Assembly: GCA_943736015.1 (NCBI GenBank)
Contig: OX031065.1
Span: 26,860,427-26,924,426 of the forward strand
DNA length: 64,000 nt
Direction: 5' to 3'
Origin: Tridacna crocea
Lineage: Eukaryota; Mollusca; Bivalvia; Cardiida; Cardiidae
Part shown: piece by piece, positions 1-64,000 of the stretch
How positions within the stretch are numbered: the first letter of the stretch is position 1
Layout of the letters: each line of letters opens with the position of its first letter
Notes under the pieces: generated by a model
The model's database searches: none
Told to the model about the DNA's origin: nothing
What the model saw: only the letters and a program-made list of their open reading frames with translations
Translations under genes and position numbers: made by a program

Positions 1-105
1 GAAAATTTTCTCCTTTCCTTTCCCAACAATGTTTTCTACCCCATGAAAGGCAGATTTCATGTTTTGAGTGGCATTTGATTTATCATCTGCAAATTAACTA
101 CATTT
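1..105 (+). mobile_element. H229 right half, cut by window start
   Basis: The window opens inside the right hairpin arm (TTTCTCC...CCAACAATGTTTTCTACCCC) and runs through the degraded ATCATCTGCAAAT motif. Confidence 0.75.
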
Positions 106-249
106 TTGTTGTTCTAGTTCAGTCAGTTACTATAGTATAAAACATTGCAGACAAAGGACCAAATACTGCTAATAAGCTTCCTATAATAATATTCCCAATA
201 CGCTTTTTCTTGAAAGGTCATATAGACACCAGATTTGTTTAGTAGAAGG

Positions 250-462
250 TTAAATTTTACCAGACGACTTTTTTAGACTTGATCAGATTGAAAGACAAGA
301 AAATAAAATTAATGTAGGTCATTTGATGATCACAGTGTTTGATAGGATGGAAAAAAATGTGGGAAAATGCTGTTTACCAGCATTTTCTCCTTTTTTCACA
401 ATCTTTTCTAAAACCTTCTTTCTGAAAGTTATTAAAATTTAGGATTGTGTGGTAAAGGGTTG
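250..462 (-). mobile_element. H229 subfamily A, diverged
   Basis: It starts TTAAATTTTACCAGACGAC and ends GGATTGTGTGGTAAAGGGTTGA. Part of the left hairpin arm is lost. Confidence 0.8.
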
Positions 463-853
463 AGCAACTTTTTTGTCCTTGTGTCAAATCTAAATTATAC
501 GGCCCTGCGTCTAATACAGTAATTAAGAGCTATCAGTTGATATGTGTGTCGGAATTCCAACTTTCATTAAACTATGCAAGGGGAGTGTTGAATTTTTTGT
601 CTCCGGGTTTTTCTGTTTCAAATTGAGGTAATTAAATCCGGTGGATTTCAATAGCAGTAATTTGCATACATCTCATTATGACCAGTTTTTGAAAGAGGGA
701 AAAAAAACAACATTGAAATTTGAATCTTCAGTCATGTTATTTTTTTTGGTAAATGGTGTCATTATCTCCAGATTTTTAATTATAGAAAAGTGCTGTATCA
801 CAAAATTCATGTCCTAGGGTAGCTTGAATTCTGTTCCTTGATCACCTGATAAG
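463..853. other. Unassigned intron
   Basis: AT-rich, with short T and A runs; no repeat or exon recognised. Confidence 0.6.
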
Positions 854-892
854 CCTGGGTCCATATTCACTTGAACCACTCTTAAGAACATT
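854..892 (+). mobile_element. Foldback family 4 end fragment
   Basis: GGTCCATATTCACTTGAACC and CTCTTAAGAACATTCC match the end of the element at 26289. Confidence 0.65.
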
Positions 893-1090
893 CCTAGTGT
901 TGGGCTCCAGAATTGTCTAAATGTGTACATTGCAGGAGTTCTGATTCAACACGTTTTTTTTCCCCCATTCAAAGACAAATCTTGTCACTCGAGTCCTGTG
1001 AAGTTTGTTGTTTGCAAGTACATTCAATGGGACAAGGCTAAAAATTTGTCATATGTTGAAGAATCAAATTTTTAACAAGCAACAAAATTT

Positions 1091-1283
1091 CAAACTTATT
1101 TAAACTGATAGCATTTGCAGACGACAAAATAAATATGGATGTGAAATCAAGATTTGTTTTGGGAAGCGTACATAAAGATTGTGGGAAAAGGAAAAAAGGC
1201 TGTTTTCTCCTTTTTCCACAGTGTTTTCAAATGCTTTCAACCTCAGAGCCATGAAAACCAGGGCTTATCTAAGAAAGGTTTAA
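1091..1283 (-). mobile_element. H229 subfamily B, diverged
   Basis: GCATTTGCAGACGACAAAATAAA, a decayed hairpin and CCAGGGCTTATCTAAGAAAGGTTTAA are visible. The last TTAA is shared with the next copy. Confidence 0.75.
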
Positions 1284-1415
1284 CAACACTGAAGGTGAAG
1301 GCTTTTGAAAATATTTTGGGAAAAGGAGAAAATAACAGTGATTAGCAGTTTCTTCTTTTCCCACAACACATCCTACCCTATCAAACATACTTTGGCTTTT
1401 GAAGCTTCAAATTTG
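1280..1415 (+). mobile_element. H229, truncated and diverged
   Basis: It begins on the TTAA of the previous copy and keeps AAGGCTTTTGAAAAT, a decayed hairpin and CTACCCTATCAAA; the right end is missing. Confidence 0.65.
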
Positions 1416-1499
1416 TGGTATATAGAAACCTTAAATATATTTATTTTACATCGATTGAGAAACAAGTTCAATCCATTTACAGTAATCTCTCTCAATTAT

Positions 1500-1645
1500 G
1501 CTTCCTTGGAACTCACCAGTACTCGACCCGAATATGTGAGCCACTGAAAAACCCCAAAGTTGACACCCACTCCTGGGTATCAAACACAGGACCTTTTGGT
1601 TACAGGGCAGATGCTGTACCTCACAGCCTTGAACACCACAGAAAC
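1500..1645 (-). mobile_element. tRNA-derived SINE piece, family 2
   Basis: Reverse strand has GTGAGGTACAGCATCTGCCC then GTGTTTGATACCCAGG (B-box like), then CATATTCGGGTCGAGTACTGG. The copy at 6160 shares the order and spacing. Confidence 0.65.
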
Positions 1646-1649
1646 TTTC

Positions 1650-2297
1650 AGCTTTAGGAAATTCTTAAATTCTTTTGTTTGGTATAGAGTGAAATGCCAT
1701 AGAGAATTTTGTCCTTGTTCATTATGTTGGTACAGTGGATAAGGGCCAAAGTGCATTATCAAATCCTCATAAAAGATAATAAACACTTGTAAAGGGAAGT
1801 TATAGATGACACATAAGGCAAGGAAGCCCAGAGAAGCCCAAATGATATGCAGTGTTTTCATAAAAGCCCATTTTTTGACACCCGAGCCCTAAATTACTTT
1901 TTAAGATAATATAGCCCATGCTTGGCTGGGTACACTGTTACTCATTAAAGAATCAAATTAAATGACAAAAAACTTCCATCCTTGAATATTTTACATACAA
2001 TCTGGGGCTCCATAAGGATGAGGCCAAACATCTGTTACCTGCCTGACATTTTGACTCTTTGTCCAGAATGGAAGAGGCCCCTGTCCATGCTTATTCTGTA
2101 GTGCTGGTTGCAAACTAACATCATAATTGCTCAAGATCAGTTAAGTTCTATTTCAACAGACATTTTAGTATATGATTATTTAGTAAAACCCCATCTACAG
2201 GTAATTAAAATCAGACTGGTAAATTCTTTTCCCAAATAAAGATACTTGTTTGACAGGTGTGCTGTGCACAAATTTCATAAGTACTGTGGTAATCAAA
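1650..2297. other. Unassigned intron
   Basis: Nothing recognised; the reverse-strand ORF here overlaps the SINE piece and is not protein-like. Confidence 0.6.
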
Positions 2298-2534
2298 TTA
2301 AACTCTACATGCCTATACCAAATGACAAATGTTTGGGCTGGACCAAAATAAAAGCATCTGCAGACAACAAATTAAATCTTGGTAATATAATGATTTCTGA
2401 CTTTGATAGGGTAGAAAATGTGGGTAAAGGAGAAAATATTGGCAACCAGCATTTTCTCCTTTTCCCACAATGTTTTCTAAAGGCATCTTAATCTCAGGGT
2501 AGTTAAAAGTTGGGATTGTGTGGTAAAGAGTTAA
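2298..2534 (-). mobile_element. H229 subfamily A, near full length
   Basis: Both ends are recognisable (TTAAACTCTACATGCC..., TGTGTGGTAAAGAGTTAA). The hairpin centre reads GGCAACC, the plus-type central base in a minus copy. Confidence 0.85.
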
Positions 2535-2604
2535 AACAAGAAAATCTGTTAAGTCTGTACCAAACAATCTTAAATTTTAATGATCTAACTGGCATCTGAT
2601 TTTG

Positions 2605-2680
2605 AAAACACTTCAGGAATGATAAAATGCTGGACCAGCATTTTATCCTTTTCTGTCAATGTTTTCTGACTTTCCGATCA
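2605..2680. mobile_element. H229 hairpin remnant
   Basis: Only AAAATGCTGGACCAGCATTTTATCC and a trailing AATGTTTTC remain. Confidence 0.55.
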
Positions 2681-2729
2681 AATTCCATCTTTTCAACAAC
2701 ATTTTAATTGTCCCGCTTCCACATCATGC

Positions 2730-3465
2730 AAATATGAAGGGAAGAACCACATGGCAGAGTTATGCTGTAGCCCATCATGGACATACAGATGGAAGAACAG
2801 CACTACAGCCATAACATTGTGCTCTACATCATGGCCTTATGGATAGAAGGGCCACACAGCAGCTATGACAGAATGCTCTACCACATCATGGACTTGTGGA
2901 AAGAAGGACCATCCACCAGCCATGACATGATGTTCTATCACACTACATCGTGGAAACACATGGGTGGAAAGACTTAGTAGACAGCAGCTTTGTCATGATT
3001 CTCTACTACATTATTGACACATGGATGGAAAAACCACACAGCAACTATATCATGTTATACCACATCATAGTCACATGGATTTAAGGACAGCAGCCATAAC
3101 ATGTTGCTCTATAAGATCATGGACTCATAGATGGAAGGACGACACAGCGGCTGTAATAAGATGCTCTACCACATTATGGTCAAATGGATGAAAAGACCAT
3201 ACAGCAGCCATAATTATCAAAATGCTCAACTACTTCTTGGACCTATGAATGGAAAAACCACTAGGCATCCATAACATTATGCTCTTGTCACATCATGTAA
3301 TTGTTGTTGGGACTGAGCCATACCATCATGTTCTACTACATCATGGTTACATGGATTGAAAGACCACACAGCAGCCAGTACATGATGCTCTACCTCATAC
3401 TGGACACACAGAAGGAAGGAACACCACATGGCAGCCAAAATGTTATGTTGTACCAAAGGCCAAAG
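2730..3465. repeat. Minisatellite, unit about 57 bp, some 12 units
   Basis: Imperfect units carry CCACACAGCAGCCATAACATGATGCTCTACCACATCATGG with spacing of 54-62 bases. The ORFs in it on both strands are by-products of the repetition. Confidence 0.85.
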
Positions 3466-3714
3466 CCCCACATGCTTTGTGCTTTCTGATCAAACATTCT
3501 GTGAGAAAATAACCTCAGACTGACCCAGAAAATTCAAAGTTAAATTTCAGCCTGCTGCCTAAGAAAAAGCAGCAGCTGTTCTTGGTGTTAGTACACTTGC
3601 AGTAATAAAGATAATTGCACCATGTTTTATACAGCTCAGTTTACTAGGAGCATGTAAATAAGTCTTTCAAATTTTTCAAGAGATAAATTCAAATTTGCAT
3701 ATTTTGAAGATGTA

Positions 3715-3930
3715 CTTATCTTTCTGCATTTTCACAACCCAGTAGAAGAAGTCTCTTCAGAACTATTATGGGAAAAAGGGACGTCGGTGACGAGCATTTC
3801 CTCTTTGTCCTACATGTTTTCCTCTCTTTTTTTAGAGAAATCATATTGTTTGATTGGGATGTAATTTGCTTTCTGCAAAATTGTTTCAAAATGGACAAGT
3901 CAAAATTTTGATGTCCCGTAAAAGAGTTAA
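3715..3930 (+). mobile_element. H229, strongly diverged
   Basis: The core has shifted to GACGTCGGTGACGAGCATTTCC. The right end TGCTTTCTGCAAAA...GTAAAAGAGTTAA is clear. Confidence 0.6.
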
Positions 3931-4149
3931 TTCCTTTACTAAATGAAAAAATGTGGATTTGTCCAGATTGAAGGCATTATGCAGACGGCAGTTTCAATGT
4001 GGCTCAATTGAGGATATTTTCTTTGATGGGGCAAAAATCATTGTGGGAAAAAGAGAAAATGCCGGTTACCAGCATTTTCTCCTTTCCCTACAATGTTTTT
4101 CAAAAGGCTTCTTTTTCGGGTCTTTTAAGGATTATGCGGTAAAGGGTAA
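3927..4149 (-). mobile_element. H229 subfamily E-like
   Basis: It shares TTAA with the copy before it. It has GACGGCAGTTTCAATGTGGC, as in subfamily E, and a well kept hairpin with GGTTACC centre. Confidence 0.8.
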
Positions 4150-4153
4150 CTGT

Positions 4154-4382
4154 TTAACTCTTTACCACACAATCCTGACATTTAACGACCCTGAGAAAAA
4201 AGCCTTTTGAAAACACTGTGGGAAAAGGAGAAAATGCTGGTAACCAGCATTTTCTCCTTTTCCCACAGTGTTTTCTACCCTTCACAGACCAAATTTCAAT
4301 TTTTCAGTCACTTTTATGCTGTCGTCTGCAAGTGCTTTCAATTTGGACAAGTCTAAAATTTTCTCGTGTGGCAAAGAGTTAA
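4154..4382 (+). mobile_element. H229 subfamily A, full length; reference copy
   Basis: This copy shows the whole plan. TTAA (4154-4157) is followed by CTCTTTACC, matched by GGCAAAGAG before the closing TTAA (4379-4382). The hairpin is perfect: 33-base arms at 4209-4241 and 4243-4275 around the single base A at 4242. The left flank carries CACACAATCC and GACCCTGAG; the right flank carries CTACCC, GTCGTCTGC and AATTTGGAC. It has no coding capacity, so it must be moved in trans. TTAA target and a terminal repeat starting with C fit piggyBac-type MITEs. Confidence 0.93.
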
Positions 4383-4679
4383 CATGAATAAATATAAGGA
4401 AAAAAACTTCTATTATTGCAGTTTATCATTTTGTTTTGTATGTAAAATTTCTCACTTTACAAGGTGATAAAATGAAACAGCAAAATCTGATGCAGGTTGA
4501 TAAGATTATTACGAGATGAAATAAGAATGACTAATTAGGGAAGGTGGTTTTTATTTGTTCCAAGTAATAATCCTGTAGAGTTCTATATAAACATATGATT
4601 TTGATACTCAAAATTTGTCTCTTTGACACACTGAGTTGGCACTGACTTAAACCCTGTGAAATTTTTATGAACAGTTCTA

Positions 4680-5115
4680 GAAATATTCTTGGAACCTTCT
4701 GGTACACTGGTACTTGAGCTGTTCCTGATCAGTAATAGAACAATTCATGTACATTTTAATAAAATGTTAAATGAAACAAATCTTCAAGAACTGGTTGTTC
4801 TTAAAGTATTCTTGATGGAAGTTCAAGAACAGTTCTTGAACTTTATTTCAGGAACAGTTCAAGAACAATGCTCTTGAAAAATTCTATAGCAGTTCTTACT
4901 CTGTGTTGCTTAAAATGTTCTTGAACAATTCAAGAATAATTCTCGAACACATGTCCAAGAACTACTAATGAACTGTTCAAGAACAGTTGCTCTTAAATTA
5001 TTCAAGAAAGGTAATGTTTCATTTAATATTTTTTAAAGTGTTCTAGACAGGATCTTGAACCAATTAAGAACATTTTTTTTAACACAAGTTCAAGAAATAC
5101 TCAGGAATTTTCCAG
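4680..5115. repeat. TTCAAGAAC-rich inverted repeat region
   Basis: GTTCAAGAAC / GTTCTTGAAC motifs recur over a dozen times in both directions. Near the edges GTTAAATGAAACA (about 4765) and TGTTTCATTTAATA (about 5015) are inverted matches, so the region may be an old foldback. Confidence 0.55.
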
Positions 5116-5177
5116 AACATTAACCTTGCTTGTTCTAAAAAAATTCTATTTCATTTTATCCCATTTAACACGTTTTG

Positions 5178-5203
5178 AAAAAAAAAAATAAAAAAAAAAA
5201 AAG
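5178..5203. repeat. A-rich tract
   Basis: An A-run interrupted by single T, next to an AT-rich stretch; could be a retroposon tail but no head is visible. Confidence 0.6.
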
Positions 5204-5274
5204 TCATATTTCCTGTTTACCAACACCAATTCTTGATTGAAACCATATATATTTTGTATTATTCTAACCAAATC

Positions 5275-5505
5275 TTAACCCATTGCCACACAATCCCGAC
5301 TTTTAAAGATCCTGTGAAAGAAGAGTTTTGAAAACATGATTGGAAAAGGAGAACATGCCAGTAACCAGCATTTTCTCCTTTTCCCAAAAGGTTTTCTTCC
5401 CTTCCTAAAACAAATTTCAATTTTTTAGTCACATCTATTTTGCTGTCTACAATTATGCATCTCAATTTTGGCATGTCTAAAATTTGTCTTTTGGTAAAGA
5501 ATTAA
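5275..5505 (+). mobile_element. H229 subfamily A, full length
   Basis: Both TTAA ends are kept. The hairpin arms differ at several positions (ACATGATTGG against CCAAAAGGTTTTC), so this copy has aged without arm correction. Confidence 0.88.
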
Positions 5506-5784
5506 ATCATGCTCTGTTGTGGTGAGCCCAGTGCTAACATGGAAGTAATGAAAATGGTTAATAATATTGAAATACGCCATTACAAAGAAAAAGGAAAGAT
5601 GATGCCCTTGCAGAAGAGGTATATGAAAGGAGCATGATAGGGTGCAGCACTTCTCAAGGCTATTGCCTGGTTTTCATGGACATCTTTAAGTAAATAGACC
5701 AAGATAGGCACTTTTTCAACATGCTCATGAATATTGCCTGTAGATAACTATCTGAATGTGTCTCGAATGATTGTACTTGCATAT

Positions 5785-5912
5785 TGAAGCATATAAATAA
5801 ATGTGAGAAAAGCAGAAAATGCTTGTTAAGTGCATTTGCTCCTATTCATACAATGCTTGCTATCTTATGTTCATTTAATTGAAGGTGTTTGGTAAAAGGT
5901 TTAAGTAAGAAA
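5785..5912 (+). mobile_element. H229 remnant
   Basis: GAGAAAAGCAGAAAATGCTTGTTAAG and a GGTAAAAGGTTTAA end suggest an old copy; most of it is unrecognisable. Confidence 0.35.
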
Positions 5913-6159
5913 AGCCATTATCATGGGATGTTGCCCAGGCAACCTTAAAATTGTCATTAGACAGGGATGTGTTTCTCTGCTATTTTTCTCAATGATACTC
6001 TAGAGACCAGGAACCAGTAGGAAGACACAAGTAATAGTATATCTATCATGGTAGCAAATGGTTTCCTCAAAAAATAGATTATGAAATGTCCCCTTTTCAC
6101 TGGTGCAAATATATTTACAAGAAGTAATTGAAATCATTGACAGATGGGTGATTTGACCA

Positions 6160-6305
6160 CAAACATTTGTGTGATGTCTCTGTTTGTGAGGTAGAGTGTC
6201 ATAATTTTAAGGTCCTGAGTTTGATACTGGGAGTTGATGTCAGCTTTTGGATTTTTCATAGGTGTACACATTCGAGACAAGTACTGGTGTAGTTCCCAGG
6301 TAGCA
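6160..6305 (+). mobile_element. tRNA-derived SINE piece, family 2
   Basis: GTGAGGTAGAGTGTC, CTGAGTTTGATACTGGG, GGATTTTTCATAGGTG, CACATTCGAGACAAGTACTGG, as in the inverted copy at 1500. Confidence 0.65.
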
Positions 6306-6418
6306 GAATCAAGAAAACTTAGTATAAGTTGTAAAAACATGTTTCTGAATCAATTTAAAATAAAAAATAAATATCTTAAAGTAGTTGCAGAATTTTGATT
6401 TTCCTAATGCTTTTACAA

Positions 6419-6647
6419 TTAACTCTTTACCAGACAAACCCGACTTATGACGACCCAGGGAAAAAAGCCTTTTGAAAACATTGAGGGAAAAGGAGAAAAT
6501 GCTGATAACCAGCATTTTCTCCTTTTCTCACACTGTTTTTAACCTTTCCAAAGTCAAAATTCATTTTTTGATTCACATCTTATTTGTCGTCTGCAAATGC
6601 TCTTAATTTGGACCAGTCCAACATTTTGTCGTTTGGTAAAGAGTTAA
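6419..6647 (+). mobile_element. H229 subfamily A, full length (229 bp)
   Basis: TTAA at both ends; centre GATAACC; GTCGTCTGCAAATGC and GGACCAGTCC in the right part. Confidence 0.92.
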
Positions 6648-6817
6648 CAAGCAGCACATGTGGCACAACCAGTCAAATGCCACTGCTTGTGTAGCTGTAC
6701 CAACACAAAAATAAATTATATAAGTGGAATTTAAATTTTCAACTTCAACTCTGAGTCTTCAGAAATAACAAAAGCTATCAATTACCATGATACAAGTAAT
6801 CAGCCAGATCGCACTCC

Positions 6818-7070
6818 TTGAACAAGTCAAATGCCACTGCTTGAACCAGTCAAATGTCACTGCTTGGACAAGTCAAATGTTATTGCTTGAACAAGTCAAA
6901 TCCCACTGCTTGAACCAGTCAAATGCCACTGTTTGAACCAGTGAAATGGCACTGCTTGAACAAGTCAAATGCCACTGTTTGAACCAGTCAAATGCCAATG
7001 TTTGAACAAGTCAAATCCCACTGCTTGAAACAGTCAAATGCCACTGCTTGAACCAGTCAAATGCCACTGC
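6818..7070. repeat. 23-bp tandem repeat, exactly 11 units
   Basis: Unit TTGAACCAGTCAAATGCCACTGC with few substitutions and no indels (253 = 11 x 23). A lone unit lies at about 6668-6690. Confidence 0.92.
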
Positions 7071-7137
7071 TTATGCAACTGTACCAAAACATATAAAATG
7101 CCAGTGCTGATTTACTGTCTTTAGAGCCACCCATCAT

Positions 7138-7361
7138 ATACCCTTTACTATCTTCAATTTTAACAACCCTAAATAAGACAGCTCTAAGGCAAGCATTGTG
7201 GGTAAAAGAGAAAATGTTTGTAACCAGCTTTTTCTCCTTTTCGTACTGACTTGTGTTGTATCCTATCATAAACAGAAATTATCATTACAGCAACATTTAT
7301 TTTCTCTTACAAATGCTTTGAATTTTGTTGAATGGAAAATTTTGTCATTTCGTACAGTTAA
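7138..7361 (+). mobile_element. H229, diverged, near full length
   Basis: Left CCCTTTACTATCTTC and right ATTTCGTACAGTTAA frame a decayed hairpin. Confidence 0.7.
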
Positions 7362-7657
7362 AATGGCTGGAGTGGTCATTATTTTTTCTGCTTGACCTGT
7401 CCAGTTGTTGTAATTAGATATAAGGCGATTGGACATTTTTATTCTAGATTGTAGGATGACCCATGCTGATTGTTTTCAGATCAAGACGGAATTAATGTCA
7501 CATGATTGCTGTGTTACTATTTTTAGAAAACAATAGACAGGAAACAGAATAATTTGTGAGGGAATTAGCTCCCATTTAACTCTTTTTCTGTCATGTAGAT
7601 ACTTGTTAGTGAAAGTTATTAAAGACACCTTGAAACAAATTTAGCAATACAAAGCTA

Positions 7658-7786
7658 TCCTTTTGCCAGACAATCTTCCTGAAGATGAAGAGTTTATATT
7701 ACATTCTGGGAAAAGGAGAAAGTACTTGTAACCAGAATTTCCCTGTCTCAAACAAAGCTTTTGCTGTTTTGAAAGCCAGGTCTTAA
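7658..7786 (+). mobile_element. H229 left part, diverged
   Basis: CCAGACAATCTTCCTGAAGATGAAG and a half hairpin are present; the right end is absent. Confidence 0.55.
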
Positions 7787-7807
7787 ATTGGCACATGAGC
7801 TCTACAT

Positions 7808-8030
7808 ATCTCTTTACCACACTTTTAGTGACCCTGAAAGAGAAGGCTTTTGAAAACACTGCGGGACAAGGAGAAAATGCTAGTAACCAGCATTTTCTCC
7901 TTTTCCCACGATGTTTTCTACCCCATCTAAAAGACATAAATCGCCATTTCAGCTACATCTATTTTGTGGTCTGTAAATACTTTAAATTTTGTTCGTGCAG
8001 TCAAAAATTTTGTTGTTTGTTGTAGAGTTC
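7808..8030 (+). mobile_element. H229, near full length
   Basis: CTCTTTACCACAC, a good hairpin with AGTAACC centre, CTACCCCATC and GTGGTCTGTAAATAC are visible; the closing TTAA has decayed to TTCAAT. Confidence 0.85.
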
Positions 8031-8097
8031 AATTGTCATCTGCAGATGCTTTCAAAATGGACAAGAGTAAAAATTCTGTTACCTGGTAAAGGGTTAA
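8030..8097 (+). mobile_element. H229 right-end fragment
   Basis: TTGTCATCTGCAGATGC through GGTAAAGGGTTAA, directly joined to the previous copy. Confidence 0.75.
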
Positions 8098-8319
8098 TAA
8101 CTTTCTTCACCTGCCACTCTGTTTTGTTACTTGGCTCCAATTTTGCAGATATATGATAAATAAGGACATCATTGCTTTTCCCTTTCATGCTTTTAGCTGT
8201 GTTACAAACAGGCTTGTCATATATAGAACTAATATATATAACACAAAATTTATACAAAAGGACAAACATGAAAAGAGAGAAGAAATATGGCCATTTTGAT
8301 TGATATGCATAATATTGTA

Positions 8320-8397
8320 GGAGAAGGAGCAATTACTGATTGTCTCAAGCAAATGTATCTTTTCTAACAATGTTTTCAAAAACCCACCTTATGCAGG
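8320..8397 (-). mobile_element. Possible H229 hairpin remnant
   Basis: AGGAGAAGGAGCAATTACTG and AACAATGTTTTCAAAAACC resemble the core and right flank, weakly. Confidence 0.35.
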
Positions 8398-9339
8398 GAC
8401 ATGATGAGTTATATCAGTTACCATGGAAATGGATTAATAATTAGGAGTGTCAGGAAATTGCCTAGGTGGTAATGGGTAAACCCACACATTTAATTAGTAA
8501 AAATGGTGAATAAATTTGTCAAATACAATGCAAGATTTCCCTATACCCAAGGCATAATTACACAATCCCTTTTAAACAAATTTGGCCGAAACAATAGTCT
8601 GTAGTTCAAATCTTCCCATGACATTGTTTGAAGATTATTACGCGTTCCTATTGTACTCGGACTGATTAAGCTTTTGTCTGAATTCATTTGTCCACTCTCG
8701 CTGTGTTTTTGTATTATATTGGGGTACATTGTTTACTTTGGTCTGCCCTTTTGTGATGAAAGGTAGGCCTGAGATGTTATGCAAGCAAGGAGAAAATTGC
8801 TATTGTAATTTTAAAGTTGATATCACCCATGATGTATTGTTGTAGATTTATTATTTTCACAATTAGGATTTTTTCCTAAATTGGAGAGAATTTCTTTTAC
8901 CTCATCTACTTGTGTTCACTTGTTTTTCCTTAACTTTTCGCCACACCTATCAAGACTTCAAATGATGTGAACAAGGCATTTGAAATCATCATAGGAAAAA
9001 GAAAAAAGCATTAGTAACATGCATATTTCACTGAATTCTGATTACAAAAGTTCAAAAGTCGGAAACATGAAAACTTGCATTATTTCTCTCTTCCACTCTG
9101 ATGTTTGATCCGAAAGACTCGGTGTTCCAACATGCAGAACAAGTCCATGTTTTAAGCTCTACAGCCTGTAGCTCGTCGGTATACAATTATGTTTTCCTTA
9201 ATGCTATTCTGCCAGTCTCCTGATATGAGAATTTGGAGTCATAGAGTCATTAACTCATTGGTAAATATGGTGTAACATTGATATATCATACAGGCTATTC
9301 AACTGATCTAGGGAGCTTCTGCATCAAAGTACTTATAGT
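8398..9339. other. Unassigned intron, 0.9 kb without H229
   Basis: No repeat recognised. Mixed composition with a few GC-containing stretches around 8580-8700. Confidence 0.6.
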
Positions 9340-9502
9340 TCACAGCTCAAAAGATGATTCCTCTCTTTGAAATGGAAGATAGCATTGTGAGAAAAAGGAG
9401 AAAATGCTGGTTACCAGCATTTTCTCCATTTCCTAGAATGTTTTCAATTGCATTCTACTTCACAGTCACTAAAACTTGGGGATTGTGTGGTAAAGAGATT
9501 AA
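9340..9502 (-). mobile_element. H229, left part shortened
   Basis: The hairpin is strong (GGTTACC centre) and the right end GGGATTGTGTGGTAAAGAGATTAA is clear; the left terminal repeat is unclear. Confidence 0.8.
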
Positions 9503-9865
9503 TCTGTTTTGGCCACAATCTCTCATAAAACTAACTCATAAAACTGTTCAAACATTGTAAATTCAAGATCAGTTGGGTACATTCTGTAAAGTCAGATCCT
9601 GATCCACTGAGATGCATTAGTTGCACAGCACATTGGGTCAAGTTACGATGATGTTACACTGGATAAACAAGCTCTATCTATCTCAATGTGCGCCATTTTG
9701 ATTGGAGTGAAGAATTTTGGATGAGTTTCACGGTTTCATTAATCACTGATAAAGGTCATAAAACTCAACAATGTGAGGGGCTGTTTATAAGTTTTCCACA
9801 TTAGCCCAGATAAAATGATTAAAAATATTCAGGTGTATACTACTGCTTGTAGGTGCCTTTTGCCG

Positions 9866-10078
9866 TCACCCTTTGCCAAACAATCCTCAGTTTTAATGAA
9901 CCTGAGGTGAAAAGGCTGCTTGAAAACAATGTGGGAAAAGGAGAAAATGCTGGTAACCAGCATTTTCACCTTTTCCCACAATGTTTACAATCCCTCTCAA
10001 AGATAAGTTCAATTACTTGAGAATTTCTGTGTTTTCTGCAAATGCTTTGAATTTGGAAAAGTACAACATTTTTTTTAT
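9866..10078 (+). mobile_element. H229 subfamily A, right end decayed
   Basis: ACCCTTTGCCAAACAATCCTC, a hairpin with one-sided change (TTTTCACC), and TTCTGCAAATGCTTTGAATTTGG are present. Confidence 0.85.
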
Positions 10079-11269
10079 CATTCAAGAATTCATACAGGAA
10101 CTGTTTTGTGGATTTTCAGCAGCAGTCAGTGTTACCAATTTTGAAAACTAAAACTTGACAGGCTGAGAAAGAGAAATGTTGGTTTGAAACGGAGCAATTT
10201 TTAGAATGAGTTACATCCCCTTTCCTTACAGTTACTCTCTCCAATAATACCGGTAGTACCAAGAGTGAAAAGCCTACCACACTACAGTTTCAATCTCCTC
10301 CATATGCTGATTACAGCTGAAAGAATCACACAAGATAGCGTTTTATTGAGTAAACGTTTAAGTTTGAAATTCATAGTAATTAACGGTTGTTGCGTAGAAA
10401 AGTATAGTCCGGTTCTGTACCCAGGATGCCCAAATTAGATAGATGAGTTTTTGTTGAATGCCATCTAGCGGAAGATAATGCCATATTGGAAGCAATTTTA
10501 TAGATGAATGAACACTTGGTGATACTTGAAAAATCAAGATGTGGATGGTTTAGATGCAGATCAGACCGCATTCTGTTGAGTTTCGTTCTCGATCCATCAT
10601 TGCAGATACCTGCCAATCTTTTTTACATCACTTTCAATGTATATGAAGTTGTTAAGTTTAGAGTTAAAGGAAATTCTAAGGTTATTTCTACAATTGTTTT
10701 CTAAAGGCTTCTTACTCAGGGTCGTTAAAGGTGGGTATTTAGAATTTTTTCATCTCACCAAATTAAAAAACATATATATTGCTAAAATTTATATGAAAAA
10801 ATAATACAAATCATCAATAAGTAAGACTCATAAAATTACAAAAAAAAAAATTCTGATGAGGTTCCCTTAAAAGGCTACGTAGCCTCTTAAGGTATTTTTA
10901 GATTTCCCGCCAGAAATCAATAAAGCATTTTGGGAATGTCAAGTCACTGGCACGTGACTTATAATGCTTAAATTCCATTACATAACAAACATGTAATAAT
11001 TATTTTCCATAAAGTCTTCTTCGGACCCTATATTTGAAACTTTGTCTATGTATTCCTGTATATAAATGAGCGAATTGATCATCTAAAAATAGAACGTGTC
11101 TCCCGTTGGTGTCAACCTGGGCCGTAATAAATCTCTAATTTCTCGTGCTGTCGGATGGTTTTCGACTACTGGGGTTTTATGAAGGCAAATTAAAAGGCTT
11201 GGGGAGTATAAGGATGATTTTTTTGCATTTTATAAAAATTTTCGTCCCAAGATCTGAAGGGCCACCTTT
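10079..11269. other. Unassigned intron with a small palindrome
   Basis: Around 10875, CTTAAAAGGCTACGTAGCC and CTCTTAAG form a 26-bp near palindrome; only a short H229 tip (10690) interrupts the stretch. Confidence 0.55.
10690..10742 (-). mobile_element. H229 right-end fragment
   Basis: TTGTTTTCTAAAGGCTTCTTACTCAGGGTCGTTAAAGG only. Confidence 0.65.
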
Positions 11270-11299
11270 AAAAGTCAGGATGGCATGGTAAAGAGTTAA
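11270..11299 (-). mobile_element. H229 terminal fragment
   Basis: About 30 bp (AAAGTCAGGATGGCATGGTAAAGAGTTAA) abutting the next copy on a shared TTAA. Confidence 0.6.
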
Positions 11300-11517
11300 C
11301 CAAAGGAAAGAAAATACAGCTTTCTCCAAATTGAAAGCATTTTGCAAATGAAAAGTTTGATTCTATTCAAATAAAATATAACTTTTCTTTGTTAGGTTTA
11401 AGAACATTATGACTACAGGAGAAAAGCTGATAACTGGTAACCAGTATTTTCTCCTTTTCCCACAACATTTTCAAAGGTCTTCTATCTGTCAGAATTTGTT
11501 ACTGTGGTATAGGGTTA
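11296..11517 (-). mobile_element. H229, diverged
   Basis: CCAAATTGAAAGCATTTTGC, a hairpin with plus-type centre (GGTAACC) and CTGTGGTATAGGGTTA are present. Confidence 0.75.
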
Positions 11518-11569
11518 TGTGGATTTTATGATTGGGATTTGCTCACTATACAGTTCAATATAACCCTTT

Positions 11570-11773
11570 ATAAAACAAACCTTTGTTTATATGAATCTGA
11601 AGAAGAAGGCTTTTGAAAACATTTGGGAAAAAGGAGAAAATGCCGGTAACCAACATTATCAAGTTTGTCTAAAAAAGTTTTATATACTTTAATAAACAAA
11701 TCTCATTGCTCATAAGCCACGCTTTATGTGTCTGCTTAATACTGCTTCCAATATTGACTTGTTCATAGTTTAA
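11570..11773 (+). mobile_element. H229, right hairpin arm lost
   Basis: TAACCCTTTATAAAACAAACC starts it; after GGTAACC the right arm is replaced, but TGTGTCTGC and a diverged right end follow. Confidence 0.65.
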
Positions 11774-11900
11774 AAAAAATACTAGATAAAGAATGGAAAA
11801 TGTCCCAAGTAAGATGGCTAATATACATGTAAATCTTTCATCTTTATCAATTTTATGTAAATATGAAAATCAAAAGGTGGTCTTTTTTGATGGTTATTTG

Positions 11901-12121
11901 TTAACTCTTTACTAGATAAAAAGATTTTAGAGCAGTCCAAATTGACAGCTTTTGCAGGTAACAAAATAACTGACTCCAGAATTGAATTGATTTGGGAAGG
12001 GTAGAAAACAATTTTGAAAAAAGAGAAAATGCTGGTATTCCATTTTTTCCACATCCCACAACGTTTTTTTAAGTGTTCTCCTCCAAGGTCATTAAAAGTC
12101 TGATTTGCATGCTAAATGCTT
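11901..12121 (-). mobile_element. H229, diverged
   Basis: TTAACTCTTTACTAGATAAAAAG, CCAAATTGACAGC and GGGTAGAAAACAATTTTG are readable; the hairpin is decayed. Confidence 0.75.
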
Positions 12122-12173
12122 AGACAGTATCACAACCCATAGACCTTTCTACAGAAAACTTACTGGGAAACAT

Positions 12174-12531
12174 AATTGACCTTTCTGCCGATTTTGATTG
12201 ACAGGTCTACCAATGTCTTATCGGCCAATGAAAATGCAGCATTGGGCATCATGTAAACAAAAAAGTCTGACACAATTTGTTATAGACATGTGATAATTTG
12301 ATCGTGTCTATTTAATTATCAAAACAACCAACACTGTTCGAACTGATAAGAAAATTCGGGAAAAAATTGTAATTAACCTAGAGCAAAATATCAGCTAGAA
12401 TAGAACTGAAATAAACGCTCTTTCTCTTTGTATTTGATGCCATTTTCTGGTTAGCTTGTCAGGCTTGACAACCGATATACCACGTTACTAAGGGGGGGCC
12501 TGCCAAATTCGTGGTTACAGAAAGGTCAATT
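12174..12531. mobile_element. Candidate MITE with 14-bp terminal inverted repeat
   Basis: AATTGACCTTTCTG at the left is matched exactly, inverted, by CAGAAAGGTCAATT at the right, 358 bp apart. The body carries no H229 sequence and no ORF of note; a related ATAGACCTTTCTACAG lies just outside on the left. Only one copy is seen here, so mobility is inferred. Confidence 0.45.
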
Positions 12532-12728
12532 GACCATTGGTATACATTATATAAGCAAGCAATTTGTCCCTTTGTTTATATTAAGGCATAATTTGACCAT
12601 ATACCGGGTATATATTTTATTTTCACTATAGATATTGAATATTAGTGTTTTCAAAGTTGTCTGCGAAAGATTTGTTTCAGTTTATAAAGAAATAATGTGA
12701 TAAATTGATGTAGCCTCTTTGGCTGCCT

Positions 12729-12883
12729 TAACCCATTACCACACAATCCCCACTTTTGACGGCCCTGAGAAAGAAGCCTTTAAAAAACATTAGTTATCAG
12801 CTTTTTCTCCTTTTCCCACAATGTTTTCAAAAGGCTTCTTTTTCAGGGTGATCAAAAGTCGGGATTGTGTGGTAAAGGGTTAA
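12729..12883. mobile_element. H229 foldback with two left arms
   Basis: Both ends are left ends: TTAACCCATTACCACACAATCC on one side and GGATTGTGTGGTAAAGGGTTAA on the other, each followed by the CTGAGAAAGAAGCC flank. At 155 bp almost the whole element is one inverted repeat; the normal right part is missing. Confidence 0.85.
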
Positions 12884-12904
12884 TGCTTGATTCAAGGTTG
12901 TCCT

Positions 12905-12975
12905 TGTTCAGAATGTCTCCTTAAAGCAGACTGCACTTTTCGTGCTGTCTGATCATCGATCAACACAGGCTACGA
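12905..12975. mobile_element. Foldback family 2, one arm
   Basis: GCAGACTGCACTTTTCGTGC and GTCTGATCATCGATC. Confidence 0.5.
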
Positions 12976-13105
12976 AGGCAGCTATACATATAGTTGTGAC
13001 GGGGGCTTTGAGCCATTAGAAGATGCCAGAATTTTACTCTTATCCGAGTTCAATGTACAGGATGACGAAATTTCAATGAAAGTAACGTAACAGCAGAAGA
13101 CATTG

Positions 13106-13323
13106 TTAATCCTGCACCACACAGTCTTAACTACTCGAGAAAGGAGACCTTTAAAAACATTGTGGAAAAAGGAGAAAATGCTGGTAGCCAGCATATTCTC
13201 CTTTTCTCATAATGTTCTCTACCCTTTCAAAGAGATATCCAATCATTTGACTCACATTCAAGTATCCGCCTGCAGATGCTTCAAGTTTAGACAAGTCTCA
13301 AATTTCATCGTCTGGCAGCTTAA
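13106..13323 (+). mobile_element. H229 subfamily A/E, first of a three-copy chain
   Basis: Centre GGTAGCC; right part CGCCTGCAGATGC. Its closing TTAA (13320-13323) opens the next copy. Confidence 0.88.
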
Positions 13324-13548
13324 TCCAGTACTGAACGATGTTGACTTTTGATGACCCCGGGAAAGAAGCCTTCTGAAAACATTGTGGGAAAGGGAGAAAA
13401 TGCTGGTTACCAGCATTTTCTCCTTTTCTCACAAGGTTTTCTAGCCTATCAAAGAGAAATTGCACCATATGTGCTACATTGAAATTGTCGTCTGCAAGTG
13501 CTTTCAATTTCGACAAGGCTTAAAGTTTATTGCCTGGTAAAGAGTTAA
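13320..13548 (+). mobile_element. H229 subfamily E, second of a chain
   Basis: 229 bp. The left part has GACTTTTGATGACC, the right GAAATTGTCGTCTGC and CGACAAGGCTTAAAG. The hairpin centre is GGTTACC, the minus-type base in a plus copy. Confidence 0.9.
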
Positions 13549-13758
13549 CCCATTACCACACAATCCCTACTTTTTTTGACGACTCTGAGAAAGAAGCCTT
13601 TTCAAAACATTGTGGGAAAAGGAGGAAATGCTGGTAACCAAATGTTTTCTATAATCTTCTGTAAACAAATTACAATTTTTGTGTTACGTTTATTATGTCG
13701 TCTGCAAGTGCTTCCAATTTGGACAAACCTAAAATATTGTTGTTTTGTAATGAGTTAA
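13545..13758 (+). mobile_element. H229 subfamily A, third of a chain, right hairpin arm deleted
   Basis: After GCTGGTAACC the sequence jumps to AAATGTTTTCTATAATC, removing about 20 bases of the right arm. Ends are intact. Confidence 0.88.
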
Positions 13759-13941
13759 AAAGTTATGATTACATGCCTCAAGTGATAGTAGGATTTGTAT
13801 ATTGTTTGATAGAAAACATTCTGGAGAAAATGTCTGTTACCAGCGCTTTCTCCATTTCCTTTAATCTTTTAAAAGGCATGTATAGTATTACATTTTCTTC
13901 CTGAGAGCGGTAAAGCGTTGGGTCATTTGGTAAAGTGTTAA
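13755..13941 (-). mobile_element. H229, diverged
   Basis: A GATAGAAAACATTCTGG...GTTACCAGCGCTTTCTCC core and TTGGTAAAGTGTTAA end are seen. Confidence 0.55.
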
Positions 13942-14904
13942 ATTAGCCTGTGAAAGAGAAAGCGATCTGAAAGCTCAGAAAACTCCATAAAGATCAATTC
14001 TCATTAAGAAGGGCATCTCTGTGCCTGTCAGAAAATATGAAATAATTGAAATACTAGATCTTCATCCATCTACTGAATAGGGAGGAGGGGGGAAAAATTA
14101 TCTTTTAAGTTAACACATAGCAGGTAAACAAAGGTGGGATTAGAAGAAATTTGGGCTCTCCTTTTCGGGATTAAGAAAGTGGCCATTAGAATTGTGTAAT
14201 CTTGGTTAAGTGTGTAATTTATAAATGTTGATTTTAGTGAGAGATGTCTGTGGAGATTAATTGTGTGTAATTCAGTTTACATTATTTATATATAGACAGG
14301 CCAATTGAAACGGTGGTGGGTAGAACGAAATTAGGGGGAAAATTAAGAGTTTTTAGTCGGTGTGTAAACAGGCTTTTGTATGAAGAGTTGGAAAAATGAA
14401 AAGTGAATTTGATATTGTCATTACAGATTGTTACAGAATAGGAGTGACTGTTTTGGATTATACGATTTTCAGATTCTATACTTTTCATTTCTAGAAAAAT
14501 ATTGGATATCCAAATTGTCTTATGTTGTGGAATTTAAACCTAATGTTGGAATCTGTGATGAGAACAACTGAAAATTATGGTACATTTAATTGGATTAATT
14601 ATTTAGTTTTAGGGTATCATACCGTGTCAATGCTTCGTCTTGGTTTCGTAGAAGTGAACTTTAAAGTATGTGTTTCTACAGGTGGATATGAATTCTCCAT
14701 GACATTGTTTCCCCTTGTTTAAGTGAGGCTGACTTCCTGTTCCTGAACTGTTTTTAGGGTTTATTGAAGGATTTGCGTGGATTACCTGTAAACAGCTGGC
14801 GGGATTAAGGAAGTGCACAGATGATGCACGTGCCCCTTATACACACAGGTATTTACCTATGATTAGCACTTTCAGCGTTAAAGGGGAGTGGAAATTGAGG
14901 GTAT
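13942..14904. other. Unassigned intron, about 1 kb without H229
   Basis: A G-rich run (GGGAGGAGGGG near 14082) and a TAATTTAGTTT region; candidate regulatory stretch, no direct evidence. Confidence 0.5.
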
Positions 14905-14956
14905 AATAGATCAAGATCAGACTCCACAGAGGTGCTGTCTGATCTATAATCTATAC
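14905..14956. mobile_element. Foldback family 2 core
   Basis: ATAGATCAAGATCAGACTCC and GTGCTGTCTGATCTATAATC. Confidence 0.72.
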
Positions 14957-15046
14957 TATATCCCCTTATTCAATGAAGTATAAAAGATACAAATATTTCT
15001 GAGTTTTTGTGGATGATAATTTCAGCTCTCATAAAAGGTTATTATA

Positions 15047-15270
15047 TTAACCCTTTACCGCACAATCCCAACTTTTAATGAGCCTGAGGAAGAAGGCTTT
15101 TGAAAATATTGTGGGTAAAGGAGAAAATGCTGGTAACTAGCATTTTCTCCTTTTTCCACAATGTTTTCAAATGTCAAAAACAAATCTCGTCATTTAAAGT
15201 TATGTTTACTTTCCCTTCTACTGATACTTTCAAATTACCAAATAGAATTTTGTTGTGTTAGAAGGGGTTA
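15047..15270 (+). mobile_element. H229, near full length
   Basis: TTAACCCTTTACCGCACAATCCC opens it. The closing end (GTTAGAAGGGGTTA) and the CTGC motif have decayed. Confidence 0.85.
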
Positions 15271-15307
15271 CTACTGAAAGACTAGAAATACATTTTCTCT
15301 ACTTAAC

Positions 15308-15537
15308 TTAATTCTATACTACACAATCCCTACTTTTAACAACCCTGAGAAAGAAAGCCTTTGAGAACTTTGAGGGAAAACGAGAAAATGCTGGTAACCA
15401 GCATTTTCTCCTTTTCCCACAATGTTTTCTACCCGCTGGAACCAAATTGCAATTTTTGAGTTACATTTTTTTTGTTGTCTGCAAATGCTTCAATTTGGAT
15501 TAATAGTCCAAACTTTTTTTGTTTGGTAATGAGTTAA
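15308..15537 (+). mobile_element. H229 subfamily A/B, full length
   Basis: The right flank reads CTACCCGCTGGAACC, a B-type sequence, after an A-type left end, so it may be a recombinant. Confidence 0.88.
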
Positions 15538-15654
15538 CAGCAATGTAAAAGTTGTTTCTCCATGTGTTGAAATTGGTATCGCTGAAAGTGTCCTAAAAGT
15601 AAACTCTATACTAAATATGAGCCATGCTCTGTCAAAAGGGGGCTTAATACTTAT

Positions 15655-15730
15655 CGATGGGTAGTGCAACACTATCCTAAGTGCCTATACAAAGTATAGG
15701 CATTTAGGATAGTGTTGCACTCGCCCATCG
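15655..15730. repeat. Long hairpin, about 36-bp arms
   Basis: GTGCAACACTATCCTAAGTG on the left is inverted as TTTAGGATAGTGTTGCAC on the right around CTATACAAAGTATAG; three differences in all. Beyond it, CCCAGGTC (15735) and GACCTGGG (15777) form a second, wider stem. Confidence 0.85.
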
Positions 15731-15942
15731 ATATGTGGAAGTATCGACCCAGGTCAGCCTGTGCAATTTGGACTGCACAAGCAGACCTGGGCCTAAACTT
15801 TTCACTATTGGTAAATTTTCTTTTTATCTTTAGGACCAGTCAACCTAAGAATTAAGTCGATGTTACAGAAGGTAGCTACACATGTATTATGGATCCCTAA
15901 GTGTACAATGGCTTACGTGGTATCATACATAGCGGAAATGCA

Positions 15943-16118
15943 TTAACCCAATACCACACGGAAAAATTGCAGACCTATCCAAATTGAAAGGGTTTGCAGA
16001 CGACAATTTAAAAGTGGCTCAAATGGTGCAATTTTACTTCCATTGGGTAGAAAACTTTGTGGGAAAAGGTTTCTTTCTTAGGGGCTTCAAAAGAAGGGAT
16101 TGTGTGGTAATGGGTTAA
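15943..16118 (-). mobile_element. H229 subfamily E, right hairpin arm deleted
   Basis: GGTAGAAAACTTTGTGGGAAAAGG runs straight into TTTCTTTCTTAGGG; both TTAA ends are kept. Confidence 0.85.
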
Positions 16119-16164
16119 GCCTCCCTTTCACAGAGCACAGGTCATATAATATAATAGTACATCC

Positions 16165-16347
16165 TTGAAAGTGGGAGATGACTGGTAAAATTTGCTGAAC
16201 TGATGAGAATTATTTTTGGGAGGGTTAAGAAAGCATTGTGGAAATAGGACAAAAATGCAGGTTACCAGCGTTTTTTTTTCTTTTTCCCATACAACTTTCA
16301 GAAGGCCTCTTTCTCAGAGTTGTAAAACTTGGGATTGTGTAATTTAG
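16165..16347 (-). mobile_element. H229, diverged
   Basis: A GTTACCAGCG core with an expanded T-run and GGCCTCTTTCTCAGAGTTG at the right are visible. Confidence 0.65.
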
Positions 16348-16556
16348 TGCGATTTTATGATTGTTTGGTTATATTTATGACTAAGATTTTTTTTTTTTAG
16401 TAATTATTCCACTTTTTGACTAATTTTCATGTTAAGTTATTTCATCAAATTTCTCAGTTCCAGATTGATAGTTAAAAAATATTTGATTTCAAGATTAACA
16501 ATATTTGCACATATCCACACATTGTGTACCTGGAATTTTCATATCCAGTCATTATA

Positions 16557-16850
16557 TTAACACTTTACCAAGGCCGTCGGAAGCGGTCCGGCCGGTCCGG
16601 CCATGGCCGGACCAAATTTTCGGCCGAAAATGAAAAATGGCCATACCAATTTTCGAAAAAAAAAAAATGCGCAATATAAACCTAAAAAAATGCGCCAGAA
16701 TGCACCAGAGAGCGTCTTATTTTCAAAAATATTTACTCTCAATAAACCCCCCAAAATCAGAATTAGAAAAAAAAGCTAAAACTTCTGCAATTTCATGGTT
16801 CCTCTTAGATTCAGTGCCTGTGGTACTTTAGCAAAGTGAATAGTGTTTGG
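16557..16850. repeat. H229 left tip followed by a GC-rich palindromic insert
   Basis: TTAACACTTTACCA is cut short by CCGTCGGAAGC and two GGTCCGGCC repeats that include the 20-bp palindrome GGTCCGGCCATGGCCGGACC. An A-run and AT-rich sequence follow. The GC content is sharply unlike the surroundings. I do not recognise the insert. Confidence 0.5.
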
Positions 16851-16912
16851 TCAAAGTTCAGACTACAGTCTGATCTGAACCTATACTGTCCAATGTCCAC
16901 ACAAGTAAATGA
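16849..16912. mobile_element. Foldback family 2 core, short
   Basis: GTTCAGACTACAGTCTGATCTGAAC folds on itself. Confidence 0.6.
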
Positions 16913-16969
16913 ATCCAGTTTCATTACTGCAAGGGTCTAAAAGGGTACTTCAGTCTCGAAAAATAATGG

Positions 16970-17149
16970 TAATAGCCCTTCTCCACACAATTTTAAAATT
17001 TAACAACCTTGGGAGAGAATCCTTTTGAAAATATTGTGGGAAAAGGAGAAAATGCTGGTTACCAGCATTTTCTCCTTTTCCCACAATGTTTTTAAAAGGC
17101 CTCTTCTGCAGGCTTGTAAAAAACCAGGGATTGTTTGGTAAAGGGTTAA
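16970..17149. mobile_element. H229 foldback with two left arms, subfamilies A and B
   Basis: The left side resembles the A left end (CCACACAATTTTAAAATTTAAC); the right side is an inverted B left end (AACCAGGGATTGTTTGG). The hairpin is perfect over more than 25 bp. Confidence 0.8.
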
Positions 17150-17290
17150 CAAAAGACATATTAGATTTGTTTAGTTTGAAAGTATTTGCAGTGAAAGTGT
17201 AAATAACATGGTGAGGAAAGGAGAAAATGCAACAGCCGGTATTTCATGCTTCTTCCAGAATGTTTTTGAGAAGCTTTGTACCTAAGGGAT
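17146..17290 (-). mobile_element. H229, strongly diverged
   Basis: TTGTTTAGTTTGAAAGTATTTGC, GAGGAAAGGAGAAAATGC and AGAATGTTTTTGAGAAGC are left. Confidence 0.5.
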
Positions 17291-17880
17291 GCTACAAGAT
17301 GGATTTCTGTAGTCCAGAGCAAAGAAAAAGAAGCTTTTGTTTGTTGAAGTTTCTTTCTTTGTGACCAAGTTTTCAAAACCTGATAAATCACTGTGTAAAG
17401 CAGGGAGTTAAGGGCTTACAAGATGGTTTAATGAGAAAACATTGTGGTTACTAGAAAAGAAAAGTTCTCTCTGGAAAACTATTGTACTTGCTACAAATTT
17501 CCGTATCAGTCAAATTACCATATGCTTCAAGGCTAGAAATTTAGTGATGTAAGGGAGACAACTCTTCAAATAGTAATTTATGATCAGATGGAATTGGATC
17601 TCGTCTCGGAGAAACTATTTTACATACTTTCTTCAGATAATTTAGATTTTGTCTCAAGCCGCAAAAATCAATTATTTCTTACATATGGGAGCAGAGACTG
17701 TAGATTTTTCCAAAGCATGTTTCAATTAAAAATCTCGCAGAAATATAAGAAATGTCTGGGTCACTGGAAGATGTACCACTTGAGTTTGAAAGAACATCAG
17801 TCCATTGTATAGGATGTTTTATAGTGCTTTCTTTAATTATTTGACTTAGTTCTATGTAAATATATATTAATTCCCCTCCA
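17291..17880. other. Unassigned intron
   Basis: Nothing recognised apart from short A/T runs. Confidence 0.55.
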
Positions 17881-18015
17881 TTGCACAGCTTTTGAAATAC
17901 TATGGGAGAAGGAGCAATCTGCCTAAGGTACTTTTAATTTGGCTGTTTTTGAAGAAAACATTGAGGTATTGTGGTAGCCTTGGTGTCGTCTGCATTATCA
18001 TTGTCTGGGATAGAA

Positions 18016-18193
18016 AACATTTGCAGACAACAAACTAAGTTTAGCGTAGATTACTAGACCTGCCTAAGAAACGGCAGAAAACATTGTGGTAAAAGGAGAA
18101 AGTACTGATTACCAGCATTTTTTCCATTTCCAACATAGTTTTCCATTTCTATGGCTCCTTTTCTCAAGGTCATTAGATCTTGTGGAGTAAAGT
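18016..18193 (-). mobile_element. H229, diverged
   Basis: GCAGACAACAAACTAAG, a decayed hairpin with GATTACC centre and TCAAGGTCATTAG are seen. Confidence 0.65.
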
Positions 18194-18489
18194 ACAAAGC
18201 ACAGTCTTTATTACTTTTGTCAATGGTGTAGGTTGAAATCTGACTGTTCAGATAGTAAGTAGTTTCATCTTGGATAATACCTTGTCCAATATTTAATGGA
18301 ATATTTTGGATTTCAGATTTGTAATTTTGCTCTTGTTGTTTGTTCATAATAATCTTATCTGTCATCATCACTTAGGGCAATCACTCAAAAATTTCTTCTT
18401 TATTTTCAAAATGAAATGAGAAATTCAGCAGTATTATACATTATGATGTGGAAATTTTCAGTGTTTTCAAGCTCTTGGGCTTAACAGTT

Positions 18490-18660
18490 TATTCAGTAAC
18501 ATGTTGGGGCTTGAAATCAGGGGGTTGGTGATCTGAATCCCTTGGGCTCAGGGTAAATTTTTTCCTAGAAGTGAAGTTGGTCATTGAAATTTTATATTGC
18601 TTAAAGTAGCAACTTGGGTAAGTTGCATGGTCCTCCTAGGCCGACCAGTGTGAAAATCTT
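18490..18660 (+). mobile_element. Possible SINE remnant
   Basis: TGATCTGAATCCCTTGGGC resembles a B box; the rest is too decayed to assign. Confidence 0.3.
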
Positions 18661-18780
18661 TTCAATTACTTTTATGCTTTTCCAACAATGATTTTACTTC
18701 AGGATTCAGCGGACAAGATGAGTTTTATGGACCTATAATCATATGATGACTTCTTTGGTATAACAATACATGGAATAAGA

Positions 18781-19008
18781 TTAACCCATTACTACACAAT
18801 CCGGACTTTAACGACCCTGAGAAAGAAGCCTTTAGAAAACATTGTTGGAAAAGGAGAAAATGCTGGATACCAGCATTTTCTCCTTTTCCCACAATGTTTT
18901 CTACCCTTTTGGAAACAAATTACAATTTTTGAATTACATTTATTTTGTTGTCTGCGAGTGCTTTCAGTTTGGACCAGTCTAAAATTTTGTCGTTTGGGAA
19001 AGGGTTAA
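18781..19008 (+). mobile_element. H229 subfamily A/B, full length
   Basis: Right terminal repeat is GGGAAAGGG rather than GGTAAAG; right flank CCCTTTTGGAAAC is B-like. Confidence 0.9.
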
Positions 19009-19037
19009 ACTTTGATTTCCCGAGCATGGCTATTTAT

Positions 19038-19128
19038 TATTCAATCTTTACCACACAATCCCGACTTTTGACGACCCTGGGAAAGAAGCATATTGTAAAC
19101 ATTGTGGAAAAGGAGAAAATGCTGGTGA
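19038..19128 (+). mobile_element. H229 left half
   Basis: CTTTACCACACAATCCCG to GAAAATGCTGGTGAC, then unrelated sequence. Confidence 0.8.
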
Positions 19129-19160
19129 CAATTTGACCTAGCAAAGAAAATTTGTACCAT

Positions 19161-19345
19161 TTAACTCTTTACCATACAATCCAAACTTTTAACGACCCTG
19201 AGAAAGAGGCCTTTTGTAAACACTCTGAGAAAAGAGAAAATGGTGCTAACCAGCAATTTCAACTTTTCAGGCACACCTATATTGTTGTCTGCAAATGCTT
19301 TTAATTTGGACAAGTCTAAATTTTTGTTGTTTGGTAAAGAGTTAA
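19161..19345 (+). mobile_element. H229 subfamily A, hairpin partly deleted
   Basis: The right arm is lost and a shortened right part (GTTGTCTGCAAATGC, GACAAGTC) leads to TTGGTAAAGAGTTAA. Confidence 0.88.
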
Positions 19346-19421
19346 GCCACATGGAAATTGTCGTCTGGAAATGCTTTCGATTTGGACAAGGCTAAAATTC
19401 TGTCGTCTTGTAGAGAGTTAA
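19342..19421 (+). mobile_element. H229 right-end fragment, subfamily E
   Basis: GCCACATGGAAATTGTCGTC through GTAGAGAGTTAA, wedged between two other copies on shared TTAA sites. Confidence 0.8.
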
Positions 19422-19646
19422 CCCATTACCACTCAATCCCTACTTTTGACGCCCCTGAGAAAGAAGCCTTTTGAAAACACTGTGGGAAAAGGAGAAAATG
19501 CTGGTAACCAGCATTTTCTCCTTTTCCCACAGTGTTTTCTACCCTTTCCAGAACAAATTTCTATTTTTCAGTCACCTTTATTTTTTCGTCTGCAAATGCT
19601 TTCAATTTGGACCAGTCTAAAATTTTCTCGTGTGGTAATGAGTTAA
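19418..19646 (+). mobile_element. H229 subfamily A, full length (229 bp)
   Basis: The hairpin is perfect with the mirrored CACTGTGGG / CCCACAGTG variant. GACGCCCCTGAG marks a young group also seen at 25509 and 50250. Confidence 0.93.
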
Positions 19647-20132
19647 GGCCCTGCAACTATTTCACCCATGTAGCAGTATGATGCTGATATAAAAAGAACC
19701 GCTGCTGCTGTATTTGTTGCTGAAGAGATAGTCAGTAAGATGGGGACAAGGCCCTGGCACTCCATGTGGTGTGATTCATTGAATATCACACACAAAGCTG
19801 ATAACAATATTTTAATGCTCAAATATTGAAAGTTCACCTACAAAAGACCTGTATCTACATTCTGTAATTACAAGCATATAAGCCAGTATTGTATTAAGCT
19901 TTGATCAAATTGTTTTAAGTAAATATTTGCTCATTTGAATTATGAACTCTAGGCTTGAATAAGTGATTTCATGTAATTTTGACATATACATGAAATCCCC
20001 AGGGCTCCAGATAAGGCTTGGCTTTTTTGTCACATTCTAGATTCTTCATTGTTCAAATTAAACAATAACCAAAAACCAAGGGGAAAAAAAAAATTTGAAG
20101 GTGAATTGGCTGATAACAAAGTTGCAATTGTT
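19647..20132. other. Unassigned intron
   Basis: Nothing recognised. Confidence 0.55.
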
Positions 20133-20265
20133 TTAACCCTTCATTACACAATCCTGAGTTTTAACGACCCTGTGGGAGAAGCCTTTGGAAAACATTGTAG
20201 GAAAAGGAGGAAATGTTGTAAATCAGCATTTTCACCATTTCCTTCAATGTTTTCTACTTTATTAA
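20133..20265 (+). mobile_element. H229, split by the next copy
   Basis: Left part and a decayed hairpin reach TTTTCTACTTTA, then TTAA where the next copy starts. Sequence after that copy (TTTTAATTTTTGTCATAATTTAG, from 20488) may be its continuation. Confidence 0.75.
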
Positions 20266-20491
20266 CCCATTACCACACAATCCCTACGTTTGATGACACT
20301 TAGAAAGAAGCCTTTAGAAAACGTTGTGGGAGAACGAGAAAATGCTGGTAACCAGCATTTTCTCCTTTTCCCACAATGTTTTGTACCCTTTCAAAATCAA
20401 ATTTCATTTTTTGAGTCATATGTATGTTGTTGTCTGCAAATATTTTTTGATTTAGACCAATCCAAAATTTGTCTGTTTGCTAAAGAGTTAT
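20262..20491 (+). mobile_element. H229 subfamily A, full length
   Basis: Hairpin intact, with one-sided changes in the left arm (GGGAGAACG). End GCTAAAGAGTTA. Confidence 0.88.
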
Positions 20492-20529
20492 TTTAATTTT
20501 TGTCATAATTTAGCATTAGTTAGTCAACA

Positions 20530-20585
20530 GTAAACTGTTGTAGATCTAAGATCATGCTTAAGTCTTCTGTGCTGTCTGATCCTTT
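20530..20585. mobile_element. Foldback family 2 core, decayed
   Basis: TGTAGATCTAAGATCATGC and GTGCTGTCTGATCC, right before the H229 at 20587. Confidence 0.55.
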
Positions 20586-20586
20586 A

Positions 20587-20811
20587 TTAACTCTACCAAA
20601 TTACAAAATTTTAGACTGATGCAAATTGAAAGCACTTGCATAAAACAAAATAAACAAAACTCAAATGTTGAAATTTGTTTCTTGCAGGGTTGAAAATAAT
20701 GTTGGAAAAGGGGAAAATGCTGGTTACCAGCATTTTCTCCTTTTCCTACAATGTTTTCGAAAGGCTTTTATCTCAGGAATGTAAAAACCAGGGATTGTTT
20801 GGTAAAGAATC
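20587..20811 (-). mobile_element. H229 subfamily B
   Basis: AACCAGGGATTGTTTGGTAAAGAA marks the B end; hairpin strong, centre GGTTACC. Confidence 0.88.
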
Positions 20812-21742
20812 CAAATACCAAGGCTGGCTGTAAAACATGCACAAAGTTGATTGACAAAATTTTCAATCATGTCAGGCCTAGAGTCTGACATTTCACATTC
20901 AGGTGCTGCTCAATGCATAATGCACTTAATGATTCGTGGTCCTGACAAAATTTGGCAAGCCTCGGTCAGATAATTACCCCCTGCAAGCAATTCTTGTCTG
21001 AAAACATAGTGCCAAAAGGAATTTGTTTCTTTAGTGATGCAAAGTTACTTTAAGTTAGTACTAATATGTTTTTTGCAGTCTGATCTTGATCACTTTCCAC
21101 AAAAGGTCAGTGAGTCGTGCTTAGCAGCCTAAGGGTTTAATATCATTTGGATCAGGGTGGGCAAATGGAACATGCAATAACAATGTGACAAATGTGGGCA
21201 CATTATATTGTATTCATTCTGTACACAGAGTTAGTAATTCTCACCTTTTATCAGTCTCTAGTGAATCACTTGTACATGATGCATTGTGGGAAAAAAAGCA
21301 GAATATCACTGTCTATCATATTGCATAACATCTATGTATAAAGGAAATTAAAAAAAAGAGAGATTCTTTGTAACATTTTAGGAAAAGAAGGCTACAAATT
21401 ACAGAAATGATTTGGTAGAGGTTTTCCCTACTTCTGTTTAGAGCTATTTAGTTGCTTTAGGCCGGGGCTGCTGGATGCAGGATTTCTTCAGGGGGGTTCA
21501 ACTCGGTCAATCTTAGATACAAACACGGACCCAGAGCACAAATTAGTCGCCAATGAGTTGGAAGTCCATTAAAAAGAAATCTGGAAATTTAGGGGGGTTC
21601 ATCCAAGGCTGGCCCCCTGGATCCGCCAGTGTTGGGCATAAGTTGATGCTGTAAATCACATTGGAGATCAAGATCAGGCTGCTAGAACAGGACTTTCAGA
21701 TAAGGGAAAGAGCATTACTGTTCAATTGTTTGGTACACTGGT
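20812..21742. other. Unassigned intron
   Basis: Holds one family 2 half (GCAGTCTGATCTTGATC near 21078) and a GC-richer block at 21460-21640 (GGCCCCCTGGATCC) of unknown origin, perhaps a retroelement piece. Confidence 0.5.
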
Positions 21743-21963
21743 TTAACTCTTTACCAAACGACAAAATTTTGGACTAGTCCAAATTGAAAGGACTTGCAAA
21801 CAACAAAATAAATGTGAATCAAAAATTTAAACTTGATTTGGAAAGAGTAGAAAATATTGTGGGAAAAGGAGAAAATGCTGGTTACCAGCATTTTCCAACA
21901 ATGTTTTCAAAGGTTTTTTATCTCAGGGTCGTTAAAAGTCGGAACTGTGTGGTAAAGAGTTAA
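21743..21963 (-). mobile_element. H229 subfamily A
   Basis: The right arm has an 8-base deletion (CATTTTCCAACAATG). Ends are intact. Confidence 0.9.
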
Positions 21964-21989
21964 TGCTAATTGTGCCGGAATGTCATGCA

Positions 21990-22045
21990 GTATATTAAGC
22001 AGTGTAGATCAAAGATCAGACTACATGTTCTGTTTTTATCTCTGA
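21990..22045. mobile_element. Foldback family 2, one arm
   Basis: GTGTAGATCAAAGATCAGACTAC; the partner arm is nearly lost. Confidence 0.55.
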
Positions 22046-22081
22046 AAATGAATTTAGAAATTTCATGACCAGATACATGTT

Positions 22082-22292
22082 TTAACTCTTAGTATTAAAC
22101 TAGCATGACTTCTAATGACCCTGAGAGGACTCTTAAAATTTGAAAACATGGTAACCAGCATTTTGTGCATTTTCCAGTTGTTTTCTATCAAGTTTATCAG
22201 CGAAAAAATCCATTACTTGTGCCGACATCGTTTTGTTCTCAGCAGATGCATTCAAAGTTGGACAAGCCTATAATTTTGTTACTCGGTTACAT
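22082..22292 (+). mobile_element. H229, old, left arm deleted
   Basis: GACTTCTAATGACCCTGAGAG and GGTAACCAGCATTTTG are readable; the right end is ACTCGGTTACATG. Confidence 0.65.
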
Positions 22293-22923
22293 GAATACCA
22301 ACAACACAGATATGAAGGCTAAATGACCAAAGCTGTCAATGCACTCCATAAAACAACATTCATTCATTATAATGCTTCAGAATACCAACAAAATCTCTCC
22401 ACAAAGCCACAGGCTGCCATGTGCATCATAGTTTTACCACATACACAAGTCATTGATTGTCGCCATTTTCTCACGTCTTTCTGTTGTTTTATTTTCCGTA
22501 CATGATGCATTGTCTATATATAAGTGCCTCGTATATGAAAAAAGTCAATATAAAGAAGCATCTTATAGGGCATCTATTGATTTTTATATGAGTTAATTTT
22601 CTTCACGGCATCTCTAATTGTCAGTCAGACAGTTTATTTGATTAGTTTAGTAACATGTTTTCTTTTTTTTTTCTCTCTGTTGTCTGAGGTTATTAATTAT
22701 TATTGATTGTAATTTATATTCTAGCGACTTAGCAACACTGTGAGCCCCATTAGGTTATTGTTTCTGGGGAGTTTACAGGATGAATTTTTACGGAGGGGAT
22801 TAATGTCAGATTGTTGAAGGAAAAGAAAATGTGGTGATCGATTTTGCTTTTGTTTTATTGTATTGTATGATATGTGATGAATATGTGATAAGCGTTTACT
22901 CTATACCAAAGGCTCTTGTGGCT
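22293..22923. other. Unassigned intron with homeodomain-type AT motifs
   Basis: TTATTAATTATTATTGATTG and TTTGATTAGTTTAG around 22630-22710; no repeat recognised. Confidence 0.5.
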
Positions 22924-23134
22924 TTAACACTTTCCCAAACAACAAAATTGAGAAGGTCAGCAGAAAACAAATTAAATGTACCTTTCATGATGATTTTTGT
23001 TTGTGATAGGGTAGAAAACAAGTGGAAAAGGAGAAAATGCTGGTTACCAGCATTTTCTCCTTTTCCAACCATGTTTTCAAAAGGACTCTTCTCCTGGGTA
23101 GAAAAAACAAAAGATTGTTTGGGAAAGGGTTTAA
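22924..23134 (-). mobile_element. H229 subfamily D/B
   Basis: Terminal repeats are of the CTTTCCCAAAC / GTTTGGGAAAGG kind, while the core is canonical GGTTACC. Confidence 0.85.
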
Positions 23135-23135
23135 A

Positions 23136-23190
23136 AAACATTTTGGGAAAAGTATGGTAACCAGCATTTTCTTCTTTTCTCACAAATGAT
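23136..23190. mobile_element. H229 hairpin fragment
   Basis: AACATTTTGGGAAAAGTATGGTAACCAGC and the right arm only. Confidence 0.65.
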
Positions 23191-23283
23191 TAGTGTGTCT
23201 GTGTTTGTATATGTTTGCATCATTGTCACATTTTTTCAGTTGTTTTCGAGTATTCCTCTGCTTGATAATGCATCTGTATCTGG

Positions 23284-23471
23284 ACTCTGCACCAGGTAAG
23301 AGGTACCGGTAGTGATGGTATTCTAAATCCATTGTTTCTGTCCAAACCCTATGTTGTGGATACCCATTAGAATCGTCTCAACGAGACGATTCTAATGGGT
23401 ATCCATAACATAGGGTTTAGTGGACAATGATCAATATTTTTAATGAAAATCACTCCCTCTATCTGGAGCTG
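23284..23471 (-). mobile_element. Foldback family 3 copy
   Basis: Ends CACCAGGTAAGAGGTACC and CCCTCTATCTGGAGC. The centre is a long near-perfect palindrome: AACCCTATGTTGTGG, ACCCATTAGAATCGTCTC and their inverse. Confidence 0.85.
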
Positions 23472-23514
23472 TATACAGTATCACAGTTTGTAGTAATATT
23501 GTACCATACTTGGT

Positions 23515-23650
23515 TTCCAACTCGATAGTGTAAACCAGAGGTTTCCTGGTTCAAATTCCCAGCTCTGCAAAGTTCTGTCCAAGGTTTGATGTTACATGTT
23601 GCTACAGGATGGAAATATCTTGGGACAAAGCAATTCTCTGGACCTTAACC
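23515..23650 (+). mobile_element. SINE piece, family 1
   Basis: CCTGGTTCAAATTCCCAGC (B box), CTCTGCAAAGTTCTGTCC and CTACAGGATGG match the 42941 copy in order. Confidence 0.6.
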
Positions 23651-23722
23651 TATTACCATGTTTAATAAAATCCAAGAGAGATTGTTGAAAATTAACTTAC
23701 TCAAAAGTTTGCATAGAGCTGT

Positions 23723-23949
23723 TTAACCCTTTACCAAACAATCCCTGGTTTTTACGACCCTGAGATAGGAGCATTTTGAAAACATTGTTGGAAAAGAAGA
23801 AAATGCTGGAAACCAGCATTTTCTCCTTTTCCCACAATGTTTTCTACCCCGCTGGAGGGAAACAAATTTCAAATTTGATTTTTTTTTGTGTGTGTGTGTG
23901 TCTTTCAATTTGGACCAGTCTAAAAAATGTGTTGTTCGGTAAAGGGTTA
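23723..23949 (+). mobile_element. H229 subfamily B with internal (GT)n
   Basis: AAACAATCCCTGGTTTTTACG is the B left end. A (GT)n microsatellite at about 23885-23901 replaces the GTCTGCAAATGC motif. Confidence 0.9.
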
Positions 23950-23993
23950 TGGGAGAGGCACTCAGAACAGAAGTTCCAAGACAGTCCTCCTGT

Positions 23994-24200
23994 AACCCTT
24001 TAACATACAGTCCGGAGTTTTTAACTGATCCCAAGGTAGAATACCTTAATTAACAAACATTTTGGGGAGAGAGGAAAATGCTAGCAACAGTATTTTCCAC
24101 TTTTCCTACAATATTTTCTAGCCTTTCAGTAACAAATTCCATCAATTTTCCCACACTGATTTTGTTGTCTGCAAATGCTTTCAGTACAAGGAATTCAAAA
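23994..24200 (+). mobile_element. H229, diverged
   Basis: CCCTTTAACATACAGTCCGG to GTTGTCTGCAAATGCTTTCAG; closing end lost. Confidence 0.75.
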
Positions 24201-24254
24201 CAGTTTTCATCTTTACAGCCATTTCCAATCCTAGAATGAAGACCCAATGTTACT

Positions 24255-24385
24255 GCAGAAAGTGGTAGCTACAGTGGTCGGGAATGTCTTGACAGTGTAC
24301 ATCAAGATCAGATTACACATTTTGTGCAGTCTGATCTTGTTCTATACAGCCTGCAAAGGCAACATAAGTCGTGAAGGAGTTATAA
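24255..24385. mobile_element. Foldback family 2 copy
   Basis: CAAGATCAGATTACACA / TGTGCAGTCTGATCTTG, with AACAGTGTACAT and TCTATACAGCC outside. Confidence 0.82.
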
Positions 24386-24412
24386 GCATAAAAAAAGGCT
24401 TATAGGGCTAAT

Positions 24413-24640
24413 TTAACTCATTACCAAACGACAAAATTTCAGGCTTGTCCAAATCGAAAGTATTTGCAGTCGACAAAATGAAAGTGACTGAAAATTTGAA
24501 ATTTGTTTTGTGAAGGGTAGAAAACATTATGGGAAAAGGAGAAAATGCTGGTTCCCAGCATTTTCTCCTTTTCCCACAATGTTTTCCACAGGCTTCTTTC
24601 TCAGGGTTGTCAAAAGTAGGGATTGTGTGCAAATGGTTAA
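24413..24640 (-). mobile_element. H229 subfamily A
   Basis: Full length; centre GGTTCCC gives a one-base mismatch in the stem; end GTGCAAATGGTTAA. Confidence 0.9.
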
Positions 24641-24908
24641 ATTAAAGATATAATTGGGTGTTTTGTTTCAGCTGATAAAAATTTGTAGGGGTAGATTAGA
24701 GATTAACTGTATCATTATAGGTCTTTCAACTATAACATTTTTATTGCCTATTTGATATCACACTTTCTTTTGCATGAATGCTTGTAACTGTTTAAAAGTC
24801 TGTTTGTACCAGGATGCGAGCCTGTTGTATAAATCTGTGTAGAATAAGTTCTTTTACAGTGCTAGCAAATGGGTTTTTTGTCCCATTTTACACATGGTAG
24901 ACTAGCCT

Positions 24909-25214
24909 AAAGTCCGTTGAACAGACAAAAGCCCACTGGGACAAAAACCCACTAAGATAAAAGTCCACTGCTAATTTTGGCAGGGAGGACAAAAGCCCAA
25001 TGCTAATAAAAAAAATTTGAAAATCAAATTTTTATCATTTTTGTAAGAAAACATTTTCTGCTTTTCACATAATGTTTTCTACTCTTCTGCAGACTTAAGT
25101 TACATCATACACATGATTTTTTTAAAATTAAATGCATGATTAAAACTAAAAGTGGGCTTTTGTCCCAGTGGAGTTTTGTCCTAGTGGGCTTTTGTCCAGT
25201 GGACTTTTGTCCTA
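24909..25214. repeat. Inverted arrays of a 15-bp repeat
   Basis: Left: four units of the GGACAAAAGCCCACT type (24909-25001). Right: four inverted units AGTGGGCTTTTGTCC (25151-25214). A piece of H229 sits between. Confidence 0.82.
25040..25130 (+). mobile_element. H229 right fragment inside another foldback
   Basis: AACATTTTCTGCTTTTCACATAATGTTTTCTACTCTTC lies between the two arms of the 15-bp inverted repeats. Confidence 0.5.
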
Positions 25215-25259
25215 CACCCCCTGAGTCCATACAAACATTGTGAAGAAAAGGGATGCATG

Positions 25260-25512
25260 CCATTATTACTCCACCATAAAATCCCATGTTTTAAAAAACA
25301 ACCCCGAGAATAATTTCTGAAGAAAATATTGCAAGAAAAGATGAAAATGCTGATAAACAGCATTTGCTGGTTAACAACATTTTCTGCTTTTCCTATAATG
25401 TTTTATATCCCATTAAAGAGAAAAACATTTACTGGAGCCACATAAGAGCTGTCGTCTACAAATGATTTTGATCAAGACAAGTCTGAAAAGTTGTAATTTG
25501 GTAAAGAGTTAT
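25260..25512 (+). mobile_element. H229, diverged, with a duplicated core
   Basis: The centre is repeated: GATAAACAGC then GCTGGTTAACAAC. The right end GGTAAAGAGTTAT abuts the next copy. Confidence 0.7.
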
Positions 25513-25737
25513 CCCATTACCACACAATCCCTACTTTTGACGCCCCTGAGAAAGAAGCCTTTTGAAAACACTGTGGGAAAAGGAGAAAATGCTGGTAACC
25601 AGCATTTTCTCCTTTTCCCACAATGTTTTCTACCCTTCACAAAACAAATTTCAAATTTTCAGTCACTTTTATTTTGTCGTCTGCGATTGCTTTCAATTTG
25701 GACCAGTCTAAAATATTGTTGTTTGGTAATGGGTTAT
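25509..25737 (+). mobile_element. H229 subfamily A, full length, flanked by TTAT
   Basis: 229 bp with TTAT at both ends instead of TTAA (25509-25512 and 25734-25737). The hairpin arms carry one mismatch (CACTGTG against CACAATG). Confidence 0.92.
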
Positions 25738-26288
25738 TGTAACGGTATTTCATTGTCCTGAGGCCCAAGACAATGATCTATTGGATCTGAAAACAAAAGA
25801 AATTGCTCATCAATTTCACAAAAGCCTTCTATAGCCTTCCCTCTCTATCTGTGTAGTAATCAACTGTAATTATTTTTTTACCAATTATTTTGGGATATGA
25901 CTCTTTCTTTTGCCATTGGCTGTTCCAATTTTTGAAGTCTTTGATTTTTACTCTATTAGACAGCATTGTTTCGTACTCTTGTAATGAGAGTAATTACATT
26001 GAAAACCCTGACAGCTATGAAAATTTGTCTTCAACCACTGGACACCAGTCCTGTTTTATGTTAAGAAATGGCACAAAAATAACTTCTTTTGTGTGTTCGT
26101 TAGATTTGGTGTGATATGTCAAAACTTAAAGGTAGCAGATTCAATCCAAGCTTAGATCATGGTAAAAATTGCACAGCAAATCTTTCAAGACCTGTTTTTG
26201 TGACAAGGAATTGCTGATGGGTATAATCGTCTTTAGTGATAGCTCTAGTTGTTTCTTTTTCTGTAACTTTCGAAATACTTGCCAGACC
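25738..26288. other. Unassigned intron
   Basis: A 74-codon ORF (25890-26114) has no recognisable domain or splice context; taken as chance. Confidence 0.5.
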
Positions 26289-26703
26289 AGGGCCCATATT
26301 CACCAACCATTCACTCTTTACCAAACAATCCCTGCATGGTTTTTACGGTTCAGGAATAGAAGCCTTTTGAAAACATTGTGGGAAAAGGAGAAAATGCTGG
26401 TAACCATCATTTTCTCCTTTTCCCACAATGTTTTCTACCCTATCATATAGAAAAATCATCTTTTGGGCAACTGTTAATTTGTCATCTGCAAAATGCTTTC
26501 AGTTTGGTCTGGTCCAAAATTTGCCGTTTGGGAAAGGGTTAAGAACGTTCTTTGTTTCATTCTTCAAGATTGTCTGACAGTGAAAGTAACATAACTTCTG
26601 ATTGGCTAAACCGTATTGTCAATCAGAAGTTCTGTTACTTTCACACTGATGAAATACTTATGGATAAGACTAAGAATGTTCTTAAGAATGGTTGGTGAAA
26701 TTA
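26289..26703. mobile_element. Foldback family 4 carrying an H229
   Basis: CCATATTCACCAACCATTC left and GAATGGTTGGTGAAAT right; inside, GTGAAAGTAACATAACTTC is inverted by GAAGTTCTGTTACTTTCAC. The H229 at 26310-26542 splits the left arm. Confidence 0.85.
26310..26542 (+). mobile_element. H229 subfamily B/D inside another foldback element
   Basis: AAACAATCCCTGCATGG left and TTTGGGAAAGGGTTAA right. The left border has lost part of its TTAA (CATTCACTCTTTACC). Confidence 0.9.
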
Positions 26704-27512
26704 TTTACTGGCTCAGGACACTTTTTTATAAGACTGAATTTGAAATATTTTCTATAAAGGCCTTATTAGACATGGAATCAACACTTCAATTGTTTATTGA
26801 ATACAAGGTGTTAACAACAATTCAGATACCTGTTAACAACATGAAAATTGACTTTTTAGCATTTCAATTGTGATAACTATATTGGCCAGGAGCAACTCCC
26901 TCTTGTTGTAAATGTGTGAACAATTCAATGGCTTAATTTTCACCTATTGTCTCTTGCTGAGTGAAAACTCAATATTTTGGAATTTTGACAGGTCTATTAA
27001 AACATTGTAGCCATTGTTTAATGCTGTTTGAGTCTATACATGTATTTTGTTTCTGTTGATTGGCCTGAGAATTTAATTTTGTGTTGTCAAATGTGACAAG
27101 AATATTTTAAGAGACCATCAGCAACTTTTGTCTCATTTATAAAACTAAATAGACATAGAATTTTTCTGGTTAGAAGGACCACTGAAAGAAAGAAAAAGTA
27201 GTTGCATACTTGTTTTCTCCAGAATTAGTCTTGTTGAATTTCAGACCATGTAGATGTAAGATACAACTGCATACCTAAGCTGAATTCTATCTTAGCCTGA
27301 ATGTACAGTCTGACTACATTGGCCAAAAAAAGACCCCAAATCTGAAATGTGTTTAACAACTTTCATTAAAAATATTTTCATGAACTTTGTTGCAGTTTCC
27401 AACGCTATCTTTTTATTTTCCCACCACACAATTGTAAAATGAGACACTTTTGAAAATAATATTTAAAAAAAATCCTGATCTTATTTCAACTCTACAAAGA
27501 CAAGGATGTTTC
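26704..27512. other. Unassigned intron
   Basis: Nothing recognised up to the SINE. Confidence 0.55.
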
Positions 27513-27797
27513 ACAAATACAACATGCCCGCACGGATGGCTCAGTGGTGAGCGTGTTGGACTCATGATCAGGTGGTTGTGAGTTTGATACCCAGTTGAGG
27601 TGAACTTTCTCTCCGGCGTATTTTCGCCTCTCGCCTCTGCTGAAGCACATGAGAAAAGTAGTCGGTGGCTTTGGAAAGGAAGTTGTTTTAGTACCGGTGT
27701 AAGAAAGCCAGGAAACACATGTGCGTCACCAACCGGCATGATATGACTTTAGCTGTTAAAGTGGTGTTAAACTCCAATACAACCAACAAATACAACA
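27513..27797 (+). mobile_element. tRNA-derived SINE with 12-bp target duplications
   Basis: ACAAATACAACA flanks the element at 27513-27524 and 27786-27797. Inside, TGGCTCAGTGGTGAGC fits an A box and GTGAGTTTGATACCC a B box with tRNA-like spacing, followed by a unique body and a tail GTTAAACTCCAATACAACC. Length is 261 bp without the duplications. It needs a LINE in trans; none is here. The intact duplications point to a fairly young insertion. Confidence 0.88.
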
Positions 27798-28388
27798 CCT
27801 CTTACCTTCAAGGGTGACAACCTACGTCATAATGGAGATGCCGGAATAGCTGCCAGTTTGTGCGCAATTGAAGATTAATTACTTTGAAAAAGATATAATT
27901 ATGTATCTAAAATTTACTTGGAATACCTACTTCATCTGGTGATGGTAAATATATTTGTCGTATTTGTAAAATCAAAATGTCATGAAACAATATTGTAGCT
28001 CTAAACACTTCAACGCAATTATTTTTAAAGGCATTTAAAGACATCTATTTTTAACTCGCACATGTGTCACCGGCTTCGGGAGTTGTGTGGAGGTAATTGC
28101 AAAGACAATGAAACTAATGAACAAAATATTAGTGTATACTAACGAAGAAAGTTGTCAGGTACCATATGCACAGTTTTGTTTGGACAGATCTTTAGTAACA
28201 ATAATGTACAAGCTGAAAAACTTATCTTTTAAAAAGATAATGGCAGATTTAAAATGTCTCCGATGAGTATGCTATGACATAGGTTGTTACCCCTGTACCT
28301 CTGAAGTTTCTTGAGTGCTGCCTGTAGATCAGGAACAGCCTATATGAAACAAAAACATTGTAGGGATACTGGACAATAGCATCTTATT
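27798..28388. other. Unassigned intron
   Basis: Nothing recognised; slightly GC-richer near 28060 (CACCGGCTTCGGG). Confidence 0.55.
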
Positions 28389-28612
28389 TTAACCCTTTAC
28401 CACACAATCTCGAGTTTTAACAACCCTGTAAGAGAAGGCTTTTTGAAGACATTGTGGGAAAAGGAGAAAATGCTATATCCAGCATTTTCACTTTTTTCCA
28501 CAATGTTATCTACCTGATCAAAACAAATATCACCATTTTGGTTACATTTGTCATCTGCAAATACTCTCTGAGTTAGAACCAACCTAAATTTTTGATGCCT
28601 AGTAAAGAATTG
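28389..28612 (+). mobile_element. H229 subfamily A/E
   Basis: The hairpin centre has a small replacement (GCTATATCCAGC). The closing end is AGTAAAGAATTGA. Confidence 0.85.
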
Positions 28613-28879
28613 AGAATAATGTTTTTTTTGGTTATTCTCTAACCTTTAAATTTTGAAGGTAAATCATTAATCTAAGCAGCTATTCCATTCGTACCAACAG
28701 TATCTACAGCTATCTGTGGTTAAATTGTCAAAAATCGGTCTGCATTAAGATTGGGATTTATTGTTGCATGTCTGACAGACATATAAACCTGCATGCAGAT
28801 CATCTGTAAGTCTGGGGCTGTCATCCTCAAGGGGAAAACTGTAAAACCAATCCTTTGGCTTTGCATAGTGAATATTTTC

Positions 28880-29110
28880 TTAACCATGTAAAAGACAATC
28901 CTGATTTAACCCATTATCTGTGAAAGAAGCCTTTTGAAAAAAATAGTGGGAAAAGGAGAAAATGCAGGTAACCAGCATTTTCTCCTTTTCCCACTATGTT
29001 TTTTTCTCTTCATAAGACAAATTTCAAATTTTGAGTCACTTTAATTTTGATGTCTGCAAATGCTCTCAGTTTGGGCCAGTCTGAAATGTTGTTGTTCTGT
29101 AAACGGTTAA
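28880..29110 (+). mobile_element. H229 subfamily A, diverged left end
   Basis: The hairpin carries the mirrored TAGTGGG / CCCACTA change on both arms. Confidence 0.8.
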
Positions 29111-29114
29111 TGAC

Positions 29115-29205
29115 TGCAAGGAAATGAGACTTTTTGAAAACATGGTGGGAAAAGAAGAAAATGCTTGCCACCAGCATTTTCTTTTTTTCCAACTATGTTT
29201 TTCTT
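29115..29205. mobile_element. H229 hairpin fragment
   Basis: ACATGGTGGGAAAAGAAG...TTTCCAACTATGTTTTTC; ends absent. Confidence 0.65.
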
Positions 29206-29217
29206 GACAGTCCAGTA

Positions 29218-29446
29218 AAATACTTTACCACATAGTGCAGATTTTTTACCCTTCCAAACTCAAAGCATTTGCTGAGGACAATTTATAAGTGGATAAAGTG
29301 AGTCAGATATTCTGAGAAAGGCTTAAAAACATTGTAGGAAAAAAGCAACAATATTAGGTACTTCCTTTTCTCCTTTTCCCACAATGTTTTTAAAATACCT
29401 CGCTGGAATGGTCGTCAAAACTCAGGATTGCATTGTAAAGGGTTAT
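29218..29446 (-). mobile_element. H229 subfamily E, diverged
   Basis: CTTCCAAACTCAAAGCATTTGC and GTCGTCAAAACTCAGGATTGC; hairpin centre decayed. Confidence 0.7.
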
Positions 29447-29449
29447 TAC

Positions 29450-29519
29450 AATTTTGTCATCTTGTGCAGATGCTTTAAAGTTTGAAGGATTTTAAATTTG
29501 TTGTGCGGGAAATGGTTTT
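29450..29519 (+). mobile_element. H229 right-end fragment
   Basis: TTGTCATCTTGTGCAGATGC to GCGGGAAATGGTTTTAA. Confidence 0.6.
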
Positions 29520-29579
29520 AAGTATAATTGCTGGATGACAGAAGTGTAGACTCATTCATATTTTAAGGAATTAGTAGAA

Positions 29580-29660
29580 GCACTTATCTCAGTATTTTCT
29601 CCTTTTCCCATAGTGTTGTCAAAAGCCTTCTTCCTCGGGGTCCTCAGCCCTAAGAGGTGT
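29580..29660 (-). mobile_element. H229 right fragment
   Basis: ATTTTCTCCTTTTCCCATAGTG and GCCTTCTTCCTCGGGGTCC. Confidence 0.6.
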
Positions 29661-29850
29661 TGAACCCTTTACCACACATTCCCGACTTTTAACAAGGAGA
29701 AAATGCTGGTAACCAATATTTTCTCCTTTTCCTACAACGTTTCTACCCTTCACAAAACAAATTTCAAATTTTCAGTCACTTTCATTTTGTCATCTGAAAA
29801 TGCTTTCGATTTGGACAAGCCTAAAATATTATTGTTCAGTAATGAGTTAA
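29660..29850 (+). mobile_element. H229 subfamily A, left arm shortened
   Basis: CCGACTTTTAACAAGGAGAAAATGC shows deletion of about 35 bases ahead of the hairpin; right half intact. Confidence 0.88.
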
Positions 29851-29872
29851 ACATGGAATTGTCCCAGAACTA

Positions 29873-30020
29873 TTAACCTATTACCAACCACAAATTCCGA
29901 GACTTGTCCAAATTCAAAGCATAATTCCCAGACAACAGTATTTTGATATCCACTTAATCATTGGAGTTTGACTTGGAATGGGTTGTGAACATCGCGGAAA
30001 AAGGCTAGTGACAAACAGTA
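29873..30020 (-). mobile_element. H229 subfamily E, left half
   Basis: TTAACCTATTACCAACCAC, GACTTGTCCAAATTCAAAGC and GGGTTGTGAACATCGCGG; no right half. Confidence 0.6.
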
Positions 30021-30147
30021 AGTCTTCGGAAGAAAATGTTTCAGGAAGTTTTTCATGATTTGCTGACTGCATGTAAAACAATTTCAGAAAAGAAGCAACT
30101 TTTGCTTTTCGAAAAAACATATAAAAAAAAGAATAAATTCCTTTCTT

Positions 30148-30375
30148 TTAACCCTTTCCCAAACGACAAATTTTCGACTCTTCCAAACTCAAAGAGTTTG
30201 CAGACGACAATTTCAAATCTGATAAAAATGGCAGAAAGTTCTCCAAATAGGTAGAAAACACTGTGGGAAAAGGAGAAATTGCTTGTTACGAGCAATTTCT
30301 CCTTTTCCCACAGTGTTTTCAAAAGAGTAGTACTGCAGACACGTAAAAACCAGGGCTTGTTTGGGAAAGGGTTAA
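30148..30375 (-). mobile_element. H229 subfamily D, full length
   Basis: The core is GGAGAAATTGCTTGTTACGAGCAATTTCTCC (read in parts), so both arms differ from subfamily A at matching positions. The D left part AAAATGGCAGAAAGTTCTC is kept. Confidence 0.93.
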
Positions 30376-30477
30376 CAATGTTTCTCGATCTGTACCCTCA
30401 TCATCAGGTGTTTTTTTGGTAGTTTGTTCTGAAAATAGCCCAATATCAAGTGGAACTTGGAACTGAAGCCATTAACT

Positions 30478-30600
30478 CTTCCTATACCAAAGACAATACA
30501 TGTACCAAGAGCTTTTGTGGCCAGTATAGATTAAGATCAGACTGCACATAATATGCAGTTTGACCTCCAGATCTGCACTTTTGTAATCTAGAAAATGACT
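30478..30600. mobile_element. Foldback family 2 copy
   Basis: TTAACTCTTCCTATACC start; TTAAGATCAGACTGCACA / ATGCAGTTTGACCTCC. Confidence 0.75.
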
Positions 30601-30657
30601 GTCTTGATCTTGCAGAGAATGTATTCTTAGCCCTTTAGAAAATACATTTAACCCTTT

Positions 30658-30873
30658 ACCAGACTACAGAATTTTAGGCTTATCTAAATCAAAGGCATTT
30701 GCAGATGAAAAAAGAAAAGTGACTGAAAATTTGAAATATGTTTTGTGAAGGGTAGAAAACATTGTGGGAAAAGGAGAAAATGCTGGTAACCAGCATTTTC
30801 TCCTTTTCCCACAATGATTTCAAAAGGTTTCTATCTCAGAATCAAAAACCAGGGATTGTTTGGTAAAGGGTAA
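30658..30873 (-). mobile_element. H229 subfamily A/B
   Basis: Hairpin good with plus-type centre GGTAACC; end AACCAGGGATTGTTTGG. Confidence 0.9.
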
Positions 30874-31103
30874 ATTTATTCAGAAGTGAAAGAGTTAAAG
30901 TTTGAAGATAGACATTTTATGGTGATGGCATTGTGAAATTTGAAAGAGATAACATAGGTTTCAAGAGATTTATGCTGTTTGTATGTGTATTATGCACCAA
31001 GGTACTAGGGTCTCTTTGACTCATTTGCCGTGGCAAACATCTTCAGTGCTGTGCTATTGGCATAGGGTAGTCAGGAGGACACAAATGTGCAAGTGTAACA
31101 GGT

Positions 31104-31160
31104 TTATCTCTTTGCAAAACTACAAAATTTTAGAAACCTCCAAATTTAAAGCTGTTGTTG
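31104..31160 (-). mobile_element. H229 left fragment
   Basis: ATCTCTTTGCAAAACTACAAAATTTTAG to TTTAAAGC, cut by the C copy that follows. Confidence 0.65.
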
Positions 31161-31165
31161 GCCAC

Positions 31166-31381
31166 TTAACCCTTTACTCCACAGATACTCATTTCTACGC
31201 ATTGCTTGTAAGAGTCTTTGGAAAACTTTGTGGCAAAGGTGACGAGCAATTTCACCTTTTGTCACAATATTTTCTATGCTATCAAAAGGTGTCATATACA
31301 CATAAGAAAAGGCTTCATCCTTGCAGTTATTTAGGGTGAATTAGAGATACCATAGAAATGTCTTATGGGGCAAAGGGTTAA
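31166..31381 (+). mobile_element. H229 subfamily C, left arm shortened
   Basis: TTAACCCTTTACTCCACAGATACTC, GGCTTCATCCTTGCAGTTATT and GGCAAAGGGTTAA identify C. Thirteen or so bases of the left arm are missing. Confidence 0.9.
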
Positions 31382-32049
31382 ACAAGTACCAGATATTTTC
31401 ATGCAAGAAATATGACCGAAATATTTAACAATTTCATGGTCTCTTTTGTCAACAGTGTTTCAGCTAAGAAGACAGCGCTGGTCAAAGATTAGGCAGCATG
31501 TTTCTTGCAGCCTGATATTGATTTGCACTTGCATCAAAAGCATCTGTATTTGGGAAAGGCACTTGAATTGTTAGGGAAAAAATAATGGGACAGATTGTTT
31601 AACCTTGGGATTTATAATTACTTGGAGATTATGGAAGATCATGTTAAACTTAAAACCATAAATATTTGATTTATGCACCATATGTTATTTTGTACTGGAG
31701 AGGGTTTTTGATCATCAAAAAGTGGCAGGCCAGTTTATAATTAACCCTTTCCACCTTTCTTGTTGTTTCTTTACTTTTGATGATTTGAAATATTTAGTAC
31801 ATGTATAGAACCCAAATGAGATATGAGAGGTTTTCTGTCCATCGGGTTTCGATTTGTACCTTTTTGGCCCTATATATAAAAGATGTTAATAAGTTACTGG
31901 TTCTTTTGTGAGTGATTTGGAATACCTTATTAAGAGAGCTTTTTTTTACAAAGGATTTCTCCTTTTCTCACACAGCTACAGCAACAGTGTGTAACTAGTA
32001 TCACGAAGTAGGAATCCTTGATCAGCAAGCATGTTCTCAATTTGCAGTC
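31382..32049. other. Unassigned intron
   Basis: Only the decayed family 2 core at 31465. Confidence 0.5.
31465..31540. mobile_element. Foldback family 2 core, decayed
   Basis: GGTCAAAGATTAGGCAGC and TTGCAGCCTGATATTG. Confidence 0.55.
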
Positions 32050-32222
32050 TGCCAGAAGAGAGCATTTCCAGACAATTATTTAAATGTGACGCAAAAGATG
32101 TTTTATTTTGTCTTTCAGTGATGCAAAATATTTTGTAACAAAAAGAAAAATTCTCCTTTTGCTGTTATGCCTGCTTTCTACGGATGATAAAAACCTGGGC
32201 TAATTTAATGGTAAAGGGCTTT
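32050..32222 (-). mobile_element. Possible old H229
   Basis: GCATTTCCAGACAATTATTTAAATGTGAC and AAACCTGGGCTAATTTAATGGTAAAGGG fit the subterminal parts; the hairpin is gone. Confidence 0.4.
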
Positions 32223-33030
32223 AGCATGAGTGTTGCTTTTGTATCATGCCTCATGTCAGTATCATCTGAAATGAACTTTGCACAGGGTGACAAATAACAG
32301 TGTTTTGAGTATATTTTTGGTTTATATTTAATGATCTTTATGTAAGGTTATGTCTGTAAACTGTAACTTGCAGCCAATAGCTTCTCTTGTCACTTCTGAT
32401 TTAGTGCATCCACACAGCCATGTGACACACTCAAATTCCCGCTATCAATTTATCCAATTATAACTGTTTCCAGGCAACAGTGTGTTGGTACCCAGGGTCA
32501 CTACAATGCAAACAATGTAGCAAAATAAGAACAATTTAGTAAATCTAAATAACATATCACAATGTGATCAAAGTAGTTGCAACATTCAGAATTTCCTATG
32601 TAAAGGCAGGGAAAATCCATACAGGCCAGTGGGCTAATAACTGCTCTGTTATTATAATTCCTTTATTCTAATGAAGCAAAACTGTGGTTTGTGACATTAT
32701 AGATATTAATGATCTGGCACCAGGTCGCAGTCTCGTTTGAATTAACATTTAATGAACTAAAAGCCAGTGTCTACATTTTTTTTCCCTTAAAACAGGTTCA
32801 ATTTTCTCTAACCATTATTTTGCTTAACAAGTCTAATTACACGACTCGTTATAGACAGGAAAATTATTACTACTTATTTCACATGCCATTATAGGGCCCT
32901 GTCACTCGAGTTAATTAAAATCAATAATAATTACTGCGTTCAGTCGTCTATTGTTTAGCATGAGAAAACCCCTCAATTTCCCGAGATAACGACCCCAATG
33001 ACCTACCAATGAAAACCTTTTTTGATATAT
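32223..33030. other. Repeat-free intron block, candidate regulatory region
   Basis: No H229 in 0.8 kb. CAATTTATCCAATTATAAC, GTCTAATTACACGACTC and GTTAATTAAAATCAATAATAATTAC are homeodomain-type motifs. Whether it is conserved cannot be judged from one sequence. Confidence 0.45.
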
Positions 33031-33259
33031 TTAATTCTTTACCAATCAACAAAATTTTAGACTTGTCCAAATTGAAAGCACTTGCAGTCCACAAAATAAA
33101 CGTAACCCAAAAATTGAAATTTGTTTCCAGCAGTGTAGAAAACATTGTGGGAAAAGGAGAAAATGCTGGTTACCAGCATTTTCTCCTTTTCCCACAACGT
33201 TTTCAAAGGTTTTCTGTCTCAGGGTCGTAAAAACCAAGGATTGTTTGGTAAAGGGTTAA
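33031..33259 (-). mobile_element. H229 subfamily A/B, full length (229 bp)
   Basis: Hairpin near perfect; AACCAAGGATTGTTTGGTAAAGGG end. Confidence 0.93.
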
Positions 33260-33440
33260 TAAGGAATGTTGATGGAGGACTTTAGTCTGTCTCCTGATGA
33301 GAGGACCATAACATGATTTTCAAATTTAGATGGCATAGTTTCAGTGTGCAAAAGAATTTTTGTCCCGCTGCTTTTTTTTCCTGTACATTTATGGCAACTT
33401 TAAGATTAAATTGACTTTATTGAGTGAAAAAAAAATTATT

Positions 33441-33629
33441 ACGCAGCTCCAGATGGGAGTGATTTTGCTTTCAAAATTGAATATGTTAATTATTTTCCAG
33501 TAAATCCTGTGTTGTGGGCACTCACACATGAACCATCAAGATGATCCTAATGAGTATACCCACAATGTAGGGTTTGGAAGAGAAATAATTGATTTAGAAT
33601 ACCACCACTCCCTCTTACCTGGAGCTCTG
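33441..33629 (+). mobile_element. Foldback family 3 copy
   Basis: GCAGCTCCAGATGGGAGTGATTTT and CACTCCCTCTTACCTGGAGCTC; the centre palindrome has decayed on the left arm. Confidence 0.8.
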
Positions 33630-33773
33630 TACAATTTCTTTGCAAATATTTAAGAAATGAGCAACAGTTGTTCCTTTTGCAACAATGGTCACACACATTA
33701 TCAGGTATCCTCAAAGCCCGGTGTGAATATGTCGCCATTAGAGAAGGCCTCTAGTTCCTTCATGAAGAAAATT

Positions 33774-33867
33774 AAGTTGACCAAAAGACATTTTTCAGAC
33801 ATGCATGAATTGGGAGCATTAGCAGGGAATAAATTTCATGTGCCTCAAAAGTTGGATTGTGTTTTAA
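33774..33867 (-). mobile_element. H229 host copy, left piece, interrupted by subfamily C copy
   Basis: GAATTGGGAGCATTAGCAGG to GTTGGATTGTGTTTTAA. The rest resumes at 34093. Confidence 0.75.
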
Positions 33868-34092
33868 CCCTTTACTCCATAGATACTCATTTCTATGCAT
33901 TGCTTGTAGGAACCTTTGGAAAACATTGTGGCAAAAGGTGAAATTGCTCGTCACAAGCAATTTCACCTTTTACCACAATGTTCTCTATGCTATCAAAAGG
34001 TGTCATATACACATAAGAAACAGCTTCATCCTTGCTGTTATTTAGGTTCATTTAGAGATACCATAGAAATGCCTCATGGAGTAAAGGGTTAA
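33864..34092 (+). mobile_element. H229 subfamily C, full length (229 bp)
   Basis: Inserted at a TTAA of the surrounding copy. Core GTGAAATTGCTCGTCACAAGC with paired changes in the other arm. Confidence 0.93.
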
Positions 34093-34213
34093 AAAGGTTA
34101 GAAAACATTGTGGGAAAAGAAGAAAATTCTGGCATTTTCTTCTGTTCCTACAATGTTTTCAAGTCTTCTTCCTCAAGGTTATTAATATTCAGGGTGTTTT
34201 GTAAAAGGGTGAA
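34093..34213 (-). mobile_element. H229 host copy, right piece
   Basis: AAGGTTAGAAAACATTGTGGG continues the piece ending at 33867. The centre of its hairpin is shortened. Confidence 0.75.
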
Positions 34214-35369
34214 GGGAGCATTTCACATCTTTGGTCAAACAATCAATGAATAGATTCATTGGAGCGTAGACTAGAAAGTGGGAGTACCCAATTAAAAGTG
34301 CTTTGCGCATACTTTCTTTATTTGACATTATTAATGAAGAATCTGTATCGTGTAGTTCGACAACTGTATGCAGAGAGGATTATTTTTTGGACACAAATGT
34401 TGTTAACGATACTTGAAAAGACAGCAGAGATTTTTAAAAGCATTTACAATGATACAAAAAGATCAGAAGTGTAATGCCCAAATGGTGAAATGTGGGGATC
34501 AGCTTATTTGCATGCCAGGTTACATAGGTAAAATAAAGGAATAAATTAGGTGGAATTAAAACATGTTCATGTGTGAATTTGAATTGAGAATATTTTGTGT
34601 TGTCTTCTTGAAAAGTTGATATTCAGAATACTTGTAGGATGTTTTATTTATATATAATTATATATTTTAAAATTCTTTTACATATTCTTTCTCTTTTTCT
34701 CCATGTGCTGTCATTTTCCATATTTATAGGCATCACTGAATTCTATACTGGAAGTATGTTTACTTTTTAAATGGTTTCACAACTATACTTGCTTTTTTCA
34801 GCCAATTTATACCATAACCAAACAGCAAAATTCAGTCTGATGGTAGATCTCTGTTGTCCAGGTTGTAGTTATTTGGCATAAATATTTTTGTATTCCTGAT
34901 ATAGATGATTGGGGTTTTGTTTATTCCGCCCTCTGTTGGTTAATGTGTGTTACTTGCACTGGACCAAAATCTAAAAAAGTTGTGACTAAGTGGGACACAG
35001 CTTTTTAAAAGCATTTTCTCCATTTGCTACCATAACGTCTGATGATCCAAGTTTATGAAGAGAAAAACACAGTTGCCATTATTTGCTTGTGATTTAGTAT
35101 ATCAATTGTTTATGTATCATATTCACTTGATTGTTCAACTGGAATGAAATCTGTGATAAGGCCTCCTTGTTTTCTAATTTATCTTTTCAAGAATTTATCT
35201 TATCTGTATAGATTTTTATTACCTTCCCAGTGGAGGGTGTGTGGCTTTATCAAGGGAGGTTACTGTTACAAGTTATTTGGAATTATTCTCAGTGTAAATG
35301 TTGTGGATCAGGGAGCACAGCTATTGGATTCTTGGGTCAGGCTGTAACATTGTACTGCATTACTAAATG
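34214..35369. other. Unassigned intron, 1.15 kb without clear H229
   Basis: Nothing recognised beyond a possible hairpin remnant near 35000. Confidence 0.5.
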
Positions 35370-35590
35370 TTAGACTTGATCACATTCCTAACTTTAAATT
35401 ATCATGATAAAGGGGGCTATGGAAAACATTGTAAAGAAAAAAGAGAAGGTTGGTTACCAGTATTTTCTCCTTTGCTCACAATGTTTTCTATCCTATTACA
35501 GACAAGTCATTAAAATGAGCATCATTAGATGTTGTCTTCAAATACTTTCAATCTTGACAAGCTTGTATCTGTTTCCGTGGTAAAGATTAA
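35370..35590 (+). mobile_element. H229, diverged
   Basis: GAAAACATTGTAAAGAAAAAAGAG, GGTTACCAG centre, CTATCCTATTACAG and GTGGTAAAGATTAA. Confidence 0.75.
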
Positions 35591-36129
35591 ATCAGAATCC
35601 TTCGGCGAATGGTTAACTCACAGACAATAGAATTGTATTTAGTAATTTCTATCCCCATGAACAAGTTTTTTGTGGGATATTTGAATCATGTTTTGTGTCT
35701 ATTATTGCTCTTCTACAGTTGTCAACCAGTTGGTGGAAATCTTAACATTTGCCATGACCTGTATGAATTTTTCGCTCAGCTGTTGTGGAAGAAAACAACA
35801 AATTATTGTAATAGCCCCATAATTGTATACATCTGTGTTGTTATTGTGTGACACCAAATAATCATTACCAAAAGATATTTACTTCAAGCTTTAACAAATT
35901 ATTAATCGTATTTAGAAGAAATCAAACTACAGGGACCATTAACCATCAAAATATTTTGACACAATTATGCTCCTTTTCTAGCTTAAGAAATTTCTGAAAA
36001 TGAAGAGGCTTCAGGTAAGCATCAACAATCGCACGTGGGGATGTGTTCTTCTTTCTGGATCCTGTGACAAGGCAACAAATGTTTATTTTTTTTCCCAATT
36101 TGGTTGACATCTTTCAGTAAAAGCACTAC
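35591..36129. other. Unassigned intron
   Basis: An 80-codon ORF (35609-35851) rich in Leu, Tyr and Cys shows no domain and no splice sites that would make it an exon. Confidence 0.5.
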
Positions 36130-36329
36130 TTAACCCATTACCATACAATTCCTACTTTTGACTCCCCTGAAAAAGAAGCCTTTTGAAAACACTGTGGGAA
36201 AAGGAGAAAATGCTGGTAACCAACATTTTCTCCTTTTCCCACAATGTTTTCTACCCTTCCCATTGCAAATTTTAACTTTTCAGTCACATTTGGACTAGTC
36301 GAAAAATTTGTCGTATTGTAAAGGGTTAA
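36130..36329 (+). mobile_element. H229 subfamily A, right part shortened
   Basis: About 30 bases including GTCTGCAAATGC are missing between CAGTCACATT and TGGACTAG. Confidence 0.9.
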
Positions 36330-36460
36330 GTTGCTGAGTAAGCAAGAGTAAGTATGCTATTTCCAGGTGGACAAGGCCCCTAGAAACAATGAAGTTGCCA
36401 GCAATGATTAGCATGTTCCTTGTACCTGCTAAATGTTGCCTTGGGTTTGTCAAAAGTTTT

Positions 36461-36686
36461 AACTCTTTACCCGATGACAAAACTTTGGGCTGGCCCAAAT
36501 TGAAAGCATTTGCAGAAGACTAAACATAACTGAAGAATTAAAACTTGTTTCCAGCAGGGTAGAAAAATATTGTGGGAAAAAGTGAAAATGCTGGTTACCA
36601 TCATTTTCTCCTATTCCCACAATGTTTTTTTAAAGGATTCTATCTCAGGGTGGTAAGAACATTAGGGATTGTTTAGTAAACGTTTA
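36461..36686 (-). mobile_element. H229 subfamily A/B
   Basis: TTAACTCTTTACCCGATGAC start; end ATTGTTTAGTAAACGTTTA. Confidence 0.88.
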
Positions 36687-36984
36687 CCAGTTCTATATGT
36701 GGTGATTACTTTGAACTCATTGATCAGTTTTCAGCTGTCACTATTATTATGAACAGTGAAATACATACAGTTTTAAAAGTAATATTACTGTCTTTAGGTA
36801 ACTGTGAAATAGCATGAGTGTTCAGTCGTTTCTAGTTTCATACAAGGGTGTTGTTTCATTTTACTCTGCTTGCAAAGTGAAAATTGCTGACATGCTGATA
36901 GTCTTTTGGATGAGAAGTTAAAGCAAGGTCTCATGTGATGCTCACTCTACATGGAACACATTACAGAACCAGGCATGATGGAGA

Positions 36985-37135
36985 ATGTATCTTACACAAT
37001 CTGCTGTCACCTAATAGCCTTCATGGGATGCATTGCACTGTCTGCGATCACATAACAGCCTCACCCTCAAGACCAACTTGTGGCACTGTCACATAATTGC
37101 CTTCTTATGGCATCACCCACAAGAGCAATAATTGG
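36985..37135. repeat. Weak tandem repeat
   Basis: TGTCACCTAATAGCCTTC, GATCACATAACAGCCTCAC and TGTCACATAATTGCCTTC recur about every 50 bases. Confidence 0.45.
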
Positions 37136-37661
37136 TGGCACCAATAAAAACCAGCCAATCAATATAACATGACTTTATTTAAGCACAAAATATTTCTACC
37201 ATACTGAAGACATTTGCTGTCAGAAACCTTCCTTCGAAGGATAAAAGATTTCTTGGGATATCCAGACTATTGGGAAGAGAACATGTTTTAAATCCGAAGA
37301 GACTTTTGGCAGATTTTAGCCATTATTATTGCAAAAAGTACTTTGTAAACAAAGATTTTCCAAATAATATTAGGAGATGACCTACATTTGCCCTTTGTAC
37401 TGAGTCTTAATTTATAGGTTTTTTAAAAAAACATTGTGACAGCAGGAATTAATGCTTTTTATGAGAGAAATATATCAAACTGCAGCGTTTTCATGTGATG
37501 TATGTTGTATGCATTTGTCCATAAATCATAAATTTTATATGTGTGTAATCATCAACATCTTGGCATGTTGCAAACATATATGATGTTTCCTATGTAATGT
37601 GAAAAACTTAAAAAAATGGGATGAAAAAAAAATTATCCTGAAGAAGGCACATGCCAAACTT
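37136..37661. other. Unassigned intron
   Basis: Nothing recognised. Confidence 0.55.
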
Positions 37662-37866
37662 TTAACCCTTTACCAAACAATCCCTTGTTTTTACGTGTCT
37701 GCAGTATAAGCCTTTTGAAAACACTGTGGGAAAAGGAGAAATTGCTTGTAACAAGCAATTTCTCCTTTTCCCCCAGTGTTTTCTGCCCCTTTGGATAATT
37801 TTCACCCATTGGTATTATATCTTCAATTTGGAAGAGTCTAAAATTTGTCATTTGGGAAAGAGTTAA
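37662..37866 (+). mobile_element. H229 subfamily D, plus orientation
   Basis: GAGAAATTGCTTGTAACAAGC core with perfect arms; GTGTCTGCAGTATAAGCC left flank. The right part lacks GTCGTCTGC. Confidence 0.9.
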
Positions 37867-38005
37867 GCTAACCCCAAATCAAATGAGTTTAACCAGCTGT
37901 ATCAAACTGTGTTGGAAACTATCATGAGAAATGAGGAAAATGATGGTTACTAGCATTCTTTTTCTTATGGAATGATTTTAAAGTCTTCCCCAGCAAGGTT
38001 ATTAA
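37866..38005 (-). mobile_element. H229, strongly diverged
   Basis: GAGGAAAATGATGGTTACTAGC and CTTCCCCAGCAAGGTTATTAA. Confidence 0.55.
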
Positions 38006-38240
38006 CCCTTTACCACACAACTTTTATCTACTTTTAAGAAGATACATTTTGAAATCATTGTGGAAAAAGGAGAAAATGCTAGTAAACAGCATTTTCTTCT
38101 TTTCCCACATTGTTTTTAGAGGTAAATTTCACAATTTGAGCCAAATACAATCCTTTGTCTGAAAAATTTTTTAAGTTGGTTGAGTTTAAAATGTCATTTG
38201 GTATAGTTAGAAATCTGGACTTTGTGGTAAAAAGGGTTAA
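38002..38240 (+). mobile_element. H229, diverged, with an extra right tip
   Basis: The element proper reaches TTTGGTATAGTTA (38210). An inverted left tip (CTGGACTTTGTGGTAAAAAGGGTTAA) follows, probably the end of the copy it entered. Confidence 0.75.
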
Positions 38241-38621
38241 GGGTTCTACAGTTTAGTTTTGGGATATGAAAAGTTGATTAGAGGCCTCTATGTACATGTG
38301 CTTGGCTATGTGAAAAACAGGCAATGGCAGGCACTTCATTGTTTGTCTAGCAAATGTTTATTCAGTTAATTAGAGAGAGGGGCAGATTTTTGCTGAGATT
38401 TTTTTTTTATTCTTCTCATTTCATATATATAACTTGTCCAGGAGTATTATGATTTAGAAGTGGTGGAATTTTGTATGGAATTAATATGATTTTCTGTAAT
38501 TAAGTATACCTCTTGTTTTATTATGAATAATCATAGGGGTAAAAAAAAAATTGTAACTTTATTTTTGAAGTTGAAAGTACTTGATGACAACAGATTAATT
38601 GTTGCTTCTGTATCATGAAAT
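38241..38621. other. Unassigned intron
   Basis: Nothing recognised; T and A runs. Confidence 0.55.
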
Positions 38622-38849
38622 TTGACCATTTCCAAACAATCCCTGGTTTTTACGGGTCTGGAATAGTAGCCTTTTGAAAACATTGTGGGAAAAGGAGAAA
38701 ATGCTGGTAACCAGCATTTTCTCCTTTTCCCATAATGTTTTCTACCCTATCATAGACAGAAACCATCTTTTTAGCAAGAGTTGAATTGCTGTCTGCAAAT
38801 GCTTTCAATTTGGTCTAGTCCAAAAGTTTGTTGTTTGGGAAAGAGTTAA
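38622..38849 (+). mobile_element. H229 subfamily B/D, full length
   Basis: AAACAATCCCTGGTTTTTACGGG left and GTTTGGGAAAGAGTTAA right; near perfect hairpin. Confidence 0.9.
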
Positions 38850-39049
38850 CAAAAAAAAATGCCAATAAATTCAAAACTGTGCTACAAAAGCTTTTGAAAA
38901 CACTGTTGGAAAGGAAGAAAATGCTGCTACCAGCATTTTCTGTTTTTCTCATTGAATTTTACATAATTTTTCGGAAACATCCATCATTTGAAACAAACAA
39001 AATTATCTTTTTCAAATACTTTCAGTTTGGACAGTTGGAATAGGATTAA
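38846..39049 (+). mobile_element. H229, diverged, joined on shared TTAA
   Basis: AAAGCTTTTGAAAACACTGTTGG, centre GCTGCTACCAGC, and AGTTTGGACAG with a GGATTAA end. Confidence 0.75.
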
Positions 39050-39892
39050 ACTTTGAATACTTGAATTGGGTGTAAAGACAGCCCAATTGATGACATGAAC
39101 AAGGCAGCAGAATGAGTCACAGACCTTTGATTAGACTGCATTAAGTTACCATGTGGGCTGATTGTGGCCTACACTGTCCTCAAAATGAATACATGTAATT
39201 GTTAATTGATTCCACTTCTTGACCTGAGAAGGGATGCTGAAAATGTTTTCACATTTTGGGTCACCATCCCTCTTGAAAATGTGGTTAAAAATGGTGCCTT
39301 ACTGAATATTTCAAACACATGGCTGCCATACAGAAGACTAATTATCATAGGATCATTAGTTTGACTTTATGTTCAATATGATTGGCACTTTTGTTACTTT
39401 CCTACATGTGGCAGGAATTTAAATGTTTCTTAATTTAAATTAATATTTACTAAATGCCACACAAGTTTTTTTCATAGACTAAAATTATGTTCAATGGACA
39501 AAGCATAATCTAATGTGTCAAAGGGTGAACTTTGTAAAATCAAGATAACATTTTTTCTGATATGTTTTTCACACATGTTACAATCTACCCCATTACCATG
39601 ATGTCTTCAACTAAAACAAATGTGATTGAAAAGCAATATCTGAGCAAAACATGTTAACAGTTTGCTTTTTTGGTTTGACATTATAAAACATGAATAATGG
39701 TATATATATGAAAGCATTTAAAAAGCCAAAAAAATTGTGACCCATCGCAAAAAAAAGGACCATCTGAGAATTTTGTGCACCAAGTAGATGAAAACAGATC
39801 AACAATAGTGCAGCTCAGTTTAAGTTGGCATTTTAAAAATGATTGTATAACAAGGTACAATGAGCACTTTTGGTACCTGTAGAAAGTGTCAT
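39050..39892. other. Unassigned intron
   Basis: No H229 in 0.8 kb; nothing else recognised. Confidence 0.5.
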
Positions 39893-39964
39893 TAAAGCGA
39901 AAAGTGTAAACTCTGGCCAGCCTGCGCAGTTTGCACAGTCTGACTACAGCTGACACTTTTTCGC
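39893..39964. mobile_element. Foldback related to family 2
   Basis: GCGAAAAGTGT at one end, ACACTTTTTCGC at the other; centre CAGTTTGCACAGTCTGAC. Confidence 0.6.
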
Positions 39965-39965
39965 A

Positions 39966-41143
39966 GTTCCCAGAAGATCCTTTTTTGTGTGATTACCGTA
40001 GTCACATTTATATAGATGAGGTTAAAGACAAAAAGTAATGGTAAAAGACATATTACCGCCTATGAACACATAAAAACACATGGGTGTTTATATTTGAATC
40101 CATGGGTGTGCCTTTTAATTAGCATCTTATTTGATCAGAAGTTGTTTGTGAGAGAAATATACTTTTAGTTAAAGATTTAAAAGGTATTATACAATCAAGA
40201 GGATTTACAAAAAAACAAGGAGTGTGATATTGTGAACTGGTATTATGTTTTTAAACCATTCAAATTAAAAGGAAAATAGTAATACAAGTCTGTTTGTACC
40301 AGTATATTTGAGTTTGTTTAAGAGTAGGAGCAATAACTTGTACATAGAAATTGCTCCTTTCCTCAAATTAAAAAAGAAAAATGTCTATTTTAGGATATAA
40401 AGAAAAAAAATCATAAAAAACTGGTTTGTTTTATAAATTTTGCGTGTGTTCAACCTATTCCAGGAGGTTAAAATGGAGTTGATTGTACAAATATATTGAA
40501 ACAGCATTTGAAAAACACAGTGTCTTGTGTCCAACTTCATTTATTTTGAAACCCCTTTGGACTAAATGGACTTTTTTGAAAGACTGCAAAACTTGTAACA
40601 ACATTACCAACAAAACAGGGTGTTATTTTTGCATGTTTCTGTGTGAAGTGTCTGTCAATTACATGTAACTTAAGCCACTTTTGCATCATTTGATTACACC
40701 TGGTTGACTGCAACTTTTAAGGCTAATAGAGTGCAAATAAACTCTTTCCTTCACATTCAAGATACTAGGGACAAGCAAAAAAAAAGGACAAAATTGGCTG
40801 CTCAATACAGTGGCTCTCTCCCTTCTCATTTCAAAATATTAACATTTTAAGTTATTAAGCAGCTGTTAAAATGTTTGTCCTTTAGTCTCTTCAGAATTTC
40901 GAAGATTTTTATGTGGTACAATTTTTAACATCCTTTCCTGTTTATGAAAAATGTACAACTTATCCGGTAGATGTAGAAAAAGATACTAGCTTGGTGGAAA
41001 GACTTGTCCTGCAGTTGATGACTGTCGAACTTGTTGACTGATGTAGAAAATTATTGAACTTAATAATCTTGGTGCTCAGTGAAGTTATTTTAAGGGATGT
41101 AAGTGAAAGAAATAATAGTGTTGTCTAATATTTCTCATTTCAG
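39966..41143. other. Repeat-poor intron leading to the 41144 exon
   Basis: 1.2 kb without H229 directly upstream of an exon, ending in the splice acceptor. A possible decayed hairpin lies near 40325-40370. Confidence 0.5.
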
Positions 41144-41302
41144 ATGGCCTAGCAGCAGATGAGAACAGTGTTGGAGAGCACAATTCTCACGAAGATAAGG
41201 ACCCAGTGACCACACCGCTCTCCCCATCCCATACCTTTAACAACAACAACAACAACAATAACAATACCATCAAACATAAGGTGGAGGACCTCTCAACTAA
41301 AG
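41144..41302 (+). CDS. Internal coding exon with poly-Asn tract, zinc-finger gene
   Basis: A TTTCTCATTTCAG acceptor precedes the exon and AAAG|GTAAGA follows it. Only one frame is open: two leading bases finish a split codon, then 52 codons, then one trailing base, so both borders are phase 1 and the exon (159 bp) could be skipped without a frameshift. The peptide is acidic and polar at its start (residues DENSVGEHN...HEDKD), has a PLSPSH stretch, nine consecutive Asn encoded by AAC/AAT, then a basic-acidic end (KHKVEDLSTK). No domain is visible; it reads as a disordered linker. The split Gly codon joins in frame to the zinc-finger exon at 63541, which is the main reason to believe it. What precedes it lies outside the supported sequence. 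Confidence 0.75.
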
Positions 41303-41316
41303 GTAAGAAATGGTGG

Positions 41317-41510
41317 CACAGAACTCCGGATAGAGGGAGTGATTTTGATTTCAGAATTGAAAATATGAATCATTCTCCACAAAACCCCAAGTTGTGTGTA
41401 CTCATTAGAATCGTCTCATTCAGATGATTCAAATGAGTACCCACAAAATAGGGTTTCAAAGAGAAATGATGACTTTAGAATATGATCACTCCCTATTACC
41501 TGGGGCTCTG
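41317..41510 (+). mobile_element. Foldback family 3 copy beside a splice donor
   Basis: GAACTCCGGATAGAGGGAGTG to CCCTATTACCTGGGGCTC. The centre GAATCGTCTCATTCAGATGATTC is still paired. It begins 14 bases after the donor GT. Confidence 0.85.
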
Positions 41511-41663
41511 GTGAAATGTTTCTTTCATTTCTTTCCCATATTGTCATCCCTTTTTTTGCTAACCAGCTACAAAAATGATTCTGCATGAAGGGGAACATGG
41601 GGGTGTAGAGGGGTGTTAAATGAAGAATATTTGGTATACATTGATACATGTCAAATATTTACT

Positions 41664-41792
41664 GTTCTTGGTTTATTCTTTCATGGCTGCTGTGTTACTT
41701 CTGGAGATGAATATGCTGCACATTTACAACATTGACTTAAGCCAGTCGGACCTGAATTAAGCATGCACTAATACAGGTGCTTAATAAACAAT
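41664..41792 (+). repeat. 129-bp identical repeat, copy 1
   Basis: From GTTCTTGGTTTATTC to AGGTGCTTAATAAACAAT it is identical to 43982-44110. Flanks differ. No terminal inverted repeats. Confidence 0.9.
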
Positions 41793-41873
41793 GGGAAGCA
41801 GACAACTTGGGTGATGATGCTTATTATGTATTGAGTTTGGCCAAGGTGAAAAGATTGTGCTAGGGTTTTTTTT

Positions 41874-41960
41874 TAACCATTTTCCTAACATTCCCATAAT
41901 GTCAACTTTAGGGGAGATAGCTTTTAAAAAGAAGAAAAAGCTGGTAATTTACTAGGTGTT
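41874..41960 (+). mobile_element. H229 left fragment, old
   Basis: TTAACCATTTTCCTAACATTCCC to AAGAAAAAGCTGGTAA. Confidence 0.45.
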
Positions 41961-41984
41961 GCAATGCAAAGGAAGATTGGCTGG

Positions 41985-42095
41985 AAAAGGGCAGGAAACA
42001 TTATGGGAAAAGGAGAAAATGGTGGTTATCAGCATTTTTTCTTTTTCCCTCAGTGTTTTCCAGAGCCTTCTCAGTCAGCCAGAGTCCTGTCCTAA
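41985..42095 (-). mobile_element. H229 core and right part
   Basis: GGCAGGAAACATTATGGGAAAAGGAG, GGTTATCAGC centre, GCCTTCTCAGTCAG. Confidence 0.65.
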
Positions 42096-42235
42096 GCAAG
42101 CACCTGAATGATGCAAGTATTCTTAAGTACATGTATCCCTGCAGGTGGTTGGTTATTACAACTTTGACTGTTAATATTGTGTTTTATTATCTTGTAAGTT
42201 GGTAACTAGAATTCAAAAAGGTTACTGCCTCAGCT

Positions 42236-42405
42236 TTTTACCCTTTTCTATACAATCTGAGTTTTAACAATCGCCAGACAGATGGCTTTTTTACACATTA
42301 TTGAAATTGGAAAAGTGCTTGTGGCCTCTAGGACAAATCTCATCATTTATTTTTGCCTTGCATTTTGACAAGTCTCATCCTTTTTATCATATTGGTAAGA
42401 GTTAT
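42236..42405 (+). mobile_element. H229, old, hairpin lost
   Basis: ACCCTTTTCTATACAATCTGAG left and CATATTGGTAAGAGTTA right frame unrecognisable sequence. Confidence 0.5.
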
Positions 42406-42431
42406 TCTGTGTTTTTGAACAGTAATAGTAT

Positions 42432-42660
42432 TTAACCCTTTCCCAAACGACAAATTTTGGACCCTTTCAGACCGAAAGAGTTTGCAGACGACAATGTTTG
42501 ATTTGGAGAAAATGGCAAAAAAGTTCTCATAAACGGTAGAAAACACTTTGGGAAAAGGAGAAATTGCTCATTCCGAGCAATTTCTTCTTTTCCCACAGTG
42601 TTTTCCAAAGACTTTTACTGCAGACACGTAAAAACCAGGGCTTGTTTGGGAAAAGGTTAA
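42432..42660 (-). mobile_element. H229 subfamily D, full length (229 bp)
   Basis: GCAATTTC core with CATTCCG centre; CTGCAGACACGTAAAAACC right flank as in the other D copies. Confidence 0.93.
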
Positions 42661-42940
42661 AATACCTTGACAAAGTGTAGCACAGTATCTCCTCATAATA
42701 TAATGTGTACATGTACAATCTGCATCTGTAACAAACTCTAAACTGTAGGATATAATTTTATCCTTGTCCTAAATGAGAGCACCTGCTGGTGACAAGTTAA
42801 ATGTTGTTCAATTTATGACAATTTTGTTTGTAGGAAGGTAACATAGATGGTGTGAAAGGGAGCAATGCCAGTCAGCAATTCTTTTTCAACAACTTTACAT
42901 CGGATTCTTGGGTTTCTTAAAACATTTTACATTTTTAAGC

Positions 42941-43195
42941 AGAGCCCCATGTAGTTCAGTCGGTGGCATGCAGGTCTTGAGAATGGACTCGTAGGCTCAA
43001 CCCCTAGCTCTGCCAATTTCTTTCCAAGGATTGGTGTTGGTCGTTGTGACAGGATTCAAGCCTCTCCTACCTCTGACTTGTTTTGACAATGGTTATGTGG
43101 GAAAGCAGCTGGTTGCTTTGAAAGAAAATTGTGTGGAGTACCAGTAAAAGGAATGCATGGATAGGTGCACTGAAACCCAAATAGACTTGAAATAA
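42941..43195 (+). mobile_element. tRNA-derived SINE, family 1
   Basis: TGTAGTTCAGTCGGTGGC (A box) and TAGGCTCAACCCC (B box), then CTAGCTCTGCCAATTTC and a tail GAAATAAAGTTAAAAAAAAC. Confidence 0.72.
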
Positions 43196-43231
43196 AGTTA
43201 AAAAAAACGGTTTTCAACACCATACAATCTA

Positions 43232-43340
43232 TCAAGTTATAAACCAACAGAATCGTTTGGTAAGGGGTTAACTCTTCACTAATTTTTTTATGCCATTTTT
43301 TTTACCTTTCCATAATAAAAACATTTGCAGATGGCATGCA
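43232..43340. mobile_element. H229 end fragments
   Basis: AATCGTTTGGTAAGGGGTTAA is a right tip; TTAACTCTTCACTAATTTT and AAAACATTTGCAGATGGC suggest an adjoining minus copy. Confidence 0.4.
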
Positions 43341-43439
43341 AGATGTGTTACCTGTCACCAGCAAAATAAAAATTTTCGACGATTATACAAGAATATTTTG
43401 CTGAATGTACAGGCATTGGGCTTGGCTTATATGACCCAA

Positions 43440-43560
43440 AGTATCGATTAAGCATCAGAGGATGTAGAGTAAGATCAGACTGCACATATGTGCAGTCTGA
43501 TCTTGCTCTACATTCTCCCTGAAAGTCATCAATGGTCGCAAACAGCAGGATAAGAGTTAA
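43440..43560. mobile_element. Foldback family 2 copy
   Basis: AAGATCAGACTGCACA and TGTGCAGTCTGATCTT are perfectly inverted about a TATG centre; GATGTAGAGT and GCTCTACATT extend it. Confidence 0.85.
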
Positions 43561-43679
43561 AAATGATGAGATTCATATGTGGATAGGCTGAAAACACTAT
43601 GGAAAATGCAAGTCATCAGCATGAAATGTTTCTTTTTCACACCAAGATTAAGTAAGCCAAAATATAGAAAAAAAATAGC

Positions 43680-43759
43680 CCTTTGGCCTTTATCCCACAA
43701 TCCAAACTTTTAAACAATCCTGAGAAAAAGGGCTTTTTTGCAGTTTGGTAAAGAGTTAA
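43680..43759 (+). mobile_element. H229 internally deleted to about 80 bp
   Basis: CACAATCCAAACTTTTAAAC, CCTGAGAAAAAGGGC and then GCAGTTTGGTAAAGAGTTAA: the hairpin and most of the right part are gone. Confidence 0.75.
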
Positions 43760-43939
43760 AGGGGAGGCAACGAAAAAAAAAAATGTATTCATTCCAGAAT
43801 GGTGACATTATCAACAAACTAATCAAAATTTGGCATGACATTCTAATGTATAATTGCAGCAGACCCCCACTTACATAGTGTCAACATCTGCAGCCATGAT
43901 GCATTTTAGTTGCCAACAAATTACTATTTAAACTTAGTC

Positions 43940-44110
43940 CATGATGGCTCAAGTGTTAAGGTGTTGATTTGTTGTGTAGAAGTTCTTGGTTTATTCTTTC
44001 ATGGCTGCTGTGTTACTTCTGGAGATGAATATGCTGCACATTTACAACATTGACTTAAGCCAGTCGGACCTGAATTAAGCATGCACTAATACAGGTGCTT
44101 AATAAACAAT
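43940..44110 (+). repeat. 129-bp identical repeat, copy 2, with a tRNA-like lead
   Basis: The exact repeat is 43982-44110. Just before it GATGGCTCAAGTGTTAAGG looks like an A box and AGAAGTTCTTGG could be a decayed B box, so this may be a SINE of which copy 1 lacks the head. Confidence 0.8.
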
Positions 44111-44153
44111 AATTCAAGATACGTTGTTTAGGAATCCAACATACATATGCTTA

Positions 44154-44346
44154 TTAACTCTTTACCAAACAATCCATGGTTTTTATGACTCTGGGATAGA
44201 AACATTTTGAAAACATTGTGTGAAAAAGAGAAATTGCTGGTAACCAGCATATTCTTCTTTTCCTACATTGTTTTCTACCCTGCTGGAAACAAATGTCCAT
44301 TTCTGATTTTATGTTTTTTTAATTTGTCATCTGCATTGTGCTTTAA
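44154..44346 (+). mobile_element. H229 subfamily B, right end cut by next copy
   Basis: AAACAATCCATGGTTTTTATG, CTACCCTGCTGGAAAC, then GTGCTTTAA where the minus copy begins. Confidence 0.88.
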
Positions 44347-44573
44347 AACTCTTTACCAAACGACAAATCTATAGAGTGGTCCAAAATGAAAGCATTTGCA
44401 GACTACAAAATAAATGTGACTGAAAAATTGAAATGTGATTTAGGAGATATAGAAAATATTGTGGGAAAAGGAGAAAATGCTGGTTACCCACATTTTCTCC
44501 TTTTTCCACAACATTTTCAAAAGGCTTCTACCTCAGGGTCATCAAAAGTTGTGATTGTGTGGTAAAGGGTTAA
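44343..44573 (-). mobile_element. H229 subfamily A, full length
   Basis: CTCTTTACCAAACGACAAATC start; one mismatch pair at the centre (GGTTACCCAC). Confidence 0.9.
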
Positions 44574-44692
44574 TCTTTGATTTGAGTAGATAAAAAAAAT
44601 CACATTTTAGGATTGTACAAGAAACATTTCTCTCAGTATTTAGGGTTTAATAAACAGTGACTTGGGGAATTGTAATTGAGATGTATTTAGAT

Positions 44693-44921
44693 TTAACCCC
44701 TTACTCCATAGATACTCATTTCTACGCATTGCTTGTAGGAGCCTTTGGAAAACATTGTGGCAAAAGGTGAAATTGCTCGTGGTGAGCAATTTCACCGTTT
44801 GCCACTATGTTTTCTATGCTATCAAAAGGTGTCATATGCACATACGAAATGGCTTCATCCTTGCTGTTATTTAGGGTCAATTAGAGATACCATAGAAATG
44901 CTTTATGAGGTAAAGGGTTAA
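44693..44921 (+). mobile_element. H229 subfamily C, full length (229 bp)
   Basis: Centre CTCGTGGTGAGC, different from the other C copies, so the loop has changed while the stem is kept. Confidence 0.93.
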
Positions 44922-45408
44922 GAAAGCATGAATAGGTTCATTGGTAGCTGTATTTTTTTACCCAACATACAAAGATGATAATCTTTAGGAAAGACAGAAT
45001 CTGGGGTAATGGATTTACAGAATTATCAGCGCCCTAGCAGATCCAGTTTCCTAATTCTAATTAATTTCTTGAAGCTGCCATCACATATAAACAGTTCTGG
45101 TTTATGATTCAGGGAATGATGGGGCAAGCGATATCTCTCCAACAACTTTTTCCCATCTACATTAAGAGATATGTGTTAACTAGCGTGACCTTCGATAAAA
45201 AATATATTCTCCAAGATAATTGATGATTATCTTGGGGCTCTGTACAGGGAGAACACTGGGAAACTCATCTTGAATTTCAAGTTTTATAGATGTCTTTATA
45301 CATTTTCTAAACAATAAGATAACTGACTTGGCCTTATAAAAAGCAATTTGCAGATTACAAGTTCAAATTCATATGGCCCAACTATTTACCATATTTAATT
45401 TTTTTTTG
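44922..45408. other. Unassigned intron
   Basis: TTCTAATTAATTTCTTGAAGC near 45055 and GATAATTGATGATTATC (45216-45232), a short palindrome; otherwise nothing. Confidence 0.5.
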
Positions 45409-45625
45409 TTAGCTCTAATGATTTTAGGTTTGTCCAAATCAAAAGCACTTGCAGATGACAAAATAAAAGTGACTGAAAATTTGAAATTTGTTTTGTGAAA
45501 GATAGAAAACATTGTGGGAAAAGGGGAGAATGCTGGTTACCAGCATTTTCTCCTTTTCCTACAACGTTTTTAAAGACTTTCACTCAGGGTCGTCAAAAGT
45601 AGGGGGTTGTGTGGTAATGGATTAA
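45409..45625 (-). mobile_element. H229 subfamily A, left tip lost
   Basis: A T-run precedes AGCTCTAATGATTTTAGG; hairpin and right end good. Confidence 0.88.
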
Positions 45626-45639
45626 TCAAAAGTTTTATA

Positions 45640-45742
45640 GCCCCTTAGATTAAAGCCTTTTAAAAACATTGTGTTAAAAGCGGAAAATGCTGGTAACCAG
45701 CAATTTCTGCTTCTCGCACAAAGTTTCTACCATCCAGGGATC
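45640..45742 (+). mobile_element. H229 core fragment
   Basis: AAAGCCTTTTAAAAACATTGTG, GGTAACC centre, GTTTCTACCATCC. Confidence 0.65.
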
Positions 45743-46255
45743 TTTTTCAGTATAAAAACTTTCCTTTCATCACATTTTGCATACATGTTGTCACAGACAT
45801 TAGAATTACAAAAGAAAAGAGAGAGAGCAACACAATTTTTTGCTACAATATTTTTACATGTCATGAAAATCTTCCAATTAGCTGTCTAGAGATATACAGC
45901 TGTAAGCGCTAAGAATCTGCATGTTTATATGTATGCATTATGTTATATTATGTTATGTAAGTGCTCTTTCACCATTTGAAGCAATGGAATGCAACCAATG
46001 GGTTTTGAAGAAAAATAATTATTGTGCAAAATACTGGGTTTAAAAAAATGGGGGGATGGGGAAGGGAGACACCAGCAAGGAATGGATCTGTGTGCAGCAA
46101 CATAATAGAAATAATGTTGAAAAGTCTGTTCACCATGTTAAATGGCACAGAAACAAATAAATGCAGCCATTGAAAAGAATCAAATATTGCAAATTGGTTG
46201 TTATAGCAGAGGATCTACAAAATATCTGCCATAAGTTTCATGATCAGACAATGCT
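45743..46255. other. Unassigned intron
   Basis: Nothing recognised. Confidence 0.5.
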
Positions 46256-46447
46256 TTAACCCATTACCTGTCACACAGTCCCTACTCTCAACGACGCTGA
46301 GAAAGAAGCCTTTAGAAAAAACATTGTACACAATGTTTTCTACCCTTCACAAAACACATTTCAAATTTTCAGTCACTTTTATTTTGTTGTCTGCAAATGC
46401 TTTAGATTTGGACAAACTTAAAATTTTGTCATGTGGTAATGAGTTAA
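46256..46447 (+). mobile_element. H229 subfamily A with the hairpin cleanly removed
   Basis: AAAACATTGTA is joined directly to CACAATGTTTTCTACCC; only the outer 8 bases of each arm survive. Both flanks and TTAA ends are intact. Confidence 0.92.
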
Positions 46448-46837
46448 ACAGTCTCATCCTAGTCTATTCTGTTCATATAAGCACTGGTATTGGCCAAAAG
46501 CATTCAAAGAGTTATTATTGTTGCTATGACTTTCATTGGATTAATTAGTCGTTGGGTGTGCCCCCACGGAGAGCCTCATAGAAAGTAATTCCATCCGACT
46601 GGTTGTATGTTTTTGTGAAAAATACTGGCGAAAATAAAGCAACCAAAAAAAACAGAAGAATTTTGATTGCTATACCATCAAGTCTTTGTTAATTACAGTG
46701 ATTAATCAAAATTTCTCTCCTCTATCTGTCAAACGGAAATACTCAGGGTTTAAACTACCATGAACTGGTTTCCCTGTTCATGTTGGGTAGAGAGAAAAAG
46801 ACATGGGTACCAGCTGTAAGCTCATACTACATGTTTG
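46448..46837. other. Unassigned intron
   Basis: Nothing recognised. Confidence 0.5.
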
Positions 46838-46895
46838 GTTGTTGATCAAGATTAGACTGCAGAGTATAAAGGCTAATCTTGAATCTTTGATGTCT
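46838..46895. mobile_element. Foldback family 2 core
   Basis: TGATCAAGATTAGACTGC and GGCTAATCTTGAATC. Confidence 0.62.
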
Positions 46896-46916
46896 TATTT
46901 GTTGTTGAGGGAATTT

Positions 46917-47030
46917 TTTATGGCTCTGTGGTAAGGTGTGGGAATTGTTACCTGGATGCCCTTAGCTCAATCCTAGCTTGAAACACTCAAGAATGTCCTT
47001 TGACAAGTAACTTCAGAGATAAAGTTAAAT
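46917..47030 (+). mobile_element. SINE head, family 1-like, decayed
   Basis: TGGCTCTGTGGTAAGG and TTAGCTCAATCCTAGC sit at A/B-box spacing; the body is short. Confidence 0.5.
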
Positions 47031-47097
47031 ACAGGTGAGAGCTAGGACATATAATTGATGAATTAGCGAGCTTTCAACATGATTACTTTAACTCTTT

Positions 47098-47312
47098 ACC
47101 AAACAATCCCTGGTTTTTTATGGCCCTTAGATGACATTTTGAAAACATTGTGGGAAAAAGAGAAAATGCTGGTAACCATCATTTTCACTTTTTCCCACAA
47201 TGTTTTCTACCCTGTTGGAAACAAATTTTAATTTTTGAGTTACGTATATTTTGTCATCTGCAAGTGTTTTCAATTTGAACCAGTGTAAAAGTTTGTTTGA
47301 TAAAGGGTTGAT
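47098..47312 (+). mobile_element. H229 subfamily B
   Basis: AAACAATCCCTGGTTTTTTATG left, CTACCCTGTTGGAAAC right; closing end TTGA. Confidence 0.9.
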
Positions 47313-47451
47313 AATGAAAGCGGGAGAAAACACTGCTTATTTGATCAATCAACCAATAAGGTATGATTCCTGCAAAGAATTAGCCTTTTGTCTCAGCCAT
47401 ATTTTGCTAAGATTGCAAATAGCTGAAGACTTTGTTTGTTCAATGCGGCCA

Positions 47452-47502
47452 ATAAATGATGATTATGATGATGGTGATGACCAACATGGTCATCATTTGT
47501 AA
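47452..47502. repeat. GATGAT-type simple repeat
   Basis: AATGATGATTATGATGATGG and related triplets. Confidence 0.65.
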
Positions 47503-47599
47503 TTAATATTAACATTGTAAAACAGACTGGAACTGTTCTATGAAACTCCTAGATCAAAACAAAGTGCATCTTAAAAGCTGTTTGACATCTTGCCGACAA

Positions 47600-47735
47600 T
47601 AATTCGAGATTTTGTATTACTGTTATAAAGATTGTTGGTGGAAAAAGGAGGAAAATTCTAGTATCAAGCTTTTTTCAGCTTTTTCAAAATGTTCTCCTCT
47701 ATTTTTGAAAATAAATCTCTTCATTTTAGCTTTGT
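47600..47735 (+). mobile_element. H229, old
   Basis: GATTGTTGGTGGAAAAAGGAGG and CAAAATGTTCTCCTCTATTTTTG. Confidence 0.45.
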
Positions 47736-47959
47736 CTGCAGTTTCTGTCTCCTTACCATATAGACCTGTTGTCGAAAGAGGCTTTTGTAGTATAGTGTAG
47801 ACTGCACTGTAGTATGATTCCTCATTAATTATTTTACTGTCCAATATTTGATTTTTCAATTACATCAGAATTATGACTGAACTGTTTCTTCATCCTAGAA
47901 TGGAACTATATTTGTAGAAAAATGAGATCATGTGATTTACTTACTATGTTCTGAAAGAG

Positions 47960-48118
47960 TTAGCTCTTTGCCATACGAAAAACTAATAGACTTGTCCAAA
48001 TCCAAAGCATTTAAAAGTAAAATACAATGTGGCACAAATGCTGGTATTCATCTATGAAAGAATGGAAAACAATTTGGGAAAAGGAGAAAATGCTGGTTAA
48101 CAGCATTTTCTCCTTTTT
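47960..48118 (-). mobile_element. H229 host copy, left piece, interrupted
   Basis: TAGCTCTTTGCCATACG to the right hairpin arm ATTTTCTCCTTTTT, where a 1.2-kb element breaks it. Confidence 0.88.
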
Positions 48119-49347
48119 ATACGCCCGTCGAAGACAGGACGTATTATGGGATCACCCGTGGCGGGCGGGCGTCGTCCAGTTCTTTGTCCGGAGCATATCT
48201 CCTAAACTATACTAGCTAGGGTTATGAAATTTCATGGGTGGATACATCTCATCGAGGATGAGTGCAGTGCACAAGAATCATAACTCTTGCTCGCTTAATT
48301 TTTCAGTTATTGCCCTTTGTTGTTTTTCATACTTGAATTTTGTCCGGAGCATATCTCCAAAACTATAGTAGCTAGGGTTATGAAATTTCATGGGTATATA
48401 GATCTCATCAAGGGGGAGTGCAGTGCACAAGAATCATAACTCTTGCTTGCTTAATTTTTGAGTTATTGCCCTTTGTTGTTTTTCATACTTGAATTTTGTC
48501 CGGAGCATATCTCCAAAAATATACTAGCTAGGGTTATGAAATTTCATGGGTGGATAGATCTCATTGACGGGGAGTGCAGTGCACAAGAATCATAACTCTT
48601 GCTTGCTTAATTTTTGAGTTATTGTCCTTTCTTTTTTTTCATACTTAAATTTTGTCCGGAGCATATCTTCAAAACTATAGTGGCTAGGGTTATGAAATTT
48701 CATGGGTGGATAGATCTCACCGAGGGGGAGTGCAGTGCACAAGAATCATAACTCTTGCTTGCTTAATTTTTGAGTTATTGCCCTTTGTTGTTTTTCATAC
48801 TTGAATTTTGTCCGGAGCATATCTCCAAAACTATACTAGCTAGGGTTATGAAATTTTATGGGTGGATAGATCTCATCGAGGGAGAGTGCAGTGCATAGGA
48901 ATCATAACTCTTGCTTGCTTATTTTTAAGTTATTGCCCATTGTTGTTTTTCATACTTGAATTATGTCCGGAACATATCTCCAAAACTATAGTAGCTAGGG
49001 TTATGAAATTTCATGGCTGGATAGATCTTACCGTGGGGGTGTGCAGTGCACAAGAATCATAACTCTTGCTTGCTTAATTTTTGAGTTATTGCCCTTTGTC
49101 GTTTTTCATACTTGATTTTTGTATGGAGCATATCTCCAAAACTATACTAGCTAGGGTTATGAAATTTCATGGGTGGATAGATCTCATCCATGGGGATTGC
49201 AGTGCACAGGAATCACAACTCTTGCTTGCTTTATTTTTGAGTTATTGCCCTTTGTTGTTTTTCATACTTGAATTTTGTCCGGTGCATGCCCCAGCTTTAC
49301 AACTTGGGGTAAGACGGGCGTATCTTGCGACAATTTGCCGCTCTTGT
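48119..49347. mobile_element. Tandem-repeat-bearing element with inverted ends
   Basis: ATACGCCCGTC (48119-48129) is matched inverted by GACGGGCGTAT (49313-49323). Between them GTCCGGAGCATATCTCC recurs at 48186, 48342, 48498, 48654, 48810, 48965, 49121 and 49276, a 155-156-bp tandem repeat of seven units. A CCCCA/TGGGG stem lies just inside the right end, and a further 24 bases ending CTCTTGTT come before the host sequence resumes. No transposase. Sequences of this look are widespread in bivalves to my knowledge; class not determined. Confidence 0.8.
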
Positions 49348-49409
49348 TCAAAATTGTTTTCAAAAAAGCCTTATCTGTCAATGTCAGTAATGGTGTGGCA
49401 AGGTATTGA
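49348..49409 (-). mobile_element. H229 host copy, right piece
   Basis: AATTGTTTTCAAAAAAGCC to GGTGTGGCAAGGTATTGAG completes the copy begun at 47960. Confidence 0.75.
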
Positions 49410-49794
49410 GGATAAGTAAAATAATGGAAAAAAAACAGAATTTAAAAAAAAATGTAAATGAAGAATGAAAATAATGAATTTCTGTAAATAATATAGGTTG
49501 TGAAACCTTAGTAACCAAAATCCTTGAACATAATAGCCAAAAAAACCTTAATTACAAAACTTGACAGCATTTATTTGGAATTCAATATCAAGGAAGGGCT
49601 GAGTTTTTTGTAATTTTCCTGATGATTTTTGAAATTATATGTGCTTGAGAAAATACTGTGACAGCTTTCAGTTTCATATGCAAAAAAGAAAAAGAGTAAG
49701 TTGTAGGCATGAATGTTTTGTAGAAGTACAGTTGTAGAGACAAATGTGGAAAAAAATGCAATTACTAATCAATTTATCCTCTACCTGACATGCC
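49410..49794. other. Unassigned intron
   Basis: A-rich start, otherwise nothing. Confidence 0.5.
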
Positions 49795-50001
49795 AATTTT
49801 AGGCTCTTCCATTTCAGCAGCAAATAAAGATATGATGTCAAAAATATGGACAAATGATGAAACAAATATCTGACTGAGTGGAAACCATTGTGAGAAAATG
49901 AGAAATTGCTTGTTACGAGCAATTTCTTCTTTTCCAACAATGTTTCCAAAAGCTGTCTGTTGTTGATAAGTCAAAATGAGTATCAATAGAGTAAAGGGCC
50001 A
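49795..50001 (-). mobile_element. H229 subfamily C-like, minus orientation
   Basis: GAGAAATTGCTTGTTACGAGC core; ATGAGTATCAATAGAGTAAAGG is the inverted C left end. Confidence 0.75.
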
Positions 50002-50036
50002 ATACAATTTTTCCATGTTTCACCATACTTTTGTGA

Positions 50037-50240
50037 TAACTAACTCTGACCCTCTCAACAAATAACCCTGAGAGGAGAAAGGTTATTGAAAACATGGTAG
50101 AAAAGGAGGAAATGCTGGGTTACTTGTATTTTTTCCATTCTCCACAATATTACTATAACGATATTACTACCATTTCAAAGGCAGAAATATTTATCAGGAT
50201 ATCACATATCATATCATTTACAGTTAATTTTGTCTCTCTC
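50037..50240 (+). mobile_element. H229, old
   Basis: CCCTGAGAGGAGAAAGG, GAAAACATGGTAGAAAAGGAGG, centre GGGTTACTTG; right end lost. Confidence 0.55.
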
Positions 50241-50249
50241 TAAAACATT

Positions 50250-50478
50250 TTAACCCATTACCACACAACCCCTACTTTTGACGCCCCTGAGAAAGAAGCC
50301 TTTAGAAAACAGCATGGGAAAAGGAGAAAATGCTGGTAATTAGCGTTTTCTCCTTTTCCCACAATGTTTTCTACCCTGCACTAGACAAATTTCAATTTTT
50401 CAGTCACTTTTATTTTGTCGTCTGCAAATCCTTTCGATTTGGACAATCCTAAAATTTTGTTGTTTGGTAATGGGTTAA
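50250..50478 (+). mobile_element. H229 subfamily A, full length (229 bp)
   Basis: GACGCCCCTGAG group; left arm AGCATGGG has a 2-base change not mirrored on the right. Confidence 0.93.
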
Positions 50479-50847
50479 CTTTGTTATGCTGCTCAACTTA
50501 TGCAAAAACCTTGTAAATTTGGAGCGATTTTACATTAAGATTTAATTTGTTTGAAAACATCATTGTGAAACAAGAAATTACACATTTCTATTGAATCCCG
50601 TCTGTTTTCAAAGTGCAAGACAAAAAAAAGTTGAGAATGTGTATAGATCAGGAAGAAAGGCATATCATTTACATTTGAGATTAAAGCCTTCATTTCAGTG
50701 TAGCTAATAGATCTAGATGAGGAAAGTAAAATGATGAATACCAAGAACAAAATAATTATTATGATAATCTTTGCTTGATTTTTTTTGCTGTAGCCTTTCT
50801 TCTGACATACCAGAAAAAAAATGTCGAAAATGGACAATGTTGTTTGG
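50479..50847. other. Unassigned intron
   Basis: Reverse-strand ORF (50535-50837) is hydrophobic low-complexity sequence (IIIIIILFLVFIILL); taken as chance. Confidence 0.5.
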
Positions 50848-51077
50848 TTAATTCATTGCCAAACGACAAAAATTTAGGTTTGTCCAAATCAAAAGCATTT
50901 GCAGAAGACAAAATGAAAGTGACTGAAAATTTGAAATCTGTTTTGTGAAGGGTAGACAACATTGTGGGAAAAGGAGAATGTGCTGGTTACCAGCATTTTC
51001 TCCTTTCCCCACAATGTTTTCTAAATGGCTTCTTTCTTGTGGTCGTCAAAAGTAGGGATCATGTGGTAATGGGTTAA
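50848..51077 (-). mobile_element. H229 subfamily A, full length
   Basis: TTAATTCATTGCCAAACGAC; hairpin with few one-sided changes (GGAGAATGTGC). Confidence 0.92.
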
Positions 51078-51401
51078 GACTTGATTTCATTCAATGGCAC
51101 TTGCATTAAAAGGCCAACTGCTGTAAGAGACCACCTCTCAGTTCCTAAACAATTCATGGTGTTTCTGTATACAGATTTGGCTGTAGATGTACTAAAAGGC
51201 TTATTTCAAAGTAAAGAATGCAAATTGCTTGATGGTAAGATACAGAAGCTTAATTAAACTCAGCATGTTAGATAAAGAAAAAAAATGATACAGGCTTGTC
51301 AATTGTTTCAGAGGATCTCCTTTTGAGACAAGAGGGAGAACACCTGAGGTTCTGTAACAAAATATTCACAAAATACTTGTATTACAGTACCTTTTTACCT
51401 G
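51078..51401. other. Unassigned intron
   Basis: Nothing recognised. Confidence 0.5.
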
Positions 51402-51434
51402 TTAAATCCTTTACAAGACTGTACTTTATCTTAA
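51402..51434. repeat. TTAA-bounded 25-bp sequence, left copy
   Basis: TTAA, then ATCCTTTACAAGACTGTACT, then TTATC and TTAA; repeated on the far side of the H229 that follows. Confidence 0.8.
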
Positions 51435-51660
51435 CTCTTTACCAAACAACAAAATTTTAGAATGTCCAAATTGAAAGCATTTGCATAAACAAAATAAATG
51501 TTACTCAAAAATTGAAATTTGTTTCCACCAGGAAAGAAAATATTGTGGGAAAAGAGAAAATGCTGGTTACCAGCATTTTCTCCTTTTCCCACAATGTTTT
51601 CAAAAGGCTTCTTTGTCAGGGTCATCAAACGTAGGGATTATGTGTGTGGTAATGGGTTAA
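51431..51660 (-). mobile_element. H229 subfamily A, full length
   Basis: Flanked on each side by a 25-bp sequence that is itself bounded by TTAA (see findings). Confidence 0.92.
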
Positions 51661-51689
51661 ATCCTTCACAAGACTGTCCTATATCTTAA
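51657..51689. repeat. TTAA-bounded 25-bp sequence, right copy
   Basis: Differs from the left copy at three positions and separates two minus-oriented H229 copies. Confidence 0.8.
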
Positions 51690-51912
51690 CCTTTTACCAC
51701 ACGGCAAAGTTTTAGACTTACCCAAATTTAAAGTATTTGCAGATGCCAATTCCGAAGTGGCTCATATGGCGTAATTTTGCTTTGACAGGGTAGAAAACTT
51801 TCAGGGAAAAGGAGAAAATGCTGGTAACCAGCATTTTCTCCTTTTCCCACAATGTTTTCAAAATGCTTCTTCCTCTGGTTATTTAAAGTCGTCAATGTGT
51901 AATAAAAGGTAA
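51686..51912 (-). mobile_element. H229 subfamily E
   Basis: GCCAATTCCGAAGTGGCTCATATGG left part; plus-type centre GGTAACC; end decayed. Confidence 0.88.
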
Positions 51913-52115
51913 AAGGCCTACTGGAAAAAGGTACTGAAAACAAATTATTATTATATGGGAAAAAAGAATTGCACATAGCCAGTATTTTCTCCCTTTCCTG
52001 CAATGTTTTACACTCTGTTGAAGACAAATGCTTATCATTGAGCTTTTTCCATTTTTTGTCTGTCAGTGATTCCAATTTGTAAAGATCTAAAAAAAATATG
52101 TCCCTTGAAAGTCTT
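51913..52115 (+). mobile_element. H229, old
   Basis: TATGGGAAAAAAGAATTGC, CCTGCAATGTTTTACACTC and TTTGTCTGTCAGTGATTCC. Confidence 0.6.
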
Positions 52116-52121
52116 TACCAG

Positions 52122-52349
52122 TTAACCCTTTACTACACAATGACGACTTTTAACGACCCTGAGGAAGGGGCCTTTTGAAAATATGTGGGAAAAGGAGAAA
52201 ATGCTGGTAAACAGCATTTTGTTCTTTACTCACAATGTTTTCCTACCCATCAAAGAAAAATTTCACTGTTTGAGCCACACTGAAATTGTCGTCTGCAAAT
52301 GCTTTCAATTTGGATAGGGCTAAAGTTTTGTCGTCTGGTAAAGGGTTAA
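52122..52349 (+). mobile_element. H229 subfamily E, full length
   Basis: Best view of E: ACAATGACGACTTTTAACG left; CATCAAAGAAAAATTTCAC and GGATAGGGCTAAAG right. Confidence 0.92.
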
Positions 52350-52517
52350 AACTTTTTGACCAATCAATTTTGAAAGCATTTGCAAGTTGCTTGAGGCTTA
52401 AATGATGGCACCTGTCTTGCAAAAGGAGTGAAACATGGTAAGAAAAGTAGAAAATGCTTGTAACCAACATTTTCTTCTTTTTCCACAATGTTATGAAAAC
52501 CTCTTCTGGGTCATTAA
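52346..52517 (-). mobile_element. H229 host copy, left piece, entered by the next element
   Basis: CAATTTTGAAAGCATTTGC to CTCTTCTGGGTCATTAA. Its end is found after 52740. Confidence 0.82.
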
Positions 52518-52740
52518 CCCTTTACCACACAAGGACGACTTGACGACCCTGAGAAAAAAAGCCTATAGAAAACATTGAAGGAAAAGGAGAAAATGCTGGT
52601 GATCAGCATTTTCTCCTTTTCCCACAATGGTTTCTACCCTTCACGAAACAAAGTTCAAGTTTTTAGTCACTTTTATTTTGTCATCTTCAAATGCCTTCGA
52701 TTGGGACAAACCTAAAATTTTGTTTTTGGTAATGAGTTAA
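52514..52740 (+). mobile_element. H229 subfamily A, inserted in another H229
   Basis: Both TTAA ends are kept; centre GGTGATC. Confidence 0.92.
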
Positions 52741-52772
52741 TTTGAAACAGGGTTGTTTTGTAAGGGGTTTGT
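52741..52772 (-). mobile_element. H229 host copy, right piece
   Basis: AAACAGGGTTGTTTTGTAAGGGG continues the copy that stopped at 52517. Confidence 0.7.
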
Positions 52773-52812
52773 ATCTTATCCCAAGGCAGTTTTTCATATA
52801 ATGTAGCAGACA

Positions 52813-52890
52813 TCTTGAAAATGATGTTGCCAACAGAGAAATTGCTTGTAACAAGTAATTATCTCCTTTTGCAACAATGGTTTCTTGTTT
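52813..52890. mobile_element. H229 subfamily D/C hairpin fragment
   Basis: GAGAAATTGCTTGTAACAAGTAATTATCTCC. Confidence 0.6.
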
Positions 52891-52993
52891 ATTCATGTAT
52901 AAATGCTAGATTTATTGCAACTTTCCCTTTTTTGAACAAGGATGTTTTTAAAGTCGGTTGCCACAAATTTATTTGGTGGAACAGTTTCTTGAC

Positions 52994-53207
52994 TGAACAC
53001 TTTACCAAACAATCCTAGTTCTAACTTTCCTGAAAAAGCGCTGTTGAAAATATTGAGAGGAAAGTGCATCTAGCATTTTCTCTCTTTACGACATTGTTTT
53101 TTACCCTGTCAAGGAAGGAAATCTTCATTGTAGCTTCATTTGTATTCTTGCTCAAAGTGTTTTCAATTTGGTCCAGTCCAAAATTTTGCCATTTTGAAAA
53201 GGGTTAA
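52994..53207 (+). mobile_element. H229 subfamily B, left arm shortened
   Basis: AAACAATCCTAGTTCTAAC left; GTCCAGTCCAAAATTTTGCC right. First of a chain of three. Confidence 0.82.
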
Positions 53208-53426
53208 CCCTTTACCCTGTGGCAAATTTTTTGGACTTATCCAAATTCGAAGCACTTGCAGACCACTCTTTTATAGAAGGTCAAAAAAGTTTTCTGATAG
53301 GGTAGAAAATTTCATGGGAAAAGGAGACAATGCTGGTTACTAGCATGTTCTCTTTTTCCCTCAATGTTTTCAAAAGGCTTCCTCCTCAGGTTTGTTGAAA
53401 GTCATCATCATGTGGTAAAGGGTTAA
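53204..53426 (-). mobile_element. H229 subfamily E, middle of chain
   Basis: CCCTGTGGCAAATTTTTTGG, ATAGGGTAGAAAATTTCATGGG; end CATCATGTGGTAAAGGG. Confidence 0.9.
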
Positions 53427-53649
53427 CTCATTTCGAAACAACAAAATTTAGGACTGATCCAAATTGAAAGCATTTGCAGACAACAAAATAAAAACTGAAC
53501 ATTTGAAACTCTTGTTGTGAATGGTTAGAAAGCATTGTGGTAAAAGGAGAAAATGCTGGTAACCAGCATTTTCTCCTTTTCCCACAATGTTTTCTAAAGG
53601 TTTCTTTCTCAGGGTGGTCAAAAGTAGGGATTGTGTGGTAATGGATTAA
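53423..53649 (-). mobile_element. H229 subfamily A, end of chain
   Basis: Perfect core with plus-type centre GGTAACC; end GTGTGGTAATGGATTAA. Confidence 0.92.
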
Positions 53650-53827
53650 TCCATTTTCATATCAGTTGGAACTTCTAAATTCAGACCTTCAGTTACTCCT
53701 GGTGACAGCTTTGAAGTGAAGCAATAGTTTCGTTTTCTACATTATACACATTGAAAGCATTTTCCTTTCTGTCAAATATTTTCCTTTGTGGTATTTTTAC
53801 TCATTTGTTATAATGTTGCAATGGATG

Positions 53828-53877
53828 CAATCCTGTAGTCTTGCCCAGATTCAAAGTATTTGCAGACAACAAATTAA
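53828..53877 (-). mobile_element. H229 host copy, left piece
   Basis: TTGCCCAGATTCAAAGTATTTGC to ACAACAAATTAA. Confidence 0.65.
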
Positions 53878-54061
53878 CCCATTACCACACAATCCCTACT
53901 TTTGATGACCCTGATAAAGAAGCCAGCATTTCTTCCTTTTCCCACTATGTTTTCTACCCTGTACAAGACAAATTTTAAACTTTCAGTCACCTTTAGTTTG
54001 TCGTCTGCAAATGCTTTTAATTTGGAGGAGTCTAAAATTTTGTTGTTTGGCAAAGAGTTAG
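53874..54061 (+). mobile_element. H229 subfamily A, left arm deleted, inside another copy
   Basis: AAAGAAGCCAGCATTTCTTCC shows loss of the left arm; right part complete, ending TTAG. Confidence 0.9.
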
Positions 54062-54185
54062 ATTGTGGGAATTTTTTTTTTGAAAACGTAGAAATCTATG
54101 TAGAAAATGTGGGATGTCAGTATTTTCTCCTTTTCCCACAATGTTTTTGAAAGCTCTTTTCTCTGAGGTGTGATAAAGGGTGAAG
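54062..54185 (-). mobile_element. H229 host copy, right piece
   Basis: GTAGAAAATGTGGGATGTCAG to GTGTGATAAAGGGTGAA. Confidence 0.7.
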
Positions 54186-54264
54186 AATCTGAGATATGTA
54201 CAGTTAGACAGATTGATTGCATTTCACCCTTAGAGGGCCTTTTGCCACCAAAGTTGCCTTTATG

Positions 54265-54345
54265 TTTGGTGTAGATCAAGATAAGACAGCACAAAATGTG
54301 CAGTCTGATTTTCTATCTATACTGTCACTCTGGACTGAGACCTTG
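54265..54345. mobile_element. Foldback family 2 copy
   Basis: GATCAAGATAAGACAGCACA and TGTGCAGTCTGATTTTC. Confidence 0.78.
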
Positions 54346-54469
54346 TGAACAATAGCAATCTTGTCATTTTATTAGGATCATATTTCTAGTATGGAATTGA
54401 CAGTTGGGTTTATTGGGTGCTCTGAAACTGGCTCCCAGGCAGCTGAGCACGACTCGAGGACCTTTTGCA

Positions 54470-54545
54470 GACATTGTAGGTTAGGATCAAAATGCACCTT
54501 CTCTGCAGTCAGATCTTGAACCCACACTGTCCCATTAGAAGGTAG
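54470..54545. mobile_element. Foldback family 2 copy, decayed
   Basis: GGTTAGGATCAAAATGCACC and TGCAGTCAGATCTTGAACC, 150 bp from the previous copy. Confidence 0.65.
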
Positions 54546-54646
54546 AAAAAAAATTTCCCCCCAGAAAATATCTTTTGACATAGCAAAATTTGTGTTTTTA
54601 TGATCAGTTTGATAAGTTTTGTTTCATTTGTTTAGTAGGTGAAGAG

Positions 54647-54850
54647 TTAAATCTGTACCAAACGACAATTTTAGCCCTGTCCAAATTGAAAGCATTTGCA
54701 ATTTTCAATGTGGCTCAAATGTTGCAATTGTTTTTTAATAGAGAGGAAAACATTGTGGAAAAAGGAGAATTTTCTCCTTTTGCCACAATGTTTTCAAAAG
54801 ACTTCTTTTCAAGGGTCGTCAAAAGTCATCATTGTTTGGGAAAGGGTTAA
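54647..54850 (-). mobile_element. H229 subfamily E, hairpin tip removed
   Basis: GGAGAATTTTCTCC: the ATGCTGGTTACCAGCAT tip is gone symmetrically. End GTTTGGGAAAGGGTTAA. Confidence 0.92.
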
Positions 54851-55070
54851 CCAAATGACAAAACTTTACACTTGTCCAAATTGAAAGCATTTGCAGACTG
54901 AACAAAATAAAATTGACTCAGAAATTGAAATTTGACTTTAGAAGAATAGAAAACATTGTGGAAAAAGAAGAAAATGCTGGTTACCCGCATTTTCTCCTTT
55001 TCCTACAATGTTTTTAGGCGGATTCTTCCTCTGGGTCGTACAACCCAGGGATTGTTTGATGAAGGGTTAA
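54847..55070 (-). mobile_element. H229 subfamily A/B, joined on shared TTAA
   Basis: The left terminal repeat is shortened to TTAACCAAATGAC. Confidence 0.9.
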
Positions 55071-55310
55071 TATACATGTAAGGATTTTCATCCCTACAGG
55101 AGTTTGAAAGATAATATTAATTTATTCAGTTTTGAATTTCATATCGGTTTTTCTTATCTTTAATGAGTACAGCTGTAGCTTCCAGTTTAATGGAATTATC
55201 ATTTAACATTTCAAGATACGCCTGCCATTTTTTTTCCTCCCTGCATTTTGTAGATAAAACCTTTCTTATGTAATAGTTGATTAGCTTTATAGCCTTCCTT
55301 ATAAAATTCA
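55071..55310. other. Unassigned intron
   Basis: The reverse strand reads an 85-codon Lys/Asn-rich ORF (55126-55383) that runs into an H229; not protein-like enough to call. Confidence 0.45.
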
Positions 55311-55515
55311 TTAACTGTTTACCAAACTGTCTAATGTTTGAAAGACCTTCACAAAGAAGGCTTTTTAAAATATTCGGTGTCAAGAGAAAATGATGGTAAC
55401 CGGCATTTTGTCCCTTTTTCCCATGATGTTTTCGATCATTTCAAAGACCAGAGTTTCATTTTAGAGATACTTCATTTTTCGCCTGCAAATTATTCTAGTT
55501 TGGACAAGTCTATTT
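55311..55515 (+). mobile_element. H229, diverged
   Basis: TTAACTGTTTACCAAACTG, centre GGTAACCGGC, TTGGACAAGTC; right tip lost. Confidence 0.75.
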
Positions 55516-55779
55516 CACCGAAGAAATATGTCTATGGTATTTCTTTCGGATGGTTAGTGGTGTTTTCTGCATTATTCCCACTGTAATTCTGTTATTATAG
55601 GACAGCCTCAGCCCGTAAAAACAGTACTAGAAGTATTAGTTTTGAAAGTTTTTTTCACTTCCTGCTTTGCCTGTGGTAGATTACATGTATCTCACTCGAA
55701 ATTGAAAAATACAGACAAAACATTGTTCTAAATTCTATGCCATCTGATGTTGATCTATAGGCCCTAGTCTGCGGAAGCT

Positions 55780-56008
55780 TTAACTCTTTACTACACAATC
55801 CCGACTTTTAACGACCCAAAGAAAGGAACCTTTTGAAAACATTGTGGGAAAAGGAGAAAATGCTGGTAACCAGCATTTTCTCCTTTTCCCACAATGTTTT
55901 CTACCCTTCAAAAAACAAATTTCAATTTTTCAGTCACATTTTATTTGTCGTCAGCAAATGCTTTCAATTTGGACTAGTCAAAAATTTTCTGGTGTGGTAA
56001 AGAGTTAG
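55780..56008 (+). mobile_element. H229 subfamily A, full length (229 bp)
   Basis: Perfect hairpin; closing TTAG. Confidence 0.93.
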
Positions 56009-56034
56009 TTTGGTATCCTTGACATTTTATACAT

Positions 56035-56200
56035 ATCCCTTTACCACACAGTCCCCAGTTTTAAATTACCATTAGGAAGAAAACTTGTGAAAGTGTGGTG
56101 GTGAAGAAGGAGAAAATACTGGCAACCAGTACATATTGTTCTTTTCCCACAGTGTTTTCAAAAGCCTGTTATCTTTGAGATAGTTAAAAAATGTTTCCAA
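56035..56200. mobile_element. H229 foldback-like copy, diverged
   Basis: CCCTTTACCACACAGTCCCC left, then after the hairpin TTTTCAAAAGCCTGTTATC, an inverted left flank. Confidence 0.6.
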
Positions 56201-56252
56201 AAGCATACTTTCTCATAGTGTCATTCAAGTTCAAGATTTTTAGGTAAAATTG

Positions 56253-56483
56253 TTTACCCTTTACCACACAATAAAAATTAGATGTCATAAAATTGAAAGC
56301 ATTTGCAGATAAGAATTCAATAAGCATGGTTTAAGATACGAAATTTGTTGATAACTTGGTAGAAAACTGCATGGCAATAGAAGAAAATGCTGGTTACCTG
56401 CATTTTCTCTTTTTCCCTCAACGTTTTCAAAAGGTTTCTTCCTCAGGGTCATGGAAACTGAAACTTTTTGGTCGAAGGGTTAA
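56253..56483 (-). mobile_element. H229 subfamily E
   Basis: CTTTACCACACAATAAAAATTAG, ACTTGGTAGAAAACTGCATGG; centre GGTTACC. Confidence 0.85.
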
Positions 56484-56999
56484 AGGTTGTTTCAGCACCT
56501 TTTGAGCAGCCAACTCACAGAAATGCCATTACTTCACCTCTCCATCTATGAAATTCTTTGAATCTTTTTAAAAAGATAATTCGCCTTTTTTTTTTCACAA
56601 ATATTTTTATAATTAATTGGCATTCGAATTCATAATTACATATGTAAGCAATCAAGAAGGAAAATCAAAATAAGCTATTGGTTTTAGATTTGAATCTTGA
56701 TTGCCTGAATTTCCAGAAATTCTTAAGGAAAAAATGAATATTTTATCTGTGAAATAGTCATTTTGGATGTTGATTTTAAAGAACTTTGAAAAAAAAAATT
56801 ATGATGGCGTAATAAAAAGAAAATAAACATATCAGGTCTCATATAATAACCATACGTAATTGCCCCCTTTTCCTCTATTAATTGATTTTTGCAGAGGGAA
56901 GATAATTATTTCTTGGCACTTGTCCACAACCAAGATAGGTCTAGAGCACAAAATTAGCTGGCAAAAAAGCAACTTGTTTATGCTAACATTATTAACTCT
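56484..56999. other. Repeat-free intron block, candidate regulatory region
   Basis: TATAATTAATTGGCATTCG, TTCATAATTACATATG and TCTATTAATTGATTTTTGC are clustered homeodomain-type motifs in 0.5 kb with no H229, in the most H229-dense part of the window. Confidence 0.45.
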
Positions 57000-57130
57000 T
57001 CACTTGCTGAGGTTAATATCAGGTGCTTGTTGCAGATAGTGTATATCAAAGATCAGACTGCACAGAATGTGCAGTCTGATCTTTGATCTACACTGTCCGA
57101 TAATATGAAAAATATTGGTAGAAGGGGTTC
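57000..57130. mobile_element. Foldback family 2 copy
   Basis: AAAGATCAGACTGCACA / TGTGCAGTCTGATCTTT with AGTGTATATC / GATCTACACT outside; starts TTAACTCTTCAC. Confidence 0.87.
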
Positions 57131-57374
57131 TTGGATTTGCAATTATTTTTGTCTTGTGCATAGTTTGTTCATGTCGTTTTTGTTTGTACGAAAGACTGAA
57201 GGATTAATGAAGAGGAATGAAGGAAGTTGGGATATAGGAACTGTTGTGTAATCTCTTTCATTGTGGTTTCTGGGACTTATTTTATGGTTGTTTGAGTTTT
57301 GTATTATGAAAATTAATAAATGGAGACTGTGTAAGTGAAATTTGTGGTAATACTAGTTAGAGGTTTTGATTTAC

Positions 57375-57594
57375 TTACTCTTTAACAAACAACAAAATTT
57401 TAGACTTGACCAGATTGAAAGCATTTGCAGACGAGAAAATAAAGGTGACTCAAAAATTAAAACTTGACTGTAGAAGACCGTGTGGGAAAAGGAAAAAATG
57501 ATGGTTACCAGCATTTTCTCCTTTTCACACAATGTTTTCAAAAGGCTTCTTCTTCTGGATCATAAAAACTAGTGATTGTTTGGTAAAGGGATAA
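57375..57594 (-). mobile_element. H229 subfamily B
   Basis: GACTTGACCAGATTGAAAGC; AACTAGTGATTGTTTGGTAAAGGG. Confidence 0.9.
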
Positions 57595-57729
57595 CAAATA
57601 CATAGTTTGAAAAACGGAACAGTCACAGTCCACAGCCATAAATTTTAGTTGAAGTGGATATTCTAATAAGTTTTAATGTTTTCTTATGTAAAACCAATTA
57701 TTGAGGCAGGCTGTTTCTAAAAAAATGTT

Positions 57730-57932
57730 TTAACTGTTATCCAAATGACAAAATTTTAGACTGGTTCAAATTGAAAGTACTTGCAGACAACAAGTTAAAC
57801 ATAACTCAGAAATTGAAATTTGTTTCCAACAGGATAGAAATACATAGTGAGAAAAGGAGAAAATCCTGGTTACAAGCATTTTCTCCTTTTCCCTTTAAGG
57901 TTTTCAAAACACCTCAATCTCAGGGTCATTAA
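57730..57932 (-). mobile_element. H229 host copy, left piece, entered at an internal TTAA
   Basis: TTAACTGTTATCCAAATGAC to TCTCAGGGTCATTAA; the final 25 bases lie at 58159-58183. Confidence 0.92.
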
Positions 57933-58158
57933 CCCTTTACCATACGACAAGATTTTTGCCCCTTACAAATTGCAAGCATTTGCAGACGACAATTTCAATA
58001 TGGCTCCAACGGTGCAACTGTTTAGTGATCCGGTAGAAAACATTGTGGAAAAAGGAGAAAATGCTGGTTAGCAGCATTTTCTCCTTTTCCCCACAATGTT
58101 TTCAAAAGGCTTCTTTCCAAGGGTCGTCAAAAGTCGTCATTGTGTGGTAAAGGGTTAA
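57929..58158 (-). mobile_element. H229 subfamily E, inserted copy
   Basis: GACAATTTCAATATGGCTCC; centre GGTTAGC; GTCGTCATTGTGTGGTAAAGGGTTAA end. Best preserved minus E copy. Confidence 0.93.
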
Positions 58159-58183
58159 AATCAGGGATTTGGTAATGGGTTAA
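58159..58183 (-). mobile_element. H229 host copy, right tip
   Basis: ATCAGGGATTTGGTAATGGGTTAA completes the copy broken at 57932. Confidence 0.85.
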
Positions 58184-58330
58184 GTGATAGATGGGATGGA
58201 AAAAGGCCTTATGGAAATAATGGAAAGGTATCTTTGCAGAATTTGAAATAAAATAATACCATAGAAATAAAGCTAATTTAATCTTGTAACAAACACTAAC
58301 ATTTTGCAATGACTCTGTGAAAGATGGAAT

Positions 58331-58413
58331 TGAACCCATTACCACACAATCCCTACTTTTGATGCCCCTGAGAAAGAAGCCTTGAAAGTTGTCATTGTGT
58401 GGTAAAGAGTTAA
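58331..58413. mobile_element. H229 mini-foldback, 83 bp
   Basis: An A left end (AATCCCTACTTTTGATGCCC...AAGAAGCC) meets an inverted E left end (TTGTCATTGTGTGGTAAAG) with the hairpin gone. Confidence 0.88.
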
Positions 58414-58638
58414 CCCATTACCACACAATCCCTACTTTTGACGACCCTGAGAAAGAAGCCTTTAGAAAACATTGTGGGAAAAGGAGAAAATGCTGGTAAC
58501 CAGCATTTTCTCCTTTCCCCACAATGTTTTCTACCCTTCACAAAACAAATTCCAAATTTTCAGTCACTTTCCTTTTGTCGTCTGCAAATGCTTTCAATTT
58601 GGATAAGTCTAAAGTAGTGTTGTTTGGTAAAGAGTTGA
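58410..58638 (+). mobile_element. H229 subfamily A, full length (229 bp)
   Basis: Closing site TTGA; near perfect hairpin. Confidence 0.93.
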
Positions 58639-58729
58639 AAAGAATATTGCTCTTTTGGTAATGCTTTCAAATACAAACCATATAATTTAGCCATAATTAT
58701 GTTTTCCTCTGATAAATTATGCTCTCAAA

Positions 58730-58949
58730 TTAACTCTTTACCAAGCGACAAATTGTTGGACCAGTCCAAATTGACAGCATATCCAGATGACAAAATAAAT
58801 CTGAATCAAAAATTGAATTTTGATTTTGGAAGGGTAGAAAACATGGTGGGTAAAGGAGAAAATTCTGGGTACCAGCATTTTCTCCTTTTCCCTCAATGTT
58901 TTTCGAAAGGCTTCTCTCCCAGGGTCAGGATTGTGTGGTAATGAGTTAA
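58730..58949 (-). mobile_element. H229 subfamily A
   Basis: AGTCCAAATTGACAGC; centre GGGTACC; right part shortened at GGGTCAGGATTG. Confidence 0.9.
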
Positions 58950-59159
58950 GCAAGTCTATAATTTGTTGTTTAGTAAGAAAAAAACAAAACAAAATTTTTG
59001 ATATTTTTCTTTTACCAATTTTTTTTATGCTTTTTGCATGCAGTGTAGGTTAAGATCAGACTAGAAAGAGTGGTTAGTATGCATATTCTAGATTCATACT
59101 TATAATTCCATTATGACATTGACCTAGAATGCCAACAACATAAGCCCTTGGGGTTAAAA

Positions 59160-59340
59160 CCAATCAAAACTGTAAGATTTTTTAAAACAATGTGGGAAGA
59201 ATAAATGCTGGTATTTTGTCCTTTTCCCAAAATGTTTCCCATCCTATTACAGACAACAGCATGATTTGAGTAGTATTCAAGTAGTCTTATTGGAAATGTG
59301 TTTATTTTTGACAAGTCTGAAATTTTTGTTGTGCAGTTAG
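59160..59340 (+). mobile_element. H229, old
   Basis: AACAATGTGGGAAG, CCAAAATGTTTCCCATCC, TTGACAAGTCTGAAATTTTTG. Confidence 0.6.
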
Positions 59341-59414
59341 GAGAAGCTCCTTTGCAATGCTGATCGAGATACTGTTTTGTTCCAACTACATGGTGGTAAA
59401 AAGCCTTTAAATAC

Positions 59415-59631
59415 TTAACCCTTTCCCAAACGACAAATTTTGGACTCTTCCAAACTGAAAAAGTTTGCAGATGACAATTTTAGATTTTGAGAAAATGGCA
59501 GAAAGTTCTCAAAACACTGTGGGAAAAGGAGAAATTGCTCGTTATGAGCAATTTCTCCTTTTCCCACAGTGTTTTCAAAAGACTTTTACTGCAGACACAT
59601 AAAAACCAGGGCTTGTTTGGGAAAGGGTTAA
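59415..59631 (-). mobile_element. H229 subfamily D, near full length
   Basis: Perfect stem with core GAGAAATTGCTCGTTATGAGC; a short deletion precedes the left arm (TTCTCAAAACAC). Confidence 0.93.
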
Positions 59632-59776
59632 ACGCTGGGAATCAGCACTTTGTTTCTTTTTCTCAATTTTGATAGACTCTCACTCTGTGAAAATTAAACG
59701 CAATGAGCCACATTTAACATGCTCAAAGTGTCTTGGCTTGGACATAGACACAATTTTGTTGTTGCGATAGGGTTAA
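59628..59776 (+). mobile_element. H229 right part, diverged
   Basis: GCTGGGAATCAGC, CAATGAGCCACATTTAAC and GCGATAGGGTTAA. Confidence 0.6.
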
Positions 59777-60039
59777 GTGGTAAAAAATTAAATTAACAGG
59801 CTAAGCACAGCTGATCCAGGGCGCCCAATAAGTGGAACAGAAATAATTAATTTATACTTGATTACAACCAGTCAAGCAATTAGCATTGTTTAAGAGTAGC
59901 CATGTTGGATGTCTGGTCGCCTGGTTTTTAGCTGGTTCCTACTCTCTCATGTTCGAAAATGTTTACGTTAGGGTTGTGAAAGTGTTTACAGGTGATTGAA
60001 AGATATGACTGGGGTATTTCTTTTGAAGTGTTTGATGGT

Positions 60040-60200
60040 TTAACCTTTTACCAAACAATCCCTGGTATTTTAATGACCCTTTGGAAAGGAGCCTTTTGAA
60101 AACATTGTGGGAAAAGGAGTAATTTTTTTCCCATAATGTTTTCTACCCTAACAACACAAAAGTTCACCATTGGAGGCACATTGAAATTCTGGTTCATTAA
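60040..60200 (+). mobile_element. H229 host copy (B left, E right), left piece
   Basis: AAACAATCCCTGGTATTTTAATG; hairpin tip lost; GGCACATTGAAATTCTGG ends at TTAA where two further copies sit. Confidence 0.88.
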
Positions 60201-60425
60201 CTCATTACCATAAGACAAAATTTTAGGTTTGTCCGAATCGAAAGCATTTGCAGACGACAAAATAAAAGTGACTGAAAATTTTTAATTTGATTTAGAAGGG
60301 TAGAAAACATTGTGGGAAAAGGCGAAAATGCTGGTAAACCAGCATTTTCTCCTTTTCCCACAATGTTTTCTAAAGGCTTCTTTCTTAGGGTCGTCAAAAG
60401 TAGGAATTGTGTGGTATTGGGTTAA
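60197..60425 (-). mobile_element. H229 subfamily A, inserted copy
   Basis: 229 bp with an extra base at the centre (GGTAAACC). Confidence 0.92.
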
Positions 60426-60658
60426 CTCTTTACCACACAATGACAACTTTTAAGGCTTCTGAGGCAGAAGCATTTTAAAAATATATAAAAATATATTGGG
60501 AAAAAGGAGAAAATGCTGGTAAGCAGCATTCTTCTTTTCCTACAAAGTTTTCTACCCTATCAAAGAAAAATTTGTCATTATAGCCACTATGAAATTGTTG
60601 TCTGCAAATGCTTTTAATTTGGATAGGTCTAAACTTTTGCTGTGTGGTAAAGGGTTAA
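60422..60658 (+). mobile_element. H229 subfamily E, second inserted copy
   Basis: ACAATGACAACTTTTAAGG left; AATATATAAAAATATATTGGG is a local expansion of the left arm; GCTGTGTGGTAAAGGGTTAA. Confidence 0.9.
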
Positions 60659-60703
60659 TGATCTTAATTTGGACAGAGCTAATACTTTTTTCATAAGTAA
60701 TTT
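60659..60703 (+). mobile_element. H229 host copy, right piece
   Basis: TGATCTTAATTTGGACAGAGC continues the copy broken at 60200. Confidence 0.78.
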
Positions 60704-60707
60704 GGGT

Positions 60708-60921
60708 TTACCTGTAACCAAAGAAAGTTTTGGTCTAGACCAAATTGAAAGGATTTGTAGAAGAAAAAATAAATGTGAATCCTATGCTGAAATTTGTTTT
60801 CATATAGAATGAAAATAATGTTGGAATAGGAGAAAATGTAAGTTACTGGCATTTTCTTCTTTTTGCAATGTTTTCCATAGCCTTCTCTTTCAAGATCAAT
60901 CTTGGGATTGTATGGTAAATT
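60708..60921 (-). mobile_element. H229, diverged
   Basis: GGTCTAGACCAAATTGAAAGG, AATAGGAGAAAATGTAAGTTACTGG, GGGATTGTATGGTAAA. Confidence 0.75.
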
Positions 60922-61760
60922 CCAAAACTCTAGAAAATCTGTCAGACTGCTTGTTTTAATGATATCTCAAGACTGTTTGTTTTAATGATATCTCAAAAGA
61001 GATTGAAAATGGGTCATGTCCAGGCAAAACTAGGTCACTGGGTCAAATCTTAGAAAAACTTTTGTCTATGCTGCAGAAGCCACATTTACAGTCCAAAACT
61101 CTTGAAAATTGGTCACACTCTTTCTGAATGATACTTCAGACAAGTTTGAAAATGGGTCATGGGAGGTAAGAAACTAGGTCACTAGGTCAATCTCAGGAAA
61201 AGTTTGTGTATGCTCAAGAAGCCACATTTTCAGTCCAAATTTCTTGAAAGTGGGTCAAACTGTTGTTCTTAATAATATCTTGGACTAGTTTAAAAATGGG
61301 TCATGTCGGGTCAAAATGAGGTCACTTGGTCAAATCTTAGAAAATTCTTGTGTACACTCCAAAGGCCACATTTTCAGTCCAGAACACTGGAAAGTTGGTC
61401 AAAATGTGATATCTTGGACTATTTCAAAAATGGGTTATGCTGGATCAAAAACTAGGTCGCTCTGTCAAATCTTAGAAAAACCTTGTCTACATTCTAGAGG
61501 CCACATTTTCCGTCTAATACTTATGAAAGCTAGAATCTTTTTCTCTACGATATCTCGTATGAGTTCAAAAAAGGGTCATATGTGATCAAAAAGTAGGTCA
61601 CTAGGTCATATCTTAGAAAACCTTGTGAACATGCAAGAGGCCAAAATTTCAGTCAAAATATGATGAAAGCTAGTAGATTGTTTGTCATGATAACTTGCAA
61701 GAGACTGAAAATGGGTCCTGTTTGTTCAAAAGATTTCCGAATATCATTGCCCTCTTGTTA
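60922..61760. repeat. Array of a 141-bp tandem repeat
   Basis: The phrase AAAATGGGTCAT or close variants recurs at about 61011, 61153, 61298, 61432, 61573 and 61713 (spacing 134-145). Each unit also has TAGGTCACTAGGTCAAATCTTAG and GCCACATTTTCAGTCC. The array ends ATTGCCCTCTTGTT against an H229 half. Probably the body of a mobile element; similar repeats are common in molluscs to my knowledge. Confidence 0.85.
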
Positions 61761-61857
61761 AGAATAGGAGAAAACACTGGTTACAAACAATATTTTCTTT
61801 TCCCACCATATTTTCAAAAGAGTCATTGAAGGTCAGGATTGTGTGATAAAGGGTTAA
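61761..61857 (-). mobile_element. H229 right half
   Basis: It starts in the left arm (AATAGGAGAAAACACTGG); the outer left part is missing beside the 141-bp array. Confidence 0.78.
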
Positions 61858-61880
61858 TCTGTGATCAGTTCATTAAAGAG

Positions 61881-62110
61881 TTAACTCTGTACCACACAAT
61901 TCCGACTTCTAATAACCCTGAGAAAGAAAGCCTTTGAAAACATTGTAGGAAAAGGAGAAAATGCTGGTAACCAGCATTTTCTCCTTTTCCAACAATGTTT
62001 TCTACCCTTTCCAAATCAAAATTCAAGTTTTGATACACATTTATTTTGTTGTCTGCAAATGCTTTCAATTTGGACTAGTCCAAATTTTTTAATTTTGGTA
62101 AAGAGTTTAA
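61881..62110 (+). mobile_element. H229 subfamily A, full length
   Basis: CTCTGTACCACACAATTCCG; the arms match over the core; end GGTAAAGAGTTTAA. Confidence 0.92.
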
Positions 62111-62623
62111 AAAAGCTTTTATCATCTTGATGGTAAACAGAAGTGTAACATAATGCATGAAATAAACTTGATCAAGGTTAATTTTTCATACTTTGGAAAT
62201 GTTGCTACATAAAAGTTTAATGTGATAAGACGATTATGATTCAGGGAAAATTTCTGATACTTTCAAAGTGCTATTTGTGAAAGGGTTTGAGTTGAAAGGC
62301 AGATATAAAGGACTGAATGACAGATGGACAGACAGACACAGACAGAATGATGAGTTATCATCAATTAGAGATTGAAAATCATTGCTATATAACTTACACA
62401 TCCCATAAAATTGTAGTTTAACTTTATTTTGAACTTTATATTCTTCAAATAGGTTGTGAAATACTCCTGTCTGAAGATAATGGAACTTTCATCATTAAAA
62501 CACCTGCTTATCTATTAATTATATCATTAATTTGGTATTTTCCTTTGCTTGCCAAGCAACAGTGATATTGAACCCGTATTGCTTGTAGATACAGCAATTT
62601 ATATTGACTGAGATGGCGGCAAT
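62111..62623. other. Unassigned intron
   Basis: Only the GACA simple repeat recognised. Confidence 0.5.
62319..62346. repeat. GACA-type simple repeat
   Basis: GACAGATGGACAGACAGACAC within otherwise plain intron. Confidence 0.65.
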
Positions 62624-62857
62624 TTAACCAATTACCACACAATCCATAGTTTTGATGCCCCTGAGAAAGAAGCCTTTGGAAAACATTGTCGGAAATGGAG
62701 AAAATTCTGGTAATCAGCATTTCCTCCTTTTCCCCTTTTCCCACAATGTTTTCTGCTCTTCACAAAACTAATTTCAACTTTTCAGTCACTTATTTTGTTG
62801 TCTGCAAATGCTTTAAATTTGGACCGGTCTAAAATTTTGTCGTTTGGTAATGAGATG
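62624..62857 (+). mobile_element. H229 subfamily A, full length
   Basis: The right arm contains a short duplication (CCTTTTCCCCTTTTCCC). The last TTAA has decayed to ATGA. Confidence 0.9.
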
Positions 62858-62908
62858 AAACAATTGTTGTTTACAGTAAAATTCTCAATTTGTATATCTG
62901 AAGCTCTT

Positions 62909-62939
62909 TTAACCCTTTACTGCACAATTCCGACATTAA
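62909..62939 (+). mobile_element. H229 left tip, broken by next copy
   Basis: TTAACCCTTTACTGCACAATTCCGACATTAA. Confidence 0.75.
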
Positions 62940-63147
62940 CTCTTTACCAAACGACGAATGAAAGCATTAATTTTGCAGACAACAAAATAAACGCAATGTG
63001 AAAATTGAGATTTGTTTCCATCAGAGTAAAATACATTATAGGAAATGGAGAAAATGCTGGTAACCTGCATTTTCTCCTTTTCCCACAATGTTTTCAAAAG
63101 GCTTTCAAAAGGGTGGTGAAAACCAGGGATTGCACAGTAAAGGGATA
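62936..63147 (-). mobile_element. H229 subfamily A/B
   Basis: CTCTTTACCAAACGACG; AACCAGGGATTGCACAGTAAAGGG. Confidence 0.9.
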
Positions 63148-63214
63148 AATTGTCATCTGCAGATCTATACTTTCAATTTGGACAGGGGTAAAGTTTTGCC
63201 ATTTGGTGAAAAGG
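63148..63214 (+). mobile_element. H229 right-end fragment, subfamily E
   Basis: TTGTCATCTGCAGATC, GGACAGGGGTAAAG; possibly the far end of the copy starting at 62909. Confidence 0.7.
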
Positions 63215-63242
63215 TTTATGAAAACATTATTGTTTCTTCTTA

Positions 63243-63475
63243 TTAACCCTTTACCACATAATGATGACTTGAAACAACTCTGGAAAAGAGGCCTTTTGAA
63301 AACATCATTGAAAAAGGAGAAAATGCTGGTAACCAGCATTTTCTCCTTTTTCAATGATGTTTTCTTCCCTATCAAAGGAAAATTGCACCATTTAAGCCAT
63401 GTCGAAATTGTCCTCTCCAAATGCTTTCAATTTGAACAAGTCTAAATAAAATTTTGTGGTCTGGTCAAGAGTCAA
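63243..63475 (+). mobile_element. H229 subfamily E with a mirrored stem variant
   Basis: Arms read AACATCATTGAAAAAGGAG and CTCCTTTTTCAATGATGTT: several substitutions, each matched on the other arm. It sits 65 bp upstream of the zinc-finger exon. Confidence 0.92.
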
Positions 63476-63540
63476 TGCCAAGACCAAAATGCTGTCTGAT
63501 ACAAAGTTAATAATTATTATTGTTTTTTTTTCTATGTCAG

Positions 63541-63888
63541 GTAATGTCAAGGCAGGGGACCAACTCCATGAATGCGTAAATGAGATGCACATCAAGACAC
63601 ATATTGTTTCCCAGCACTCCCATAACTCCAACTACACAGCTTGTCCGCTCTGCCAGGAACCGTTCTCTGAAAAAGCTAAAATTGAAAAGCACCTTACTGC
63701 AGTACACAATGTGAACTCTGAAGGCTTGCATAAACTTCTGGCTCTTGTGGAGGAGACGAATGCCAAAATGCCGCCGATGTCTGTGAAAGAAGCTACCTTG
63801 CCAAGTCGGAGTGCAGCTCTTGCAGAGATATGTGAAATCAATCTAGATAAGCTGGAGGAGGAAGCCTCGAAACAAGCAGCAGAAGATG
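63541..63888 (+). CDS. Internal coding exon with one C2H2 zinc finger (zfh-like)
   Basis: A polypyrimidine run and TATGTCAG lead in, and GATG|GTATGC leads out. The 348-bp exon encodes 116 residues counting the shared Gly, again phase 1 at both ends. Residues 35, 38, 51 and 56 form C-x2-C-x12-H-x4-H with the usual Phe at position 42, so this is a C2H2 finger that should bind zinc. Before it lies a His-rich stretch (LHECVNEMHIKTH, then SQHSHN) that does not space as a complete finger. After it come a short leucine-rich segment (HNVNSEGLHKLLALVEE), a linker, and an acidic coiled-coil-like helix (LDKLEEEASKQAAED). Context and sequence resemble an internal segment of large zinc-finger homeobox proteins (ZFHX3/4, zfh-2 group), nuclear transcription factors. 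No homeodomain is in this window, so the family call is tentative; that it is a real exon is much firmer. Confidence 0.85.
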
Positions 63889-64000
63889 GTATGCATCATC
63901 CTGTGTAAATTCTATTCTATTCTGTTTCCTTACTCCTTACCAAAGGACATAATTTAAGATTGGTCCTACATTTTTTCCTAACAAAAAAATTGTAGACTGG
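63889..64000 (+). other. Start of the next intron, with an H229 left end cut by the window edge
   Basis: The donor GTATGC opens it. From about 63928 the CTCCTTACCAAAGGACATAATTT stretch resembles the left end of a minus-oriented H229, followed by a second degraded version ending at the window edge in ATTGTAGACTGG. Confidence 0.6.

Follow-up and report, generated by a model that had tools for sequence, protein, structure and literature searches.

In teleost MITEs, the fold-back structure is reportedly tied to amplification (the hairpin or snapback model). Small piggyBac-like MITEs with TTAA target sites and CCC(T)-type ends, similar to the element considered here, have been described in Acropora corals as CMITEs (PMC2872659). 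The left and right ends of piggyBac contain 19-bp palindromes, and each of the two transposase monomers contacts the palindromic part of the end through its cysteine-rich domain (PMC11707139). Template switching between the arms of an inverted repeat is described as homogenising the arms, and interstrand switching as inverting the spacer (PMC8604942). It can also set compensatory changes at once, although the evidence for maintenance by this process has been called circumstantial (PMC8794818).

In the window, that is, the whole 64-kb stretch of Tridacna crocea DNA that was analysed, a palindrome at positions 63298-63364 forms the core of an element of about 229 bp with TTAA-flanked ends of the CCCTTTACC type. 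The consensus obtained from extended copies had sharp borders and ran from TTAACCCTTTACCA through the core (consensus positions 56-122) to TGGTAAAGAGTTAA, with a total length of 229 bp and TTAA on either side; the median length of a full-length copy was 226 bp. TTAA was present within 12 bp of both ends in 108 of the 200 full-length matches, the chance value being about 0.10 per end. The terminal inverted repeats, TTAACCCTTTACCA and TTAACTCTTTACCA, have a CCC/CCY-type start; family C has CCC at both ends and the right end of family A is CTC, so the CCY rule is not strict. The element is small and does not code for a transposase. The TTAA near both ends, the CCC/CCY-type termini and the small non-coding body thus identify it, at the level of sequence features, as a piggyBac-like non-autonomous element (MITE) with an unusual palindromic core. 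The features of the locus are as follows.

63243..63246, plus strand: TTAA, left target-site copy, read from the sequence
63247..63471, plus strand: element copy around the palindrome, with left end CCCTTTACCAC; consensus, boundaries and ends were read
63298..63330, plus strand: left palindrome arm with T8C, G9A, G11T and G13A, by comparison with the family arm
63331..63331, no strand: central (loop) base A (in the family sample, A in 157 and T in 24 of 190)
63332..63364, minus strand: right palindrome arm carrying all four of these changes as well, by comparison with the family arm
63472..63475, plus strand: TCAA, probably a decayed right TTAA, judged against the consensus
1279..63474, no strand: span of the 91 window copies counted (palindrome and at least one flank; deduplicated nhmmer set)

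The core (inner 31 bp, up to two mismatches) was found at no fewer than 420,929 places in the 1.05-Gb genome, and the reversed control gave 0. The parts beside the core are non-palindromic and were used as a record of descent. The element was very dense in the window, where 225 nhmmer matches summed to 31 kb of 64 kb; this sum counts the core on both strands, and the true share is lower. Three larger imperfect inverted repeats (58466-58902, 20189-20382 and 45507-45726) had a core copy at each end and are apparently pairs of elements inserted close by in opposite orientation. The sole open reading frame of at least 150 amino acids listed in the window (bacterial code), at 63456-63908, adjoins the 63298 element; its Cys/His spacing resembles a C2H2 zinc finger by eye, and it had no Pfam match. 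None of the Rfam models matched the window at the gathering score, which ruled out a structured RNA of a known family.

The palindrome at 63298-63364 is perfect, with a length of 67 bp (33+1+33) and arms that are 100% complementary. Compared with the family arm GAAAACATTGTGGGAAAAGGAGAAAATGCTGGT, with arm positions counted from 0, it carries T8C, G9A, G11T and G13A, each on both arms, and has no one-sided change. The mirrored stem substitutions that the earlier note reported at 63294..63367 were therefore confirmed. As single-stranded DNA, the palindrome is predicted to fold into a full-length hairpin of -36.3 kcal/mol; shuffles of the same sequence had a mean of -6.9, and none of 200 folded as stably.

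The exact 61-bp type of this copy occurred only once genome-wide. Among 100 listed rows of three- and four-change arms, those with all four changes came from 6 palindromes, and the 63298 copy was the only one of these with a mirrored four-change arm. The same rows included the exact three-change pairs C3:51323851 and C9:55056425, as well as C2:27465514, a three-change pair with one extra change. Besides the 63298 copy, a genome search detected T8C, G9A and G11T on both arms of three palindromes, L051-L053. The flanks of these three and of the 63298 copy were 34-43% apart and nearer to the family consensus than to one another, and this divergence ruled out that the TCATTG copies form one subfamily; L051 grouped with a subfamily having a one-sided central change. 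When the right flank of the 63298 copy was used as a query, 40 of 2,828 candidates were scored, namely the copy itself and 39 relatives at 82-89% identity. None of the 38 relatives on C1-C17 coincided with an exact ATCATTGR arm among the arms listed (coordinates compared by eye); the other relative is on C19, beyond the listed part of these arms. As far as could be tested, the four mirrored changes are private to the 63298 copy.

Smaller mirrored variants had also been proposed for 4154 and 19418 (CACTGTG), for 28880 and for the C and D cores. Positions 4154 and 19418 are element starts, and the corresponding palindromes at 4209-4275 and 19473-19539 each have one mirrored change (T7C). In the copy for 28880, mirroring turned out to be incomplete. 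The changes of the C and D cores are mirrored as proposed, with additional one-sided changes in some of the window copies.

4209..4275, plus strand: copy with one mirrored change (7C), an inherited subfamily marker by stem comparison and flank kinship
19473..19539, plus strand: copy with one mirrored change (7C), the same marker on the same grounds
28937..29003, plus strand: copy for 28880, with 0A and 8A mirrored and two one-sided changes, by stem comparison
30254..30320, minus strand: C-type core, 7C and 25T mirrored, position 30 differently changed on each arm
37717..37783, plus strand: C-type core, 7C, 25T and 30T mirrored, one one-sided change
59510..59576, minus strand: C-type core, 7C, 25T and 30C mirrored, two one-sided changes
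33919..33985, minus strand: D-family core, 20T and 25T mirrored, positions 13 and 30 differently changed on each arm, one one-sided change
44748..44814, plus strand: D-family core, 13C, 20T, 25T and 30C mirrored, four one-sided changes

For the most part, the CACTGTG variants and the C and D core changes were inherited.

The stem changes were then counted in a population of copies. The nhmmer search gave 718 matches, from which 143 with an incomplete palindrome, 256 with the palindrome only (presumably for the most part reverse-strand matches of the same copies) and 18 exact duplicates were dropped, leaving 301. Removal of 20 by place left 281, and removal of 30 found by exact core match left 251; the counts and early clusters based on the 301 copies were discarded as biased by exact-core-match loci and both-strand duplicates. 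The 33 stem pairs of the 251 copies contained 1,429 one-sided cells (731 + 698), 148 mirrored cells and 79 cells changed differently on both arms. For the population, this result goes against the earlier note, which had named mostly one-sided stem changes in many copies as evidence against its interpretation. When arms were re-paired among copies of like arm divergence, 89.8 mirrored cells were expected (sd 8.3), and 148 was reached in none of 2000 rounds. After exclusion of the 31 copies carrying mirrored 7C, 13C, 20T, 25T or 30C, 73 mirrored cells remained against 68.5 expected (sd 7.1; 583 of 2000 rounds reached 73). Thus, the mirrored excess is carried by subfamily markers. A general arm-correcting process was ruled out, since the unmarked copies fit independence. 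An earlier run on 240 unmarked copies, in which some places were counted twice, gave 84 mirrored cells against 65.5 expected in flank-divergence strata (17/2000) and against 78.0 when the same copies were stratified by arm divergence (492/2000); the result relied on is that of the deduplicated, arm-stratified test.

At least one one-sided difference was present in 244 of the 251 copies, and copies without near kin (flank distance of at least 0.3) had on average 9.48 such differences in 33 pairs. In pairs that were nearest by right flank, the stem distance was about half the left-flank distance (0.068 vs 0.151; 0.220 vs 0.395). In an earlier comparison, stem divergence was 3-fold below that of the flanks, a difference that looked like protection and is partly located in subfamily-variable flank columns; the lower stem distance may come only from flank columns that vary between subfamilies, or the stem may be protected to some degree. 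Several one-sided changes were asymmetric between the left and right arms of the 251 copies (7C 15/4, 10A 17/3 and 32A 14/5). Left 7C and left 32A showed no clustering by flank. For left 10A, 11 carriers had sufficient flank for comparison, and the nearest kin was also a carrier in 4 of them (0.57 expected; 26 of 2000 shuffles), so that this one-sided change looks inherited.

Analysis of flank kinship in the 191 copies with enough flank showed that the nearest kin of a carrier was also a carrier in 15 of 15 cases for mirrored 7C and in 11 of 14 for mirrored 25T. Both changes follow kinship and are therefore inherited subfamily markers. The consensuses of families A (61 copies), C (13) and D (7) were derived from the complete deduplicated set of 281 copies, which contains the core-matched loci; members of C and D were picked by markers on either arm, and those of A by flank identity. 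Within each consensus, the two arms were identical to each other. Families A and C differed by 25% in the flanks and by 3 mirrored stem pairs, A and D by 34% and 4 pairs, and C and D by 42% and 3 pairs, with 0 one-sided pairs in every comparison. Accordingly, every stem difference between the family sources is a mirrored step, a rule that is not absolute in view of the inherited-looking left 10A. Cluster B differed from A by 23-24% in the flanks and at 0 of 66 stem positions; it was built on core-matched loci and did not reappear at four members in the unbiased set. The suggestion that the palindrome is selected may apply at the family level, where A, C and D differ by mirrored pairs only at 25-42% flank divergence, and selection in mobile lineages is probably also needed for such mirrored-only family stems.

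Rare mirrored types were counted by hand from the match rows as perfect 61-bp palindromes with A at the centre. Contig C1 contained 21 copies with mirrored T11, 4 with C8 and 2 with G8T11, and the whole genome contained 1 with C8T11, 4 with C8A13, 3 with T11A13 and 1 with A8T11A13. In the copies fetched, the flanks of the same type were 29-45% apart for C8A13 and 30% for G8T11. One pair of T11A13 copies was 17% apart and the others 38-42%; for mirrored T11 (4 of 21 compared), one pair was 10% apart and the remainder 25-32%; for mirrored C8, one pair (L061/L063) was 5% apart and the remainder 18-34%. Since L061 and L063 share mirrored C8 on such close flanks, some mirrored types are inherited. 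A separate group combined mirrored C8 and T11 with a one-sided change beside the centre (GGTATCC) and is an apparent subfamily with a broken centre (C1:58345743, C6:35854725, C7:37924508, C15:34342053, C17:35535143 and C17:39826353).

Apart from the central base, the palindrome reads the same as its reverse complement, so an in-place inversion would be visible only there. The central base in 190 safely oriented copies was A in 157, T in 24, G in 8 and C in 1. The frequency of T was 4.4 times the mean A-T transversion (2.9%) at 40 other A/T stem sites (binomial 1.7e-9) and was weakly above that of the highest other site, a subfamily marker (P 0.03); this comparison with stem sites describes the 190-copy sample. 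Genome-wide, with the right flank fixed and the context otherwise exact, central T was found in 3,517 copies and A in 38,301. Clustering of central-T copies by flank was not significant (6 vs 2.98 expected; 255 of 2000 shuffles). The share of T rose with flank divergence: it was 0.065 and 0.077 in the lower two of four divergence bins, compared with 0.200 and 0.180 in the upper two. It did not follow the count of one-sided changes in the stem (0.09, 0.18, 0.13, 0.12), and T-centre copies did not have fewer one-sided changes (5.38 vs 4.79). The central A-to-T excess is apparently due to in-place inversion of the loop.

One explanation of these data is that all mirrored types come from source elements and were spread by transposition, the arms being coupled by two-step selection for the palindrome. 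Such inheritance is true of mirrored 7C and 25T, agrees with the purely mirrored differences between the consensuses A, C and D, and accounts for the L061/L063 pair. As the only source of mirrored types, however, it is unlikely: the rare types are mostly found on unrelated flanks, the 63298 type is unique with its right-flank kin (40 of 2,828 candidates scored) 11-18% away, the exact ATCATTGR arm was present in 0 of 38 kin among the arms listed, and the central A-to-T excess is not predicted.

Independent recurrent mutation could also be considered, with hot sites, CpG decay after T8C, a mirrored T11 background and chance among about 420,000 copies producing the same change twice. We modelled independence with site-specific rates and an age spread taken from 219 unmarked copies at 30 arm positions. 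The model gave 0.006-0.011 copies of C8A13 (4 found), 0.05-0.10 of T11A13 (3 found), about 1e-4 of A8T11A13 (1 found) and, as a rough genome-wide value, 3.5e-7 to 6.4e-7 of the 63298 four-change type (1 found). For mirrored T11, 13-23 copies were modelled genome-wide, whereas 21 were found on C1 alone. The else-exact counts were 31,466 for the reference and 1,389 for T11 on the left only, of which 99 were on C1; if the right-only count is assumed to be like the left-only one, about 4 mirrored T11 copies would be expected on C1 under independence vs the 21 found. The exact-context counts show an excess of arm-shared changes over independence. The factors of the model are rough, since one-sided T11 was underpredicted 2-3 fold. 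In addition, T8C creates a CpG, so that A9 could arise separately on each arm, and mirrored T11 and C8 backgrounds exist; the 63298 type is therefore less improbable than modelled. In a rough hand calculation, single-site rates multiplied together account for how often the three-change arm occurs by itself; one-sided C8 is common on mirrored T11 backgrounds, and the mirrored cells of unmarked copies fit chance. However, even if T11 was already mirrored at the outset, the presence of A13 on both arms and the absence of one-sided changes would still need explaining, and together with the modelled values this makes independent mutation a very unlikely origin of the 63298 type.

Gene conversion between copies, in which a broken palindrome would take its repair template from a different copy, so that mirrored cores pass from flank to flank, is compatible with the same mirrored type on unrelated flanks, and the stem distance of nearest-flank pairs, about half that of the left flank, leaves it some room. 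It is nevertheless highly improbable, because random donors would mostly be ordinary and would restore the common core rather than a type present one to four times, and mirrored donors would not be preferred over one-sided ones. Least probable of all is a sequencing or assembly artefact in which hairpin-induced errors homogenise the arms or flip the loop base: hairpins are hard templates and the assembly is the sole source of the data analysed, but one-sided differences were kept in 244 of 251 copies, and the higher central T share in flank-diverged copies is not expected of an artefact.

We propose, with a probability of roughly 0.6, that the 63298 copy arose by a rare template-switch event in the core of a MITE, with selection keeping the palindromes of mobile lineages perfect. 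Homogenised arms and an inverted spacer are the traces that template switching in a hairpin leaves behind, and the copy was interpreted on this basis. Once inserted, most copies acquire changes on either arm separately, as seen in the population. The core may fold into a hairpin during replication or repair, and on rare occasions synthesis would switch template and copy one arm into the other. A single event could replace most or all of an arm, so that changes of one arm become mirrored and other one-sided differences vanish; a switch through the opposite strand would invert the single loop base from A to T, as the T excess suggests. The four changes of the 63298 copy would represent a single event of this kind. 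In mobile lineages, the palindrome would also be kept perfect, most likely by selection, and the family sources would change only in mirrored steps, each of which could be made at once by template switching. The interpretation in the earlier note is thus partly supported: correction of the arms against each other suits best the 63298 copy and the mirrored types recurring on unrelated flanks, with the apparent loop inversion as an independent line of support, and is not a general rule. The lack of a mirrored excess in unmarked copies (73 vs 68.5) counts against the template-switch explanation, as do the missing relation of the central T share to one-sided stem changes and the weak T excess over the highest other site.

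Searches for intermediate cases indicated that homogenisation is rare. Among 100 listed palindromes (of 412) with two inner one-arm changes, none was mirrored at both sites. For changes at positions 5 and 12, 2 of 98 listed palindromes gave paired matches, and one was a true pair: L071 (C1:23888486) had three mirrored changes (0, 5 and 12), none one-sided, and a flank diverged by 31%, whereas in L072 (C1:50506738) position 12 alone was mirrored, position 5 having a substitution in one arm and a deletion in the other. At such a low rate in ordinary copies, template switching can hardly keep the sources perfect alone, and selection in mobile copies likely supplements it. It is distinctly unlikely that the palindromes of mobile lineages stay perfect over 25-42% flank divergence without selection, solely because one arm templates the other often enough, perhaps in connection with transposition. 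If templating alone suffices, the family would be a self-proofreading DNA hairpin evolving only in mirrored steps. With regard to the hairpin or snapback model of teleost MITEs, the inherited-looking one-sided left 10A speaks against arm copying as a necessary part of every transposition. Under the preferred combination of rare template switching and selection, the 63298 copy is probably the product of an already known mutation process, which can be followed unusually well here.

The survival of perfect stems under mutation is an open question, and about 420,000 near-identical palindromic cores in one genome, with non-palindromic flanks as clocks and a record of descent, provide a means of addressing it. 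Most copies are presumably dead and free of selection. How often arms are homogenised and loops inverted can thereby be counted directly and, by comparison of dead copies with source lineages, separated from selection. In the limited literature collection searched, we found no study that had measured homogenisation of the arms for a family of MITEs.

By analogy, the closest elements are the coral CMITEs (PMC2872659), whose core is likewise described as more conserved between families than the ends and as common to several families. The CMITEs are about 100 bp long with an estimated 1,600 copies, whereas the element described here is about 229 bp long and has far more copies; the main text of that report mentions neither a palindrome nor a hairpin, and the likeness of the cores is one of description. 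Template-switch mutation, or quasipalindrome correction, in which one arm templates the other, is characterised in PMC8604942 and PMC8794818 by clustered multi-base changes, arm homogenisation and, with interstrand switching, spacer inversion; the footprints of homogenisation and of spacer inversion were both observed here. There, the process is described in yeast coding genes and RNA genes, whereas here it would concern a dispersed repeat with a very high copy number. The ends of piggyBac and piggyBat (PMC11707139) offer a precedent for a palindrome being under selection while an element is mobile; compared with the 19-bp end palindromes of piggyBac, the palindrome described here is 67 bp long and internal. 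The element offers a model for MITE cores that are better conserved than the ends.
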